From Sulfurimonas crateris (GTDB taxonomy: Bacteria > Campylobacterota > Campylobacteria > Campylobacterales > Sulfurimonadaceae): a stretch of DNA of 52,377 nucleotides. The notes beneath the pieces are model-generated. The model saw only the letters and a list, made by a program, of their open reading frames with translations. It made no database searches and was not told the origin of the DNA. Position numbers and translations under genes: made by a program. Shown here piece by piece: positions 1 through 52,377 of the stretch. Within the stretch, counting starts at the first letter, position 1. The number at the start of each line of letters is the position of its first letter. The DNA lies in contig CAMCYC010000011.1 in the NCBI GenBank assembly GCA_945883795.1, forward strand, positions 1 through 52,377, read 5' to 3'.

Positions 1-67
1 AAACTGCAAAGACCAAAAATAAGCCAAACAACAAAATAAATCGTGATGTAAATGTAAAAGTTTTCAT
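1..67 (-). CDS. N-terminus of an unidentified membrane or exported protein (runs off the left edge)
   Basis: An ATG at 67-65 on the minus strand opens a frame that stays open to base 1 (22 codons). The peptide begins MKTFTFTSRF and continues with a hydrophobic stretch rich in Leu and Phe (ILLFGLFLVFAV), which looks like a signal peptide or signal anchor. AAAGGA lies about 8 bases upstream of the ATG, a good ribosome binding site. It starts 21 bases beyond the toxin stop codon on the same strand, so it may share that transcript. Too little is visible to name a family. Confidence 0.5.
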   Translation of the reverse strand, partial: MKTFTFTSRFILLFGLFLVFAV

Positions 68-88
68 CTCATTTTCCTTTAGAATTTT

Positions 89-355
89 TTAATACACATC
101 ATCATGTGTGCCAATATCAACAAGAATAATCTGCTTATTGACAATCACTAAAATTACACAATATTCATAAGTTAAACAAACCGCATGAAACTTCTCCAAA
201 TTACCTTGTGGCTTATGGAATTTGAGAGAAGGCTCAAACGGGTCGTTTTCAAGTTTTTGAACTACTTGTTTAAATTTATCAACTAAATTTGGATGTTTTT
301 TTAAAAACTTTTTAGCACTCTTTATAAATTTATCATCTCTAATCATTTCAAACAT
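89..355 (-). CDS. RelE/YafQ-family type II toxin (mRNA interferase-like)
   Basis: This 88-residue basic protein has the size and layout of RelE/ParE-superfamily toxins, which in the RelE/YafQ branch cleave mRNA, usually on the ribosome. Support: an N-terminal helical half rich in Lys (RDDKFIKSAKKFLKKHP), a conserved middle (KFHKPQGNLEKFHAVCL) and the end LVDIGTHDDVY, close to the IGSHDEVY ending typical of RelE/StbE- and YafQ-like toxins; the His there is a common active-site position. No strong ribosome binding site is seen, so it is probably translationally coupled to the 41-codon gene whose stop lies 2 bases upstream. Family assignment is by motif; the target RNA is unknown. Confidence 0.8.
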   Translation of the reverse strand: MFEMIRDDKFIKSAKKFLKKHPNLVDKFKQVVQKLENDPFEPSLKFHKPQGNLEKFHAVCLTYEYCVILVIVNKQIILVDIGTHDDVY

Positions 356-357
356 TT

Positions 358-483
358 TTAAATTTTCAATTCTTCCTCTTTTTGCACTTGAAACTTTTTT
401 ATAATATCACTTTTCAACGAATTAACAATTATCATAAACTGTTCAAAATTACTGTCCTCTATTTCTAATAATATGGTTTTCAT
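358..483 (-). CDS. Small partner (putative antitoxin) of the RelE-type toxin, 41 aa
   Basis: A 42-codon frame from ATG (483-481) to TAA (360-358), preceded by a strong AGGGGG site about 6 bases from the start. The product begins MKTILLEIEDSNFEQF and ends in a charged tail (FQVQKEEELKI). It lies directly before the toxin gene with a 2-base gap, the usual antitoxin-first arrangement. At 41 residues it is short for an antitoxin; I see no clear ribbon-helix-helix or Phd signature, so the role is inferred from position. The ordered, acidic then Lys/Glu-rich composition would suit wrapping around a basic toxin. Confidence 0.65.
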   Translation of the reverse strand: MKTILLEIEDSNFEQFMIIVNSLKSDIIKKFQVQKEEELKI

Positions 484-527
484 TTTTCCCCCTTTAGGAT
501 TTTTTAAGACATATCCAATTACAAACT

Positions 528-568
528 TATTAGGTTATATTATACTAATATATGGGCTTAATAGTCAC
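528..568 (-). promoter_or_regulatory. Promoter and possible operator of the toxin-antitoxin pair
   Basis: On the minus strand a perfect TATAAT (544-539) is preceded by GTGACT (568-563) at 18 bases, a 4/6 match to the -35 consensus. The inverted repeat TATTAG (528-533) / CTAATA (545-550) brackets the -10 hexamer. Autorepression through a repeat over the promoter is usual for type II systems, so this is a candidate operator. Inferred from position and symmetry only. Confidence 0.4.
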
Positions 569-602
569 TGAAGTATTTTAATAATGAAAAAGTAGGAATA
601 AC

Positions 603-667
603 CATCGCCATTCATGGCGGTGATGAAAGTTTGGACTTTCTACGAAGCTCCGCCATTTATGGCGGGG
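603..667. repeat. Cluster of three hairpins with two CGCCAT-NN-ATGGCG palindromes (REP-like)
   Basis: Three adjacent hairpins: 603-622 (core CGCCAT TC ATGGCG), 625-640 (GAAAGT TTGG ACTTTC) and 648-667 (core CCGCCAT TT ATGGCGG). The two outer ones share the same palindromic core and are far more GC-rich than their surroundings. The layout resembles paired REP/BIME elements mobilised by IS200-like RAYT transposases. No other copy and no transposase gene lies in this window. It sits about 30 bases past the fliW stop, so it could also end or stabilise that transcript, although no T-run follows. Confidence 0.55.
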
Positions 668-693
668 GTAGTTTATCTTATATGTTCTAATTT

Positions 694-1074
694 CTATTTT
701 TTCAAAAAATTAGAAATCTTTTCAGCCACACCATATATGTCAGTGTCTTGGAGTATTATTTGAGCAGCTTTGCTGTTGTCTGTATTAAATAATACTGGTC
801 CTATAAAATTTACTACAGAATGTTCTATAGGATTTTGGATGAGAACAATGTTTAGAATTAAGATGTTAGAATGTTCATCTATTTCTAGTAAAGCTCTTGT
901 TCTTTCTGGAACTTCAAAATCATACTCTCTTAAAACAAAAGGGTTGATTAATGTAAATGATATATGTTCCTCTCCAACGGCTTTCATTTTCATGAAAATC
1001 TCATCTATTTTATGGAGTTCAACTTCCTTCATATTGTCAAATCCGAGAATGGGAACAGCTAACTTAAATGTCAT
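694..1074 (-). CDS. fliW: Flagellar assembly factor FliW
   Basis: FliW binds flagellin and the RNA-binding regulator CsrA, so that free flagellin level controls CsrA activity. The 126-residue product carries the family's landmarks: an early PILGF segment, FTLINPFVLREYDFEVP, ILNIVLIQNP and the conserved NFIGPVLFNTDNSKAAQIIL region, with the usual length. The start at 1074 is chosen because AAGGAG lies 6-7 bases upstream; an in-frame ATG at 1104 would add ten residues without a matching site. A minus-strand TATAAT at 1125-1120 is the likely promoter. It is divergent from bamD. CsrA is encoded in this window at 30417-30647. No other flagellar gene is present here. Confidence 0.92.
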   Translation of the reverse strand: MTFKLAVPILGFDNMKEVELHKIDEIFMKMKAVGEEHISFTLINPFVLREYDFEVPERTRALLEIDEHSNILILNIVLIQNPIEHSVVNFIGPVLFNTDNSKAAQIILQDTDIYGVAEKISNFLKK

Positions 1075-1119
1075 AAAAATCTCCTTATCTATGTTTATGC
1101 CCACGGCACAACTTTGTAA

Positions 1120-1125
1120 ATTATA
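1120..1125 (-). promoter_or_regulatory. -10 element of fliW
   Basis: TATAAT on the minus strand, 45 bases upstream of the chosen fliW ATG, in an A/T-rich tract (the Campylobacterota pattern of a strong -10 without a clear -35). Predicted only. Confidence 0.45.
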
Positions 1126-1177
1126 TCACTTAAAGTATAAATTGTACTAGTTTAAACACAGATATAACTCTTTTTGA

Positions 1178-1183
1178 TAGAAT
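1178..1183 (+). promoter_or_regulatory. -10 element of the bamD-lon unit
   Basis: TAGAAT 30 bases upstream of the bamD start, facing away from the fliW promoter in the same 139-base divergent region. A start point near 1190 would give a leader of about 25 bases. No convincing -35 box is seen. Confidence 0.4.
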
Positions 1184-1213
1184 ACTATCCACTTAAATTT
1201 TGGAAGTTATTAC

Positions 1214-1966
1214 ATGAAGTTAAAAACAAATTTTATACTGAGTTCTTTTGCACTCTTGATACTTTTTCTTGGCTGTTCCAAGGATGTAGATGAGTACAAT
1301 AAGCCAGCTATATATTGGTACACAAAAATGATAGAGTATATATCTGATGGCAATTTGGATAAGGCTGACAACTATTATAGTTCACTTGAGGGTGAGCATA
1401 TCAGTTCTCCTCTTCTTCCCGAAGCTACAATGATTTTGGCGATTGCTCACATGCATAACGAAGAGTATCTTTTGAGTGAACATTTTTTGAACGAGTATAT
1501 CAACAGATATGCAACTTTAAATGAGAAAGAGTTTGGGGAGTTTTTAAAAATTAAAGCTAAATTTATGTCTTTACCAAACCCACGAAGAGACCAGTCTTTG
1601 ATTCGAGAGGCGATACAAGCATCGGAAAAATTTAAACGCAATTATCCAAATTCTATGTATTATCCCATGGTAGACACGATGGCAACACGACTTTATATTG
1701 CAGAAGCTGCTTTGAATGAAAATATTGCGAACTTATATGATAGATTAGGTAAGCCAAAAAGTGCACTTTTTTATACAAGCATGAATCCACAATTATGGAT
1801 AAATTGGGATGAGGTAGAAGTGGCTAATAGTGCATGGTATCGACAATGGTTTGAGGGTGACGGTGGTGCGAGTTGGTATGGCTTTGCAATTCCAAATATC
1901 AAAAGCGTTGTTTCACGAAACTCTATTAGTGAAGAAAATATAACTACTTCAGAAGAAAAAAATTAA
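1214..1966 (+). CDS. bamD: Outer membrane assembly lipoprotein BamD
   Basis: BamD is the lipoprotein of the BAM complex that helps BamA insert beta-barrel proteins into the outer membrane. The 250-residue product has a lipoprotein signal peptide ending in the lipobox LFLGC (lipidated Cys21), followed by tetratricopeptide-like helical repeats with alternating Tyr and Leu positions (about residues 33-170), including RNYPNSMYYP, typical of BamD. The C-terminus past residue 180 is less conserved. The start follows GGAAG at 9 bases. The order fliW-bamD-lon matches what I recall from Campylobacter jejuni. lon follows 20 bases later, probably on the same transcript. Confidence 0.88.
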   Translation: MKLKTNFILSSFALLILFLGCSKDVDEYNKPAIYWYTKMIEYISDGNLDKADNYYSSLEGEHISSPLLPEATMILAIAHMHNEEYLLSEHFLNEYINRYATLNEKEFGEFLKIKAKFMSLPNPRRDQSLIREAIQASEKFKRNYPNSMYYPMVDTMATRLYIAEAALNENIANLYDRLGKPKSALFYTSMNPQLWINWDEVEVANSAWYRQWFEGDGGASWYGFAIPNIKSVVSRNSISEENITTSEEKN

Positions 1967-1986
1967 AATTTTAATAGGAGAAAATA

Positions 1987-4404
1987 ATGAAACTAAGTAA
2001 TTACGGTGAATTCCCTGCAAATATTCCAATGATAGCAGAAGATGAACTTTTTTTATATCCATTTATGATTGCACCACTTTTTTTAGGTGATAAAGATAAT
2101 ATTGCAGCCGCTACAAAAGCAATAGAAGATAACTCTTTGGTGCTTGTTTGCTCTACTAAACCTTCTCATGAGGGTGAGCGAAATTATGAATCATTGTATG
2201 ATGCTGGAGTTGTTGGTGCGATTATGAGAAAAGTGGAGCTTCCAGATGGAAGAGTAAAAATTCTTTTTCAAGGTCTTGCACGAGCTAGAAGTTTATATGA
2301 GGTGGATAAATCACCATTGATAGCGCATGTAGATGTAATAGAAGCAACGAACTCAAACTCTCTCAAAGTGGATGCAATTTTGGAAGTGGTGCGGGAAAAA
2401 GTAAGAACTCTCTCAAGTGTCAGTAATTATTTTCCACCAGATTTGCTTAGAACTATTGAAGAAAATCATGACAATAACCGTATTATAGATTTGATTTGTA
2501 GCAGTGTCAAACTCAAAAAAGAGCAAGCATATAAATTATTTGTTGAGGTAGATACAGAAGAGAGATTTTTACATCTGATAGATTATTTGATTGATGAGAT
2601 TGAAGCTAACAAATTGCAAAAAGAGATTCGTTCAAAAGTTCATACGCATATAGAGCAAGTCAACAAAGAGTATTTTCTTAAAGAGCAATTAAAACAGATT
2701 CAAAAAGAGTTGGGTACTGATACTGCAAGAGATGAAGAGATAGAAGAATACCGTAAAAAATGTGAAGCCAAAAAAGATAAAATGGGTGCAGAGGCATATA
2801 AAGAGATAAGTAAACAAATCGATAGATTTTCTCGCATGCACCCTGATTCTTCGGATTCATCCATGACACAAACTTATCTTGATTGGGTTTTAGAAATCCC
2901 TTTTGGAGAGGAATCAAAAAAATCGCTTAAAATATCCGATGTTGAAAAGCAACTCGATGAGGACCATTTTTCATTAGAAAAACCAAAAAAAAGGATAGTA
3001 GAATATTTTGCAGTGAAAGAACTTTTGGCATTGCGTGGCATAAAAGCAGAAAAAAGTGCTGGTGCAATTCTTTGTTTTTGGGGACCTCCTGGAGTTGGTA
3101 AAACTTCTTTAGCAAACTCGATTGCTACAGCACTCAAACGCCCACTTGTAAGAATTGCTTTAGGAGGTCTTGAAGATGTAAATGAGCTTCGAGGACATAG
3201 AAGAACTTATGTTGGGGCAATGCCAGGGCGTATTACGCAAGGACTGATTGATGCTAAAAAAATGAATCCTGTTATAGTTTTAGATGAGATAGATAAAGTG
3301 TCTCGCTCCCAAAGAGGTGACCCAACTTCGGCACTTTTGGAAATTTTGGACCCTGAACAAAACAAAGATTTTAGAGATTATTATCTTAATTTCAATATTG
3401 ATTTGAGTAATGTTATTTTTATAGCAACTGCAAATGATTTGGCAAATATTCCAGCACCACTTCGTGATAGAATGGAGTTTATTGGTGTGAGTTCCTACAC
3501 GCCACAAGAAAAATTTGAGATTGCCAAAAGATACCTCATTCCTCAAGAGCTTAAAAAACATGGGATTAAAGCTTCAGAACTTAGTATCTCAAAACCAGCA
3601 CTTATTGAGTTAATTCATAGTTACACTCGTGAAGCGGGTGTGAGAAATCTTCGCCGTAGAATTGCTGACATGAGCCGAAAAGTGGCTAAACAAATACTTG
3701 AAAAATCAGATATTGGTAAAGTGACAGTTACACTTAAAAACTTAAAAGAGTTTTTTGAAAAAAGTGTTTTTGAAATTGAAAAAACAAATAAAATTCCAGT
3801 CATTGGTGTAGTCAATGGTTTGGCATGGACTGCTGTGGGCGGAGATGTCTTAAAGATAGAGAGTATTCGGATTAAAGGTAAAGGTGGCATGCAACTCACT
3901 GGAAGTTTGGGCGAGGTGATGAAAGAATCAGCAAGAATTGCCATGAGTGTTGTAAAAACTTTAATTGATACAAAACGGTTAAAAATCAGTGATGATAATA
4001 TCCCAAAATCATTTAAAGAACAAGAAGATAAAATAGAAATTGACCCAAGCGAAGTGTATAAACGCTACGATTTGCACATTCATGTTCCAGATGGTGCAAC
4101 CCCAAAAGATGGACCAAGTGCAGGAATTGCCATGGTAAGTGTGATTGCATCAATTTTAAGCTCTCAAAAAATTCGCTCTGAAATAGCCATGACTGGGGAA
4201 GTTTCACTGAGTGGAGATGTTTTACCAATTGGCGGACTCAAAGAAAAACTCATAGCGGCTCACAAAGCTGGCATGACAAAAGTGCTTATTCCTGCAAAAA
4301 ATTATGATAGAGATTTAGAAGACATTCCAAAAGAAGTAAGAGATTCTATGGAAATTTTGGGTGTGAGTAGAATAGAAGAGGTTTTAAAACAGGTGCTTAT
4401 TTAA
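1987..4404 (+). CDS. lon: ATP-dependent protease Lon
   Basis: Lon degrades misfolded and selected regulatory proteins in the cytoplasm. The 805-residue product has the full architecture: N-terminal substrate-binding domain (about 10-205), coiled coil (about 205-300), AAA+ module with Walker A GPPGVGKT (366-373) and Walker B VLDEID (431-436), and the C-terminal protease domain with the Ser-Lys dyad, Ser711 in DGPSAG and Lys754 in GGLKEK. Length is normal. TAGGAG sits 6 bases before the ATG. It is downstream of bamD and converges with the receiver gene on the other strand; the two coding regions overlap by four bases inside a palindrome. Confidence 0.97.
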   Translation: MKLSNYGEFPANIPMIAEDELFLYPFMIAPLFLGDKDNIAAATKAIEDNSLVLVCSTKPSHEGERNYESLYDAGVVGAIMRKVELPDGRVKILFQGLARARSLYEVDKSPLIAHVDVIEATNSNSLKVDAILEVVREKVRTLSSVSNYFPPDLLRTIEENHDNNRIIDLICSSVKLKKEQAYKLFVEVDTEERFLHLIDYLIDEIEANKLQKEIRSKVHTHIEQVNKEYFLKEQLKQIQKELGTDTARDEEIEEYRKKCEAKKDKMGAEAYKEISKQIDRFSRMHPDSSDSSMTQTYLDWVLEIPFGEESKKSLKISDVEKQLDEDHFSLEKPKKRIVEYFAVKELLALRGIKAEKSAGAILCFWGPPGVGKTSLANSIATALKRPLVRIALGGLEDVNELRGHRRTYVGAMPGRITQGLIDAKKMNPVIVLDEIDKVSRSQRGDPTSALLEILDPEQNKDFRDYYLNFNIDLSNVIFIATANDLANIPAPLRDRMEFIGVSSYTPQEKFEIAKRYLIPQELKKHGIKASELSISKPALIELIHSYTREAGVRNLRRRIADMSRKVAKQILEKSDIGKVTVTLKNLKEFFEKSVFEIEKTNKIPVIGVVNGLAWTAVGGDVLKIESIRIKGKGGMQLTGSLGEVMKESARIAMSVVKTLIDTKRLKISDDNIPKSFKEQEDKIEIDPSEVYKRYDLHIHVPDGATPKDGPSAGIAMVSVIASILSSQKIRSEIAMTGEVSLSGDVLPIGGLKEKLIAAHKAGMTKVLIPAKNYDRDLEDIPKEVRDSMEILGVSRIEEVLKQVLI

Positions 4405-4412
4405 ATAAGCAC
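4393..4412. terminator. Bidirectional terminator palindrome containing both stop codons (lon / receiver)
   Basis: GTGCTTATTT-AAATAAGCAC is a perfect 20-base palindrome (stem GTGCTTAT, loop TTAA). On the plus strand it is followed by a T-rich tract (4416-4426); on the minus strand by CTGTTTT. The TAA of lon (4402-4404) and that of the opposing gene (4403-4401) lie at its centre, so both proteins end in Val-Leu-Ile encoded by the same palindrome. Confidence 0.7.
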
Positions 4413-4778
4413 TAAGTTTATTTTTTTGATTAAATCATCATTGCGAATTGGTTTCATCAAAAACTCATTTGCACCATACGAAAATGCTTCCTTTTTCTTT
4501 GTTTCATCTGTTGTGAGTACAATGATTGGAATTTGGCGGAGGTTAGTGTTGGCTCGTACTTTTTGAATCATTTCCAAACCTCCCATTATTGGCATTATCA
4601 TATCCAAAAGAACGACATGAATATCGTCTCGTGATTTGAGGATGTCAATAGCATCTAAGCCATTTTTAGCTTCAATTACCTCTTTTACATCGCTATTTCT
4701 CATCAAAAAAGATTTTAATAATTTAAGGTTAATTCTATCATCATCTACAGTGAGAATGATTAAATCTTTTTTTAGCAT
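4401..4778 (-). CDS. Single-domain response regulator (CheY-like receiver)
   Basis: A 125-residue stand-alone receiver domain with the acidic pair DDD near residue 12, the phospho-acceptor Asp in VLLDMIMP (about residue 58), the switch Thr in VLTTDE, and the conserved Lys in MKPIR. It has no output domain, so it acts either by binding a target, like CheY, or as the last carrier of a relay. It is the fourth gene of the PAS / double-HPt / hybrid kinase unit with a 9-base gap to the kinase, so it is the probable terminal acceptor of that relay. Which target it binds cannot be read from the sequence. Confidence 0.9.
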   Translation of the reverse strand: MLKKDLIILTVDDDRINLKLLKSFLMRNSDVKEVIEAKNGLDAIDILKSRDDIHVVLLDMIMPIMGGLEMIQKVRANTNLRQIPIIVLTTDETKKKEAFSYGANEFLMKPIRNDDLIKKINLVLI

Positions 4779-4787
4779 TTTTGAGTC

Positions 4788-7100
4788 CTAAATAAATTTT
4801 TTTAACATGCGGTGAAGGAACTCTTTATTGATAAGATTATCAATAACTCCATCGACATTAGAAAGTTCTTCTTTTGATTTTTTGATTTTTGAATTATCAA
4901 TTAGAACAAGTGCTGATTTTATTCTTTGTGTCATGTGTAATATTTTGTAATTTCTAGCGAATTTAGTGATGTCAAGCTCTTCAAAATCATCATCTAATAA
5001 GATTACTTTATAATAAAACTGTTGCATTAAATTTTCTAAATCTTTTTTTTGCGATGCTATTTCATAACTGTAGTGTAGTTGGGTTAAAATTTTTGTATAC
5101 ATCTTTAATTCAAAAGAGCTTTTTTTTGCTAAAAGAATATCTGCTTTGTACTCTAATTTTTTTATTTCCGGTGTCTCTGGTACATCTTCTTCTTCAATAA
5201 TAAAATCAGCTAAAAAGTGAGTAAGTAAAGAGATTATTTCTGAGCGAACAAGTGGTTTTGTGGTATATTCGTCCAGTCCAGCATCTAAAAATCTTGCTCT
5301 GTCCCCTTTGAGTGCATTTGCAGTGAGTGCAATAATAGGAACATGGGGTTTATTATATGTTTGTTCATACTCCAAAATCTCTTGAGTGGCTTCAATCCCA
5401 TCTAAAATTGGCATTTGAATATCCATAAATATAAGTTTGAAATCTTCATCTTTTCTTTTTTGAAACGCTTCTAAACCATTACTTGCAATAACAACACTCA
5501 AACCCAAATCTTCAAGTGTTCTTTTAATCAGTTTTTGGTTGATGGTATTATCTTCAGCAACTAAAACAGGAGCATTAAATTTTAAATTTTTTGTATTTAT
5601 TTTTTTTCTTAGAGGCGTTATGCTTTTACTCATTGTCAATTTTTCATTATAACAAGTATTTAATATTTCTCTAAGCTTTGAAATATTGAGTGGTTCGTAT
5701 AAAGTCTTGTAGATTTCAAGTTCCATGGAATCTATTTTTCGCATAAAAGAGGACTTTGCTAAAAGAATAACAGACTTCGGAAACTCTTCATATTTGTATA
5801 AAGTTTCTTCTGAAATAAAATCATAATCTACAATCATTAAATCAAAATCTTTCTCTTTTGGAACAATTTTTACTTTATCTAAATCTGTAAACATTTGATA
5901 ATCTACACCAAAATAGTCTAAATAGGTACGAAGATAACTCTCTTGTTTTTTCTTTTTATGAGGTGATTCTAATATCAATGCATTTAACTTAAATGAAGTT
6001 GGTTCTTTTTTTTCTAAACTTCTCTCCGCTTCTTGAAAATCTAGTTCAAAAGAGAAAGTTGTGCCTTTGCCTACTTGACTATTAAGTGTGAGTTTTCCAC
6101 CCATGAGTTCTACAAATCTGCTTGATATAGTAAGACCTAATCCTGTCCCTCCATATTTGCGTGTAATGGATACATCTGCTTGAGAAAACGCATCAAAAAT
6201 CCTAGATTTTTGTTCTCTTGTTACTCCAATACCCGTATCTTGAATTTTAAAGGCAATACTTGTTATATTCATTTCATTTAAGTAAGAGTCTCTTTTGAGA
6301 ATTTCAATATTAATTGCACCGCCATTAGGTGTGAATTTTACAGCATTTGAGAGGAGGTTAATGAGAACCTCTTTGATTTTTGTTGGGTCGCCTTTGAGTG
6401 TTTTGCTTAATGCTGGGTCAATGAAACATGCTAAATCTATCTGTTTTTCAGCTGCTCTTACTGCGTATAAATTTATAGCGTTTTCAAATACTGGAATAGG
6501 AACAAAGTCAGTATCTTCAATATCTATTTTATTACTTTCAATTTTAGATAAATCAAGAATATTATTGATAATTTCAAGTAAATTTTCAGAACTTTTTTCG
6601 ATAATATCAATAAATTCCTGTTGTTCTTCATCTAATTTTGTATCTTTTAAAAGTTCTGTAAAACCTACAATACCATTTAAAGGAGTACGAATTTCATGAG
6701 ACATATTTGCCAAAAACATAGATTTTGCTTGGCTTGCTTCTTGCGCGAAAGCTTTATCTGCTTTTATCTTTTCAATGATATTTTCTAAAAGGTTATATGC
6801 ATGTATTGTCCCATCTTGGGTATGTAAGTCTACATGAGAGTTATTCTCATCTTGGGCTACTTTTTCCAATAAATTTTCTAAGTTGTTAATATTGTTTGTA
6901 ATTTCATTTACGGTGTAATATCCAAGAATGAGTAAGAAAATTGAAACAAACCAAACAATTGCAACAAGAGTCATGAATGTAAAATTATTATTTATATGGT
7001 TTATATACGCATTGTATAAAAAATAACTTGACAATGAAAAGAGAACGGTGAGAGGCAAAAGACTTAGAAGTCTTAATCTGCTTTTTAATCCTATTCGCAT
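4788..7100 (-). CDS. Hybrid sensor histidine kinase, membrane-anchored, with one active and two degenerate receiver domains
   Basis: 770 residues. Two membrane helices (about 13-32 and 42-63) separated by only some ten residues, so almost no periplasmic sensor; then a short linker, HisKA with the phospho-acceptor His135 in SHEIRTPLNG, HATPase with N-box, DTGIG (288-292) and GTGLGL (318-323), a degenerate receiver (about 372-485, VDYD kept but no canonical Lys), an intact receiver (about 511-630, acceptor Asp560 in MDIQMP, Lys615 in TTKP), and a third receiver-like segment (about 652-770, LLDDD). BarA/ArcB-type logic implies phosphotransfer to an HPt protein, and one is encoded immediately upstream. 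The signal is probably intracellular or comes from the PAS protein of the same unit; that is inference. Confidence 0.9.
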   Translation of the reverse strand: MRIGLKSRLRLLSLLPLTVLFSLSSYFLYNAYINHINNNFTFMTLVAIVWFVSIFLLILGYYTVNEITNNINNLENLLEKVAQDENNSHVDLHTQDGTIHAYNLLENIIEKIKADKAFAQEASQAKSMFLANMSHEIRTPLNGIVGFTELLKDTKLDEEQQEFIDIIEKSSENLLEIINNILDLSKIESNKIDIEDTDFVPIPVFENAINLYAVRAAEKQIDLACFIDPALSKTLKGDPTKIKEVLINLLSNAVKFTPNGGAINIEILKRDSYLNEMNITSIAFKIQDTGIGVTREQKSRIFDAFSQADVSITRKYGGTGLGLTISSRFVELMGGKLTLNSQVGKGTTFSFELDFQEAERSLEKKEPTSFKLNALILESPHKKKKQESYLRTYLDYFGVDYQMFTDLDKVKIVPKEKDFDLMIVDYDFISEETLYKYEEFPKSVILLAKSSFMRKIDSMELEIYKTLYEPLNISKLREILNTCYNEKLTMSKSITPLRKKINTKNLKFNAPVLVAEDNTINQKLIKRTLEDLGLSVVIASNGLEAFQKRKDEDFKLIFMDIQMPILDGIEATQEILEYEQTYNKPHVPIIALTANALKGDRARFLDAGLDEYTTKPLVRSEIISLLTHFLADFIIEEEDVPETPEIKKLEYKADILLAKKSSFELKMYTKILTQLHYSYEIASQKKDLENLMQQFYYKVILLDDDFEELDITKFARNYKILHMTQRIKSALVLIDNSKIKKSKEELSNVDGVIDNLINKEFLHRMLKKFI

Positions 7101-7109
7101 GAAAAAACC

Positions 7110-8633
7110 TTATGGTTTTGAAATTTGTTTTAAAATAGTACGAATTCCATCAATAGAAATTTGAGCTGTTGAGGTTTCATGGGTAGCAAGTAAGCGGTCA
7201 ATCTCTTTTGTAGCTTGTTTAATTCTCATATTTTCACTCATCCCTTTGAGTTTATGCGCATCGTTTTGCCATAATGCAGGATTATTATTTTTAATTGCTT
7301 CTTGAATTTTTTCTAATAACTTTGCACTATCTACTATATAATCATTGAAAAGTTCATTAAAAAATTCAGTATCAATCCCTATCTCTTTAGCAGCTAAGAC
7401 TTTATTATATTCTCCACTAGATTGTGATGCAATTTCTTGAGGATTAATAAAAATTGCTTCATCTTTTGCATGTATTTTCTGATTTTCTGATGTATTGGTA
7501 CTCTTTTGTGGTTTGTTTTCTTTGTTAATATCTATAAAAATAGCATCATCATAATCACGCCCTTCAATAGAATCATCAACTATAGATACGGGAGTAGGAC
7601 TCTTTTTTATCTCTTCAACTACCGTATGGATGGAGAGTTTTGACATTATTGTATAAAATTGGTCTATATGCTCTTTGATTTCAAAAAGATTAGTGGAATT
7701 ATTTGCGACTGTTAAAACTTCAAAAGCATCTTCTATGCGTAAATTAGCTGCAACTCCTTTGAGTTTATGGGCTAAACTTTTAGCTTCAGTTATATTTTCC
7801 TCTTCAAGAGCTTTATAAATATTACTTCTAAAATCATTTGCTTGAATCATGAAATCTTCAAGAAATTCTTCAATTAAATCGATAGGTAATCCTAACGCAT
7901 CTGAAGCAATTCGAGGATTATAAATATAAATATTTTCTTCCTCTTGTATCACTTTTATCTCTTCAATTTTTTTCACTTTTAGAGAAATAGTAGGTATTGA
8001 TTTTATCTCTTTTTCTGGAACATAATCTTGTGTATCTAAGATTAAATCAATTTTTGGTTCTATAGCTTTTTTTTCTTCTGGAATCGTTTTTATTTGAACT
8101 TTTGGTATCTCTACAATAATCGGTTCAATAACTTCTACCTCACGACCAAGTTCTAAAAGAGCATTTGAAATAGCAACTTCAGGTGGTTGTATTAAAGGCT
8201 CTTTTTCTAAATTTTGCCCCTCAAAAAGAGCTTTTTTCGTTGTACTTTTTTCTGGTTCTGGTAAGTGTTGGACATCTTTTAAGAGTTTATCAAGTTCATC
8301 AGTTGGGACAGCTGTAGGAGTTAAGAGATTGACAAGATAAGCTGGTCTGGAAGGGTTGTCTATTAAATAGATTGTTTTTATTTCTAGCATAGCTTTATAG
8401 TATTTGTTGTTTGCGTGTATAAGCACTTTAAACTCTTTTTTTAAACTATCATATATAATAAAATCTATCCAATGTGTATTGACAAAATTATGAATATATC
8501 CTGGAATTTTTATAAATAAATCAGCAAAATCTGCTGCTTGAGCTCGAAGTTCTGCTAAATTTTTAAAGCCGATTTTTTTTAAATCTTGTTCATCCATCCC
8601 TATAAACTCTTTTTGAAAATTATAAATTAACAT
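7110..8633 (-). CDS. Double histidine-phosphotransfer (HPt) protein
   Basis: 507 residues. An N-terminal folded region (about 1-105, PAS-like size, with WIDFIIYDS and an ADFADLFIKIPGYIHNF segment) is followed by a long low-complexity linker rich in Glu, Lys and Ile (about 110-240), HPt domain 1 (about 250-340, phospho-acceptor His289 in AHKLKG), a second polar linker, and HPt domain 2 (about 420-505, His460, again AHKLKG). No kinase or receiver module is present. Its ATG abuts the stop of the PAS gene, with AGGGAA as ribosome binding site. It probably carries phosphate between the hybrid kinase and the single receiver of the same operon; why two HPt domains are needed is unclear. Confidence 0.82.
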   Translation of the reverse strand: MLIYNFQKEFIGMDEQDLKKIGFKNLAELRAQAADFADLFIKIPGYIHNFVNTHWIDFIIYDSLKKEFKVLIHANNKYYKAMLEIKTIYLIDNPSRPAYLVNLLTPTAVPTDELDKLLKDVQHLPEPEKSTTKKALFEGQNLEKEPLIQPPEVAISNALLELGREVEVIEPIIVEIPKVQIKTIPEEKKAIEPKIDLILDTQDYVPEKEIKSIPTISLKVKKIEEIKVIQEEENIYIYNPRIASDALGLPIDLIEEFLEDFMIQANDFRSNIYKALEEENITEAKSLAHKLKGVAANLRIEDAFEVLTVANNSTNLFEIKEHIDQFYTIMSKLSIHTVVEEIKKSPTPVSIVDDSIEGRDYDDAIFIDINKENKPQKSTNTSENQKIHAKDEAIFINPQEIASQSSGEYNKVLAAKEIGIDTEFFNELFNDYIVDSAKLLEKIQEAIKNNNPALWQNDAHKLKGMSENMRIKQATKEIDRLLATHETSTAQISIDGIRTILKQISKP

Positions 8634-9053
8634 CTAGTTCCCTTTTTCTTTAGTTATCATTTTTTTGTATAAGGCTTCATTTTCTGCAATATTCTTTCTT
8701 GAAGCAGGTCTTCTAGCTGAGATATAGCCACTAATCTCTTGATTATGATTATAGATAGGTATGATTTCTGTATCCATCCAATAATATTGCCCATTTTTTC
8801 GTAAATTTTTGACAATACCATTCCATGTTTGCCCCTGACTAATACTCTCCCACATTTGTTGAAATGTAGCTTTAGGTATATCTGGATGTCGGAGTATATT
8901 ATGCGCAGAACCTAGAAGCTCTTCAATTGTATATCCTGAAACCTCACAAAACTTTTTGTTTGCAAAAGTGATAATCCCTTTTAAATCTGTTTGAGAGATG
9001 ACAACTCTTCCATCATAAATATATTCTTCATTTGTAGGCATTATTTTGTCCAT
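8634..9053 (-). CDS. Small soluble PAS-domain protein (Aer/CetB-like)
   Basis: 139 residues, essentially one PAS domain (about 10-125) of the kind found in the aerotaxis proteins Aer and CetB: NKKFCEVSGYTIEELLGSAHNILRHPDIP, a conserved Trp in MWESI, and YYWMDTEIIPIYN. In Aer/CetB this fold binds FAD and reports redox state. GAGG lies 8 bases before the ATG at 9053; a Met at residue 5 is an alternative start. It is the first gene of the phosphorelay unit and abuts the HPt gene, so it is probably the sensor input of that relay, by direct protein contact. FAD binding is inferred from family resemblance only. Confidence 0.83.
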   Translation of the reverse strand: MDKIMPTNEEYIYDGRVVISQTDLKGIITFANKKFCEVSGYTIEELLGSAHNILRHPDIPKATFQQMWESISQGQTWNGIVKNLRKNGQYYWMDTEIIPIYNHNQEISGYISARRPASRKNIAENEALYKKMITKEKGN

Positions 9054-9166
9054 TTAAAAACCTCAGCTTTAAGTTCTTTCTAAACTATGAATAAGTTTGC
9101 AATTTATTGATTATTAGGCAGAATTTATATTTTTTTTAATATATCATAATAGACTAAAAATTTAAC

Positions 9167-10969
9167 TTATTGATAAACATTTTTTATTGTGCTAGCGTCT
9201 TTTTGATTCAAAACAGAACTAATGTCTTCAATGCTTAACGATTTTAAAGCTTCAAAAGTTCCAAAATGGTTGAGAAGTTTTTTTATTTTTGCTTGTGATA
9301 TTCCATGTAAAGTTAAAAGTTGCGATTCGTTATCAATTTTTAGTTTTGTCTTTTTATGAAAAGTGATGGCACTTCTATGTGCTTCATCTCGTAAATTTTG
9401 CACCCATTGGAGCCGTTTGTCATTTGGACTGAGTTTAAAACTTTCCTCTTTTGAATGTAAAATATCATGGGCTTTGCCTTTTGCACGATGAGATTTTGCA
9501 TCAATTTTTTCTTTTGATATTGCAATGACATCTATAAAAACTCCATGAGAGTCTAAAATCTCAAGAGCTAATTTTAAAAGTGTCACGCCTCCATCAATTA
9601 TCCATAAATCTGGTGGGGAATTTTTAGCAAAACTTGCAACTCTTCGGCTAAGAGTCTCACGCATTTGTGCATATTCATCTTTTGCCTCAAGATGGTAAGT
9701 TCGGTAGCTTTTTTTATCAAATGTTTCATTTTCATACACAACCATAGCACCCACAGTTGCCACTCCCGCCATGTGGGAATTATCAAAAATTTCTACTCTA
9801 TTTGGAACTCTTTGGAGTGATAAAAGCTGTTGTATCTCAATAAGATGGTTTGAGATATTCTCTTTTTTATCCGCTTTTAAAAGCTCTTTTGCATTTAAAA
9901 TTGCCAACTCGATTAAATGTTTTTTATCTCCTCGTGATGGAACGATAATAAGTGCTTTTTTTTCAAAAAGTGTTGTTAAATACTCTTCGATTATCTCTAA
10001 TCCATCAAATTTTTTCATCACTAAAATTGGAGCAATAATAGGCGGTTTTTCTTTATTATAAAAATCAAGCAAAACCCTTTGGTAAAATTCATCCTCATCA
10101 TACCCATCTAGAAGCTGTATAAAATCATGGGAAGAGGAGATAATTTTGCCATGCCTCATAAATAATCGAACAACAACTGCACGGGTTTGGGAATGGTGTA
10201 AAACAAAAATATCATAATTTTCATCACTAGCAAAATCAATTTCGCTTTTAATCTCTGAGCGGTTTATTCTCTGTATTCTATCTCGAATTTCTCCAGCTTC
10301 TTCAAAGCGCATAGCTTCGGCATACAAACTCATCTTTTGAGTGAGTTTATTGAGAAGCGTTTTTTTATTTAAAATTAATTCATAGGCTACATCAAGTTCT
10401 TTTTTGTATTGCTCATGTGAGATGTCAAATTCACAAGGAGCAAGACATTTATCTATCTGATAATATAAACACGCTTTTTTTGATGTAAGACAGGCTTTTT
10501 TTTGCACCAATTTACAAAGTTCATAAATAGAATCCAAAATATCGTTTGCACCAATAGAATAAGGACCAAAATAGGTGATATTTGCACTTTTGATAATTTT
10601 ACGAGTGCTATCAAATCTTGGATATTTTAAAGAGTTGTCAATATAAATATAAGGGTAAGTTTTATCATCACGAAGCAAAATATTGTATTTTGGACTAAGT
10701 TGTTTTATAAGTGAATTTTCCAAAATCAAAGCATCATGTTCTGAATTGACAACAATATAGTTCAAAGAGGTAGTTTGCAAAATCATTTTGGTAATTCTGG
10801 TTGAGAGGTTAGGATTTGGTTTAAGATTGGGTGTAAAACTAAAATAGCTTTTGACTCTATTGGCAAGATTCTTTGCTTTGCCAATATAAAGAAGATGCCC
10901 ATCTTTGTCAAAATATTGGTATATTCCAGCTTCTTTTGGGAGTTGTTGTATTGTTTGTTCGAGTGTCAT
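9167..10969 (-). CDS. uvrC: Excinuclease ABC subunit C
   Basis: UvrC makes both incisions around DNA damage in nucleotide excision repair. 600 residues, normal length: GIY-YIG nuclease (GIY 15-17, YIG 28-30, followed by [13 protein letters not shown]), a Cys-containing loop ([13 protein letters not shown]), the UvrB-binding UVR helix pair ([14 protein letters not shown]), the RNase H-like 3-prime nuclease domain ([17 protein letters not shown]) and C-terminal helix-hairpin-helix motifs ([12 protein letters not shown]). The ATG overlaps the end of the upstream 145-codon gene by four bases, so the two are co-translated. A 113-base A/T-rich gap separates it from the PAS gene downstream. Confidence 0.97.
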
Positions 10970-11403
10970 GTTTTTTTCTTTTCTTTTATGATTGTTTGGA
11001 TACTTTCTAAAAGTGCATAGAGCTTTTCATCATGAACTTGAATATCAAAATTTCCAGTTGCTCTTTCTATGTAAGAAACCATTTTGATTGTCTTAATAGG
11101 TTCCAATGGTTCATATATAACAAATGCTTTAATATCATTTATTCGTGTTTGGCTACACTCCTCTGGGCTTATAAGCTTTAACAAGCTTTTAATATGTTCT
11201 ATATTATTATCAAACTCTTGTTTGCCTCCGGGATGTGCAAGAACAAAAGTAAGGATGTCGTTTTTTATATATGCAAACTTAATCATCTTTTCGAGTCCAT
11301 ATATAAATAGAGATTGTATTTTCTTAATGCATGCATATTTTGAGAGCTTAGAAAATTGAGGTTTATTTTGAAGCGAAGTAATAATTTGATTGGCATTTTT
11401 CAT
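10966..11403 (-). CDS. Uncharacterised protein, DUF721/DciA-like
   Basis: 145 residues, basic, no signal peptide or membrane segment. The central part ([36 protein letters not shown]) resembles the core of DUF721 proteins, whose best-known member DciA loads the replicative helicase; the match is loose and the characteristic W is missing, so I do not assign that function. It overlaps uvrC by four bases. Its own start overlaps the divergent lptM-like gene by 36 bases. No ribosome binding site is visible; instead a minus-strand TATAAT ends six bases before the ATG, so the mRNA could be leaderless. Confidence 0.6.
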
Positions 11404-11550
11404 GCGACAATTATAGCGATTTTATTGCTTAGTTTAAGTGGTTGCGGATATAAAAAAGCTCCGTATTATCTCGAAAAAGCACCTGTTGCTGATAAGAATG
11501 TAGATTTTATTATCAAAAAGTCTACAGATAAAAATGAAACACGAGAGTGA
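11368..11550 (+). CDS. lptM: Small lipoprotein, LptM (YifL)-like
   Basis: A 60-residue lipoprotein: Lys-Arg start, hydrophobic core ([14 protein letters not shown]), lipobox LSGC, then GYKKAPYYLEK, matching the short CGxKxPLYxP signature of LptM. In Escherichia coli LptM helps LptD mature at the BAM complex; lptD and bamD are both in this window. The start is taken as TTG at 11368 because GAGG (11358-11361) lies six bases upstream; a TTG at 11356 would place that site inside the gene. The first 36 bases overlap the 5-prime end of the divergent gene. nadB begins five bases after the stop. Confidence 0.72.
   Translation: MKRSNNLIGIFHATIIAILLLSLSGCGYKKAPYYLEKAPVADKNVDFIIKKSTDKNETRE
11410..11415 (-). 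promoter_or_regulatory. -10 element for the DUF721-like gene and uvrC, lying inside lptM
   Basis: Minus-strand CGC-TATAAT. Counting seven bases downstream places the transcription start at 11403-11404, that is at the A of the ATG. The element lies antisense within the signal-peptide codons of the lptM-like gene. Confidence 0.4.
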
Positions 11551-11555
11551 ATGAA

Positions 11556-13007
11556 ATGAAATATGATGTAATCATAGTGGGTGCTGGTGTTGCAGGTTTG
11601 TATGCGGCTATGAATTTACCCAAAGACAAAAAAGTGCTTGTTATTAATAAAAGAGAAGCTTTTAAATGTAACAGTTTTTACGCTCAAGGTGGTGTAGCGC
11701 TTGCTGTTGATAAAGCAGATGTAGCTTTGCATGTGCAAGATACTCTTGATGCAGGTTCTGGACTTTGTAGCGAAGATGCGGTTGATGTGTTGAGTCAAAA
11801 TTCAAGAAAAGTTATTGATGACTTGATAAATCGTGGTTTTAAATTTGACACTGATAAAGCAGGAAATCTTCTTTATACAAAAGAGGCAGCGCACTCAAGA
11901 GAGCGTATTTTACATGCAGGTGGCGATGCAACAGGGAGATATTTACACTACTTTTTATTAGAAAACAATCCACATGCGCAGTTATCTAATGCAAGAGTGG
12001 TGGATTTACTGATTAAAGATGGGGAGTGTTATGGCGTTACAGTGCTTGACCATCGAGAACGAAGAAATATATACGCAAATCATGTTATTTTAGCAAGTGG
12101 TGGTGTTGGTTCACTTTTTGAGTACCATACCAATGCTCCATGTATTAGTGCTGACATGCAAGGGCTTTGTGTTTTAAAAGGGATAGAGCTAGAGCGTATG
12201 GAGATGTTACAGTTTCATCCAACTGTATTTGTAGATAGTGATAATGCCCAAAAATTGCTTTTAACGGAAGCACTCAGAGGCGAGGGTGCAACTATTGAAG
12301 ATGAAAATGGGAAAAGATTTTTATTTGATTATGATGAGCGTGGAGAACTCGCATCTCGTGATATAGTGAGTAAAGCGATTTATGAGTATTCTAAAGAAAC
12401 AGGCTCTAAAGTATATCTCTCATTTAAAAATTTCGACCATGTTTATTTTACACAGAGATTCCCAAATATTTATAAAAATTTAAAAGCTTTAGGTTTTGAT
12501 GTTCCTGCACAAAGAGTTCCAATCTCTCCTGCTTTTCATTATGCAATAGGTGGGATAAAAACAGATTTAAATGCTCGTGTTCCAACTATAAAATCACTTT
12601 ATGCAATTGGTGAAGTTGCTTCTACTAGAGTCCATGGGGCAAATAGACTTGCTTCTAATTCACTTTTAGAGGGTTTGGTGTTTGCAAAAAATGCAGTTAT
12701 AGATATTTTAAATAATCCTTATCAAAAAAACTTTGTAGAGTTTGAAGTTATAGATGAGGTGATGAGTTATAAAGAAGATAAGGCAAAAAAGAATTTTCTC
12801 CGCCGTCTTATGTGGGAAAATGTATCAATTGTAAGAACAAAAAAAGGTTTGAATGAAGCATTGCAACAAATTAATGCTCTTTTAAAAGAAAAAATAGGTA
12901 AACTACTCCGATTTCGTTTATTAACCGCACAAGCAATAGTGATGTCTGCACTAGCAAGAGAAGAGTCAATAGGCGTACATTTTATAAAAAAGGACAATAA
13001 TGATTAA
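11556..13007 (+). CDS. nadB: L-aspartate oxidase
   Basis: NadB oxidises L-aspartate to iminoaspartate, the first step of de novo NAD synthesis, using FAD and either oxygen or fumarate. 483 residues from ATG 11556 (GAGAG eight bases upstream; a GTG at 11547 would add three residues). Motifs: FAD-binding GAGVAG (9-14), the NadB-type EAAHSRERILHAGGDATG, HPTVF, the catalytic EALRGEGA, and GANRLASNSLLEGLVF. These separate it from the related fumarate reductase FrdA. The C-terminal helical domain is present. It overlaps nhaD by eight bases. nadA and nadC are not in the window. Confidence 0.93.
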   Translation: MKYDVIIVGAGVAGLYAAMNLPKDKKVLVINKREAFKCNSFYAQGGVALAVDKADVALHVQDTLDAGSGLCSEDAVDVLSQNSRKVIDDLINRGFKFDTDKAGNLLYTKEAAHSRERILHAGGDATGRYLHYFLLENNPHAQLSNARVVDLLIKDGECYGVTVLDHRERRNIYANHVILASGGVGSLFEYHTNAPCISADMQGLCVLKGIELERMEMLQFHPTVFVDSDNAQKLLLTEALRGEGATIEDENGKRFLFDYDERGELASRDIVSKAIYEYSKETGSKVYLSFKNFDHVYFTQRFPNIYKNLKALGFDVPAQRVPISPAFHYAIGGIKTDLNARVPTIKSLYAIGEVASTRVHGANRLASNSLLEGLVFAKNAVIDILNNPYQKNFVEFEVIDEVMSYKEDKAKKNFLRRLMWENVSIVRTKKGLNEALQQINALLKEKIGKLLRFRLLTAQAIVMSALAREESIGVHFIKKDNND

Positions 13008-14376
13008 ATTATTGGTGATGCTAATGCTAAGTATTAGTTTAACATATGCAAGTTCTGGGGCTGTCAGTGAATTGAGTCCAGACTTAACTTATACATGGGT
13101 AGGATTGCTTTCCCTAGTAATTTTTGTTGTGGCTTATTATTTTGTTGCAACAGAAGAAAAATATCATATCGACAAGGCTAAACCAGCTTTATTTGCAGGT
13201 ACATTTATGTTTATTCTGATTGCAGGATACTATGCAGTTCATGGTTTAAATATGGAACTTGTAAATACTGAAGTTGAACACCTTATTTTAGAAATTGCGG
13301 AGATTTTCTTCTTCTTATTTGTTGCCATGACCTATATTGAGACGCTTATACACATGAATGTGTTCGAGAAACTCAAATATAACTTGATTTCAAAAGGTTA
13401 TAATTATAGAAAATTATTTTGGTTCACTGGATTTTTAGCATTTTTTATTTCACCAATTGCAGACAATTTAACAACTGCACTCATCCTTTCTACTGTTTTA
13501 ATTACAATTGAGAGAAATAATAAAGCGTTCTTAGTTCCAAGTGCAATTAACATTGTTGTAGCTGCAAATGCTGGTGGTGCGTGGAGCCCTTTTGGCGATA
13601 TTACAACCCTTATGACTTGGACTGCAGGTAAAGGTGATTTTGTTGATTTCTTGTATTTATTTCCAGCAGCAATTGGGGGTTATTTAGTGACAGCATATCT
13701 TTTAAGTAGATTTGTACCTCAAACGCAACCAAACTTTGATGTTTCTACGGAAAAAGTACCTGAAATTATGCATGGTGGAATAAATGTAGTTTATCTTGGT
13801 TTATTTACAATTATCGCAGCAGTAATTGCGCATCAAGTGCTTCACATGCCAGCTATGTGGGGTATGATGTTTGGTCTTGCTATTTTAAAACTTTATTCCC
13901 ATTGGTTAAAACAAAAACATAATTCAAAACTTAATATTTTTGAATCAATGAGTAAAATAGAAAATAATACATTGTTATTTTTCTTCGGTATTTTAGCTGC
14001 TGTAGGTGCTTTGTACTTTATAGGTTGGTTAGGTTTAGCGTCAGTTGTATACCATCCAGATGTTCTTGGACCAACTTGGTCAAATATCGGTGTAGGTTTC
14101 TTGTCTGCAATTGTAGATAATGTTCCTGTTATGAGTGCTATTTTAAAAGCAAATCCAGACATGGGTGTTGACCAATGGATGTTAGTGACTATGACAGCTG
14201 GTATTGGTGGTTCACTCATTAGTTTTGGTTCTGCTGCTGGTGTTGGTGTTATGGGTAAACTTAAAGGTATTTATACTTTTGGTTCACATATGCAAATGTC
14301 ATGGACAATTTTGGCTGGTTATATTGTTTCTGTACTTATCTGGTATTTTCAATTTGAGATTTTAGGTCTCCACTAA
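13000..14376 (+). CDS. nhaD: Na+/H+ antiporter, NhaD family
   Basis: NhaD exchanges cytoplasmic Na+ (or Li+) for external H+ across the inner membrane. 458 residues with about a dozen hydrophobic segments and a cleavable-looking N-terminus (MIKLLVMLMLSISLTYAS). Family motifs include ISPIADNLTTALILS, NAGGAWSPFGDITTLMTW and, in the second half, LSAIVDNVPVMSAIL and GSLISFGSAAGVGVMG, the two Asp-Asn pairs expected for the ion transporter superfamily. It overlaps nadB by eight bases and so is co-translated with it; no metabolic link is obvious. A high-salt or marine habitat would fit. Confidence 0.9.
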   Translation: MIKLLVMLMLSISLTYASSGAVSELSPDLTYTWVGLLSLVIFVVAYYFVATEEKYHIDKAKPALFAGTFMFILIAGYYAVHGLNMELVNTEVEHLILEIAEIFFFLFVAMTYIETLIHMNVFEKLKYNLISKGYNYRKLFWFTGFLAFFISPIADNLTTALILSTVLITIERNNKAFLVPSAINIVVAANAGGAWSPFGDITTLMTWTAGKGDFVDFLYLFPAAIGGYLVTAYLLSRFVPQTQPNFDVSTEKVPEIMHGGINVVYLGLFTIIAAVIAHQVLHMPAMWGMMFGLAILKLYSHWLKQKHNSKLNIFESMSKIENNTLLFFFGILAAVGALYFIGWLGLASVVYHPDVLGPTWSNIGVGFLSAIVDNVPVMSAILKANPDMGVDQWMLVTMTAGIGGSLISFGSAAGVGVMGKLKGIYTFGSHMQMSWTILAGYIVSVLIWYFQFEILGLH

Positions 14377-14399
14377 ATTCAATCTTAATTTAGTTTATT

Positions 14400-14425
14400 G
14401 TATCCTTTTGCTAGTGAAAGGGTAC
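14400..14425 (+). terminator. Hairpin between nhaD and guaA
   Basis: GTATCCTTT (14400-14408) pairs with AAAGGGTAC (14417-14425), nine pairs with one G-U, loop of eight. It may end the nhaD transcript, but the following tract (AATCTTTCTT) is weak and the hairpin runs into a TACAAT at 14423-14428 that could be the guaA -10 element, so a regulatory role is equally possible. Confidence 0.4.
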
Positions 14426-14483
14426 AATCTTTCTTCAAGCCATTTTCGGCACACTTCAAACATTCTTATACAAGGGCTTTCAA

Positions 14484-16037
14484 ATGACAAATGTCAGTAT
14501 CATAGTTTTAGATTTCGGCTCCCAATATACACAGCTTATAGCTCGTCGTCTTCGTGAAGATAAAATTTATTGTGAAATTCTTCCTTACCATACAAAAATA
14601 GAAGATATAAAGGCAAAAAATCCTAAAGGAATTATCTTAAGTGGTGGTCCATCTTCTGTTTATAACAAAGATGCTTATGAAGTTGATAAAGGTGTTTATC
14701 AAATGGGCATTCCCGTTCTTGGTATCTGTTATGGGATGCAAAGAATTGCCGTTGATTTTGGCGGTAGTGTTGTGCGTTCAAGTCACCATGAATATGGAAA
14801 AGCTGAACTGAGAATAGTCGTAGATGTTGGAGAAAACTGTTCTCCACTTTTAGAAAATTGTGATGATGGTCGTACTGTTTGGATGAGTCATAGCGATAAG
14901 GTCGATATTCTTCCAGAGGGATTTGTGTCTATTGCTACATCTGAAAATTCACCTTATGCAGCAATTGCAAATGAGCAAAAACGGGTATATGCGATGCAAT
15001 ACCATCCAGAAGTGCAACACTCAGAAGAGGGTTATTTAATGCTTCGTAACTTTGCAAAAAATATTTGTGGAGTGAGCGAAAAATGGAAAATGGAGCATTT
15101 CTTAAAAGAACAAATAAAATCAATCCGCCAAAGAGTTGGAAAGGGTAAAGTGCTTTGTGGATTAAGTGGTGGTGTTGATAGCTCAGTTGTTGCAGCTATG
15201 CTTTATGAAGCAATAGGAGACCAACTTGTTCCTGTTTTTGTGGATAATGGACTTTTAAGAAAAGGTGAACGGGAACAAGTTGAAGATGTTTTTAAAATCA
15301 ATCTTAAAGTGCCTTTGGTTGTTATAGATGCAAGAGCAAATTTTTTAGGCAAATTAGCGGGTGTAAGCGACCCTGAAACAAAAAGAAAAATCATTGGACA
15401 TACTTTTATAGAAGAGTTTGAAAAAGAAGCAAAAAAACATGACGGGATTAAGTTTTTAGCACAAGGAACATTGTATCCTGATGTTATTGAATCTATTTCT
15501 GTTAATGGTCCATCGGAAGTGATTAAATCGCACCATAATGTAGGTGGTTTACCTGATTGGATGGATTTTGAGCTTATTGAGCCTCTTAGAGAACTTTTTA
15601 AAGATGAGGTGCGTAAAATCGGTCTTGAACTTGGTTTGCCAAAAGAGATGATTAACCGCCATCCATTCCCCGGACCAGGATTAGCTATTAGAATCATGGG
15701 AGATGTGAATGAAGCAGATTTAACTATTTTGCGTGAAGCAGATGCTATTTTGCTAGAAGAACTCAAAGCAAGTGGTTATTATGCTAAAACATGGCAAGCA
15801 TTTGCAGTGCTTTTAAATGTAAAATCTGTGGGTGTCATGGGTGATAACCGTACTTATGATAATACTGTAGCTGTAAGAGTTGTTGAAGCAGTGGATGGCA
15901 TGACGGCGACTTTTGCATATCTTCCTCATGATTTATTAGAGAGAATTTCTCGTAGAATTATTAATGAAGTAGATGGAATTAACCGTGTGGTTTATGATAT
16001 TAGTTCAAAACCACCAGCAACAATAGAATGGGAATAG
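14484..16037 (+). CDS. guaA: GMP synthase (glutamine-hydrolysing)
   Basis: GuaA converts XMP to GMP using ATP and ammonia drawn from glutamine. 517 residues, standard two-domain form. Glutamine amidotransferase domain: GGPSSVY, nucleophile Cys82 in GICYGMQ, His174 and Glu176 in YHPEVQ. ATP pyrophosphatase domain: SGGVDSS P-loop (228-234). C-terminal dimerisation domain: [12 protein letters not shown] and the ending KPPATIEWE, which is the invariant GuaA terminus. hemD starts 23 bases after the stop. Confidence 0.98.
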
Positions 16038-16051
16038 AGATTTAATCTCTA
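16035..16051 (+). terminator. Small hairpin over the guaA stop codon
   Basis: TAGAGA (16035-16040) pairs with TCTCTA (16046-16051) around TTTAA, followed by TTTTC. It includes the guaA TAG and ends ten bases before the hemD ATG. It could partially terminate or mask the hemD start, which has no visible Shine-Dalgarno sequence. Short and weak. Confidence 0.35.
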
Positions 16052-16060
16052 TTTTCGACC

Positions 16061-16696
16061 ATGTCAAAACCTATTTATCTTTTTTCAATTTCATCACATC
16101 CCAAAGCGGTCAGTATCACTTCTCTTGGTATTATACTTTTAAAACCAATGATAGATTTTAATCAATATGATTATCTCATTCTCACCTCAAAACAAGCTAG
16201 CGAAGCACTTAAAGAATATAAAAAAAATGATTACATCACAAAAAAAGCACTTTGTGTATCAAAACAAAGTGCAATTGCTTATGAAAATATTGGGGGAACA
16301 ATTTTGGATATAGGCAGTGGCTACGGAGAAAATTTATCACTAAAAATAGAGCAATATCCAAAAGAGAAACGATGGCTTTATTTAAGAGGCGAAATTGTAG
16401 CTTCAGATTTTGTGCAAAGATGCAAAGAAGAGGGACATACTATAGATGAAGCAATCATGTACAAAAGTGAATGTTCACAAGATATTTTACATGCTAGAAT
16501 AGAAGAAGATTCTATACTCATTTTTACTTCCCCCTCAAGTGTAGAATGTTTTTTAAAAACTCATGTAATATCTTCTCTATCAAAAGTTATTGTCATTGGA
16601 AAAACAACTGCAAAAGCTTTGCCAAATAACACACCCTATATTCTCTCACATGAAACAAGTATTGAAAGTTGTATTCAAATTGCACAAAATCTCTAA
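16061..16696 (+). CDS. hemD: Uroporphyrinogen-III synthase
   Basis: HemD closes hydroxymethylbilane into uroporphyrinogen III in haem and sirohaem synthesis. The family is poorly conserved; support is the 211-residue length, the two alternating alpha/beta halves, the early YDYLILTSKQASEALKEY segment, LYLRGEIVASDF, and the C-terminal ILIFTSPSSVECFLK with VIGKTTAKAL, which correspond to the usual TSxxxV and IGxxTA motifs. It follows guaA closely and is followed by the 6S RNA promoter. No ribosome binding site is obvious before the ATG. Confidence 0.8.
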   Translation: MSKPIYLFSISSHPKAVSITSLGIILLKPMIDFNQYDYLILTSKQASEALKEYKKNDYITKKALCVSKQSAIAYENIGGTILDIGSGYGENLSLKIEQYPKEKRWLYLRGEIVASDFVQRCKEEGHTIDEAIMYKSECSQDILHARIEEDSILIFTSPSSVECFLKTHVISSLSKVIVIGKTTAKALPNNTPYILSHETSIESCIQIAQNL

Positions 16697-16747
16697 AATA
16701 TCTTCATTCCGATGAGTATTTCAAAGAAAAATCAAGTATCATTTTTG

Positions 16748-16753
16748 TATAAT
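16748..16753 (+). promoter_or_regulatory. -10 element of the 6S RNA
   Basis: Perfect TATAAT in an A/T-rich tract; seven bases further the transcript would start at about 16760-16761, exactly at the base of the RNA closing stem. Confidence 0.65.
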
Positions 16754-16760
16754 ACTCTCT

Positions 16761-16958
16761 TAATCTGGGTAGTTCGACCTATCGCCTATATGAGGGTTCT
16801 ACATTTTCAAATGGTGAACTAGTAGAATTTTCGTGTGCCGGTGCTATCGTTTGAGATAAGTTTACTCTGTCGAGATACTGCCGCCGTTAGAAGTTCTCTC
16901 TTCACCCTACTACGGCTTTTTAGAACCAAGCCAATTGCGAGACGGCTACTCGGGTTAT
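16761..16958 (+). ncRNA. ssrS: 6S RNA (the Campylobacterota purD-upstream form)
   Basis: About 197 nt, much richer in G/C than the flanks, with no open frame. A closing stem of eleven pairs joins 16762-16772 to 16946-16956 (three G-U pairs on otherwise complementary strands), and a second perfect seven-pair stem joins 16795-16801 (GGTTCTA) to 16921-16927 (TAGAACC). Further inside, GGTGAA (16813-16818) can pair with TTCACC (16901-16906), and an apical arm forms around 16840-16893. This long rod with internal loops is the 6S RNA form, which binds RNA polymerase holoenzyme. From memory, a conserved structure upstream of purD in this phylum was first named the purD motif and the Helicobacter 6S RNA sits at this place. 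Confidence 0.83.
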
Positions 16959-17024
16959 CTTAAAAATATTTAGCTATTGCATTTTGATGTACTAACTAAA
17001 TGTTTTAAATCACATGGAGAATAG

Positions 17025-18293
17025 ATGAAAATATTAATTTTAGGGAGTGGTGGTAGAGAATTTTCTATAGCCCGTGCAATTTTAAATGAAAATGAATCGC
17101 ATGAACTTTTTTTTCAACCAGGAAATGGTGCTACAACTACTTTAGGAATGAATTTAAATATTAAAGATTATAATGATTTAGCAAATTATGCAAAAGAAAA
17201 TTCTATTGAGTTAACAATAGTAGGACCTGAAGGTCCTCTTGTAGATGGAGTTGTTGATATTTTTAAATCCCATGGTTTGGTTATTTTTGGACCAAGCAAA
17301 GAAGCTGCACAACTTGAAGGCTCAAAAGTTTATATGAAAAACTTTTTAGCAAAATATAATATTCCAACTGCACGCTACATTGAAACAGACTCTATAGAAG
17401 ATGCCTTTAAATTTACAAATACTCTTAATGCTCCAATCGTTGTAAAGGCAGATGGACTTTGTGGTGGTAAAGGTGTGATTATTGCACAGTCCCATGACGA
17501 AGCAAAAGTCGCAATATCTGAAATGTTAAGTGGTAAAAGTTTTGGTGATGCTGGTTTAAAAGTTATCATTGAAGAGTTTTTGGATGGCTATGAGCTTTCC
17601 ATGTTTGCTGTGTGTGATGGGCAAGATTATATTCTTCTTCCCGCTGCGCAAGACCATAAAAAATTACTCGATGGTGACAAAGGTCCAAATACTGGTGGCA
17701 TGGGTGCTTATGCTCCAACACCTTTAGTAGATGAAAAATTGTATCAAAAAGTAAGAGAGAGAATAATTCGTCCAACTTTGGATGGGATGAAAAACGAGAA
17801 TGCCCCATTTGAAGGTGTCCTTTTTATTGGAATTATGGTTGTAAATGGTGAGCCGATTACATTAGAATTTAATGTTCGTTTTGGTGACCCAGAGTGTGAA
17901 ATTTTGATGCCACTTATGACTTCAAGTGTGAGTGATATGTTTTATAAAGCGGCAACTAAGAGATTAGGGGAAATAAAAGTGGAATTTTCTTCACAATTTG
18001 CAGTAGGCGTTGTGATGGCGAGCGAAAATTATCCCTATAAAAATTCTATTCCTGCTGAAATTATTGTAGATGAAGTGCATCATGAAGAGATAGAAAAATA
18101 TACACATATTTCTTATGCAGGTGTGAGCATGGAAGATGAAAAATTGTATGCTGATGGTGGAAGAGTTTTGGTTTGTGTTGGTCTTGGAGATAGTATTAAA
18201 GAAGCTAGAGACAGAGCTTACATGCGATGTGGACAAGTTCATTTTGCTGGTAAAAAATTGCGTACAGATATCGCATATCAGGCACTTCTCTAG
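17025..18293 (+). CDS. purD: Phosphoribosylamine-glycine ligase (GAR synthetase)
   Basis: PurD joins glycine to phosphoribosylamine with ATP, the second step of purine synthesis. 422 residues, ATP-grasp enzyme: N-terminal [12 protein letters not shown], then [18 protein letters not shown]-binding [13 protein letters not shown], the signature RFGDPECE, and [11 protein letters not shown] near the end, with normal length. GGAG lies six bases before the ATG. The upstream 65 bases link it to the 6S RNA; whether purD has its own promoter or is transcribed through 6S is not clear. The RDD gene starts directly after its stop codon. Confidence 0.97.
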
Positions 18294-18743
18294 ATGGATA
18301 AAGAGTTAGAAAATATTTTACATCGAGAAAATATAACGCTAGCACCGATAAAAAAAAGAGCAACTGCTTTTTTTATAGATGAGATGCTTTTATCTATTTT
18401 ATTGATTGTGGCATTGTGGGATTCTTTTACAAATGCTCAAACTATGGAGGAGATGATAAATCTCACGAACTCTTTTGTATTAGAGTATATGGCTATGAAG
18501 ATAATTTATCAAGCTTTTTTTGTGATGCAATATGGTGCTACGCTTGGTAAAATAATTATGAAAATTAGGGTTATAGAGATACAAACACTTGTAAATCCAA
18601 CATTTACCATCTCTTTAAATAGGGCAATATTCCGTGTAATAAGTGAGATGTTATTTTATCTTGGCTTTTTATGGGGGATGTTGGATAAATCACGCCAAGC
18701 TTGGCATGATAAAACAGCTAAAACTTTAGTGGTCAATGTTTAA
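18294..18743 (+). CDS. RDD-family membrane protein
   Basis: 149 residues with an N-terminal cytoplasmic stretch and three hydrophobic helices (about 29-45, 62-80, 108-128). It carries the family features: an early Arg and Asp pair (KKRATAFFIDEMLL), GATLGKIIMKIRV and the closing RQAWHDKTAKTLVV. The biochemical role of most RDD proteins is unknown; some take part in ion transport. Its ATG immediately follows the purD stop and its end overlaps lptD by eight bases, so it is expressed with them. A Helicobacter counterpart occupies the same position as I recall. Confidence 0.82.
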   Translation: MDKELENILHRENITLAPIKKRATAFFIDEMLLSILLIVALWDSFTNAQTMEEMINLTNSFVLEYMAMKIIYQAFFVMQYGATLGKIIMKIRVIEIQTLVNPTFTISLNRAIFRVISEMLFYLGFLWGMLDKSRQAWHDKTAKTLVVNV

Positions 18744-20883
18744 ACTCCTTTTTGTATTCATGATGCTTGTTCTCACTCTTTATTCGAGTGACAAGGTAGA
18801 GCTATATGCTGGTTCTATAGAATCCAAAGATAATATTATAGAAGCTATGGGTGGAGTAAGTGTTATTTATAGAGATTATATCTTAAATGCTACAAGTGCA
18901 GTTTATAATAGAAATACACAAGATTTAGAGCTTTTTGGAAATGTGCATGCTTTAAGTGGAGTAAATTATAAACTTTTAGGGGAGAGAGCCAAATTGAATT
19001 TGGCGAATAAAGAGCGAACTTTTCAACCTTTTTTTATGCTTGAAAAAAAATCAAATGTTTGGATTAGTGCGGATGAGGGATATTCCAAAGATAAAGATAC
19101 AAAAATTTCATCAGGTATCGCAAGTGGCTGTAACCCTGCTAATCCATTATGGAAAATGAAATTTTCCTCTTCAGAATATAACACAGATTCAAAGTGGCTG
19201 AGTCTTTATAATATGAGACTTTTTATTTATGATATTCCTGTTTTATATACTCCATATTTTGGATATTCACTCGATACAAAAAGAAGAACGGGACTTTTAA
19301 TCCCTGTTCTTGGCTTGTCCGATTTAGAGGGTATTTATTATGAACAACCTATTTTTGTGGCTGAACAGAATTGGTGGGATTTGGAGTTTAGACCTCAAGT
19401 AAGAACAAATCGTGGTTATGGTGGTTATAACACTTTTCGGTTTGTTGATAGTTATAATTCTAGTGGTGAAGTTACAACGGGTTATTTTAAAGAAAATCAA
19501 AGTTATTTTGATGAACAAAAGCTTGCCCATGACACACATTATGGTTTTAATTTTAAGTACAACAACACAAATATTATAAATGATTGGCTAGGTGTAAATT
19601 TAGAAGGGCAATCTGGTCTTTTTGCTGATTTAAAAAGCATGAATGATGTTGATTACATTAACCTTTCAACAAATGATACAACCATTAATTCTACAGCAAC
19701 ACAACAATTTTCAAGAATAAACCTTTTTTACAATACAGATAAGGATTATTTTGCTACATATTTGAAATATTATAAAAATTTAACGCTAGAAAATGATGAA
19801 AATACACTTCAAAAATTACCAACACTTCAATATCATCACTATTTAGAAACTTTTTTAGATAACCATTTGCTTTATAATATTGATTTACAAACCACAAATA
19901 TAAATAGAGAGATTAATAAAAGAGTGGTGCAAACTGATGTAAAAATACCTATAACACTTCAAACTTCAACCCTTGATGAATATTTGAGTTTGAGTTATGA
20001 AACTGCTCTTGCAGCACAACACTCCAATTTTCGAGGTACAGAAGAGGTTTTTACTGGGGATTATAAGAATGGATATTTTGCACGCTATTATCATGTTCTC
20101 TCAGAATCTACACAATTAACAAAAGCGTATGAAGATTATACGCATGTTATTGGCTTTGGTTCAACATTAACTTTAGTAGGTGCAGAGGTTCAAAATGGAT
20201 TTTATGATGATATAAAAGATTTTTGTTCCAAAATAGAGAATCAAGATAACCCGCAATGTGAGTTTTATAATATACCTACTATAACAGAGTATGCAAAAGT
20301 TAATTTTTCACAGTATCTTTTTGATGCTCAAAACAAACAGCTTTTATATCATAAATTGTCTCAAATTATTAACAATACAAAAGGTTCAAATCAGTTAGGA
20401 ATTTTAGAAAATGAGCTTGATTATCAAGTGACCGATAGCATAAACTATTACAATAACCTTTTTTATAGCTATTTAGAAAATTCTTTTTCAAAAACTTTTA
20501 ATGAGATTTCATATAATGCAGAAAAATTTACTATCCATTTGTCTCATTTGTATAAAGATACATTTTTAGCATCGACTTCGATATACACTCCTTATACAAG
20601 CTATCTAACATCTAGTGCAAGATATAATTATAATGAGCATTATTCTTATCATGTAGCCTATAATTATGATATAGAGAGTAGTTTAAAAAAAAGTATAGAA
20701 GTTGGATTTATGTATACAAAGCGATGCTGGGATTTTGGGATAAGATATTTAGAAAATGTACGGCCAATTTTAGGCGAAAGTTCATCCTCTTTTATAAATG
20801 ATAAATATATCTTTTTTACTATAGCATTAAGACCTTTCATGACATCTGTTAGAGGGAATGATTTTAGTGTTAGACTTCCTTAA
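18736..20883 (+). CDS. lptD: LPS-assembly outer membrane protein LptD
   Basis: LptD is the outer membrane barrel that delivers lipopolysaccharide to the cell surface together with LptE. 715 residues: signal peptide (about 1-17), OstA-type beta-jellyroll (about 20-110, with AMGGVSVIYRDYIL), then a long beta-barrel with many aromatic and Asn residues. YFGYSLDTKRRTGLLIPVLG is the conserved stretch leading into the barrel. Four Cys remain in the mature part: 132, 497, 508 and 664, enough for two disulfides, though not the Cys-Cys pair known from Escherichia coli. It overlaps the RDD gene by eight bases. LptE is not identifiable here; an lptM-like gene is at 11368-11550. Confidence 0.92.
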   Translation: MFKLLFVFMMLVLTLYSSDKVELYAGSIESKDNIIEAMGGVSVIYRDYILNATSAVYNRNTQDLELFGNVHALSGVNYKLLGERAKLNLANKERTFQPFFMLEKKSNVWISADEGYSKDKDTKISSGIASGCNPANPLWKMKFSSSEYNTDSKWLSLYNMRLFIYDIPVLYTPYFGYSLDTKRRTGLLIPVLGLSDLEGIYYEQPIFVAEQNWWDLEFRPQVRTNRGYGGYNTFRFVDSYNSSGEVTTGYFKENQSYFDEQKLAHDTHYGFNFKYNNTNIINDWLGVNLEGQSGLFADLKSMNDVDYINLSTNDTTINSTATQQFSRINLFYNTDKDYFATYLKYYKNLTLENDENTLQKLPTLQYHHYLETFLDNHLLYNIDLQTTNINREINKRVVQTDVKIPITLQTSTLDEYLSLSYETALAAQHSNFRGTEEVFTGDYKNGYFARYYHVLSESTQLTKAYEDYTHVIGFGSTLTLVGAEVQNGFYDDIKDFCSKIENQDNPQCEFYNIPTITEYAKVNFSQYLFDAQNKQLLYHKLSQIINNTKGSNQLGILENELDYQVTDSINYYNNLFYSYLENSFSKTFNEISYNAEKFTIHLSHLYKDTFLASTSIYTPYTSYLTSSARYNYNEHYSYHVAYNYDIESSLKKSIEVGFMYTKRCWDFGIRYLENVRPILGESSSSFINDKYIFFTIALRPFMTSVRGNDFSVRLP

Positions 20884-20895
20884 AGGATTGAATTT

Positions 20896-21543
20896 TTGAA
20901 AAAATATAAACATATTTTAAAAAATCGCAAAGATGCTGCTATAAAATTGATGGATGTTATTCCTATGCAAAAGTTAAAAGAGGATGCATGGAAAATTGTA
21001 GCTGTATCCAATGGTGGATTGGAACTTGCTTCATTTTTGAAGGGCAAAAATAGCTTAGATTTTTTATTTTCTGAACCTATATACGCACCAAATAACAAAG
21101 AGTGCGAGATTGCTAGAGTGACTGAAAAAGAGGAGATAGTTATTAATGAAGAACTTGTATATTCATTTGGTATACAATACGATTATATCTATGGTGAAGC
21201 ACATAGAAAGCATGAAGAACAGATTTTAAGCTCTATTTATCAGTATAGAAAAGGGCGACCTTTTGTATCTATGCGAGATGAAATTGTTTTATTAGTTGAT
21301 GATGGGAGTGAAACAGGTTTAAAATTTATGGCAGCTTTAAAAACTATTTTGGGAATGAAACCAAAAGCAGTTTATATAGCAGTTCCAGTTATACCAGCTG
21401 ATGTTTTGGAGTTATTGGAGCCATATTCTGATGACATATATTGTCTCCATGAGATAGGTGATTATGTCCAAACATCTCTTTATTATGAAGAGTTTGAAGA
21501 TATAGATGAAGAAAGAATAGAAAAATTACTTGAGGAAAAATAA
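20896..21543 (+). CDS. Phosphoribosyltransferase-like protein
   Basis: 215 residues with a type I PRTase fold. The PRPP-binding loop is VLLVDDGSETGLKFMAAL (about 135-152), and the preceding IVAVSNGGLELASFL matches the core strand and loop of such enzymes. Substrate-defining regions give no clear purine or pyrimidine assignment, so the base used is unknown, and a regulatory role is possible. The start is a TTG with AAAGGA seven bases upstream; no ATG suits. It lies 12 bases after lptD and its stop overlaps the pnp ATG by one base, an arrangement I also recall from Helicobacter. Confidence 0.75.
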   Translation: MKKYKHILKNRKDAAIKLMDVIPMQKLKEDAWKIVAVSNGGLELASFLKGKNSLDFLFSEPIYAPNNKECEIARVTEKEEIVINEELVYSFGIQYDYIYGEAHRKHEEQILSSIYQYRKGRPFVSMRDEIVLLVDDGSETGLKFMAALKTILGMKPKAVYIAVPVIPADVLELLEPYSDDIYCLHEIGDYVQTSLYYEEFEDIDEERIEKLLEEK

Positions 21544-23711
21544 TGAAATATGATGTAGAAATAGAATTAAAAAATAAAAAAGAAGAGTATTCTTTTGGAG
21601 CTGTAGCAAAACAAGCAAATGGCGCCGCATGGCTTAAGTCGGGCAATACTGTAATTCTTGCAACAGTTGTAATTGATGAAACAGAGATTGTAAAAGATGA
21701 TTTTTTACCTCTTACTGTACAATATATAGAAAAATCATACGCTGCTGGAAAAATTCCTGGTGGATTTTTTAAACGAGAAACAAAACCAAGCGATTTTGAA
21801 ACACTTACTTCTCGTATAGTTGACCGTTCTCTTCGTCCACTTTTTCCAAAAGGTTTTGGATACCCAACACAAATAACTATCATGGTTTTAAGTGCTGATA
21901 AAGAGGCAGATTTACAAGTTTTAGCTCTGAATGCTGCCTCTGCTGCTCTTTATATTTCTGACATAGATATTAACACATCAGTTTCTGCTATAAGAGCGGC
22001 AAAAGTAGATGGTAAATTAATTCTTAATCCAACCATGTCAGAACTATCAAATTCAACTCTTGATTTATATCTCTCAGGAACTGCAGAAGATTTATTGATG
22101 ATTGAGATGAGAACATTTGGAAGTGAAGAAATATCTACTAATGAGATGTTTATAGACCCAATTCTTGACCCAGCTATGGGGATGAATATTATCACTTCTC
22201 ATGTATCTAACGCAATGCCAGAAGAGGAGTTGATAGAAGTTTTTCAAAAAACGGAAGAGCTTTTATTTGCAACAAATACTCAATACGAAAATGCATTTGC
22301 ACCTTACAAGAAAAAGACTTTAAGTATAGAATATAAAGCACATATTTTGAATGAAGAACTGGTTTCTTACATACAAGAGCATCATGTGGCAGATATTAAA
22401 TTGGCTGTAAATCACATGGCAAAATCTGAACGCTCAACGGCATTAAGACAACTAAGAAAAAAAATAATAACAGAAAATATTGACTGGATAGAAATTGAAT
22501 TAAAAGATGCAATTGAGACAGTAAAACGGGAACAAGTAAGAGCACAAATTTTGAATGAAAGAGTGCGTGCTGATGGTAGAAGTTTAACACAGATTAGACC
22601 TATTTCAATTGTGACAAATGTACTTCCAAGTGCGCATGCATCTTGTTTGTTTACTCGTGGAGAAACACAAGCTTTGGTGGTTCTTACAATGGGTGGACCA
22701 AAAGATGCCCAAATGTTTGAAAATTTAACAGACGATGGAACTCAAAATGAGAATTTTATGGTTCATTATAACTTCCCAGGTTTTAGTGTTGGTGAAGCTT
22801 CTCCAATCATGGGAACAAAAAGAAGAGAACTCGGTCATGGTAATTTAGCAAAAAGAGCATTAGAACCTATTTTGGATTTAGATGGTCAGACAATCCGTTT
22901 GGTCTCCGAGATTTTAGAATCAAACGGTTCTTCTTCTATGGCAACCGTATGTGGTGGCTACATGGCACTCAAAGCTGCTGATGTAAATACAAGCGATGTG
23001 ATTGCTGGAATTGCGATGGGTATGGTAAGCCAAGGGGATAAGTATGCAATTCTCTCAGATATTATGGGACTTGAAGACCATGATGGAGATATGGACTTTA
23101 AAGTGACAGGTTCAAAAAATGGGATTACTGCAATGCAAATGGATATTAAACTCGGTGGCATAAGTCTGGATATCCTCAAAGAAGCATTGTATCAAGCAAA
23201 AGAGGGAAGAGCGCATATTATTGACATTATGATTGAATCTGAGACTAAAATAGAGTTTAATGATGGTGTTTTACCAAGTATTGACCTTTTTCATATTGAC
23301 CCTAGTTTCATTGGTGAGATTATTGGTCAAGCAGGAAAAACAATTCGTGAAATAATTGAAAAATTTGAAGTAGCAATTGATATAGATAAAAAAGATGGAA
23401 AAGTAAAAGTAACTGGTAAAAATAAAAAAGGTGTAGCAGCAGCTCGTCAACATATTGAAGGGATAACAAATACTCCAAAAGCAGCTAAAATCAAGTATGA
23501 AGTTGGAGATAAACATGAAGGGACAGTAAAGAAAATCGTTGACTTCGGTGCATTCGTAGAGCTTCCAGATGGAACAGATGGTCTTTTACATATTTCGAAA
23601 ATCTCTAATGAAAGATTTGATAAAATTAGTGATGTTTTAAAAGAGGGTCAAAAAATTACAGTAGAAATTTTAGAATTCAAAGGGAGTAAAATCTCTTTAG
23701 GCAGAGTGTAA
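21543..23711 (+). CDS. pnp: Polyribonucleotide nucleotidyltransferase (PNPase)
   Basis: PNPase degrades RNA from the 3-prime end by phosphorolysis. 722 residues: first RNase PH domain with PLTVQYIEKSYAAGKIPGGFFKRE and SRIVDRSLRPLFPKGF, an all-helical linker (about 230-325), second RNase PH domain with ALVVLTMGG, FMVHYNFPGFSVGE, GHGNLAKRALEP and the catalytic segment EDHDGDMDFKVTGS, then a KH domain (about 580-645, IGEIIGQAGKTIREI) and an S1 domain (about 650-722, GTVKKIVDFGAFVELPDGTDGLLHIS). Length is normal. The next gene is separated by 204 bases. Confidence 0.98.
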   Translation: MKYDVEIELKNKKEEYSFGAVAKQANGAAWLKSGNTVILATVVIDETEIVKDDFLPLTVQYIEKSYAAGKIPGGFFKRETKPSDFETLTSRIVDRSLRPLFPKGFGYPTQITIMVLSADKEADLQVLALNAASAALYISDIDINTSVSAIRAAKVDGKLILNPTMSELSNSTLDLYLSGTAEDLLMIEMRTFGSEEISTNEMFIDPILDPAMGMNIITSHVSNAMPEEELIEVFQKTEELLFATNTQYENAFAPYKKKTLSIEYKAHILNEELVSYIQEHHVADIKLAVNHMAKSERSTALRQLRKKIITENIDWIEIELKDAIETVKREQVRAQILNERVRADGRSLTQIRPISIVTNVLPSAHASCLFTRGETQALVVLTMGGPKDAQMFENLTDDGTQNENFMVHYNFPGFSVGEASPIMGTKRRELGHGNLAKRALEPILDLDGQTIRLVSEILESNGSSSMATVCGGYMALKAADVNTSDVIAGIAMGMVSQGDKYAILSDIMGLEDHDGDMDFKVTGSKNGITAMQMDIKLGGISLDILKEALYQAKEGRAHIIDIMIESETKIEFNDGVLPSIDLFHIDPSFIGEIIGQAGKTIREIIEKFEVAIDIDKKDGKVKVTGKNKKGVAAARQHIEGITNTPKAAKIKYEVGDKHEGTVKKIVDFGAFVELPDGTDGLLHISKISNERFDKISDVLKEGQKITVEILEFKGSKISLGRV

Positions 23712-23727
23712 AAAAAAATTGACATCA

Positions 23728-23770
23728 GAAAGAGAGATATTTTCTATTTTTTAGTAAATATCTCTTTCAT
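23728..23770 (+). terminator. Terminator-like hairpin after pnp
   Basis: AGAGATATTT (23733-23742) pairs with AAATATCTCT (23756-23765), extendable to GAAAGAG/CTTTC with a two-base bulge; loop of 13 bases. It lies 20 bases after the pnp stop. No long T-run follows. Confidence 0.5.
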
Positions 23771-23776
23771 TTCAAC

Positions 23777-23782
23777 TATAAT
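23777..23782 (+). promoter_or_regulatory. -10 element of atpE
   Basis: ACTATAATTT: a perfect TATAAT 133 bases upstream of the atpE start, just past the pnp terminator. It implies a leader of about 127 bases. Confidence 0.5.
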
Positions 23783-23841
23783 TTATAACTTTTTCTGTAG
23801 AATTCCCAAACAATTTCTAGTAGGGAAATAGTTTCATTTAT

Positions 23842-23872
23842 GTTACTATTGCTATTTTAAAAAAAATAGTTA
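23842..23872 (+). promoter_or_regulatory. Hairpin in the atpE leader
   Basis: GTTACTATT (23842-23850) faces AATAGTTAC (23864-23872), eight of nine pairs; the inner CTATTTT/AAAATAG offers a competing pairing. It sits midway between the predicted atpE transcription start and the ribosome binding site. Function unknown; ATP synthase subunit c genes often need strong translation, so mRNA stability is one possibility. Confidence 0.35.
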
Positions 23873-23915
23873 CGCTAGCCGAACGGTATTGTAATAATTT
23901 ATGGGAGAAATATAT

Positions 23916-24230
23916 ATGAAAAAAGTTATTTTCTTAATGTTAGCACTTAGTGTTGCTGCATTCGCAAATGATGGTGAGGTTGCAAACCAAACTCTTAAAG
24001 CATACTCAATGATTGCTGCTGGTCTTGGTCTTGGTCTTGCTGCTCTTGGTGGAGCAATCGGTATGGGTCATACTGCAGCTGCTACAATTGCTGGTACTGC
24101 AAGAAATCCAGGTCTAGGTGCAAAACTTATGACTACAATGTTCATCGCTCTTGCAATGATTGAAGCACAAGTTATTTATGCACTTGTAATTTCTCTTATC
24201 GCTTTATATGCGAACCCATATTTAGGTTAA
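23916..24230 (+). CDS. atpE: F-type ATP synthase subunit c, with N-terminal signal peptide
   Basis: Subunit c forms the proton- or sodium-driven rotor ring of the F1Fo ATP synthase. 104 residues from ATG 23916; an in-frame ATG at 23901 is rejected because the GGGAGA ribosome binding site would lie inside it. The first 17-19 residues (MKKVIFLMLALSVAAFA) look like a cleavable signal peptide, unusual for the family but seen in Campylobacterota. Two transmembrane helices follow, joined by a polar loop ARNPG (62-66); the ion-binding carboxylate is Glu83 in AMIEAQVIYAL. No Gln/Ser sodium ligand set is evident, which favours protons. It stands apart from the other atp genes, as is usual in this phylum. 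Confidence 0.95.
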   Translation: MKKVIFLMLALSVAAFANDGEVANQTLKAYSMIAAGLGLGLAALGGAIGMGHTAAATIAGTARNPGLGAKLMTTMFIALAMIEAQVIYALVISLIALYANPYLG

Positions 24231-24250
24231 TAAAACTTAGGTATACTTAT

Positions 24251-24270
24251 GCCAGTCCTTTTGGATTGGC
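24251..24270 (+). other. Hairpin between atpE and tRNA-Leu
   Basis: GCCAGTCC-TTTT-GGATTGGC: eight pairs including one G-U and a TTTT loop. It is the only structure in the 47-base gap and has no T-run, so it is more likely a processing site or a 3-prime end protector of atpE mRNA than a terminator. Confidence 0.45.
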
Positions 24271-24277
24271 TACTTAT

Positions 24278-24362
24278 GCGGTCGTGGTGGAACGGTAGAC
24301 ACGCTACCTTGAGGTGGTAGTGCCTTACGGGTGTGGGGGTTCAAATCCCCCCGACCGCACCA
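24278..24362 (+). tRNA. tRNA-Leu(GAG)
   Basis: 85 nt including encoded CCA. Acceptor stem GCGGTCG (24278-24284) pairs with CGACCGC (24352-24358), discriminator A. Anticodon stem CTACC / GGTAG (24304-24308 / 24316-24320) with loop TTGAGGT and anticodon GAG (24311-24313), reading CUC and CUU. A long variable arm (TGCCTTACGGGTG region) marks it as a class II tRNA, as expected for leucine; T arm GGGGGTTCAAATCCCCC. No own promoter is evident, so it is probably processed from the atpE transcript. Confidence 0.97.
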
Positions 24363-24459
24363 TTTTTAAAAATCACAAATCTTCTTTTTTAAAAACTCCT
24401 CTTTTTTTTACTTTCATGAATAAATTCTAAGCAACAATTATTTGATATTATTATTTTAT

Positions 24460-24470
24460 TATAGTAAAAT
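24460..24470 (+). promoter_or_regulatory. -10 region of the cysteine synthase gene
   Basis: TATAGTAAAAT (TAAAAT at 24465-24470) in a long A/T tract, 24 bases before the ATG, with AAAAGGA as ribosome binding site in between. The preceding 97 bases after the tRNA hold nothing else I can identify. Confidence 0.3.
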
Positions 24471-24493
24471 CGTTTCCTTTAAAAGGATTTTGA

Positions 24494-25420
24494 ATGAAAA
24501 TAGCAAAGAATGTTACAGAGCTTATCGGCAATACACCCTTAGTGAGATTAAACACTCCTTCTAAACTTACAGGCGCAACCATTTTAGGTAAATGTGAGTT
24601 TATGAACCCAACAAGTTCAGTCAAAGATAGAATTGGTTTCAACATGATTAGACGAGCTCAAGAGGCTGGGCTGATTACAGAAAATACCACAATTATAGAA
24701 CCCACAAGCGGTAATACAGGTATCGCCTTAGCAGCAAACTGTGCTGCACAAAATTTAAAACTGATTCTTACTATGCCAGATTCTATGAGTATTGAGCGGA
24801 GAAATCTTCTTAAGGCGTTTGGTGCTGAACTTATTTTGACTCCTGCCGCACAAGGGATGAAAGGTGCTATTGCTAAGGCTGAGGAGCTTCAAAAAAATAC
24901 ACTAAATAGTATTATTTTACAACAATTTCAAAATAAAGCAAATCCTGAAATTCACATGCTCACAACTGCTCAAGAGATACTTCGTGATACAGAAAAACAG
25001 ATTGATGTATTTGTAGCCGCAGTTGGAACAGGTGGAACACTTACAGGAACTTCTAAAATTTTAAGAGAAGAGATTCCTAGTATCAAAATTTTTGCAGTTG
25101 AGCCACAAGATTCTCCTGTTTTATCAGGTGGAAATGCTGGTTCACATAAAATTCAAGGTATTGGTGCTGGATTTATTCCTGATATATTAGATGTCACAGT
25201 GTATGGTGAAGTGATAAAAGTAAGTAATGAAGATGCTATTAAAACAGCAAAAATGTTAGCTCGTAAAGAGGGTTTACTTGTTGGAATTTCGGCTGGTGCA
25301 AATGTTTGGGCAACAATGCAAGTAGCACAAAGAGAAGAGTTTGCTGGTAAAACTTTAGTAACAATTCTTTGTGATACTGGTGAGCGATATTTAAGTACAT
25401 CATTATTTAGTGAAGAATAG
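24494..25420 (+). CDS. cysK: Cysteine synthase (O-acetylserine sulfhydrylase)
   Basis: A PLP enzyme that replaces the acetyl group of O-acetylserine with sulfide to give cysteine. 308 residues: ELIGNTPLVRL, PLP Lys44 in SSVKDRIG, phosphate or substrate loop EPTSGNTGIALA (69-80), GTGGTLTGTSKILRE and the C-terminal CDTGERYLST. The sequence suits CysK more than CysM (308 residues; CysK-type GIGAGFIPDIL), but the two cannot be separated with certainty by eye. The class-IV aminotransferase gene overlaps its last 11 bases. Confidence 0.92.
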   Translation: MKIAKNVTELIGNTPLVRLNTPSKLTGATILGKCEFMNPTSSVKDRIGFNMIRRAQEAGLITENTTIIEPTSGNTGIALAANCAAQNLKLILTMPDSMSIERRNLLKAFGAELILTPAAQGMKGAIAKAEELQKNTLNSIILQQFQNKANPEIHMLTTAQEILRDTEKQIDVFVAAVGTGGTLTGTSKILREEIPSIKIFAVEPQDSPVLSGGNAGSHKIQGIGAGFIPDILDVTVYGEVIKVSNEDAIKTAKMLARKEGLLVGISAGANVWATMQVAQREEFAGKTLVTILCDTGERYLSTSLFSEE

Positions 25421-25991
25421 TTTTCTTGAAACCATCAAATGTGTTGATGGAAAAATTTTTAATCTTGGATATCATCAAGAAAGATATGAAACAGTGTTGA
25501 ATTCTCTTGGTATAAAAGATATTAAAAAACTTGAAAATTATATAGAGGCTCCAAAAATAGGTGTTTTTAGATGTCGTTTGGTTTATAGTTTAGATGAAAT
25601 GAATGTTTCTTATCATGAATATAAAAAAAGAGAGATATCTTCATTAAAGATTATTTTTGATAATGAAATTGATTATTCGATGAAATTTACACATAGAGAT
25701 GAAATCGATAAACTATACGCTCAAAGAGCGGATTGTGATGATATTCTTATAATTAAAAATTTACTTGTTACAGATACCAGTATTGCTAATATTGCTTTTT
25801 ATAAAGACAATAGATGGATTACACCAAAAAAACCGTTGTTAGAAGGGACAACAAGAGCTAGGCTTTTGAATGAGGGGAAGCTTATCAAAGCAGATATTAA
25901 AGTCCAAGAGTTACGAAGTTTTTCAAAAGTGGCACTTTTGAATGCTATGATAGATTTTGATATACTTGATACATGTACATTTTTGATATAA
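25410..25991 (+). CDS. Short class-IV aminotransferase-like protein (PabC/ADC lyase-like)
   Basis: 193 residues of the fold-type IV PLP family, which includes aminodeoxychorismate lyase and branched-chain aminotransferases. Landmarks: ETIKCVDGKIFNLGYHQERY near the start, candidate PLP lysine Lys92 in MKFTHRDEIDKL, then ADCDDILIIKNLLVTDTSIANIAFY and the exit PKKPLLEGTTRARLL. At 193 residues it is about 70 shorter than typical PabC, the N-terminal domain being reduced. GTG start overlapping cysK by 11 bases. A role as lyase in folate (p-aminobenzoate) synthesis is the best guess. Confidence 0.7.
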   Translation: MKNSFLETIKCVDGKIFNLGYHQERYETVLNSLGIKDIKKLENYIEAPKIGVFRCRLVYSLDEMNVSYHEYKKREISSLKIIFDNEIDYSMKFTHRDEIDKLYAQRADCDDILIIKNLLVTDTSIANIAFYKDNRWITPKKPLLEGTTRARLLNEGKLIKADIKVQELRSFSKVALLNAMIDFDILDTCTFLI

Positions 25992-26005
25992 TTATATTTT
26001 AAGTT

Positions 26006-26011
26006 TATAAT
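26006..26011 (+). promoter_or_regulatory. -10 element of the 152-codon gene
   Basis: TATAAT 17 bases before the TTG start. A start point near 26018 still leaves the AAGGAG site within the leader, though it would be only about ten bases long. Confidence 0.35.
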
Positions 26012-26027
26012 CCAAAAAGGAGATGCT

Positions 26028-26486
26028 TTGTTAGACAATGTAATACAAGACAGTGGTTTTGCCTCTTTGATGCAAAAAAATATTAGAGAATTGATAATTC
26101 TTTTTTTTGAAAAAGAACAAAATTTTGGAATTTTATGTAGTATTGAAAATGTCTCTTTTGACCCAAAATTACCTGATAGTATCAATTCGGAATTTCGTTC
26201 TTTAACTCTTTTTTTCTTAGCTGGTTATACTTTCGAAACGGCTAGAATTACTGATGACATGTTAGTTTTTGAAGCGGGATTTGGTCCAGATAATTTTGGT
26301 AGTTTGGTGAGTGTTCCACTTTTGAGCATTATGCAAATTATTATAGATGAAACACCTGTTTTTATTAATTTAGCGAGTAGAAAAATCAAAAGAGTAGTTG
26401 AGAAAAAAGCGGATAATCATGGAGTTAAGAATTCTATGGCTTCGTTTTTATCAAATCCAGAAAATTCTAAATTTATTAAAAAGTAA
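26028..26486 (+). CDS. Conserved-looking protein of unknown function, 152 aa
   Basis: I do not recognise the family. TTG start with AAGGAG six bases upstream; no in-frame ATG precedes the conserved-looking part. The product starts with an amphipathic helical stretch (SLMQKNIRELIILFFEKEQNFGILCSI), has an alternating beta-rich middle (ILCSIENVSFDPKLPDS, SLTLFFLAGYTFETARI), an acidic DDMLVFEAGFGPDNFGSLVSVPLLSIMQIIID segment and a basic tail. No signal peptide; possibly a small soluble adaptor. It could form a unit with the upstream aminotransferase gene (36-base gap) and converges with the LysR gene. Confidence 0.65.
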   Translation: MLDNVIQDSGFASLMQKNIRELIILFFEKEQNFGILCSIENVSFDPKLPDSINSEFRSLTLFFLAGYTFETARITDDMLVFEAGFGPDNFGSLVSVPLLSIMQIIIDETPVFINLASRKIKRVVEKKADNHGVKNSMASFLSNPENSKFIKK

Positions 26487-26503
26487 GGAGTTTTCCTTAC
26501 TTT
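26480..26503. terminator. Bidirectional terminator containing both stop codons (152-codon gene / lysR)
   Basis: AAAGTAAGGA (26480-26489) and TCCTTACTTT (26494-26503) pair perfectly over ten bases around the loop GTTT, with A-rich and T-rich flanks on the two sides. The TAA of the plus-strand gene (26484-26486) is inside the stem and the TAA of the minus-strand gene (26504-26502) overlaps its end. Confidence 0.72.
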
Positions 26504-27404
26504 AAACTTTGTTGAGAGATAACAAATAGTTAACAACATTATCTATAAATGCGTCGTGTTTTCTTTCTTTTGAATAAGCGATATAAAATTTTCTTTCTAT
26601 TTTATAGTTTTTTAATCTTGATTCAAAAAGTCTTCCTTCTTTTATTTCTTGTTGAATTACATGGCGAGACATGATTGAAACAAGTGGTCTTGAAGCATTT
26701 TTATCTGAATGTAAAACTGATTCTTTGATAGCTGTTGGACTACCTAAAACAGCTAGTACATTGAAATTACTACATTGTACACCCATCTCTTCAAAAATAT
26801 CTGCGGTGAGTTTTCTTGTGTGTGAATGCTCATCACGACAAATCCAGTCAAAACCAAGTAAATCATCAGCTTTTACATTTTTTGGGATTGGTTGATTTGA
26901 AAAAAGAACAAGTTCATCTTCAACCCATTCTCTATAAATCATACTGTCGATAAAAACAGGAGATTCGATAAGTGCCAAATCTATTTTTTTCTCTTCAAGT
27001 TGTTCTATTATACTTCTTGAATCGCCAACATTCATAAAAACTTCATTATTAATTCTTTTTTTAATCTCTCCGAGGTAGTTTGGTAAAATATAGTTACCAA
27101 TTGCATACGATGCACCTAAAACAAATGTAAATTCTTTATTAATAATTTTTAAAAGATCTTTTTCACTTGCAACTATAGCTTTTTCAAGCCTTTGTGCAAT
27201 TCTAAATAAATCTTCACCTTCTTTTGTGAGTAAAATACCATTCTTTTTTCTCTCTACAATTCTCGTGTCTAGATAATCTTCTATAAATTTAATTTGTTGA
27301 GTTACTGCTGGTTGAGATATACCCAACTTTGCAGATGCTTTTGAGAAGCTTTTTTCTTTTATAACCATCATAAAAGTCTGTAATTTTGCAAAATCTTTTA
27401 ACAT
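26502..27404 (-). CDS. LysR-family transcriptional regulator
   Basis: 300 residues: N-terminal winged helix-turn-helix (about 4-62, with FSKASAKLGISQPAVTQQIKFIEDYLDTRIVER, the LysR HTH signature) followed by a two-lobed periplasmic-binding-like effector domain (about 90-295, FVLGASYAIGNYILPNYLGEIKKR). The effector cannot be told from the sequence. It is divergent from pcrA with 149 bases between, and converges with the 152-codon gene. LysR proteins usually control a divergent neighbour; cysK lies 1 kb away, so a sulfur link is only a possibility. Confidence 0.93.
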   Translation of the reverse strand: MLKDFAKLQTFMMVIKEKSFSKASAKLGISQPAVTQQIKFIEDYLDTRIVERKKNGILLTKEGEDLFRIAQRLEKAIVASEKDLLKIINKEFTFVLGASYAIGNYILPNYLGEIKKRINNEVFMNVGDSRSIIEQLEEKKIDLALIESPVFIDSMIYREWVEDELVLFSNQPIPKNVKADDLLGFDWICRDEHSHTRKLTADIFEEMGVQCSNFNVLAVLGSPTAIKESVLHSDKNASRPLVSIMSRHVIQQEIKEGRLFESRLKNYKIERKFYIAYSKERKHDAFIDNVVNYLLSLNKV

Positions 27405-27438
27405 AATAATTCCTATAAGTAATATTGATAATAAAAGT

Positions 27439-27453
27439 ATAACTCAAAATTAT
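27439..27453. promoter_or_regulatory. Candidate LysR binding site (T-N11-A dyad)
   Basis: ATAA-N7-TTAT contains a T-N11-A core with dyad symmetry, the usual LysR-type box, located about 35-50 bases upstream of the lysR ATG. A minus-strand TATAAT overlaps its downstream end (AATTATAATT at 27448-27457). In such A/T-rich DNA a chance match is quite likely. Confidence 0.3.
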
Positions 27454-27494
27454 AATTATTGCAACCCCTTTGTATATTTTTAATCATTTTTAGA

Positions 27495-27500
27495 TACAAT
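27495..27500 (+). promoter_or_regulatory. -10 element of pcrA
   Basis: AGATACAAT: TACAAT 54 bases before the pcrA ATG, at the plus-strand side of the divergent region. No -35 box is clear. Confidence 0.35.
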
Positions 27501-27553
27501 AATATGAGTAAGCATTTTTGTGTTTAAAAATTTTAAAATAAAATAGTGGTTTC

Positions 27554-29602
27554 ATGGAAAAGATATTTGCAAAGTTAAATGAGTCTCAGAGTTTGGCTGT
27601 AAAAAAAACAGAGGGTCCTGTGCTCATTTTAGCAGGAGCAGGAAGTGGAAAAACTACTACGATAGTTTCTCGTCTTGCATATTTAATAAAAGAGGTGGGT
27701 ATTTCTCCCTCAAATACTTTAACGCTTACTTTTACAAATAAAGCTGCAAAAGAGATGAAAGAGCGTTCTCTTGCTATGATAGATGGTGGTGCTTATCCTC
27801 CACTATTGTGTACTTTTCATAAGTTTGGTTTATTGTTTTTAAAATTTAATATACATCTTTTAGGAAGGCGAAATAATTTTGTAGTGATTGATATAGATGA
27901 TAAGAAAAAAATTATTAAAAAAATAAATAGTGAACTTCCAACGCCTTTGATTGCGAGTGAAATATCTAGATATAAAAATTCTCTCATGACACCAGATGAA
28001 GCATATAAACAAGCAGAACTTTTTAATTATCAGCAAATTGCTAAAGTATATGAAGCGTATGAGATATATTTATTGGAAAATAATTTATTAGATTTTGATG
28101 ATTTAATTGCACTTACATATCAGTTACTTGCCCAAAATCCAGAGCTTGCTTATGCAACATCGCAAAAATATCAATATATTATGATTGATGAATATCAAGA
28201 TACAAATGAGTTACAATTAAAACTCTTACAAATGCTTTGTAGTGCACATCAAAATCTTTGTGTAGTTGGGGATGATGACCAAAGTATTTATGGTTGGCGT
28301 GGTGCACATATACGCAATATTATAGAATTTGACCAAGACTTTTTGGGTGCTTCAGTTTTTAAATTAGAAGAAAATTATCGTTCAAAAGAACCAATACTTA
28401 AAGTTGCAAATTCTCTTATTGAACATAATCGTTCACGACTTGGAAAAAAACTTATCTCCACTCGAGGTGCTGGTGAAGAGGTTAAAGTTCTCAATTCAAG
28501 TGATGAAAACGAGGAAGCTAGAAAGATTGCCATGAAGATTGGTAAGCTTTTAGATGCTGGTGTGTCTGGAAAAGAGATAGCTGTGTTGTACCGTGTGAAT
28601 GTTCTGTCTCGTTCGATTGAAGAGGGATTAAATCGTTCTAAAATATCTTATAAACTTGTGGGTGGTTTACGCTTTTATGATAGAGCCGAAATTAAAGATT
28701 TGATTAGTTATATCCGTGTAATTACAAACTTTCATGATGATTTTTCTTTTAAGAGAATTGCCAATAAACCAAAACGGGGTTTAGGGAAAGCAAGTGTAGA
28801 TAAACTTGAATTAGCAGCACATGCAAATGGAACATCTATTTATAAATATATCAAAAATAGTACACTCTCAGAATTGGAACTACTCGTCAAAAAGAAAAAT
28901 TCACAAACTTTAAAACAATTTATAGCAAGTATTGAGGCTGTGTCTGAACTAGCTGTTCATTCCACTTATGAATTTATTGATGTACTCGAGGAAACTTTTC
29001 ATTTAAAAGATATCTATGCTGGGATGCAAGATGAAGCCGAAAAAGTTCTGAACATGGATGAATTTTATGGTTTATTTCGAGATTTTGTAAAAAACTCTCC
29101 GCATGGAACTCTTGATGAATTTCTTAACGAACTCACACTTCAAAGTGAACAAGACCAAGTTGAGGGTGAGAGTATTTACATGATGAGTATTCATGCTTCA
29201 AAAGGGTTAGAGTTTGAGCATGTTTTTATTATCGGGCTTGAAGAGGGATTTTTACCACTGACAGGTGATGGGAATGACCTTGAAGAGGAGCGACGGTTAG
29301 GGTATGTTTCTTTTACTAGAGCTAAAGAAACACTCACTCTTTCTCATGTGGGAAGTAGATTTTATAAAGGTAGACGAAGTGATTTACAAAAGAGTCGATT
29401 TTTTAATGAAGCAGGGCTTTGTGAAGGCTCTTTGATAGTTGAAAAAAATACCTCTTTTAAAAAAGGTGATTTAGTACGACATAAATTGTTTGGAACAGGA
29501 CGAGTATGTGGTGTGAGTAAAACAGGTCGAGAATTTAAGCTGAATATTAATTTTGCTGGAATAAAAAGAGATATTATAGCTTCTTTTGTTGAGCGATTAT
29601 GA
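27554..29602 (+). CDS. pcrA: Superfamily 1 DNA helicase (PcrA/UvrD/Rep)
   Basis: An ATP-driven 3-prime to 5-prime DNA helicase used in repair and replication restart. 682 residues with all helicase motifs: Walker A AGAGSGKTT (27-35), Ia LTFTNKAAKEMKER, II DEYQDTN, III GDDDQSIYGWRGA, IV EENYRS, V MSIHASKGLEFEHVFIIG and VI RRLGYVSFTRAKETL. The C-terminus (FKKGDLVRHKLFGTGRVCGV) is the Tudor-like RNA polymerase-binding element found in PcrA/UvrD. Rep is the alternative name. It opens the pcrA-truB-csrA-ispE block and overlaps truB by four bases. Confidence 0.93.
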   Translation: MEKIFAKLNESQSLAVKKTEGPVLILAGAGSGKTTTIVSRLAYLIKEVGISPSNTLTLTFTNKAAKEMKERSLAMIDGGAYPPLLCTFHKFGLLFLKFNIHLLGRRNNFVVIDIDDKKKIIKKINSELPTPLIASEISRYKNSLMTPDEAYKQAELFNYQQIAKVYEAYEIYLLENNLLDFDDLIALTYQLLAQNPELAYATSQKYQYIMIDEYQDTNELQLKLLQMLCSAHQNLCVVGDDDQSIYGWRGAHIRNIIEFDQDFLGASVFKLEENYRSKEPILKVANSLIEHNRSRLGKKLISTRGAGEEVKVLNSSDENEEARKIAMKIGKLLDAGVSGKEIAVLYRVNVLSRSIEEGLNRSKISYKLVGGLRFYDRAEIKDLISYIRVITNFHDDFSFKRIANKPKRGLGKASVDKLELAAHANGTSIYKYIKNSTLSELELLVKKKNSQTLKQFIASIEAVSELAVHSTYEFIDVLEETFHLKDIYAGMQDEAEKVLNMDEFYGLFRDFVKNSPHGTLDEFLNELTLQSEQDQVEGESIYMMSIHASKGLEFEHVFIIGLEEGFLPLTGDGNDLEEERRLGYVSFTRAKETLTLSHVGSRFYKGRRSDLQKSRFFNEAGLCEGSLIVEKNTSFKKGDLVRHKLFGTGRVCGVSKTGREFKLNINFAGIKRDIIASFVERL

Positions 29603-30423
29603 ACCGACTTTTTGTAGCTTATAAGCCATCTGGGATTGGGTCAAATCTTTTTTTATCCAAATTAAAAAGAAAATATAACAATAAAAAAGCAGGTTTTTCT
29701 GGAACACTAGACCCTTTTGCAAAAGGTGTTTTAGTTGTAGGTTTTGGCACACATACAAAACTTTTTCGCTTTTTAGATAAAACTCCAAAAGTGTATAGAG
29801 CAACACTTTGGCTTGGTGCTAAGAGTCAGAGTTTGGATACCGAAATGATAGAAGAAGTTCAAATAATTCCTGAGTTGCCCCTTGTTGAGGTTGAAAATGC
29901 TGTCAAATCTTTAGAAGGTGAACTTGAATATGAACCGCCAATTTTTAGTGCAAAAAAAATTAATGGTCAAAGAGCGTATGATTTGGCCCGTGACGGAAAG
30001 AGCGTTATTTTAAATAAGATAAACTCTATTATTTACGAAATAAAGTTTATAAATTATTCTCACCCTTTTATCTCGTTTGAGGCGACTGTATCAGAGGGAA
30101 CTTATATCCGTTCTTTAGGTCGTATCATTACAAATAGGCTTGGAGTAGAATATGGGAGTTTGAGTGCATTAGAGAGATTGCGTGAAGGTCAGTTTAAATA
30201 TGATAATGAAAATGTTTTAGATATTAAAAAATCTCTCAATATTCCTAAAAATAGTTATTTAGGTGAAAATGACAACCTAAAGTATGGAAGAATTCTTGCT
30301 ATTGACGATTTACAAATAAAAGATGATGGATTTTATTGGCTTGACAATGGTGATAATATATCTATTATACAAGTAAAAGAGAATGAAGTAAAATATGAAT
30401 TAGGTAGGATATATACATGTTAG
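29599..30423 (+). CDS. truB: tRNA pseudouridine-55 synthase
   Basis: TruB makes pseudouridine 55 in the T arm of tRNAs. 274 residues, with the catalytic Asp38 in GFSGTLDPFAKGVLVV, the KVYRATLWLG strand and the SEGTYIRSLGR motif. The C-terminus is shorter than in Escherichia coli, lacking a full PUA domain, as is common in this phylum. The ATG overlaps the pcrA stop (ATGA) and the 3-prime end overlaps csrA by seven bases, so the four genes are tightly coupled. Confidence 0.95.
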   Translation: MNRLFVAYKPSGIGSNLFLSKLKRKYNNKKAGFSGTLDPFAKGVLVVGFGTHTKLFRFLDKTPKVYRATLWLGAKSQSLDTEMIEEVQIIPELPLVEVENAVKSLEGELEYEPPIFSAKKINGQRAYDLARDGKSVILNKINSIIYEIKFINYSHPFISFEATVSEGTYIRSLGRIITNRLGVEYGSLSALERLREGQFKYDNENVLDIKKSLNIPKNSYLGENDNLKYGRILAIDDLQIKDDGFYWLDNGDNISIIQVKENEVKYELGRIYTC

Positions 30424-30647
30424 TTTTAGCTCGAAAATTGAATGAATCTATTGTTATTGGGGATAATATTATTATTAAGGTGATAGCCATTGAAAAAGGT
30501 GTTGTAAAAATCGGTATTGAAGCGCCTTCAGATATAACGATACTTAGAAGTGAACTTATTGCGGATGTCACAGAGTTAAATATTGCAGCATCCAAAGAGA
30601 TTAAGTCAGAGAGTGTAACGCTTCTTAGTAAAATTTTACGAAGATAA
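30417..30647 (+). CDS. csrA: Carbon storage regulator CsrA
   Basis: CsrA is a small RNA-binding dimer that represses or stabilises mRNAs by binding GGA motifs near ribosome binding sites; in this phylum flagellin mRNA is the main target and FliW the antagonist. 76 residues, starting MLVLARKLNESIVIGDNI with the key Arg6 and the GVVKIGIEAPSDITILRSEL segment; the C-terminal helix is longer than in Escherichia coli (61 residues), the form associated with FliW binding. AGGA precedes the ATG inside truB. FliW is at 694-1074. Confidence 0.97.
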   Translation: MLVLARKLNESIVIGDNIIIKVIAIEKGVVKIGIEAPSDITILRSELIADVTELNIAASKEIKSESVTLLSKILRR

Positions 30648-30651
30648 GTGC

Positions 30652-31419
30652 ATGAAATTTTACAAAGCTTACGCAAAAGTAAATATTTTTCTTAAAATAA
30701 CTGGTGTAAGAGGGGAATATCACGAAATAATTTCTCGATTTATGAGAGTAAATACTCTTTATGATGAACTTTCTTTTGTTCCAAAAACAGAAAATGGATT
30801 TGAAATTATTGGAGATTTCTCTTGTACAGTGGAGCAAAATACAATATACAAAGCTTATATTGCTTTAAAAAATGTAACAAACTCAGATGCGTTAGTAACA
30901 CTTATGCAAACCCATGCTATAAAAGTGCAAAAATCGATTCCTACTTTTGCAGGACTTGGTGGTGGTAGTAGTGATGCTGCAACTTATCTTTTGATGTGTA
31001 ATGAAATTTTACAATTGGGTTTGAGTGTAGAAGAATTAGCTCAAATTGGAGTCAAAGTTGGTGCGGATGTTCCTTTTTTTGTTTACGGATATGAGAGTGC
31101 TAATGTGAGTGGAATAGGGGAAATTGTAGAACCGTTTGAGGAAGAGATTTTAGATTTTGAAGTATTTACACCAGATATCCAAATAAGCACTCCAAAAGTC
31201 TATCAAATATATAGGAAAAACTTTTATGCTCCAATTGGAGGAGTTCAAACACAAAAACTAAAAGAAACAGCTTCTTTGGAAATTTTAAAAAATTTCAATG
31301 CAAAAGAGCTAAACGACCTTTTTCAACCTGCTTTGCAAGAATATAAAGAGTTAGCAAAATACTATAATCCTGAGTGGTATTTTAGTGGAAGTGGAAGTAG
31401 TTTTTTTAAAACAACCTGA
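30652..31419 (+). CDS. ispE: 4-diphosphocytidyl-2-C-methyl-D-erythritol kinase
   Basis: IspE phosphorylates CDP-methylerythritol in the MEP route to isoprenoids. 255 residues, GHMP kinase: N-terminal AYAKVNIFLKITGVR, the ATP-binding GLGGGSSDAA (101-110), GADVPFFVYG, and the C-terminal WYFSGSGSSFF. It follows csrA by four bases. In Campylobacter and Helicobacter smpB comes next, as I recall; here a 12.3-kb chemosensory operon intervenes. Confidence 0.95.
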   Translation: MKFYKAYAKVNIFLKITGVRGEYHEIISRFMRVNTLYDELSFVPKTENGFEIIGDFSCTVEQNTIYKAYIALKNVTNSDALVTLMQTHAIKVQKSIPTFAGLGGGSSDAATYLLMCNEILQLGLSVEELAQIGVKVGADVPFFVYGYESANVSGIGEIVEPFEEEILDFEVFTPDIQISTPKVYQIYRKNFYAPIGGVQTQKLKETASLEILKNFNAKELNDLFQPALQEYKELAKYYNPEWYFSGSGSSFFKTT

Positions 31420-31477
31420 TTTCACAAAAATCTTAAAATAAATGCAATAATATATAAAATATACAACGAAACTTCGC

Positions 31478-31483
31478 TATAAT
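31478..31483 (+). promoter_or_regulatory. -10 element of the chemosensory operon
   Basis: TTCGC-TATAAT, 55 bases before the cheY ATG and 59 bases after ispE, in an A/T-rich tract without a clear -35. It is the only good promoter candidate seen ahead of the twelve-gene cluster, and its G-C step before the hexamer resembles the one upstream of the DUF721-like gene. Confidence 0.5.
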
Positions 31484-31537
31484 AATTCCCTATTCAAATA
31501 TAAATTTACATAATGTTATTTTTTAAAAGGGAGTTCA

Positions 31538-31900
31538 ATGGCTAAGGTATTAGTGGCTGATGATGCAGGTTTGATTAGGATGGTTGCAAAAAAGGCGATT
31601 GAAGAAGCAGGGCATGAGGCTATTGTAGTGGAAAACGGTGCCGAAGGTTTAGAAGCACTTAAGCACCATAAGTTTGCTTTAATTTTCAGTGATGTCAATA
31701 TGCCAGTGATGGGTGGACTTGAGATGGTCGAAGCAATTAAGCAAATAGCGGAGTTTAAATATATTCCTATAGTTATGTTGACAACTGAAAGTTCAGATGA
31801 ATTAAAAAGCAAAGGTAAAGCATTAGGAGTGAAAGCATGGATGCTTAAACCTTTTGATAAAGACAAGTTTTTAATGGTTATTCAAAAGTTAATAGAGTAG
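31538..31900 (+). CDS. cheY: Chemotaxis response regulator CheY
   Basis: A 120-residue single receiver domain: acidic pocket DD (8-9), phospho-acceptor Asp52 in FSDVNMP, Thr82/Thr83 in MLTTES and Lys104 in MLKPFD, all of the residues required for activation. AGGGAG lies seven bases before the ATG. It is the first gene of the operon and the likely main phosphate acceptor from the CheA encoded two genes on. Whether it addresses the flagellar motor or another output is not determined by the sequence. Confidence 0.93.
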   Translation: MAKVLVADDAGLIRMVAKKAIEEAGHEAIVVENGAEGLEALKHHKFALIFSDVNMPVMGGLEMVEAIKQIAEFKYIPIVMLTTESSDELKSKGKALGVKAWMLKPFDKDKFLMVIQKLIE

Positions 31901-31904
31901 TCTC

Positions 31905-32177
31905 ATGATATTTGAAACTGATTCCCTTAAAATTGAGCAGGTAGAAGAAGTTAAAAGTCAGTTGTTGGCTGCTTTAGAGAATGAAGCACCAATGATTACT
32001 CTGGACCTTTTATATGTAAATAAAGTCGACCTCTGTATCATACAACTTTTTTTAGCTTTACAAAAAAGTACACAAAAGAAAAATATCCAATTAACTTTAA
32101 AGAACTGTTCAGAAAGTTTTATAAATACTCTTTCCTTAAGTGGTTGTTCAGATTTATTAAAGTGTTCCCATGAGTGA
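31905..32177 (+). CDS. STAS-domain protein
   Basis: 90 residues, a single STAS (anti-sigma-factor-antagonist-like) fold: ITLDLLYVNKVDLCIIQLFLALQKS followed by IQLTLKNCSESFINTLSLSGCSDLL. In SpoIIAA-type proteins the segment after the Asp carries the phosphorylated Ser; here that site reads VDLCII, with no Ser or Thr, so classic phosphoregulation is unlikely. STAS proteins occur in some non-motility chemosensory clusters, as in Vibrio cholerae cluster III from memory. Overlaps cheA by eight bases. Confidence 0.82.
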   Translation: MIFETDSLKIEQVEEVKSQLLAALENEAPMITLDLLYVNKVDLCIIQLFLALQKSTQKKNIQLTLKNCSESFINTLSLSGCSDLLKCSHE

Positions 32178-34170
32178 AGAACTAGACTATTTTCACGAAG
32201 ATGCCAAAGAGCAACTTCAAATGATGGAAAGTGCTTTACTTGATGCGATGGATAAAGGTTCAAATACTGAGTATATAGGAACTATTTTTCGTGCTATGCA
32301 TACTATTAAAGGTGTTGCTGGCATGTTTAGTTTTGATGCGATTATCTCTTTTACGCATATTGCAGAAAATTTGATGGACAGTGTTCGCAATGGTAAAATT
32401 GTCTTAGGTGAAAATTTATTAATGCTTCTTTTGGAGTGTAAAGACCATGTCAATGAGTTGGTAAATTGTGCTGTAGAATCAACTGACTTACCTCCACAAA
32501 CACTTGAAAAAGATAAATTGCTCAAATCAACAATTAATGCCTATTTAAATAATTCTCAGGCTCATTTGACACCAAAAGAATCTCAAAATATAGAAACTCC
32601 TAATACAAATTTATGGCATATCTCCCTTGCTTTAAAAGATTCTTTTTTTGATAGTGGTATGGATTTAATTTCTATTATAGCTTTTTTGAAACGATTAGGA
32701 ACTTTGCACAAAGTGCATCCTTTATTGGAAAAACTTCCAACTTTAGAAACTATTGACCCATATAAACCTTATCTTAGCTTTGAAATAGAGTTTGAGGGGG
32801 ATGTAACAAAAGAGACTTTGGTTGAGGTATTTGAATTTGTTGAGGATGATATAGAACTAGAAGTTTTTTCTGTTAAAGAGTTTTTAAATACTCAAGAAGA
32901 AAAGAGTATAGAAGAAGTTCAACAAATTGAAGTAAGTGTAGCACAGCCAGTAGAATCCCCAAAAATAGAACCTCTAAAACAAGAGTTACCAGATAAAAAA
33001 GTAACTCCTGTTTCTCAATTTTTGCGTGTTGATTCGAGTAAAATTGATATTCTTATTGATACAATTAGTGAGATGGTGATTGCTAATGCTAAAATCAACC
33101 GTTATGTTGAAGAAAATAGTGCAGTAGAACTTGAAGAAATTTCGATAGAACTTAGCACACTTCTTGAAGGGTTGCGTAATAATGTGATGAATATTCGCAT
33201 GGTTCCTGTAGGTGAATCATTTGAAAAATTTCGTAGAGTTGTGAATGATGTAGCGTATAGACTGGGTAAAAAAATAAACTTCGTCATAAAGGGTGGAGAA
33301 ACAGAACTTGATAAAACAGTGATAGAAAAAATTGCTGACCCGCTTTTACATATGTTGCGAAACTCTGTTGACCATGGGATAGAATTACCTCAAAAAAGGG
33401 TTGAACAAGGTAAATCTGAATATGGAAATGTAGAACTTCGTGCTTATCCAGAATCTGGTTCTATTGTGATTGAGATTGAAGATGATGGTAAAGGGTTGGG
33501 ACTTGATGCTATTTTGGCAAAAGCAAAAGCAAAAGGGATAATCACTCCAACACAACAACTCTCAGATGCAGAAGCGTATAAACTGATTTTTGAACCAGGT
33601 TTTTCAACAGCTGAAGTCGTCTCAGATATCTCAGGGCGTGGTGTTGGGATGGATGTGGTTCGTAAAAATATAGAAGCACTCAAAGGTGATGTAGAGTTAC
33701 AAAGCTATGTTGGAAAAGGGAGTTGTTTTACAATCCGTTTGCCTTTGACTTTGGCAATTATTGATGGCTTTTTATTTCAGGTTGGAAAAACAAATTATAT
33801 TATTCCACTTGACATGGTCTCGGAAGTGATAGAATATACACAACAATATCATGTAAGTATGAAAGACTCAAAAGTATTTAATCTTCGTGGTACTTTGCTC
33901 CCATTTTTGGATGTTCGAAGTTATTATCAAGAAATGAGTTGTCAAGTGTGTGAGAGACAAAATATTATTGTTGTAAAGTATGGTCGTCATAAAATGGGAC
34001 TTTTAGTGGATGAGCTTTTGGGAGAATATCAAACCGTGATTAAGCCTTTGGGTAAACTTTTCGTGAATGCACCTGCACTTTATGGAGCTTCAATTTTAGG
34101 AAGTGGAGAAATCGCCTTGATATTTGATATTCCAGCTTTATTTGAAATGGTAAATATAATAAGGGAGTAA
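32170..34170 (+). CDS. cheA: Chemotaxis histidine kinase CheA (without receiver domain)
   Basis: 666 residues. P1 HPt domain (about 1-105) with phospho-acceptor His44 in MHTIKGVAG; a P2-like or linker region (about 150-280, rich in Glu and Val); P3 dimerisation helices (about 285-350, RVDSSKIDILIDTISEMVIANAKI); HATPase domain with N-box around 393-403 (HMLRNSVDHG), G box near 438 (EIEDDGKG) and GRGVGMDVV near 489; and a C-terminal CheW-like P5 domain (about 530-660). The protein ends after P5 (MVNIIRE): it lacks the C-terminal receiver that the CheA of Campylobacter and Helicobacter motility clusters carries. It overlaps the STAS gene by eight bases. Confidence 0.96.
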   Translation: MSEELDYFHEDAKEQLQMMESALLDAMDKGSNTEYIGTIFRAMHTIKGVAGMFSFDAIISFTHIAENLMDSVRNGKIVLGENLLMLLLECKDHVNELVNCAVESTDLPPQTLEKDKLLKSTINAYLNNSQAHLTPKESQNIETPNTNLWHISLALKDSFFDSGMDLISIIAFLKRLGTLHKVHPLLEKLPTLETIDPYKPYLSFEIEFEGDVTKETLVEVFEFVEDDIELEVFSVKEFLNTQEEKSIEEVQQIEVSVAQPVESPKIEPLKQELPDKKVTPVSQFLRVDSSKIDILIDTISEMVIANAKINRYVEENSAVELEEISIELSTLLEGLRNNVMNIRMVPVGESFEKFRRVVNDVAYRLGKKINFVIKGGETELDKTVIEKIADPLLHMLRNSVDHGIELPQKRVEQGKSEYGNVELRAYPESGSIVIEIEDDGKGLGLDAILAKAKAKGIITPTQQLSDAEAYKLIFEPGFSTAEVVSDISGRGVGMDVVRKNIEALKGDVELQSYVGKGSCFTIRLPLTLAIIDGFLFQVGKTNYIIPLDMVSEVIEYTQQYHVSMKDSKVFNLRGTLLPFLDVRSYYQEMSCQVCERQNIIVVKYGRHKMGLLVDELLGEYQTVIKPLGKLFVNAPALYGASILGSGEIALIFDIPALFEMVNIIRE

Positions 34171-34172
34171 AT

Positions 34173-35054
34173 ATGAGTATGAATGAAAAAGAGGTTGTGT
34201 TTGAAGAGCATGAATTAATTGTGAGCATGACTGATGTAAAGGGTAATATTCTGTATGCAAATGATATTTTTTGTAAAATAGCAGGCTATTCCAGAGATGA
34301 ATTACTTGGACAGCCTCACAATATGGTTCGCCATCCAGATATGCCTAGAGTTGTATTTAAACTATTATGGGAAACAGTACTCTCTGGTAAATTCCTTTCA
34401 GCCTTTGTAAAAAATAAAACAAAAGATGGAAATTATTATTGGGTTAAAGCATATGTCGCACCTATTATAGAAAATGGAAAAATTGTAAGTATCACTTCTT
34501 ACCGCCGTCCAGTCAACGATTTTGTAAAAAGAGAAGTTTCCAAAACATATAAAGTTTTGCTTGATTATGAAAGAACACATTCGATGAGTGAAACAGTTGA
34601 TTTTTTTTCATCATTTTTAAAAGAGCGAAATTTAACTTATCCACAATTTATTGATAGACTAGCACAAGACCGCTCTATTAGTAGTCCTGCAGCTTTGAAT
34701 ATTGATGTGGATGGATATTACATTGACCATATTATTTTTAAAACAGCAATTACTCGTGGTATATCTTTGGGTAAAAAAGATATTAAGGTAACTGAACCAT
34801 GTTGTTGTAATCTTGGTAAAAAATTAAAAACTCTTGAGGGGATGTCGTTTACTACGCACCTTTCATGGTCTAAAGTGCATCATTATCACAATCATGTACA
34901 TGGTTTGATGAAAGAGTATGTTAATAGAGCGCATGGTGGTGCATTAAAAGATGAATTAGATGGACTTTTGTCAAATGTTCAAACTGATACGATAAAATTG
35001 TTTGATATGCTTAATGATGTAATTGATAATTATGTAGAAGAAAAGGGTCTGTAA
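34173..35054 (+). CDS. PAS-CZB sensor protein
   Basis: 293 residues, soluble. N-terminal PAS domain (about 8-120) of the Aer/CetB type: [50 protein letters not shown]. Then a helical linker (about 120-180) and a C-terminal domain whose His/Cys pattern fits the chemoreceptor zinc-binding (CZB) fold: DH at 185-186, Cys212 in CNLG (after Cys210 and Cys211), and His residues at 236-243 (VHHYHNHVH). CZB domains bind zinc and sense hypochlorite or zinc; PAS of this type binds FAD. It has no methyl-accepting domain and is followed, sharing one base, by a soluble receptor, so the two probably form a split Aer-like sensor, as CetB and CetA do. Confidence 0.78.
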
Positions 35055-36883
35055 TGTTTGAAATTTTGATGAATAAAAAATATTTGAAAGATATATCTTT
35101 CGCAGAAAAAGCACTAGATACATTAATAAATGGTGATTTTGAGAAAAATTTTGTCACCCCAAATGAAGAGTTTACCCTCTTATTTTCAAAGATGAACACT
35201 CTGCGTATGAAAATAAAAAATATCAATGAAGATGTTACTTCTATGAATGAATCAGTTTTAAAGGGTACTTTGACAAATCGTATAGATATGGTAAAGCATA
35301 AAGGAACATTTGGTTTACTGAGTAATGGCGTGAATTATAATGTTGATTTAATTGCATGTTTATTGAGTGATATCTCTAGTGTTATGGATAGAGTCTCAGG
35401 AGGTGATTTTTCTGCAAGAGTGACGACTACCTATTATGGTGAATTTGATAAACTAAAAAATGCAGTAAATCATGTAATTGAGAGTCTCCATGGGCTTGGA
35501 GTGGATTCAAAACTTGCTACAACTGCCATGCGTCAGGGGAATTTGACAGTTCGACTTGATTCTTCAAAATATGAAGGAGAATATGCTCTTATATGTGCGG
35601 GTCTTAATGATACTATGGATGCTGTTGTGGGTGTTTTACAAAATGCAACTGATAATTTAGTAAAACTAAGTCAAGGTAATTTTAGTGCTAAAATTGAAAC
35701 CGCTTATGTTGGGGATTATGCTCTTATAGCAGAAGGGGTAAATAATCTCGCCTTCATGATGGAAAATTCTATTGATGAACTTTCAAGAGTTATGCAAGAG
35801 CTTAGTAAGGGAAAACTCTCAGAGCGTATAAATATAGAACTTCCCGGAGATATGCAAGCAATAAAACAATCAACCAATAGTTTTATTGAGATACTTAACG
35901 CCATGATTTTTGAGATTCGTGACACACTGCGTGAGATGCAAGGTGGAAATTTAACTAAAAAAATTACTCTCGATATGCCAGGTGAACTTGTAGAAATCAA
36001 AAACTCTGTGAACTCTTTTATAGAATCTCTTTCTGAAATTATTACCCAGATTGTGATGAGTGCCAATGAAATTAGTACAGCTTCAAGTGAAGTAAGTAGC
36101 TCTTCTCATTCTATCTCTTCTGGTGCAGAGACTCAAGCTTCTTCTATTGAAGAAACAACAAGTTCTATAGAAGAGATGAGTGGCTCTGTTTCAGAAACAG
36201 CAGAGAATGCAAAACTTACAAATAGTCTTGCTTCAGATGCTTCTACTATGGCTCAAAAAGGGGGAGAAGCGGTAAGCAAAACTGTACTTGCTATGCATGA
36301 TATCTCTACTAGAATTAAAGTTATTGAAGATATTGTCTATCAAACAAATCTTTTAGCACTCAATGCTGCAATTGAAGCGGCTCGTGCTGGTGAACATGGA
36401 AAAGGATTTGCAGTAGTTGCCGCTGAGGTGAGAAAACTTGCAAAACGCTCCCAAATTGCAGCACAAGAGATAAGTAAAATAACAAAAGATAGTGTATTTA
36501 TCTCTGAAGAAGCGGGAAATCTTATCTCGGCAACCCTTCCAAAGATTGAAGAAACAGCAAAACTTGTTAGGGATATTACAGCAGCTGCAAGTGAACAAGC
36601 AATAGGAGTTGAGCAAATTTCTATTGCCATGAATCAGCTCGACCAAGTAACACAAGAAAATGCTTCATCTTCACAACAACTCGCAACGATTGCAGAGGAG
36701 CTTAATGGTCAAGCTTCATCATTAACAGATATGATGAAATTTTTTAAACTCAATACGCAAGGGATTAACCCTTCTAAAAAAGAGATTCCAAATAATAGTA
36801 CTCGAAAATCAAAAGATTATACACTTGGAAATAAAAGTAAAATAGAAGAGAGTCTCGATTTACAAAATTTTGAACGCTTTTAG
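35054..36883 (+). CDS. Soluble methyl-accepting chemotaxis protein with seven HAMP-like units
   Basis: 609 residues with no transmembrane segment and no ligand-binding domain. Seven HAMP-like units repeat every 44-46 residues, marked by a Gly in a G-[DNTK]-[LF]-[ST] step at residues 27, 71, 117, 162, 208, 253 and 298. The signalling domain runs from about 335 to 565, with the conserved tip [23 protein letters not shown] (split at 425-447) and [18 protein letters not shown], flanked by Gln/Glu-rich methylation helices. A 35-residue polar tail ends in NFERF, resembling the NWETF CheR/CheB-docking pentapeptide. It overlaps the PAS-CZB gene by one base and precedes cheW by eight. Confidence 0.93.
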
Positions 36884-36891
36884 GAGAGGAG

Positions 36892-37404
36892 ATGTTTTCG
36901 CAAATATTCGTGGATGATGAAGATGATATGGCAATTAAAGAGGGTCCGCAATATTTGCTCTTTTATTTACAATCGAATCTTTTTGCACTCAGAGGTGAGT
37001 TAATCTCTGAGATTGTTGAATTGCCAGATATCACCAAAGTTCCATGGATGCAACCTTGCGTAAAAGGTATTTGTAATATTCGTGGAGCTATTGTTGGTGT
37101 TTTGGATATCTCTGCACGCCTAATGCAAGGCGAATTTGTTCAAACAGAGCAAACTTCATTGATAATAGTTTCAACTTTGTATGATGGACTTATACAAAAA
37201 ATTGGACTTATTATTGATAAAGTGTATGAGGTTGAAGTATTTGAAGCGCATGAATTGCAGTTAGTTCCAAATTTTGGTTTACCAGTGAAGTCATATTATA
37301 TTGAAGCGATGTTACCTTATAAAGGAGATTTTATTCCTCTTCTTTCTTTAGATAAGCTAGCTGACCTTGAATTTTTGAGTCAAAGAGAGAATCCACATGG
37401 TTGA
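36892..37404 (+). CDS. cheW: Chemotaxis coupling protein CheW
   Basis: 170 residues. The CheW fold begins after a short acidic lead (VDDEDD) with QYLLFYLQSNLFALRG, then the usual VPWMQPCVKGICNIRGAIVGVLDISARL, QTSLIIVSTLYDGLIQKIGLIIDKVYEV and PYKGDFIPLLSLDKL. CheW links receptor tips to CheA in the array. AGGAGAGG lies three to nine bases before the ATG. The end overlaps cheV by eight bases. Confidence 0.94.
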   Translation: MFSQIFVDDEDDMAIKEGPQYLLFYLQSNLFALRGELISEIVELPDITKVPWMQPCVKGICNIRGAIVGVLDISARLMQGEFVQTEQTSLIIVSTLYDGLIQKIGLIIDKVYEVEVFEAHELQLVPNFGLPVKSYYIEAMLPYKGDFIPLLSLDKLADLEFLSQRENPHG

Positions 37405-38329
37405 GAATGTAACATCTATAAATGATATTGAAGCGGATGAAGATGAGATAGACCTTATTAAGCTTGTCAGTAGTAACGCAGATATAGCAAACCAATATGT
37501 CATTTTTGAAGGTTCAAATGGGGAGTATTACGGTATTAATGTTGCCAAAGTTGAAGAATTGTTTATCTTTGAAAAAAGTAATATGGTTGTCAATAATAAT
37601 GTTGATGACCTCATTATTGGTATTGCCCAAATCCGTTCTCACATGACCCCTTTAATTTATTTTGATGAGTGGTTTGGAAATAAGAGTTTAGAAGATGAAT
37701 TGTATGAACTCCTTATCTTATGTTATTTTTCTGATGAGTATTTGGGTTTAATTGTCAAACAAGTATTTGATATTGTGAGTATTAATCCTGAGCAAATGTA
37801 TGCGAATGCAAAACAAAATGAACTTACAACTTTTATAGCAAAAATAAGTGCAGGAAAGAAAGAGTTTTTATGTACTATTTTTGATACAGATAGACTTTTG
37901 TATGATTTATATGGTGAAGAGAAAATGAGTGAAGAGAAAGGTTTTGTACCAATCAAAAGTGAAAAAATGGTTTTATTTGCAGATGATAGTAAATTAGTAC
38001 GCAAAATGGCGCATGAAGCTTTTGAAAAACTAGGGATTAAATTTAAAATTTTTCAAGATGGTCAAGAGTTATTAGAAGCATTAGAAGAGATAGCTGTTGG
38101 AGATATAGGTCTATTTTTACTTGATGTTGAGATGCCTAGAAAAAGTGGAATTGATGTCATAGAGACACTTTCTAAACAATCAAAATATTCAAAGATACCT
38201 ATTGTTGTTCATACAAATATGGCAAATGCTTCTATTCGCCACTTTTTGGATATAAAAAATGTATCACAGACTATAGGCAAAGTAGATTTTAAAACAATAG
38301 AAACTTCAATTAGGAATTATATACTATGA
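37397..38329 (+). CDS. cheV: CheV (CheW-receiver fusion)
   Basis: 310 residues: CheW-like domain (about 30-180, QYVIFEGSNGEYYGINVAKVEELFIF, IIGIAQIRSHMTPLIYFDEWFG) followed by a receiver domain (about 195-310, VLFADDSKLVRKM, acceptor Asp in LFLLDVEMPRKSG, Thr in VVHTNM, Lys in IGKVDF). CheV proteins act as couplers whose phosphorylation tunes adaptation; several are known in Helicobacter and Campylobacter. It overlaps cheW upstream by eight bases and cheR downstream by four. Confidence 0.93.
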   Translation: MVENVTSINDIEADEDEIDLIKLVSSNADIANQYVIFEGSNGEYYGINVAKVEELFIFEKSNMVVNNNVDDLIIGIAQIRSHMTPLIYFDEWFGNKSLEDELYELLILCYFSDEYLGLIVKQVFDIVSINPEQMYANAKQNELTTFIAKISAGKKEFLCTIFDTDRLLYDLYGEEKMSEEKGFVPIKSEKMVLFADDSKLVRKMAHEAFEKLGIKFKIFQDGQELLEALEEIAVGDIGLFLLDVEMPRKSGIDVIETLSKQSKYSKIPIVVHTNMANASIRHFLDIKNVSQTIGKVDFKTIETSIRNYIL

Positions 38330-39135
38330 GTAATCTTGTAGAAATAATTTTACAAGATAATGAATTTGCACTTATTCAAAAGTTAATTTTTAACACAGTT
38401 GGAATTACTCTTGATGATAGTAAAAAAAGCTTAGTGAAAAATAGACTTTTAAAGCGTTTAAATTTTTATGGTCTCAAGAAATTTAGTGATTATTTACGGA
38501 TTGTTCAATACAATCGTGATGAAATTGCAGAAATGGTCAATCAAATCACAACAAATGAAACTTATTTTTTTCGGGAACAATCCCATTTTGATTTTTTAGT
38601 CAAAACAATAGAATCCTTAAAATCTAACAGCATGATTCGAGTATGGAGTGCCGCTGCATCTCTTGGCGCAGAGGCATATTCTATTAGCATGGTGTTAGAT
38701 AGTATTCTTGGTGCTTCAAAATACCAAGTTTTGGGAACTGATATCAATACACAAGTTTTAGAAATTGCAAAAAAAGGGGTGTATCCTTTGCCATGGGTGG
38801 ATAAAATCCCACTTTCTTATAAACAGGCTTATTGTTTAAAAGGCAAAAATCAGTATGAAAAGCAATTTTTAATAACGCCTGAACTTCAAAAAAATGTTCG
38901 TTTCTCACAAGCAAATTTACTTGAAGTTCAAACAGGGATAGGAAAATTTGATATTATATTTTTACGCAATGTACTTATCTATTTTAATGATGAAATTAAA
39001 GCTTTGGTTATTGAAAACATTCTTAGAAATCTTCATGAAGGGGGATATTTGATAATTTCACTCACCGAGAATTTACGCAATATAAACAATCCACATTTAA
39101 AACAAATAGATACTTCTATTTATAAAAAGGTATAA
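38326..39135 (+). CDS. cheR: Chemotaxis protein methyltransferase CheR
   Basis: CheR methylates receptor glutamates using S-adenosylmethionine. 269 residues: N-terminal helical domain with GITLDDSKKSLVKNRLLKRL, QITTNETYFFREQSHFDFL, SAM-binding IRVWSAAASLGAEAYSISMVL, VLGTDINTQVLEIAKKGVYP, and FDIIFLRNVLIYFN. It has a beta-subdomain-sized insertion between ITPELQKNVRF and the core, where pentapeptide-dependent CheR proteins bind NWETF. The receptor two genes upstream ends with NFERF. It overlaps cheV by four bases. Confidence 0.95.
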   Translation: MSNLVEIILQDNEFALIQKLIFNTVGITLDDSKKSLVKNRLLKRLNFYGLKKFSDYLRIVQYNRDEIAEMVNQITTNETYFFREQSHFDFLVKTIESLKSNSMIRVWSAAASLGAEAYSISMVLDSILGASKYQVLGTDINTQVLEIAKKGVYPLPWVDKIPLSYKQAYCLKGKNQYEKQFLITPELQKNVRFSQANLLEVQTGIGKFDIIFLRNVLIYFNDEIKALVIENILRNLHEGGYLIISLTENLRNINNPHLKQIDTSIYKKV

Positions 39136-39137
39136 AA

Positions 39138-40034
39138 ATGCTAGGACATAATTATAAAAATTTTCTTTCTCTCTTAGCAAAAGCATGCCATTTATTGGTC
39201 TATGATGATGGAAAAATTTTAAAGAATTATAAAGATATTTTAAATACTTTTGCATTATATCGTTATAATAATATCAATGATGTATCAGTATCTCATGTAT
39301 CAAATATGTTTATTTCACAAAAAGTTGATATGGTTTTAATTTATTCCACTGATTACCAAAAAGTGCTTGAATTGTGTGAAGAGATACTTTTACATGATAA
39401 AAATATGGTAATAACAGTTATACTTGAAGAACATAATGATATAAGTTTAAAAATTGCTAATCTTGTAGATACAATAGTATATACTCCTTTTAGTATAGAA
39501 ATTTTAAATAAAAAAATAAGTATTGCTTTGAGTGCAAAATTTATGATTTATGAGATGACACATACAATAAACACGCATAAAAAGTTTTTGGATGATACAG
39601 GGATAGAACCATTTTTGAATGAATATCAAGAGGCAATTAAAATTCTTTTTGAGACCTTGTCTAGTTTAATAGAAAGGCTTAAAAGTGGTGAACTCAGTCA
39701 TGAACTTTTTTGTGAAATAGCGGATGAAATAGAGTTGATAGGGACAATTTTTAATTATCATCATTATACTGCACGAGTTAGTTTGATATTTAATCAAATG
39801 GCAGGATTTTTACGAATGTATAGTTTTGATGATATTGATATTGTAACACTTGAGGGGTTTGATTATCTTGTAGAAATTTTGCAAGATATTTGTAATTATA
39901 TAAACGATTTTTTTATCAAACGAATTTTTTCTGATGTGTATGTTTTTGAACACTCTTTACTTGATTCTATAAATTTTATGATAAATCGTCTCAATAATAA
40001 TAAAGATATTGAAAGTAAATTGGAGTATTTTTAG
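39138..40034 (+). CDS. Degenerate receiver plus helical domain protein
   Basis: 298 residues. The N-terminal half (about 10-130) reads as a receiver fold that has lost its chemistry: the acceptor strand is DMVLIYSTDY without the usual Asp, the switch strand is VITVILEEHN without Thr/Ser, and the Lys of the final loop is replaced (VYTPF instead of xxKPF). The C-terminal half (about 145-298) is all helical, with YLVEILQDICNYINDFFIKRIFSDVYVFEHS. That region aligns by eye with the C-terminal end of the protein encoded at 41078-42181. Abuts cheB. No family recognised; probably a scaffold or an inhibitor in the array. Confidence 0.72.
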   Translation: MLGHNYKNFLSLLAKACHLLVYDDGKILKNYKDILNTFALYRYNNINDVSVSHVSNMFISQKVDMVLIYSTDYQKVLELCEEILLHDKNMVITVILEEHNDISLKIANLVDTIVYTPFSIEILNKKISIALSAKFMIYEMTHTINTHKKFLDDTGIEPFLNEYQEAIKILFETLSSLIERLKSGELSHELFCEIADEIELIGTIFNYHHYTARVSLIFNQMAGFLRMYSFDDIDIVTLEGFDYLVEILQDICNYINDFFIKRIFSDVYVFEHSLLDSINFMINRLNNNKDIESKLEYF

Positions 40035-41066
40035 ATGATTAAAGTGATGGTAATTGATGATTCTATGGCAGTGAGGCGTGGTTTTGCAAAACTCATTAGT
40101 AAAATGGTGGGAGTGGAATTGATTGCAGAAGCGAGTAATCCCATAGATGCATTTGAAGAGTTTAAAAAAGTGGGACTTCCTGATTTATTTATATTAGATA
40201 TTGAGATGCCAAAAATGGATGGAATCACTTTTTTAAGAAAAATCTCTGAACAAAAGCCTATACCTGTGATTATATGTTCTACTCTTGTTGCTGAGGGTTC
40301 TGATGCCGCAATTGATGCTTTACGCTATGGTGCTGTTGATATTATTGAAAAACCAAAAGTAAATCTTGAGAGTTTCTTTTCAGATTATCAAGAGGAACTC
40401 TCGGAGAAAATAAAATCTGCAATTGGGGCGCATGTAAAAGTTATAAAAACTATTAATCAGCCACTTATTACAAATGTAAAAGATATAAACTCTCTTTCGC
40501 CAAGCAAAAAAATTGTAGCGATTGGTTCTTCTACAGGTGGTGTTCAAGCTTTGGAAACAATTGTGTTAGGACTTAAACCTCATCATGCAGGGATTGTAGT
40601 CACGCAACATATGCCTCAAGGTTTTACCGCTTCATTTGCAAAAAGATTAAATCAAATTGCACCTTATTGTTATGTAAAAGAGGCTCAAAATGATGATATT
40701 ATTAACGATGGACAAATGCTTATAGCTCCAGGTGGGATTCACATGGAAGTCTATAAGATAGGAAATGTCTACAAAGTGCACTTACGAGATTTTCCTAAAG
40801 TGAATTCTCATAAACCAAGCGTAAGTGTTTTATTCAAATCGGTAGCAAAAACTGCTCTTGCTAATGCTCAGGGCTATATATTAACTGGCATGGGAAGTGA
40901 TGGAGCTACAGGTTTACAAATGATGCATGCAGCTGGTGCAAAAACTTTTGGAGAGAGTGCAAAATCAGCAGTTGTTTATGGCATGCCACGAGTTGCGTAT
41001 GAGATGGGTGCAGTGGATGAGGAACTTGAAATTGGACAAATTGCACAACATATAAATAAAATATAA
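40035..41066 (+). CDS. cheB: Chemotaxis methylesterase/glutamine deamidase CheB
   Basis: 343 residues: receiver domain (about 1-125, acceptor Asp55 in FILDIEMPKMDG) joined to the esterase domain (about 155-340) with the catalytic triad Ser166 in IGSSTGG, His192 in TQHMPQGF and Asp287 in TGMGSDGA. CheB removes methyl groups when phosphorylated by CheA, opposing CheR. The ATG follows the previous stop codon with no gap. No CheD or CheC gene is in the window. Confidence 0.96.
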   Translation: MIKVMVIDDSMAVRRGFAKLISKMVGVELIAEASNPIDAFEEFKKVGLPDLFILDIEMPKMDGITFLRKISEQKPIPVIICSTLVAEGSDAAIDALRYGAVDIIEKPKVNLESFFSDYQEELSEKIKSAIGAHVKVIKTINQPLITNVKDINSLSPSKKIVAIGSSTGGVQALETIVLGLKPHHAGIVVTQHMPQGFTASFAKRLNQIAPYCYVKEAQNDDIINDGQMLIAPGGIHMEVYKIGNVYKVHLRDFPKVNSHKPSVSVLFKSVAKTALANAQGYILTGMGSDGATGLQMMHAAGAKTFGESAKSAVVYGMPRVAYEMGAVDEELEIGQIAQHINKI

Positions 41067-41077
41067 GGATAAAGTAT

Positions 41078-42181
41078 ATGGAAAGTAATATTTTACAGAT
41101 GATTAAAGAGGACGCTAAGAATGTAAATATACTTATTGCAGAAGATGATTTAGTTATGCAAGGGTTATATAAGCGACTTTTTAAAGATATGTTCGCTAAC
41201 TTCACTATGGTCAATGATGGTGCTCAAGCTTATGAATATTTTTGTGATGAAAAAAATCCTTCTATTGACCTTATTATCACAGACAATTATATGCCAAACA
41301 TGGGCGGAATAGAGTTGGTTGAAAAGATTCGTGAGATAAATTTCAATGTGCGTATTATTGTCATGACAAGTGAACATGATTTAACAGCGATTAAAAAATA
41401 TACTCTAAGTGGTGTTGATGCGATTTTGCCAAAGCCATACGATGAAGAGTTGACCATGAGAGTGCTTCAAAGAACACTCCATTATATTGGTGAAAATAAA
41501 TTTTTGGAGCATTATATTGGTCAATTAGAGTTAATGGCTAAAGAAAATGTTGTGCGAAAAGGGGAAGAGTTAAAAAATCGTACTCTTGAAGAGCGAAGTG
41601 TCAAAATGAAAAAAGCTGAGAGTGTACAAAAAATATCATCAGAATCTCCAATAGATAAAAATACTCTTATTCAAAAATACAATATTCGTCAAAGTATTAA
41701 AGCGATGGAAGATGTGAATGTTGAAGATTTTGATATTCGTGGAAAAGAACGGATGGATGATTTTCGGGAAAAACTTTCAAGTTATGAATTATTGCTTTAT
41801 TCTATAGAAAATAACGATGTAGCCTCTTTACGATTGGTTTTAGAGATTGTACTTGAAGGGGTAAAAGAACTTATAGATGCACTTGATATGATTGGAATAT
41901 TCCCAGTTGCTTCTCATGCAGCTACTAATCTTATCATTTTTATAGAAAATTTAGGGGATGAAGCCTTAAAAGACAAAGATAAACAAGAACTATTTATAGA
42001 TATTTTGGCAACTATGCTTGGAGATTTTGATAAATGGATAGATTTGGTTTTTATCTCAAAATCAACAGATAATATTCATTATTTTGATGCTTCTTTTGCA
42101 AATACTTGTTTAGAATTAGAGATGGTTTTTAAAATAAATAAACCAAATACTCAAGATGAAGATAATTTAGAATTTTTTTAA
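41078..42181 (+). CDS. Receiver domain protein with C-terminal helical domain
   Basis: 367 residues: intact receiver (about 14-135, acceptor Asp69 in IITDNYMP, Thr97 in VMTSEH, Lys119 in LPKPYD), a charged coiled linker (about 150-235), and a helical C-terminal domain (about 240-360: LLLYSIENNDVASLRLVLEIVLEGVKEL, ELFIDILATMLGDFDKWIDLVFISKS, DASF). The C-terminal domain resembles that of the pseudo-receiver protein on the other side of cheB. No DNA-binding, GGDEF or EAL domain, so this is a protein-interaction output. Function unknown. Confidence 0.8.
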   Translation: MESNILQMIKEDAKNVNILIAEDDLVMQGLYKRLFKDMFANFTMVNDGAQAYEYFCDEKNPSIDLIITDNYMPNMGGIELVEKIREINFNVRIIVMTSEHDLTAIKKYTLSGVDAILPKPYDEELTMRVLQRTLHYIGENKFLEHYIGQLELMAKENVVRKGEELKNRTLEERSVKMKKAESVQKISSESPIDKNTLIQKYNIRQSIKAMEDVNVEDFDIRGKERMDDFREKLSSYELLLYSIENNDVASLRLVLEIVLEGVKELIDALDMIGIFPVASHAATNLIIFIENLGDEALKDKDKQELFIDILATMLGDFDKWIDLVFISKSTDNIHYFDASFANTCLELEMVFKINKPNTQDEDNLEFF

Positions 42182-42196
42182 TAGGTGGTTAGACCT

Positions 42197-43807
42197 TTGA
42201 TAAACAAAGATGATTTGGAATATGAACTTTATGAGATATTTAAAGAACAATTTATAAACAACATGGTTCAAATTGAGAACAATATTCTCGAATTGGAAAA
42301 TAGTGAACATGATAAAAAAGCAATCAATAATTTATTTAGAATATTTCATACTCTCAAAGCAAACAGTCAATATTTTCATTTTGAAAGTATGTCAATTGTT
42401 GCAGATAAAACTGAAAAAGTACTTGCTTCACTTAGAGAAGGGAGTGCATTTAGTGATATTAGCGTTATTAAGTGGTTAATAAAAGTTCAAGAACAATGTT
42501 TTATCTGGTCTCATGAGATGGAAAATGATGCAACAGAGTTTTCTCAACCAACTCCATCATTATTAAATGAGATAGAGATTAAGGATTCTCATACAAATGC
42601 ATTATCTCTTCTAAAACAACTTTCTGTTTTGTATTTTGACATCAATCAAAAAAGGTCTCAAAAATTACTCTCAGCATTAGAAAAAAATTTTTTAAAAGTA
42701 AAAGAGGTGCATACTCTGGATGATTTTGAACAAAAATTAATTCTTGAACAACCAAATATATGTATCATAAATATTGGTAAAGACACGATTAAAGCATCAA
42801 AATTATCTCAACAGCATGTTCCAAACTCTGCAATAATTGTTGTTTTTGATAAACTTGACCATAGCACTTATCTTAAGCTTGGAGTGCATGGGATATATCA
42901 TACAATTTTGAATCCAATTATGGGCGATGAACTCAAACGAGTACTTTTATCTGTTATAGATTCACATTTTACTTCGAGACAGTTTATTATTACAAACCAG
43001 AAAATAAAAGATTTTATAGAAACATTACAACCCTTGTCTGTATCAATTTTACAAATACAACGAATTTGTGATGATGAAGAAGCTTCTATAAAAGAGCTTA
43101 TTAAAGCGGTGAAACTTGACCCAGTTATTTCAGGAATGATACTCAAAACTGCCAAAAATCCAATATATGGTTTGGAAGAGATTAGTACAATAGACCAAGC
43201 TGTAAGTATTTTTGGAAAAACAAGAGTGAAAGCGATTAGCTTAAGTCAAATGATTGATGCTTTTGGTAGAATGGATTTGAGTCCATATAATATAACGGAA
43301 TCAATTTTCTCAAATGTAGCAGCTTTACGACTTATGCTGATGATAAAATGGTATTCTAAAGTATCTATCTCTTCGTTAGCAATTTTATCAACTACTGCAA
43401 TATTAGGGAATATAGGGCAACTTCTTATTGCACGAGAGATTAATGTATTGAAGAAAAAAACTGTTTTTTTACAAAATATACAAGATAACACTATACAAAT
43501 TGCAGAAGAAAAATGTATGCGTACAACGACAGCGTCTGTTAGCAGTGATATTTTAAGCTATTGGCAGTTAGAGATGGATATTGTCGATTCAGTCCGTTTT
43601 AGTGATAATCCAGAAGATGGACCAGAACAGATTTACTCTCTTTGTCTTGCTAATCATGTGGTTTATAGATTAGTACAACTTGACGGAAAAGTACTCAAAA
43701 AAGTTCCAAAAAATATCGAAAAATTGCTCCAAAAAAATAAACTTCGTGTGGAGCCTTTACAAAAAGCGTTAGATGCCATTAACAATATTACTCAAGAGAG
43801 AAATTAA
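42197..43807 (+). CDS. HPt - degenerate receiver - HDOD fusion protein
   Basis: 536 residues from TTG 42197, which has AGGTGG eight bases upstream; a GTG at 42185 is in frame but lacks a ribosome binding site. N-terminal HPt domain (about 5-115) with the phospho-acceptor His51 in FHTLKANSQYFHF; a middle part (about 135-260) with receiver-like pattern (FLKVKEVHTLDDFEQKL, ICIINIGKDTI, AIIVVFDKLDHS) but no acceptor Asp or loop Lys; and a C-terminal HDOD domain (about 275-480: SILQIQRICDDEEASIKELIKAVKLDPVISGMIL, STIDQAVSIFGKTRVKAISLS, ILGNIGQLLI). HDOD domains are related to HD phosphohydrolases but lack the metal site. This is the last gene of the operon. Confidence 0.78.
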   Translation: MINKDDLEYELYEIFKEQFINNMVQIENNILELENSEHDKKAINNLFRIFHTLKANSQYFHFESMSIVADKTEKVLASLREGSAFSDISVIKWLIKVQEQCFIWSHEMENDATEFSQPTPSLLNEIEIKDSHTNALSLLKQLSVLYFDINQKRSQKLLSALEKNFLKVKEVHTLDDFEQKLILEQPNICIINIGKDTIKASKLSQQHVPNSAIIVVFDKLDHSTYLKLGVHGIYHTILNPIMGDELKRVLLSVIDSHFTSRQFIITNQKIKDFIETLQPLSVSILQIQRICDDEEASIKELIKAVKLDPVISGMILKTAKNPIYGLEEISTIDQAVSIFGKTRVKAISLSQMIDAFGRMDLSPYNITESIFSNVAALRLMLMIKWYSKVSISSLAILSTTAILGNIGQLLIAREINVLKKKTVFLQNIQDNTIQIAEEKCMRTTTASVSSDILSYWQLEMDIVDSVRFSDNPEDGPEQIYSLCLANHVVYRLVQLDGKVLKKVPKNIEKLLQKNKLRVEPLQKALDAINNITQERN

Positions 43808-43812
43808 AAGAC

Positions 43813-43818
43813 TATAAT
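43813..43818 (+). promoter_or_regulatory. -10 element of smpB
   Basis: GAC-TATAAT 35 bases before the smpB ATG, directly after the last gene of the chemosensory operon; the leader contains GAGGGGA as ribosome binding site. Confidence 0.5.
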
Positions 43819-43852
43819 TTCACTCTAAAATTTAGTAAAAAAGAGGGGAAAA

Positions 43853-44308
43853 ATGGGCGAAACCATCGCAAAAAATAACAAAGCATATTTTGATTATTCT
43901 TTAGAGGAAAAATTTGAAGCTGGATTGGTTCTTGTGGGAAGCGAAGTGAAAGGGATTCGTGCCAAACGGGTAAATCTTAAAGATAGTTTTATCCGTTTTG
44001 TCAGAAATGAAGCTTTTTTATTTAATGCCCATATTGGCAGACTTGAAACGACACACCACTTTTATTCTCATGAAGAAAGAGGTGCCAGAAAATTGCTTTT
44101 ACATAAAAGACAGTTACAAACCATGCATAAAGCAGTCACACGAGATGGCTATACTATTGTTCCATTACAACTTTATTTTAATGATAGAAATATTATAAAG
44201 ATTCAGATTGCAATCGCAAAAGGAAAACAGCTTCATGATAAACGACAAGATATGAAAGAAAAAGACATGAAACGAGATGCTCAAAGAGCTCAGAAGGATT
44301 ATTCATGA
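43853..44308 (+). CDS. smpB: SsrA-binding protein SmpB
   Basis: SmpB carries tmRNA to stalled ribosomes. 151 residues: [43 protein letters not shown] is the family's OB-fold core, then [29 protein letters not shown] and the basic C-terminal tail [27 protein letters not shown]. Length is normal. Own promoter predicted. tmRNA itself is not in the window. The stop TGA overlaps the ATG of a 20-codon frame (44305-44367). Confidence 0.97.
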
Positions 44309-44367
44309 AATATACAGTTTTCCTTTTAGTTATTATACAAAACCAAAATAAAAATATTTTAAAGTAA
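44305..44367 (+). CDS. Possible 20-residue hydrophobic peptide overlapping the smpB stop
   Basis: ATG AAA ... TAA, 21 codons, overlapping the smpB stop as ATGA and preceded by AAGGA eight bases upstream. The peptide [20 protein letters not shown] has a short hydrophobic stretch. It ends nine bases before the TPR gene. Coupled small peptides of this kind exist, but in A/T-rich DNA a chance frame of this length is common; no homology evidence. Confidence 0.2.
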
Positions 44368-44375
44368 GGTTTCTT

Positions 44376-44978
44376 ATGACAATTTTTCAATTACTAATGC
44401 TTGGAGCATCTGCTTTTTTTGCATTTAAAATTTATGAACATATTCAAACACTTCAAGACACAGAAGATGTGTCTGCTGAGGTGGAGAATATTCAAGAAAA
44501 AAGTGCAGTAGCTTTTTCCCCATTTTCTCCAGAAGTTTTGGTGCAAAAAGCAGATGAAGCGTATGAAAATGATGATAAACTCAAAGCTTTAGCATTTTTA
44601 AATGAGGCAAATGCAAAAGAGCCTAATAATCCAGATATTTTATATAAAATAGCCTATATTTTAGAAAAACAAAACGATAATCAAGAAGCACTTGAGTATT
44701 ATAAAGCTGCCTTAGAACTTGATAAAAATGATGCGTTGATTCATAATGCGATAGCTTCTCTTTATAGGAAAAATGGTGAATTTATCTCCGCTAAAATACA
44801 CTTATATGCTTCTATTGAGATAGATAAAAGAAATCCTATTACCTATTATAATTATGGAAATCTTTTAGTTGACATGACAAGATATGAAGAAGCAATTAGC
44901 ATGTATGAAAAAGCTATTCAGTTAAATCCTGAATTTACTGAGGCCAAAGAAGAGCTTTCAAAATTAAAAGGAAAATAA
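44376..44978 (+). CDS. Membrane-anchored TPR protein
   Basis: 200 residues: one N-terminal membrane helix (about 2-19, IFQLLMLGASAFFAFKIY), a charged linker, then three to four tetratricopeptide repeats (about 50-195), with the spacing of Ala/Gly/Tyr seen in KALAFLNEANAKEPNNPDILYKIAYILEKQND, QEALEYYKAALELDKNDALIHNAIASLYRKNG and YEEAISMYEKAIQLNPEFTEAKEELSKL. It is a cytoplasmic-facing or periplasmic scaffold; no specific partner can be named. AAGG lies six bases before the ATG. The NIF3 gene follows after five bases. Confidence 0.82.
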   Translation: MTIFQLLMLGASAFFAFKIYEHIQTLQDTEDVSAEVENIQEKSAVAFSPFSPEVLVQKADEAYENDDKLKALAFLNEANAKEPNNPDILYKIAYILEKQNDNQEALEYYKAALELDKNDALIHNAIASLYRKNGEFISAKIHLYASIEIDKRNPITYYNYGNLLVDMTRYEEAISMYEKAIQLNPEFTEAKEELSKLKGK

Positions 44979-44983
44979 AAACA

Positions 44984-45706
44984 ATGAAAATTTTAGATAT
45001 ATATAAATTTCTTGAAAATCTTTCCCCATTTGAGCTTCAAGAGTCTTGGGATAATTCAGGTTTATTGGTTGGCGATTTTTCCATAGATGTCACAAAAGTG
45101 GTACTTAGTATTGATATAGATGAAAAATTGATTGATTCACTTGATGATAATACTTTATTAATTACACATCATCCACTTATTTTTGGAGGTTTAAAACAAC
45201 TTCAATTTAATAAATATCCAGCAAATTTACTGCAAAAAATGATTCGTAAAAATATATCCAATATTGCTATGCATACAAACTTTGACCAAACACACCTCAA
45301 TGAATATGTGGCTACTCAAATTTTGGGATATAAAATATCTCAAAAAGATGGATTTGTCGCTTATCTCGAAGTGGATGAAGATTTTGATATATTTGCAAAA
45401 AAAGTTGCTACTGCGTTTGGACTCGCACATGCCAAATGTGTAAAATGCACTCAAAGAGTCAAACGAGTTGCACTTACAACTGGCTCAGGCTGTTCACTTA
45501 TGCGTTCTATAGATGCAGATTGTTTTTTGACTGGCGATGTCAAATACCATGATGCTATGGAAGCAAAAAGTCTTAAAATGTCCTTAATTGACATAGGACA
45601 TTATGAAAGTGAACGCTTCTTTGCACAAATTTTAGAAAAATATTTGAAAAATTTAGGTTTAGAAGTTATAATTTCGTCATCAGAAAATCCATTTACATAC
45701 CTTTAA
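44984..45706 (+). CDS. NIF3/YbgI family metal-binding protein
   Basis: 240 residues of the NIF3-like (GTP cyclohydrolase I type 2 homologue) family, hexameric proteins with a dinuclear metal site. Landmarks: FELQESWDNSGLLVGD near the start, the metal ligands in LLITHHPLIFGG (His62, His63), NIAMHTNFDQTHLNEYVA, TTGSGC, and the C-terminal IDIGHYESERFF. The true cellular function of the family is not settled. It belongs to the short run TPR - NIF3 - zinc ribbon - waaA. Confidence 0.9.
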   Translation: MKILDIYKFLENLSPFELQESWDNSGLLVGDFSIDVTKVVLSIDIDEKLIDSLDDNTLLITHHPLIFGGLKQLQFNKYPANLLQKMIRKNISNIAMHTNFDQTHLNEYVATQILGYKISQKDGFVAYLEVDEDFDIFAKKVATAFGLAHAKCVKCTQRVKRVALTTGSGCSLMRSIDADCFLTGDVKYHDAMEAKSLKMSLIDIGHYESERFFAQILEKYLKNLGLEVIISSSENPFTYL

Positions 45707-45755
45707 TCATGTATATCGTGTTTATGGCATAAAAGAGACACCCCAAAGGAGACCA

Positions 45756-46469
45756 ATGAACCAGCATCTTAAGCAGTTAATCGACCTTTCAAAAGTAGAC
45801 AAAGAAGTTGATGCTTTTGAACCACAAATTGATGAAGCCAACTATAAGTATGAAGCAGCACTTGCGAAAAAAAAGAGTGTAGATTCAGATATTGAGAATT
45901 TAACCAAAGAGATTAAAGATGAAGAGGTTAAAAAGCATAAAAACGAATTACATTTAAAAGAGCTTTCTCAAAAGTTAGAGGATAATTCTAGAAAAAGTTC
46001 TGAAATAAAAACTGAAAGAGAGATGAAATCTTTACAACTTGAAGAAGAGATAACAAAAGAGCAGGTCACTTTTGCTAATGAAGAGATTCATAGACTTGAA
46101 AAAATTATAGAAGCAAAAAAAGAGCAAGTAAGTGCAGCAAAAACTTCTTTGCAAGAGATAGATTCAAATCTTGAAAAAGTAAAATTAGAAGTAGATAAAA
46201 AACTAGAAATTATTAATAAAGATAGACAAGAAGTATTTGGTGCCAAAGAGAGACTTTTAGGAACTATGAATCCAAAAGGTTTAGCATTTTATCAAAAAAT
46301 TCGTCGTTGGGCTAAAAATAGTACTGTTGTTCCTGTTGAGGAGCAAGCTTGTATGGGTTGTCACATGATAATCAACGATAAGATTTATGCAGATGTTATT
46401 AAAGCTGAAGAGATTACAACATGCCCACATTGTGGTCGTATTCTCTATATGGAAATAAATAAAGACTAA
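45756..46469 (+). CDS. Coiled-coil protein with C4 zinc ribbon (DUF164/CT398-like)
   Basis: 237 residues: a long antiparallel coiled coil (about 5-165, dense in Lys and Glu with heptad Leu/Ile) and a C-terminal zinc ribbon with Cys199, Cys202, Cys223 and Cys226 (CMGCHM and CPHCG). This is the family of Chlamydia CT398 and Helicobacter HP0958 (FlgZ), the latter of which binds RpoN and flagellin mRNA in work I recall. That makes a role in flagellar gene control plausible, not proven. AAGGAGA lies six bases before the ATG. Confidence 0.85.
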   Translation: MNQHLKQLIDLSKVDKEVDAFEPQIDEANYKYEAALAKKKSVDSDIENLTKEIKDEEVKKHKNELHLKELSQKLEDNSRKSSEIKTEREMKSLQLEEEITKEQVTFANEEIHRLEKIIEAKKEQVSAAKTSLQEIDSNLEKVKLEVDKKLEIINKDRQEVFGAKERLLGTMNPKGLAFYQKIRRWAKNSTVVPVEEQACMGCHMIINDKIYADVIKAEEITTCPHCGRILYMEINKD

Positions 46470-46472
46470 GGC

Positions 46473-47639
46473 TTGAAGCCATTTACTTTACTCTATTATA
46501 TTTTAAGTGTAGTGCTATATATTGTAGCACTGCCACTTTTAATCTATCTCTCTTTTAAGCAAAAATATAAACACTCAATTCCATCCCGTTTTTTTCTTTT
46601 TCAAAATCCAAGATTTAAAAAATCTGATGGTATATGGTTTCATGTATGCTCACTTGGTGAAGCAAGAGCGTTAAAACCTATTCTTGATTTGTTAGGAAAA
46701 AGAGATATAAAAATTACAACCATAACACATACAGGTTATAACGAAGCAAAAAAATATGATGCAGATGTCCGCTATCTTCCGTATGAGATATTTTTGCCTT
46801 TTTGGATTAAAAAACAAAAGATAGTAGTGGTTTTAGAAGCAGAATTTTGGTATATGCTTTTTAGTGTTATTTCTGCAAAAGGTGGGAAAGTTGTCCTTCT
46901 AAACGCTAGAATCTCTGAAAAAAGTGTCAAAAAATATTTACAATTTGCTTGGTTTTATAAAAAACTTTTAGGCTATGTTGAAATTATTTATGCACAAAGT
47001 GAAGTAGACAAAAACCGTTTTCTTGCTTTGGGTGCTAAAAATATTGAGGTGATTGGAAATATAAAATTAGCGGGTAAAATTACAAAAACGCAGGAATATA
47101 AAAAACCTTCTCATGAGTGTATTGTTGCAGGAAGTACACATGAAGGGGAAGAGGAAAGTGTCTTGAAATCATTTGTAGAGTATAAAAAATATAAAGATGC
47201 AAAGCTTATTGTCGTTCCACGACATCCCGAGAGATTTGAAAGTGTTTATCTATTGATGCAAAATTATGCACAAAAAAACACCCTTACAATTTCAAGATTT
47301 TCTGAGTCTAAAGTATTTGAAACAGATATGATTTTGGTTGATGCGATGGGTGAGTTAAATAACATATATGCCATAAGTGATATAGCAATTTTAGGCGGAG
47401 CGTTTAAAGCAGATGTGGGTGGACATAATCCACTTGAACCCGCCTATTTTGGGTGTAAAATAATTACTGGTAAACATTTTTTTCATCAAAAAGAGTTGTT
47501 CAAATATGTGCATCATGTGCAATATGTTGAACCAGATGAGATTCATAGAGCACTTTTGAAATGTGAGCAGTTACCAAATTCAATGGTTGAAGAAACTATA
47601 AATTTAGAAGTAGTAATAAATAAAATATTAGGAGCCTAG
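46473..47639 (+). CDS. waaA: 3-deoxy-D-manno-octulosonic acid transferase (Kdo transferase)
   Basis: WaaA (KdtA) adds Kdo to lipid A precursors at the inner membrane. 388 residues: N-terminal membrane anchor (about 5-27), GT30 domain beginning PSRFFLFQNPRF and WFHVCSLGEARALKPIL, LEAEFWYM, LLNARISEKSVKKY, and the C-terminal half with GSTHEGEE, VPRHPERF and GGAFKADVGGHNPLEPAYFG. TTG start, three bases after the upstream stop; AAGG is too close to act as a normal site, so translational coupling is likely. RluA-type gene follows after two bases. Confidence 0.93.
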   Translation: MKPFTLLYYILSVVLYIVALPLLIYLSFKQKYKHSIPSRFFLFQNPRFKKSDGIWFHVCSLGEARALKPILDLLGKRDIKITTITHTGYNEAKKYDADVRYLPYEIFLPFWIKKQKIVVVLEAEFWYMLFSVISAKGGKVVLLNARISEKSVKKYLQFAWFYKKLLGYVEIIYAQSEVDKNRFLALGAKNIEVIGNIKLAGKITKTQEYKKPSHECIVAGSTHEGEEESVLKSFVEYKKYKDAKLIVVPRHPERFESVYLLMQNYAQKNTLTISRFSESKVFETDMILVDAMGELNNIYAISDIAILGGAFKADVGGHNPLEPAYFGCKIITGKHFFHQKELFKYVHHVQYVEPDEIHRALLKCEQLPNSMVEETINLEVVINKILGA

Positions 47640-47641
47640 TT

Positions 47642-48376
47642 ATGGCACTAGAAAAAGCGTATAAAATATTGGCTTTGCAAGAGGGGATATCAAATTCTCA
47701 AGCAAAATCGATGATTGATAGAGGATTAGTATATTCAGCGAATAAAAAAGTTATGGTTGCCCGTGGAGAACTTGATAGTAAAACAATGTTCAGGCTTGAG
47801 AAAATCGAAAAAATAAGACCTATTTTTGAAAATGATGATTTAATAGTTGTCGATAAACCTGCATTTGTTAATTCGGATGAGATTGAGCGACAGTTTAAAA
47901 ATACACAACTTTTACATAGACTTGACCGTGAAACAAGTGGTGTTTTAATGTTGGTAAAAAATGAAGAATTTCGTCTAAAAGCGATAGAAGAGTTTAAAAA
48001 AGATAGAGTTTATAAAGAGTATATTGCATGGGTTGAAGGGATTGTATCTGAGCCTGTTGACATAGATAAACCTATTTTTACGCAAAAAAGGCAAAATAAA
48101 GCTTTTTCAAATATCTCGGCAAAAGGGAAACCAGCGAGAACAGAAATTTTTCCAGATATAGTAAGTGGTGGCAAAACAAAATTAAAATGTATTATACATA
48201 ATGGTCGTACACACCAAATAAGAGCACATCTTCGCTATATTGAGCATTCAATAATTGGGGATGAACAATATGGTGGCAGACGAGCAAAACGGGTGATGCT
48301 ACATGCTTATAAAGTACGATTACTTGGGATGGAATTTATAGCACCTGAGCCGAAACTATTTGTCACTTTTGAGTAG
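47642..48376 (+). CDS. Pseudouridine synthase, RluA/RluD family
   Basis: 244 residues. N-terminal S4-like RNA-binding domain (about 1-55, AQ-SMIDRGLVYSANKKVMVARGELDS), then the catalytic domain with DLIVVDKPAFV, the active-site Asp95 in LLHRLDRETSGVLML, YKEYIAWVEG, GRTHQIRAHLRYIEHSIIGDEQYGG. The target uridine in rRNA or tRNA cannot be told. GGAG precedes the ATG by eight bases. The same waaA-rlu-ffh order is known to me from Campylobacter jejuni. Confidence 0.92.
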   Translation: MALEKAYKILALQEGISNSQAKSMIDRGLVYSANKKVMVARGELDSKTMFRLEKIEKIRPIFENDDLIVVDKPAFVNSDEIERQFKNTQLLHRLDRETSGVLMLVKNEEFRLKAIEEFKKDRVYKEYIAWVEGIVSEPVDIDKPIFTQKRQNKAFSNISAKGKPARTEIFPDIVSGGKTKLKCIIHNGRTHQIRAHLRYIEHSIIGDEQYGGRRAKRVMLHAYKVRLLGMEFIAPEPKLFVTFE

Positions 48377-48403
48377 GCTTAAAGAAAACTAAAAGTAAAT
48401 TTT

Positions 48404-48412
48404 TGCTACAAT
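48404..48412 (+). promoter_or_regulatory. -10 element (extended) of the ffh-rpsP-rplS cluster
   Basis: TGC-TACAAT, an extended -10, 61 bases before the ffh ATG, in the 96-base gap after the pseudouridine synthase gene. Confidence 0.5.
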
Positions 48413-48472
48413 TCGCAACTTTTTACATTAGAGTAAAAAACTTAAAAAAGATTTAATGACCGGAGTGTATAT

Positions 48473-49819
48473 ATGTTTGATACTTTAACAGATTCATTTA
48501 CAAATGCAATTAAAAAAATTCGTTTCCATGATGATGAGAAAGCTCTTTCAAAAGCACTGCAAGAGCTCAAAAAAAATCTTTTAAAAGCAGATGTAAACCA
48601 TAAAGTTGTCAAAGAATTAATAGAACAAGTTGAAATAGAAACAAAATTAAAAGGGATAGGCAAAGACCAATTCCTTGACGCACTAAAAAAAGCGCTAAAT
48701 GAACTTCTTGAGATTGGCGGAAGTAGAGGTTTTATTTTTGCATCAAATCCTCCAACTGTTATTTTAATGACTGGATTACAAGGTTCTGGTAAAACAACAA
48801 CAACAGGTAAATTAGCACTTTATCTTAAAAATAAAAAGAAAAAAGTTTTGGTTGTTGCAGCCGATTTACAGCGTTTAGCCGCAGTTGAACAACTTCGTCA
48901 AATTACAGCTCAAATAGAAGTTGAGTTGTATGAAGATGAAAGCACTAAAAACCCTATTCAAGTTGTTCAGGGTGCACTCAAAAAAGCAAGAGCTGGAATT
49001 TATGATGTTGTTTTAATTGATACTGCAGGTCGTTTAGCAATCGATGATGCACTTATGCAAGAGCTTGAAGCAGTAAAGAAAGAGGCAAAACCTCATGAAA
49101 TATTTTATGTAGCTGATTCTTTAACTGGACAAGATGCGATACGAACTGCAACCACTTTTAAAGAAAAAATTGGGATAGATGGTGTCATTTTAAGTAAATA
49201 TGATGGCGATTCCAAAGGTGGTGTAGCATTAGGTCTTTCATCACAAGTTAAAGTTCCTCTTCGTTTTATCGGTATGGGCGAAAAGATGGAAGACTTAGAA
49301 GTTTTTTTACCTGAGCGTGTTGTTAATCGTCTTATGGGCTTTGGAGATATTGAAGGACTTGCTGAAAAAACGGCATCTATTATTAATGAAAAACAAGCAA
49401 AAAAACTTACCAAAAAGATTCAAAAAGGGTTGTTTAATTATAATGACTTTTTAGAGCAAATGGAAAGTATGAAAAAAATGGGAAGCATGAGTTCTTTGAT
49501 GAGCATGATTCCAGGTATGGGAAATATGTCAAAAGCTATCAAAGATTTTGATTTTGAAAACTCTTCTGAACTTAAAAACATCAAAGCGATGGTTTCATCT
49601 ATGACATTAAAAGAACGAGAAAATCCAGACCTTTTAAATAATTCTAGAAAAATGAGAATAGCCGCAGGTTGTGGTTTAACTCAAGTAGAAATTAATAGAA
49701 TGATAAAACAGTTTAAAAATGCTGGGAAAATGGCAAAAAGATTTTCTAGCAAAAGTGGAATGAAAGAACTTCAATCCATGATGGGTCAGATGGGTGGTCA
49801 TGGAGCAATTCCAAGATAA
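48473..49819 (+). CDS. ffh: Signal recognition particle protein Ffh
   Basis: Ffh with 4.5S RNA targets membrane proteins to the SecYEG translocon. 448 residues: N domain (about 1-90), G domain with P-loop GLQGSGKTTT (101-110), DTAGRLAIDD (about 184), LSKYDGDSKGG, and a Met-rich M domain (about 300-448, MESMKKMGSMSSLMSMIPGMGNM, ending MGQMGGHG). GGAG seven bases upstream of the ATG. The SRP RNA gene is not in this window. Confidence 0.98.
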   Translation: MFDTLTDSFTNAIKKIRFHDDEKALSKALQELKKNLLKADVNHKVVKELIEQVEIETKLKGIGKDQFLDALKKALNELLEIGGSRGFIFASNPPTVILMTGLQGSGKTTTTGKLALYLKNKKKKVLVVAADLQRLAAVEQLRQITAQIEVELYEDESTKNPIQVVQGALKKARAGIYDVVLIDTAGRLAIDDALMQELEAVKKEAKPHEIFYVADSLTGQDAIRTATTFKEKIGIDGVILSKYDGDSKGGVALGLSSQVKVPLRFIGMGEKMEDLEVFLPERVVNRLMGFGDIEGLAEKTASIINEKQAKKLTKKIQKGLFNYNDFLEQMESMKKMGSMSSLMSMIPGMGNMSKAIKDFDFENSSELKNIKAMVSSMTLKERENPDLLNNSRKMRIAAGCGLTQVEINRMIKQFKNAGKMAKRFSSKSGMKELQSMMGQMGGHGAIPR

Positions 49820-49834
49820 CCCATGAGGTCATGA

Positions 49835-49888
49835 TAAGTATAAATATATAAGTTTTGAGAAATTTATATATTTACACTTAGGTGTAAA
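49835..49888 (+). promoter_or_regulatory. Two mutually exclusive hairpins upstream of rpsP
   Basis: Hairpin 1 pairs 49835-49851 with 49864-49880 (17 positions, one mismatch, loop of 12). Hairpin 2 pairs TTTACAC (49871-49877) with GTGTAAA (49882-49888), perfect, loop TTAG. They share 49871-49880, so only one can form at a time. Hairpin 1 could be a terminator after ffh, and the pair could be an attenuator controlling rpsP. Confidence 0.45.
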
Positions 49889-49940
49889 ATTTAACATATT
49901 CAGCAAGTTGAAATATAACTTGTGCAGAGAAGGACCAAAA

Positions 49941-50171
49941 ATGGCAACAGTAATTCGCCTCACTAGAATGGGAAGAAAAAAACAACCTTTTTACCGTATT
50001 GCGGTAACAGATAGTCGTAAACGAAGAGATGGTGGTTGGATTGAACTTATTGGACATTACAATCCAATGGTAGCTGAAAAAACTACAGTAGTTGATAATG
50101 AAAGATTAGATTATTGGTTAAGCGTTGGCGCAAAAATGAGTGACCGCGTTAAAAAAATAACAGGTCGTTAA
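49941..50171 (+). CDS. rpsP: 30S ribosomal protein S16
   Basis: 76 residues, [43 protein letters not shown] being the conserved core. The ATG at 49941 is chosen (AAGGA eight bases upstream); an upstream in-frame ATG at 49908 would add eleven residues not found in S16 and would contain the ribosome binding site. It starts the conserved rpsP-khpA-rimM-trmD-rplS set; khpA follows two bases later. Confidence 0.97.
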
Positions 50172-50173
50172 TC

Positions 50174-50410
50174 ATGGTAGCTGATTTTGTCGCACAATTT
50201 GCAAGACTTATTGCATCTCACCCTGAGGACATAAGCGTTGAAGTAAAGAAAAGCGATGAAGTTACAGAAATAGTTCTTTATGCCAATCAAACGGATATTG
50301 GAAAGTTAATTGGTAAAGAAGGAAAAATGATTGGTGCTATTAAAACAGTTATTTCAGGCTGTAAAGCTAAAGATGGATTGAGTTACCGTATTAATGTTGA
50401 ACCAGTTTAA
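50174..50410 (+). CDS. khpA: KH-domain RNA-binding protein KhpA
   Basis: 78 residues, a single type II KH domain with the GxxG loop in LIGKEGKMIGAIKTVI. KhpA proteins (often with KhpB) bind small RNAs and mRNAs and affect cell division and translation in other bacteria; in the rpsP-rimM cluster this gene is common. The 3-prime end overlaps rimM by 17 bases. Confidence 0.93.
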   Translation: MVADFVAQFARLIASHPEDISVEVKKSDEVTEIVLYANQTDIGKLIGKEGKMIGAIKTVISGCKAKDGLSYRINVEPV

Positions 50411-50942
50411 AGATACTAATAATCTCCTTCATATTGCTACTATCGGTAAAACAGTCGGTATAAAAGGTGATATGAAATTTCATATTAAATGCGATTTTCC
50501 AGAACAATTTAAAAAAAATGCCTCTTTTTTCATGAATAAAAAAGATAAAATCACTCTTGATGAAGTAAATTTTGAGAGAGATACTCTTAGAATTTTAGGT
50601 GTTAATAATGTTGAAGATGCAAAAAAATATACAAATGTAAAACTTTTTACTACTTATGAAGATACAAAATTAAATTGTCATTTAGATGACGGTCAATATT
50701 TTTGGTTTGATATTTTAGGTTGTAAAGTTTTTGAAAATGGTATATTGCTTGGTGTCGTTCAAGAAGTGGAACGGATAGCGGTAAGTGATTATCTTAATGT
50801 AAAAACAGATGAAAAATTAGTAAAATCTGGATTGTCCAAGTTGTTTTTAATTCCCTATCATAAGCCATTTATATTAAATACAGATATTGAGAAAAAAATC
50901 ATCATGGTCAGTGGTAGCATGGATATTTTAGAAGCTTCATAA
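50394..50942 (+). CDS. rimM: Ribosome maturation factor RimM
   Basis: RimM helps assemble the head of the 30S subunit and binds S19. 182 residues: N-terminal RimM domain (LLHIATIGKTVGIKGDMKFHIKCDFPEQF) and C-terminal PRC barrel (GQYFWFDILGCKVFENGILLGVVQEVERIAVSDYLNVK, FLIPYHKPFILNTDIEKK). ATG at 50394 overlaps khpA by 17 bases. No clear ribosome binding site, so it is coupled to khpA. trmD follows directly with no gap. Confidence 0.92.
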   Translation: MLNQFKDTNNLLHIATIGKTVGIKGDMKFHIKCDFPEQFKKNASFFMNKKDKITLDEVNFERDTLRILGVNNVEDAKKYTNVKLFTTYEDTKLNCHLDDGQYFWFDILGCKVFENGILLGVVQEVERIAVSDYLNVKTDEKLVKSGLSKLFLIPYHKPFILNTDIEKKIIMVSGSMDILEAS

Positions 50943-51647
50943 ATGCAATTTACTTTTGTTACCCTTTTTTCTAATCTTATTGAGTGTTACTTTCAAGATT
51001 CCATACTTAAACGAGCAATGGATAAAGATATTTTTCATGTGGATTATTTCAATCCAAGAGATTTTAGTAAAAGTAAGCATATGAAAGTTGATGATACTGC
51101 AGTTGGTGGTGGTGCTGGAATGGTGATGAACCCTCAGCCACTTTACGATGCACTTAAAGCATTAAAACAACAAGATAAAAATGTATATATCATTTTTTTG
51201 ACTCCAGTTGCAAAGCCATTTAAGCAAAATGATGCTAAAAGATTAGCAAAAAAAACTCATATCGCTTTTGTAAGCGGACGGTATGAAGGTATTGATGAAA
51301 GAGTTATGGAAACATTTGGCGATGAACTTTTTAGTATTGGTGATTATATTTTAACTGGTGGTGAATTGGCATCTTTAGTGATATGTGATGCCATAAGTAG
51401 AAATCTAGAGGGTGTATTAGGTAATAGTGAGTCCTTGGATATAGAAAGTTTTGAGTCATCTCTTTTAGAAGCTCCCTCTTTTTCAAAACCAAAAAGTTAT
51501 GAGAAAAGCAGTGTTCCATCAGAATACTTAAAGGGAAATCATAGTAAAATTCGCTCACTAAAATTGGCTCTGTCTGAATGCAAGACTAAATTCTTCCGGC
51601 CAGAGCAGCTTTTAAAGCATAGAATAAGGAAATCTTATGAGAAATAA
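50943..51647 (+). CDS. trmD: tRNA (guanine-37-N1)-methyltransferase
   Basis: TrmD methylates G37 next to the anticodon, preventing frameshifting. 234 residues, SPOUT fold with trefoil knot: [23 protein letters not shown], the loop [57 protein letters not shown]. Slightly shorter than average (about 240) and complete. The stop overlaps the rplS start by 11 bases. Confidence 0.97.
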
Positions 51648-51996
51648 GTATATAGAAAACTTTGAAAAAGCACAAATTGCAGAGAAAACTCTTCCAGAAT
51701 TTCGTGCTGGTGATACGCTTCGTTTAGCAGTAGCAATTAAAGAAGGTGAAAAGACTCGTGTACAAGCATATGAAGGTGTTTGTATCTCAAAAAGAGGTCA
51801 AGGAACTGGACAAACTATTACAGTTCGTAAAATTGGTGCCAATGGTGTTGGAATTGAAAGAATATTCCCAATTTACAGTAATTCAATTGAAGAGATTAAA
51901 GTTCTTCGTCGTGGTCGTGTTCGCCGTGCAAAACTATTTTATCTTCGTGACCTTGCTGGTAAAAAAGCTCGTATTAAAGAACTTAGAAGAAAATAA
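51637..51996 (+). CDS. rplS: 50S ribosomal protein L19
   Basis: 119 residues: [97 protein letters not shown]. Standard length. AAGGAAA lies five bases before the ATG. Its last codons form half of the terminator hairpin described next. Confidence 0.97.
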
Positions 51997-52010
51997 TCTT
52001 CTAAGTTCTT
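51977..52010 (+). terminator. Terminator hairpin overlapping the end of rplS
   Basis: AAGAACTTAGAAGA (51977-51990) pairs perfectly over 14 bases with 51997-52010; the loop AAATAA contains the rplS TAA. It is not followed by a long T-run (ACTCAATCTTC), so it may work by stabilising the 3-prime end as well as by ending transcription. Confidence 0.65.
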
Positions 52011-52377
52011 ACTCAATCTTCTTGAATATCAAAAATACTTTTTTTAATTTATGGTGTAAAATTTCGATAACTTCACAACTGAAGAATATTTTCATTTTTA
52101 ATAGTAAATCAGATATTCAAAAAGTTAACATTTAAGCCTATCGTTGTCTTATATAACCCACATTGTAACTTCTCATTATTCACCCAAATTTGATTAAAAA
52201 TAGATAATTTCAAAAAAGAAAAACCCTGAAAATAGGTGTTTCGATTTATTGAAATATCCAAAAAGTAGTAAAAAAAAAGTAAATAATGAGAAGTTACTTC
52301 CTTTCATCACACAATTTCTAAAATTAAAATCATTTATTTTATAATAAAAAATAACTTATAAAAAACAAATTTTTTAA
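52011..52377. other. Non-coding A/T-rich region at the right edge
   Basis: No supported gene. The open frames here are short and random-looking. It contains the inverted repeat at 52165-52297. No tRNA, rRNA or Shine-Dalgarno plus start combination is seen up to the edge. Confidence 0.5.
52165..52297. repeat. 16-bp perfect inverted repeat, arms 101 bases apart
   Basis: GTAACTTCTCATTATT (52165-52180) and its exact complement AATAATGAGAAGTTAC (52282-52297) enclose 101 bases without a coding frame. In a 16-base match, chance is unlikely. It may be a miniature transposable element (MITE-like), an IS-end remnant, or a long-stem structure. No target-site duplication is visible at the arm borders and no second copy is in the window. 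Confidence 0.6.

Follow-up and report, generated by a model that had tools for sequence, protein, structure and literature searches.

Several described chemosensory systems resemble parts of the locus reported here. The F8 class, to which chemoreceptors of the 34H type are assigned (PMC11253619; PMC9321776), includes cluster II of Pseudomonas syringae and the 34H clusters of Geobacter; 34H receptors known from elsewhere have tails of the x[FY]xx[FY] type and are paired with their own group of CheR proteins (PMC2577667), and the class F8/34H is already on record for Campylobacterota (PMC9321776). In Campylobacter jejuni, an Aer-type PAS domain is carried by one protein (CetB), and HAMP and MCP signalling domains by the product of the neighbouring gene (CetA), which is membrane-anchored and cooperates with the F3 motor system. 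The F7 clusters, such as cluster III of Vibrio cholerae, have 36H receptors and CheD, and the PpfA-positioned cytoplasmic cluster of Rhodobacter sphaeroides has a soluble receptor. To our knowledge, little is understood of arrays that act outside the flagellar pathway, and few outputs of F8 systems have been described.

The window, a stretch of 52,377 nucleotides from Sulfurimonas crateris, was found to contain twelve same-strand genes (g1 to g12; positions 31538-43807, forward strand, from the ORF list), which run from cheY to an HPt-HDOD gene and are flanked on the same strand by ispE (30652-31419; GHMP_kinases_N, 8.8e-15) and smpB (43853-44308; SmpB, 1e-53). All of these genes except g9 received a Pfam assignment. 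The block is likely to be a complete soluble chemosensory system of the F8 type (34H), which would be an accessory to the F3 system and is equipped with a PAS/CZB-like input, its own adaptation enzymes and the candidate outputs g9, g11 and g12.

The original prediction had described tightly packed and partly overlapping genes, a CheA without a receiver, a fully cytoplasmic chemoreceptor and dedicated CheR and CheB proteins, all of which were recovered: no gap within the block exceeds 11 bp, and neighbouring genes overlap at four junctions; CheA (g3, 32170-34170) has Hpt, H-kinase_dim, HATPase_c and CheW domains in Pfam and no receiver; the receptor (g5, 35054-36883) has no transmembrane segment; and CheR (g8, 38326-39135) and CheB (g10, 40035-41066; receiver and methylesterase) were both identified with Pfam. 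A single -10 element had also been proposed. A TATAAT sequence, the putative -10 element, is present upstream of the operon (31478-31483, forward strand), and a similar A/T element is aligned in two to three relatives; consensus promoter matches in the region are in only modest excess over shuffled sequences (83 versus 61, sd 8), so a single promoter is regarded as no more than plausible.

The class of the block was examined from its receptor, its CheR and its CheA. The signalling arms of g5 (MCPsignal, 5.6e-36) are each exactly 7 residues (one heptad) shorter than those of Tsr, which corresponds to 34H, and the same length was found in six orthologues; other receptors of the genome are 36H (C13) and 40H (C20). 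The C-terminal pentapeptide of g5, NFERF, conforms to x[FY]xx[FY], and nearly all orthologues end in x-F-x-x-[FY] (one ends in L). CheR (g8) aligns without gaps to Salmonella CheR in the beta-subdomain loop, where P. aeruginosa CheR1 lacks 4 residues, so that a CheR of pentapeptide-binding loop length is present in the same cluster, as in F8 systems. In a tree of Campylobacterota CheAs only, g3 belongs to a separate clade of 10 (support 100/100), which adjoins F7 (86/82). The features of other classes were sought in parallel: the F3 arrangement (cheVAW operon, CheA with receiver) is found in the C7 cluster of the genome and is precluded in the block by its receiver-less CheA, the 36H receptor and CheD of F7 are absent, and the DosM double receptor and triple CheW of F9 are found at contig C1 and not in the block. 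By receptor class, tail and the Campylobacterota-only tree, rather than by reference class models, the block is classified as F8-type (34H).

Profile and pattern searches, on which all statements about the genome itself rest, revealed five CheA clusters (F3, F7-, F8-, F9- and Wsp/ACF-like), so the block is one of five such clusters and not the second array that had been proposed. Its class is a described one (F8/34H), and the unusual output proteins, which had earlier been matched to no described pathway, are partly resolved, g9 and g11 being paralogues with a shared new domain.

Compared with other F8 systems, the block has the same 34H receptor within the cluster, the same type of pentapeptide and a pentapeptide-type CheR, but differs in its soluble poly-HAMP receptor, separate PAS/CZB-like adaptor, CheV, lack of CheD, pseudo-receiver/receiver pair with a shared tail domain (g9/g11) and HPt-HDOD protein. 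With F7 clusters, including C13 of this genome, it shares a CheY of the VcCheY4 kind and the neighbouring CheA branch, whereas C13 has a membrane receptor. The soluble receptor recalls the Rhodobacter sphaeroides cluster, from which the block differs in class and outputs and in having no ParA gene. ParA-like ATPase genes are nonetheless present in several sister operons, where they fit cytoplasmic clusters.

On the input side, g5 carries at least four HAMP units (HAMP_2, 1.1e-41, four stretches) and no hydrophobic segment (maximum Kyte-Doolittle value 1.32; a membrane MCP encoded elsewhere in the genome reaches 2.61). The preceding gene (g4, 34173-35054) encodes a soluble protein with an Aer-type PAS domain (PAS_3, 5.9e-17) and a domain with a sub-threshold CZB match (7.6e-4; 20.2 bits, Pfam cut-off 29.4). 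The 3His/1Cys zinc core by which CZB is defined (PMC8262984) is present as DH, C and HxxVH in the window and in most orthologues, and is altered in L058. The CX(L/F)GXW(Y/L) motif is not found in g4, which has CNLGKKL and lacks the usual Trp; because of this and the score below cut-off, the domain is named CZB-like only. By analogy with CetB/CetA, the PAS/CZB-like adaptor and the poly-HAMP receptor are the likely input, although g5 is soluble, poly-HAMP and 34H and has its own CheA, unlike CetA, and g4 carries a CZB-like domain, unlike CetB. The domain content suggests that the block probably senses the internal redox or zinc state, which g4 would read and pass to g5 in the manner of CetB and CetA.

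The receptor, CheW (g6, 36892-37404), CheV (g7, 37397-38329; CheW and receiver domains) and the receiver-less CheA are predicted to form an array, which would adapt by means of its own CheR, docked on the NFERF tail of g5, and CheB. Phosphate would then pass from CheA to receivers unlike a motor-binding CheY (g1, g7, g10 and g11). The second gene (g2, 31905-32177) encodes a STAS-domain protein (Pfam STAS, 1.3e-8) without the usual phospho-Ser in the orthologue alignment. The last gene (g12, 42185-43807, GTG start) encodes an HPt domain (3.4e-5, 0.2 bits under the cut-off), a degenerate receiver-like linker (judged by eye only) and an HDOD domain (5.1e-19); the candidate phospho-accepting H55 is kept in the G397 orthologue. 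This protein may serve as the terminal regulator, with output through HDOD. In line with this reading, a Sulfuricurvum block has a separate HDOD gene just upstream of cheY. HDOD does not accompany every block, however: in G401 the reading frame of g12 is split, and G016 has no g12.

The CheY of the block (g1, 31538-31900; Response_reg, 6e-22) is a phosphorylatable receiver, and its best PDB match is V. cholerae CheY4 (VcCheY4), which does not bind FliM. Motor-binding CheY proteins are recognised by W58, K91, K119 and T84-Y106 in E. coli numbering (PMC9321776). At the positions equivalent to 58, 91, 119 and 106, g1 has V, S, V and W; in the F3 CheY that this genome also encodes, the residues corresponding to 58, 106 and 119 are W, Y and K. 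Since g1 lacks the FliM-contact residues, the output of the block is probably non-motor (cf. PMC3774744), in agreement with the non-motor array originally proposed. A phosphate-sink role has been proposed for VcCheY4, and such a role could still affect swimming.

The block could instead be a cytoplasmic array for energy taxis that gives the flagellar motor a second steering input, with its CheY, CheV or g11 either acting on the motor itself or draining phosphate. FliM and an F3 cluster are encoded in the genome, several bacteria have HDOD proteins that affect swimming, Cj0248 of C. jejuni among them (PMC11004494), PAS/MCP pairs like CetAB function in energy taxis (PMC2628428) and taxis can require a cytoplasmic cluster (PMC3964821). 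However, the FliM-binding residues listed in PMC9321776 are missing from g1 and retained in the F3 CheY of the same cell, the block contains one receptor only, and few genomes carry it, which together leave a motor role rather doubtful. According to the published criteria, flagella would be steered by the F3 system, to which the F8-type block would be accessory.

The insertion site was compared across relatives. Direct adjacency of ispE and smpB (gap of 150 bp or less) was found in 26 of 34 same-genus genomes and in about half of 21 genomes from other genera, and no che genes lie between them in any of the 34; the proposed accessory insertion into a conserved neighbourhood therefore holds, with adjacency confirmed for the genus and for about half of the other-genera genomes. 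Whether the same block is the sole motility cluster of most relatives was also considered: a block marker gene was detected in only 8 of 397 Campylobacterota genomes, and the present genome has a canonical F3 cluster and FliM in addition. In at least seven further Campylobacterota genomes, almost all of the ten-gene core recurs in the same order and at different sites, so the block is no chance arrangement. Flanks shared between species were found for one pair (L054/L092), a divergent upstream gene is common to L055, L056 and L099, and the few other matches are scattered and either weak or limited to one gene.

This patchy distribution, the change of site between species and the more divergent version in the same-genus genome G175 (CheA 49%, SmpB 84% identity) would fit a recent horizontal gain of a foreign island between ispE and smpB, as opposed to a native module that moved there. 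Such a gain is nevertheless unlikely: the GC content of the block is 0.322 and that of the window 0.323, identity to the G401 and G397 orthologues (CheA 74-78%, CheB 85%) matches that of housekeeping genes to G401 (pcrA 84%, truB 77%, ispE 72%, smpB 85%), no mobility genes were seen, and the block junctions show no direct repeat longer than 8 bp. Judged by this equal GC content and divergence, the block is not a recent foreign island; the module would have been inherited within a Sulfurimonas-like lineage while changing place, and is here located between ispE and smpB. That the junctions are an artefact of the draft (126-contig) assembly is highly improbable, for although the block was found at this site in none of the relatives, both junctions are well inside the 52-kb contig, next to intact ispE and smpB genes and with no break in GC, and other large inserts in the same gap of G005, G021 and G401 indicate that it tolerates insertion.

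Two of the predicted outputs are paralogues that share a C-terminal domain of about 160 residues. The first (g9, 39138-40034; no Pfam or NCBIfam match) has a pseudo-receiver (receiver fold, Z 15), a helical C-domain and an L-E-Y-F tail, and the second (g11, 41078-42181) has a true receiver (Response_reg, 2.4e-19) and, in the family alignment, the same C-domain with an L-E-F-F tail. Used alone as a query on the genome collection, g9 gave no match; the family was found by profile scan, and g9 matches the g11 family profile with an E-value of 3.6e-12. The domain was detected in 58 of the 397 Campylobacterota genomes, where F7, F8 or F9 genes are often its neighbours, and the acidic L-E-F-F tail in 33 of 37 domain proteins versus 0 of 337 background ORFs. 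No Pfam family matches the C-domain in more than 1 of 20 members, NCBIfam matches of g11 fall on the receiver, and PDB profile searches of the C-domain of g9 and g11 gave weak, partial helical matches at most. In fold searches of both proteins only the receiver half was matched; matches to PorX and RssB reflect the receiver and helical linker. A CheZ-like phosphatase role was considered for the conserved Asp of the C-domain and dropped, because the family has no conserved Gln at +4. By these profile comparisons, the shared domain and tail are a new element of the block, absent from Pfam and NCBIfam.

Through this domain and tail, g11 and its pseudo-receiver paralogue g9 would be tethered to, or compete for, a common partner. 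The tail is similar to DDL[RK]EF, with which F7 receptors end, and a CheR-binding pentapeptide is kept as one option for it; against this option, the tail also occurs beside F9 clusters, and we know of no such pentapeptides on the 44H receptors of those clusters. The NWETF pentapeptide recruits CheR and CheB. By analogy, and tentatively, the helical domain of about 160 residues and its acidic [LMIF]-E-[FL]-F tail may be an undescribed docking module, common to at least three Campylobacterota classes (F7, F8 and F9), that recruits outputs to a common hub. Its carriers would include both true receivers and pseudo-receivers, the tail without the domain being present on a diguanylate cyclase as well, and the hub would be the adaptation enzymes, CheY or the array.

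Inputs, core, adaptation proteins and candidate outputs are together in one 12-kb unit, so a single deletion series could test what the array controls. If the docking module is real, several outputs could be driven by one array, and the g9/g11 domain and tail offer a candidate mechanism for attaching output proteins to chemosensory arrays across the phylum.

Twelve same-strand ORFs were called at 31538-43807, between ispE (ending at 31419) and smpB (starting at 43853); four of their junctions overlap, and no intergenic gap exceeds 11 bp. Pfam identities were obtained for CheY, STAS, CheA, PAS, MCP, CheW, CheV, CheR, CheB, a receiver protein and an HPt-HDOD protein, and g9 (298 aa, preceding cheB) was the sole gene of the twelve to have no Pfam match. 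No receiver domain was detected by Pfam on the CheA (g3) and no membrane segment was found in the receptor (g5). The ORF calls agree with the compact operon of the original prediction, and its CheA without a receiver and its fully cytoplasmic receptor were both upheld.

The block had been proposed to interrupt a conserved neighbourhood, and the interval comparison bore this out. The ispE-smpB distance was ≤150 bp in 26 of 34 same-genus genomes; the others had intervals of 224-618 bp (four genomes), other large inserts (three) or a rearrangement (one), and che genes lay between ispE and smpB in none of the 34. The two genes were adjacent in 11/21 genomes from other genera of the order. Among the genomes examined, this normally tight neighbourhood is interrupted by the block only in the window's own genome (2.41 Mb in 126 contigs, the window being contig C11). 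The GC content of the block (0.322) equals that of the window (0.323), and the identities shared with the closest orthologous block, in genome G401 (CheA 78%, CheB 85%), are on par with those of housekeeping genes in the same pair (pcrA 84%, truB 77%, ispE 72%, smpB 85%), so the block does not resemble recent foreign DNA. The orthologous blocks of G401, G397, G016 and the CAITKP genome occupy other sites with largely different flanks, and the simplest reading is that a module native to the lineage was relocated. Because unrelated inserts were seen in the gap in three other genomes (regions L059:5550-10332, L060:12074-14226 and L110:4886-7808), the gap may be an insertion-tolerant site. Downstream of smpB, only 67 bp (44309-44375) precede the TPR gene, where most relatives hold a gene of ~870 bp (M23-peptidase-like by eye in L015); this gene is therefore missing at that place in the window. 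One relative has, besides its smpB, a divergent SmpB-like gene with 38% identity (G030:C37:4210-4623).

Five CheA clusters were found in the genome: the block and those of contigs C7, C13, C1 and C20 (regions L009-L012). The C7 cluster (cheV, cheA with receiver, cheW) has the F3 signature, C13 (36H receptor and CheD-like gene) is F7-like, C1 (triple CheW, double receptor) is a complete F9 cluster, and C20 (40H receptor, CheA-receiver, two CheWs, CheR, CheB) is Wsp/ACF-like; the response regulator of C20 bears PAS and histidine-kinase domains. Relative to Tsr, the signalling domain of g5 is exactly 7 residues shorter in both arms, as in six orthologues, whereas the arms differ by 0/0 in the C13 receptor and +14/+14 in the C20 receptor. 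This makes g5 a 34H receptor, the type assigned to F8 (PMC9321776; PMC11253619). Receptors of this type end in x[FY]xx[FY] and go with a CheR group of their own (PMC2577667); g5 ends in NFERF, and the loop of the CheR (g8) is as long as that of Salmonella CheR, which binds a pentapeptide. In a tree of Campylobacterota CheAs only, the block CheAs formed a single clade (support 100/100), adjoined by F7 (86/82). On receptor class, receptor terminus, CheR loop and this tree, the block was filed as putatively F8-type.

The marker g9 was present in 8/397 Campylobacterota genomes, and a profile scan of named genomes returned 14 loci, all assigned to Campylobacterota from their names or because they were identical to a searched genome (Sulfurimonas, Sulfuricurvum, Sulfurospirillum, Arcobacter and other Campylobacterales). 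The core order cheY-STAS-cheA-PAS-MCP-cheW-cheV-cheR-g9-cheB is retained with small changes, and the 3' end is variable: g11 and the HPt-HDOD gene in the window, other receiver proteins or hybrid kinases in sister operons. A GGDEF diguanylate cyclase gene lies between g9 and cheB at L096:916-1653 (Pfam-tested) and L098:2606-3340. A ParA/MinD-like ATPase gene, absent from the window, lies between cheR and g9 at L056:10882-11697, L095:9168-9992, L097:4399-5226 and L098:881-1711, and recalls PpfA of cytoplasmic clusters. In G401 (L052:7239-8836) the HPt-HDOD gene is split into two overlapping frames, by either decay or sequencing error, and g11 was not called.

On the input side, g4 carries a PAS domain with an 11-residue motif, which we take to be Aer-type; C-terminal to it, a CZB-like domain retains the 3His/1Cys zinc core, lacks the usual Trp and scores under the Pfam cut-off. 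We infer that the block may sense redox or zinc. The receptor g5 consists of a stack of HAMP units and a signalling hairpin, and its separate, neighbouring PAS protein resembles the CetB/CetA arrangement (PMC2628428).

On the output side, the closest PDB match of g1 was V. cholerae CheY4, which does not bind FliM (PMC3774744). By the residue criteria for motor CheY (PMC9321776), the genome's F3 CheY, encoded beside prmA, carries the equivalents of W58, Y106 and K119, positions taken in g1 by V, W and V. The g12 protein combines an HPt domain (H55 kept in the G397 orthologue), a stretch judged receiver-like by eye, and an HDOD domain; a Sulfuricurvum block has a stand-alone HDOD gene directly upstream of cheY. 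Since HDOD mutants show altered motility in several species (PMC11004494), the block may affect swimming indirectly.

The g9 and g11 proteins are homologous over their full length (hhalign E 3.6e-12); in g9 the receiver fold is retained (Z 15) but the phosphorylation site is missing. Each protein terminates in a helical domain plus a tail, L-E-[FY]-F, near-invariant among orthologues. Related C-domains occur elsewhere in the genome, in the F7 (C13) and F9 (C1) clusters and on contigs C25 and C16. A profile of 20 members (A4) detected the domain in 58/397 Campylobacterota genomes and 18/68 genera, with up to nine per genome, and gave no convincing match to Pfam, NCBIfam or PDB families. At loci picked by this profile, [LIVMF][ED][FLYIM]F terminates 33/37 domain proteins vs 0/337 other ORFs, and 16 of the 37 are encoded ≤6 kb from CheA, CheR, CheW or CheD genes, which were absent within that distance of the remainder. 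A bare E-F-F tail also terminates the GGDEF cyclases of L096 and L098, as in response regulators. The tail behaves like a candidate short docking motif, and its likeness to the F7 receptor terminus DDL[RK]EF suggests CheR or CheB as a possible partner, a reading weakened by its occurrence beside F9 clusters as well. The observations of the original prediction were sound and its interpretation mostly so; the shared domain and tail lay beyond its view. The block belongs to a known class as a variant system, and the new element is this shared domain with its tail.

Follow-up and report, generated by a model that had tools for sequence, protein, structure and literature searches.

The stretch of DNA analysed here (the window) comprises 52,377 nucleotides of the Sulfurimonas crateris genome and carries a chemosensory operon whose end encodes a three-domain protein. 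The genes and features needed below are as follows:

31538–31900, + strand: CheY-like receiver gene, head of the cluster
31902–32169, + strand: STAS-domain gene lying between those for CheY and CheA; its limits are not fixed
32170–34170, + strand: CheA (P1, dimerisation, ATPase and CheW domains), candidate phosphodonor
34173–35054, + strand: PAS (plus weak CZB) protein
35054–36883, + strand: chemoreceptor with repeated HAMP domains
36892–37404, + strand: CheW
37397–38329, + strand: CheV (CheW plus receiver)
38326–39135, + strand: CheR
39138–40034, + strand: uncharacterised 298-aa protein ending in LEYF, marker of the operon type
40035–41066, + strand: CheB
41078–42181, + strand: receiver plus uncharacterised helical domain, ending in NLEFF; alternative phosphate partner
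42183–42188, + strand: Shine-Dalgarno-like AGGTGG, 8 nt ahead of TTG 42197
42197–43807, + strand: HPt–pseudo-receiver–HDOD protein of 536 aa with the TTG start, 540 aa with GTG 42185
42224–42523, + strand: HPt domain of CheA P1 type with four predicted helices (about residues 11–113 in GTG numbering; coordinates approximate)
42347–42349, + strand: His51 (His55 in GTG numbering), the presumed phospho-acceptor, with Lys58 and Ala59 next in the motif FR..H..KA
42590–42988, + strand: degenerate receiver domain, residues 136–268; the phospho-Asp position is Asn196 (42770–42772)
43031–43612, + strand: HDOD domain (Pfam HDOD 69 bits, cut-off 22.9; closest solved relative Cj0248)

Intergenic gaps from CheA to the HPt–HDOD gene range from −8 to +15 nt, and smpB begins 45 nt past the stop of the latter, in agreement with the first-pass annotation, which took it for the last gene of the operon. 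A terminator scan of the operon stayed at the chance level, with 4 sites against an expected 4.7; promoter-like sites exceeded theirs only somewhat, with 93 against 67.3.

The PAS protein directly adjoins the chemoreceptor with repeated HAMP domains (34173–36883), a pair reminiscent of split redox receptors of the CetA/CetB kind. The 298-aa protein (39138–40034) and the receiver protein (41078–42181) share a C-terminal [LVI][ED][FY]F, present in 10/10 sequences examined. The C-terminal domain of the receiver protein was matched in 52 of 397 genomes of the class; in the two examples examined it closes receiver proteins of ~430 aa with the terminus EIEFF, and the HPt–HDOD protein of genome G079 also terminates in TEFF. 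The idea of a link between the unknown proteins of the operon and C. jejuni CheO found no support. Assignment to the F9 class looks doubtful: CheW3 and DosM, which define this class in the available text of PMC9321776, are not what the operon shows. Elsewhere in the window, a protein of 507 aa whose sole Pfam matches are two Hpt domains (7110–8633, − strand) adjoins a hybrid histidine kinase (4788–7100, − strand), and a 715-aa protein without a Pfam match at E ≤ 0.01 (18736–20883) lies upstream of a PNPase gene.

The HPt–HDOD gene lies in an open frame running from GTG 42185 to 43807, 540 codons without interruption. TTG 42197 appears to be the better start, as AGGTGG sits 8 nt upstream and the equivalent Met starts the two closest relatives. 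The gene is under purifying selection: compared with its counterpart in genome G055, dN/dS is ~0.17, with dS near saturation, and 0.13–0.25 by domain. The 540 open codons, this ratio and the existence of full-length relatives rule out a chance match or a mis-called ORF. HPt, receiver-like middle and HDOD were all found within the 42197–43807 ORF, and the three-part fusion claimed at first pass is real. A predicted model of the whole protein reached a mean pLDDT of 45.7, too poor for judging domain packing; it is fair only over residues ~11–130 (block means 60–84), and the fold search covered mainly residues 3–124.

The Pfam score of the HPt domain lies at the threshold (24.4 bits by hmmscan and 27.3 by six-frame search; cut-off 24.6). 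Among the relatives it reaches 32.7 bits in G031, falls under the cut-off in G082, G063 and G077 and is unreported in G079. Both phmmer and profile searches match the window domain to CheA P1 structures. A profile of the N-termini of ten relatives retrieved 11 PDB sequences at E ≤ 0.001, comprising seven CheA P1 domains and four designed proteins; natural HPts other than those of CheA were not found at this threshold. The predicted model consists of four helices with His55 (GTG numbering) on the second, and it fits CheA P1 domains at Z 13.3–15.5, HptB at 9.7 and Ypd1 at 8.8. Certain designed bundles also fit it at Z 12–15, hence the fold by itself is no proof of an HPt. Taken with the sequence matches, the model indicates that the domain is of CheA P1 type and that other HPts are more distant from it.

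Residues F51, R52, H55, K58, A59 and E77 (GTG numbering) are invariant in the alignment of ten relatives, with the Glu at H+22 kept in 10/10. The motif FR..H..KA is retained in 12/12 full-length relatives, including G141 and G424, or in 12/13 when the more distant G088 is counted. An HPt with an apparent phospho-acceptor at His51, as the first-pass annotation had it, is thus borne out by this conservation and by the CheA P1 matches; the helix bundle whose failure to be predicted would have spoken against it was predicted, and His51 is conserved in the relatives. At H+4 the window HPt carries Ala in place of the usual Gly. In the available text of PMC6341664, Gly occupies this position in 87% of HPts, being usual and not obligatory, Ala occurs in 0.75% of ~10,000 HPts, and Ypd1 G68A keeps 82% of phosphorylation and 80% of relay. 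By analogy, Ala at H+4, though rare, is compatible with phosphotransfer. Altogether, we consider that His51 is probably phosphorylated.

In the middle of the window protein Pfam returns no match. Response_reg exceeds its cut-off in the middles of two relatives (51.0 and 54.5 bits), and hhalign gives a probability of 92.7 for the relatives' middles (9/10 relatives taken in) against four receivers of the window. A middle profile retrieves 191 PDB sequences at E ≤ 0.1, and the best 60 of these 191 are almost all receivers. Sequence comparison therefore marks the middle as a true receiver homologue. In the window protein it is dead: Asn replaces the phospho-Asp (Asn196), and Asn also replaces the Lys. 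Inspection by eye of 12 genes found Asp at the phospho-acceptor position in five (G031, G047, G082, G063 and G141), Asn in five, Ser in one and Cys in one, with the complete set of acid pair, Asp and Lys in none of the 12. The earlier description of a receiver-like middle lacking acceptor residues thus holds for the window protein but not family-wide, since 5/12 keep the Asp.

A degenerate receiver in every relative examined, together with the weak Pfam HPt score, would suit a protein in which neither HPt nor receiver is phosphorylated any longer and both only bind proteins, bringing the HDOD domain to CheA or to receivers. The relative in G088 (locus L138, 746–2266, 507 aa) has the same layout with both HPt and receiver degenerate before the HDOD domain; since its HPt motif is lost too, the layout can outlast the motif. 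Against mere docking stands the invariance of the His, the Lys, the Ala, the Phe-Arg pair and the H+22 Glu in relatives down to ~25% identity, and we regard this explanation as improbable.

To our knowledge, neither the input nor the mechanism of HDOD domains is settled in general. The genome encodes seven HDOD matches, six of them above the cut-off. By sequence, the best solved match of the window domain is Cj0248 (PDB 1vqr; E 1.4e-11), one of the single HDOD proteins of Campylobacterota; in contrast to the window protein, Cj0248 is an HDOD alone, a 297-aa chain. As far as the available portions of the papers go, reported HDOD phenotypes mostly concern motility, which is altered by GsmR, Cj0248 and SadB (PMC11004494, PMC6543031, PMC4114195) and by PSPTO_4229 (PMC11813219). 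The domain is regarded as a non-catalytic partner binder, in part after the accessible text of PMC6543031 and PMC4114195. The whole SadB protein is reported as a c-di-GMP binder in the part of PMC6543031 at hand, hence nucleotide binding by HDOD may be part of the output. For the window protein the output may be motility or another array behaviour, which we advance with some reserve.

Several known proteins share parts of this design. GsmR (Xanthomonas) and DVU0330 (Desulfovibrio) combine a receiver with HDOD, and GsmR affects flagellar gene expression (PMC6543031, PMC4114195, available text); unlike in the window protein, whose receiver is dead, an HPt goes unmentioned for either in the accessible portions of the sources. 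Aspartate-less receivers joined to HDOD, as in the window, are described in PMC4395418, where HDOD is among the enriched outputs; the term HPt is absent from the available text of that paper, and the fusion genes lose the Asp in only 7/12. Within the open-access literature searched, in the portions available, an HPt–HDOD fusion was not found described, and the first-pass remark of knowing no characterised protein of this arrangement, without ruling one out, stands within that scope.

The window HPt resembles a stand-alone 133-aa HPt encoded in the same genome (BLAST E 4e-10; hhalign probability 99.5). This P1-type protein (L102, contig C3:39203–39556) lies between panB-like and trpA-like genes, named by eye. 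Short stand-alone HPts of the class (130–190 aa) occur in at least 140/397 genomes among the matches listed (one with stops), as against at least 7/397 for the fusion, and a copy is among the matches listed for six of the seven fusion-bearing genomes of the class, G063 not being among those listed. They belong to the same HPt family as the fused domain and differ from it in having no receiver or HDOD and in carrying Ser at H+4; H-N-x-K-S is found in 24/24 examined. A tree of 41 rows (12 fused HPts, 24 of the at least 140 stand-alone ones and, for CheA P1, just the five domains of the source genome, on long branches) splits fused and stand-alone HPts from the CheA P1 domains with support 100/99; the stand-alone group receives 94/90, and the fused HPts do not form one clade. 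A recent duplication of a CheA P1 is consequently not favoured, and on sequence grounds the fused HPt belongs to the stand-alone family widespread in the class.

That this family is widespread without any output domain would suit another possibility, namely that the HPt takes or passes phosphate among receivers, whether those of the operon (CheY, CheV, CheB and the one at 41078) or others from outside it. The HDOD domain would then only position the protein, with no phospho-control. A separate HPt with an intact motif and the several receivers encoded in the operon are in keeping with such a sink or hub. Yet HPt and HDOD stay joined in 12 genes from several families under purifying selection, which would be needless for a mere sink, and we deem this explanation unlikely.

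The distribution of the fusion was surveyed within the source lineage. Nine full-length HPt–HDOD matches were found among 99 relatives, and surveys of 397 class genomes, scoring the best 3 candidates per genome in one and the best 10 in another, gave at least seven genomes with the full-length fusion (G000, the source of the window, G031, G047, G055, G063, G141 and G424); a copy in G060, cut by a contig end, was left out of the counts. A scan of the genome contigs for the architecture found one locus, and three matching records in a plasmid collection match the HDOD part only. Among 12 distinct genes, three lie in this chemosensory operon type (the window, G055 and G424) and nine elsewhere, among housekeeping genes, the neighbours in G141 being judged by eye. 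PAS and receptor matches lie 3–4 kb from the gene in G079, where the sequence retrieved around it showed nothing matching CheA. Simple sigma-54 and sigma-28 promoter patterns ahead of the orphan copies showed nothing consistent.

Conversely, the operon marker (39138) is present in 8/397 genomes, and in five of these eight operons no HPt–HDOD match other than CheA appears within the fetched stretch. Found in 3/8 such operons, the HPt–HDOD gene is not a core component. The last gene of the G016 operon is the receiver gene, and in G424 the receiver gene has no match at its place while the HPt–HDOD gene is retained. The G424 copy (L038, 6001–7577) is frameshifted, a genuine lesion and an assembly error being indistinguishable here.

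These counts bear on whether the protein works outside the window's array, its operon position being an accident of insertion and other kinases (a further CheA or the HPts of hybrid kinases) feeding it. The orphan position of 9/12 genes and the absence of the gene from 5/8 operons agree with this, as do the five CheA-like proteins that the genome encodes alongside several other HPt proteins. On the other side, the gene is kept at the operon end in three genomes whose copies share ~60–67% protein identity, with downstream genes that differ between the window and G055. Operon and gene are also associated across the 397 genomes (3 with both, 5 with just the operon and 4 with just the gene, giving Fisher P = 1.8e-4). 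As all three genomes with both belong to a single clade, the value is not independent evidence. We find work outside the array somewhat doubtful; it overlaps with the other explanations, as it concerns who feeds the protein and they concern how the protein works. Since most relatives keep the fusion outside chemosensory operons, its tie to the operon looks like local recruitment: judging from sequence comparisons, the fusion looks like a portable module of conserved design, and the simplest reading is that it was added to the chemosensory operon in one lineage.

We hypothesize, tentatively, that phosphohistidine gates the protein as an HDOD regulator. The HPt is real, of P1 type and with a conserved His, hence a CheA or a receiver could pass phosphate to it. 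His51 would most likely be phosphorylated by the operon's CheA, whose ATP-binding domain would work in trans, or by a phosphorylated receiver of the operon, although we hold a donor from the operon itself to be a possibility somewhat short of an even call. The phosphate would stay off the attached receiver, whose acceptor is lost. Phospho-His51 may then alter the packing of the HPt on the dead receiver, or binding through it, and the altered contact would free or block the non-catalytic HDOD domain, which would work by binding a partner. Whether the HPt controls HDOD in this way seems to us nearly an even question. Points against a gated HDOD are the 9/12 genes outside such operons, the 5/8 operons lacking the gene, the degenerate HPt of G088, the frameshift in G424, the threshold Pfam score and the poor model of the whole protein. 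The first-pass suggestion that array phosphate steers the HDOD domain is accordingly sustained in part: the P1-type HPt and its conserved His stand, whereas the tie to CheA is confined to the window, G055 and G424.

In R. sphaeroides, CheA3 receives its phosphate in trans from a different CheA. The CheA P1 domains, including that of CheA3 (PDB 3kyi, 3kyj), are the best structural and profile matches of the window HPt and resemble it in fold, FR..H..K motif and length; the window HPt differs in having no kinase, in Ala for Gly at H+4 and in being joined to a receiver remnant and HDOD. We speculate, as a less likely version of the gated regulator, that the array reaches an HDOD effector directly through a P1 broken out of CheA, with the receiver acting as a sensor of the neighbouring phospho-His and no Asp acceptor involved.

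Phosphorelay effectors are normally switched on the Asp of a receiver. If the phosphohistidine-gated reading is true, an effector switched on the His of an HPt would represent a different wiring. One operon encodes both the input residue and a candidate donor, which makes the question of HDOD input testable with purified proteins. A second uncharacterised player is the stand-alone HPt that is widespread in the class.
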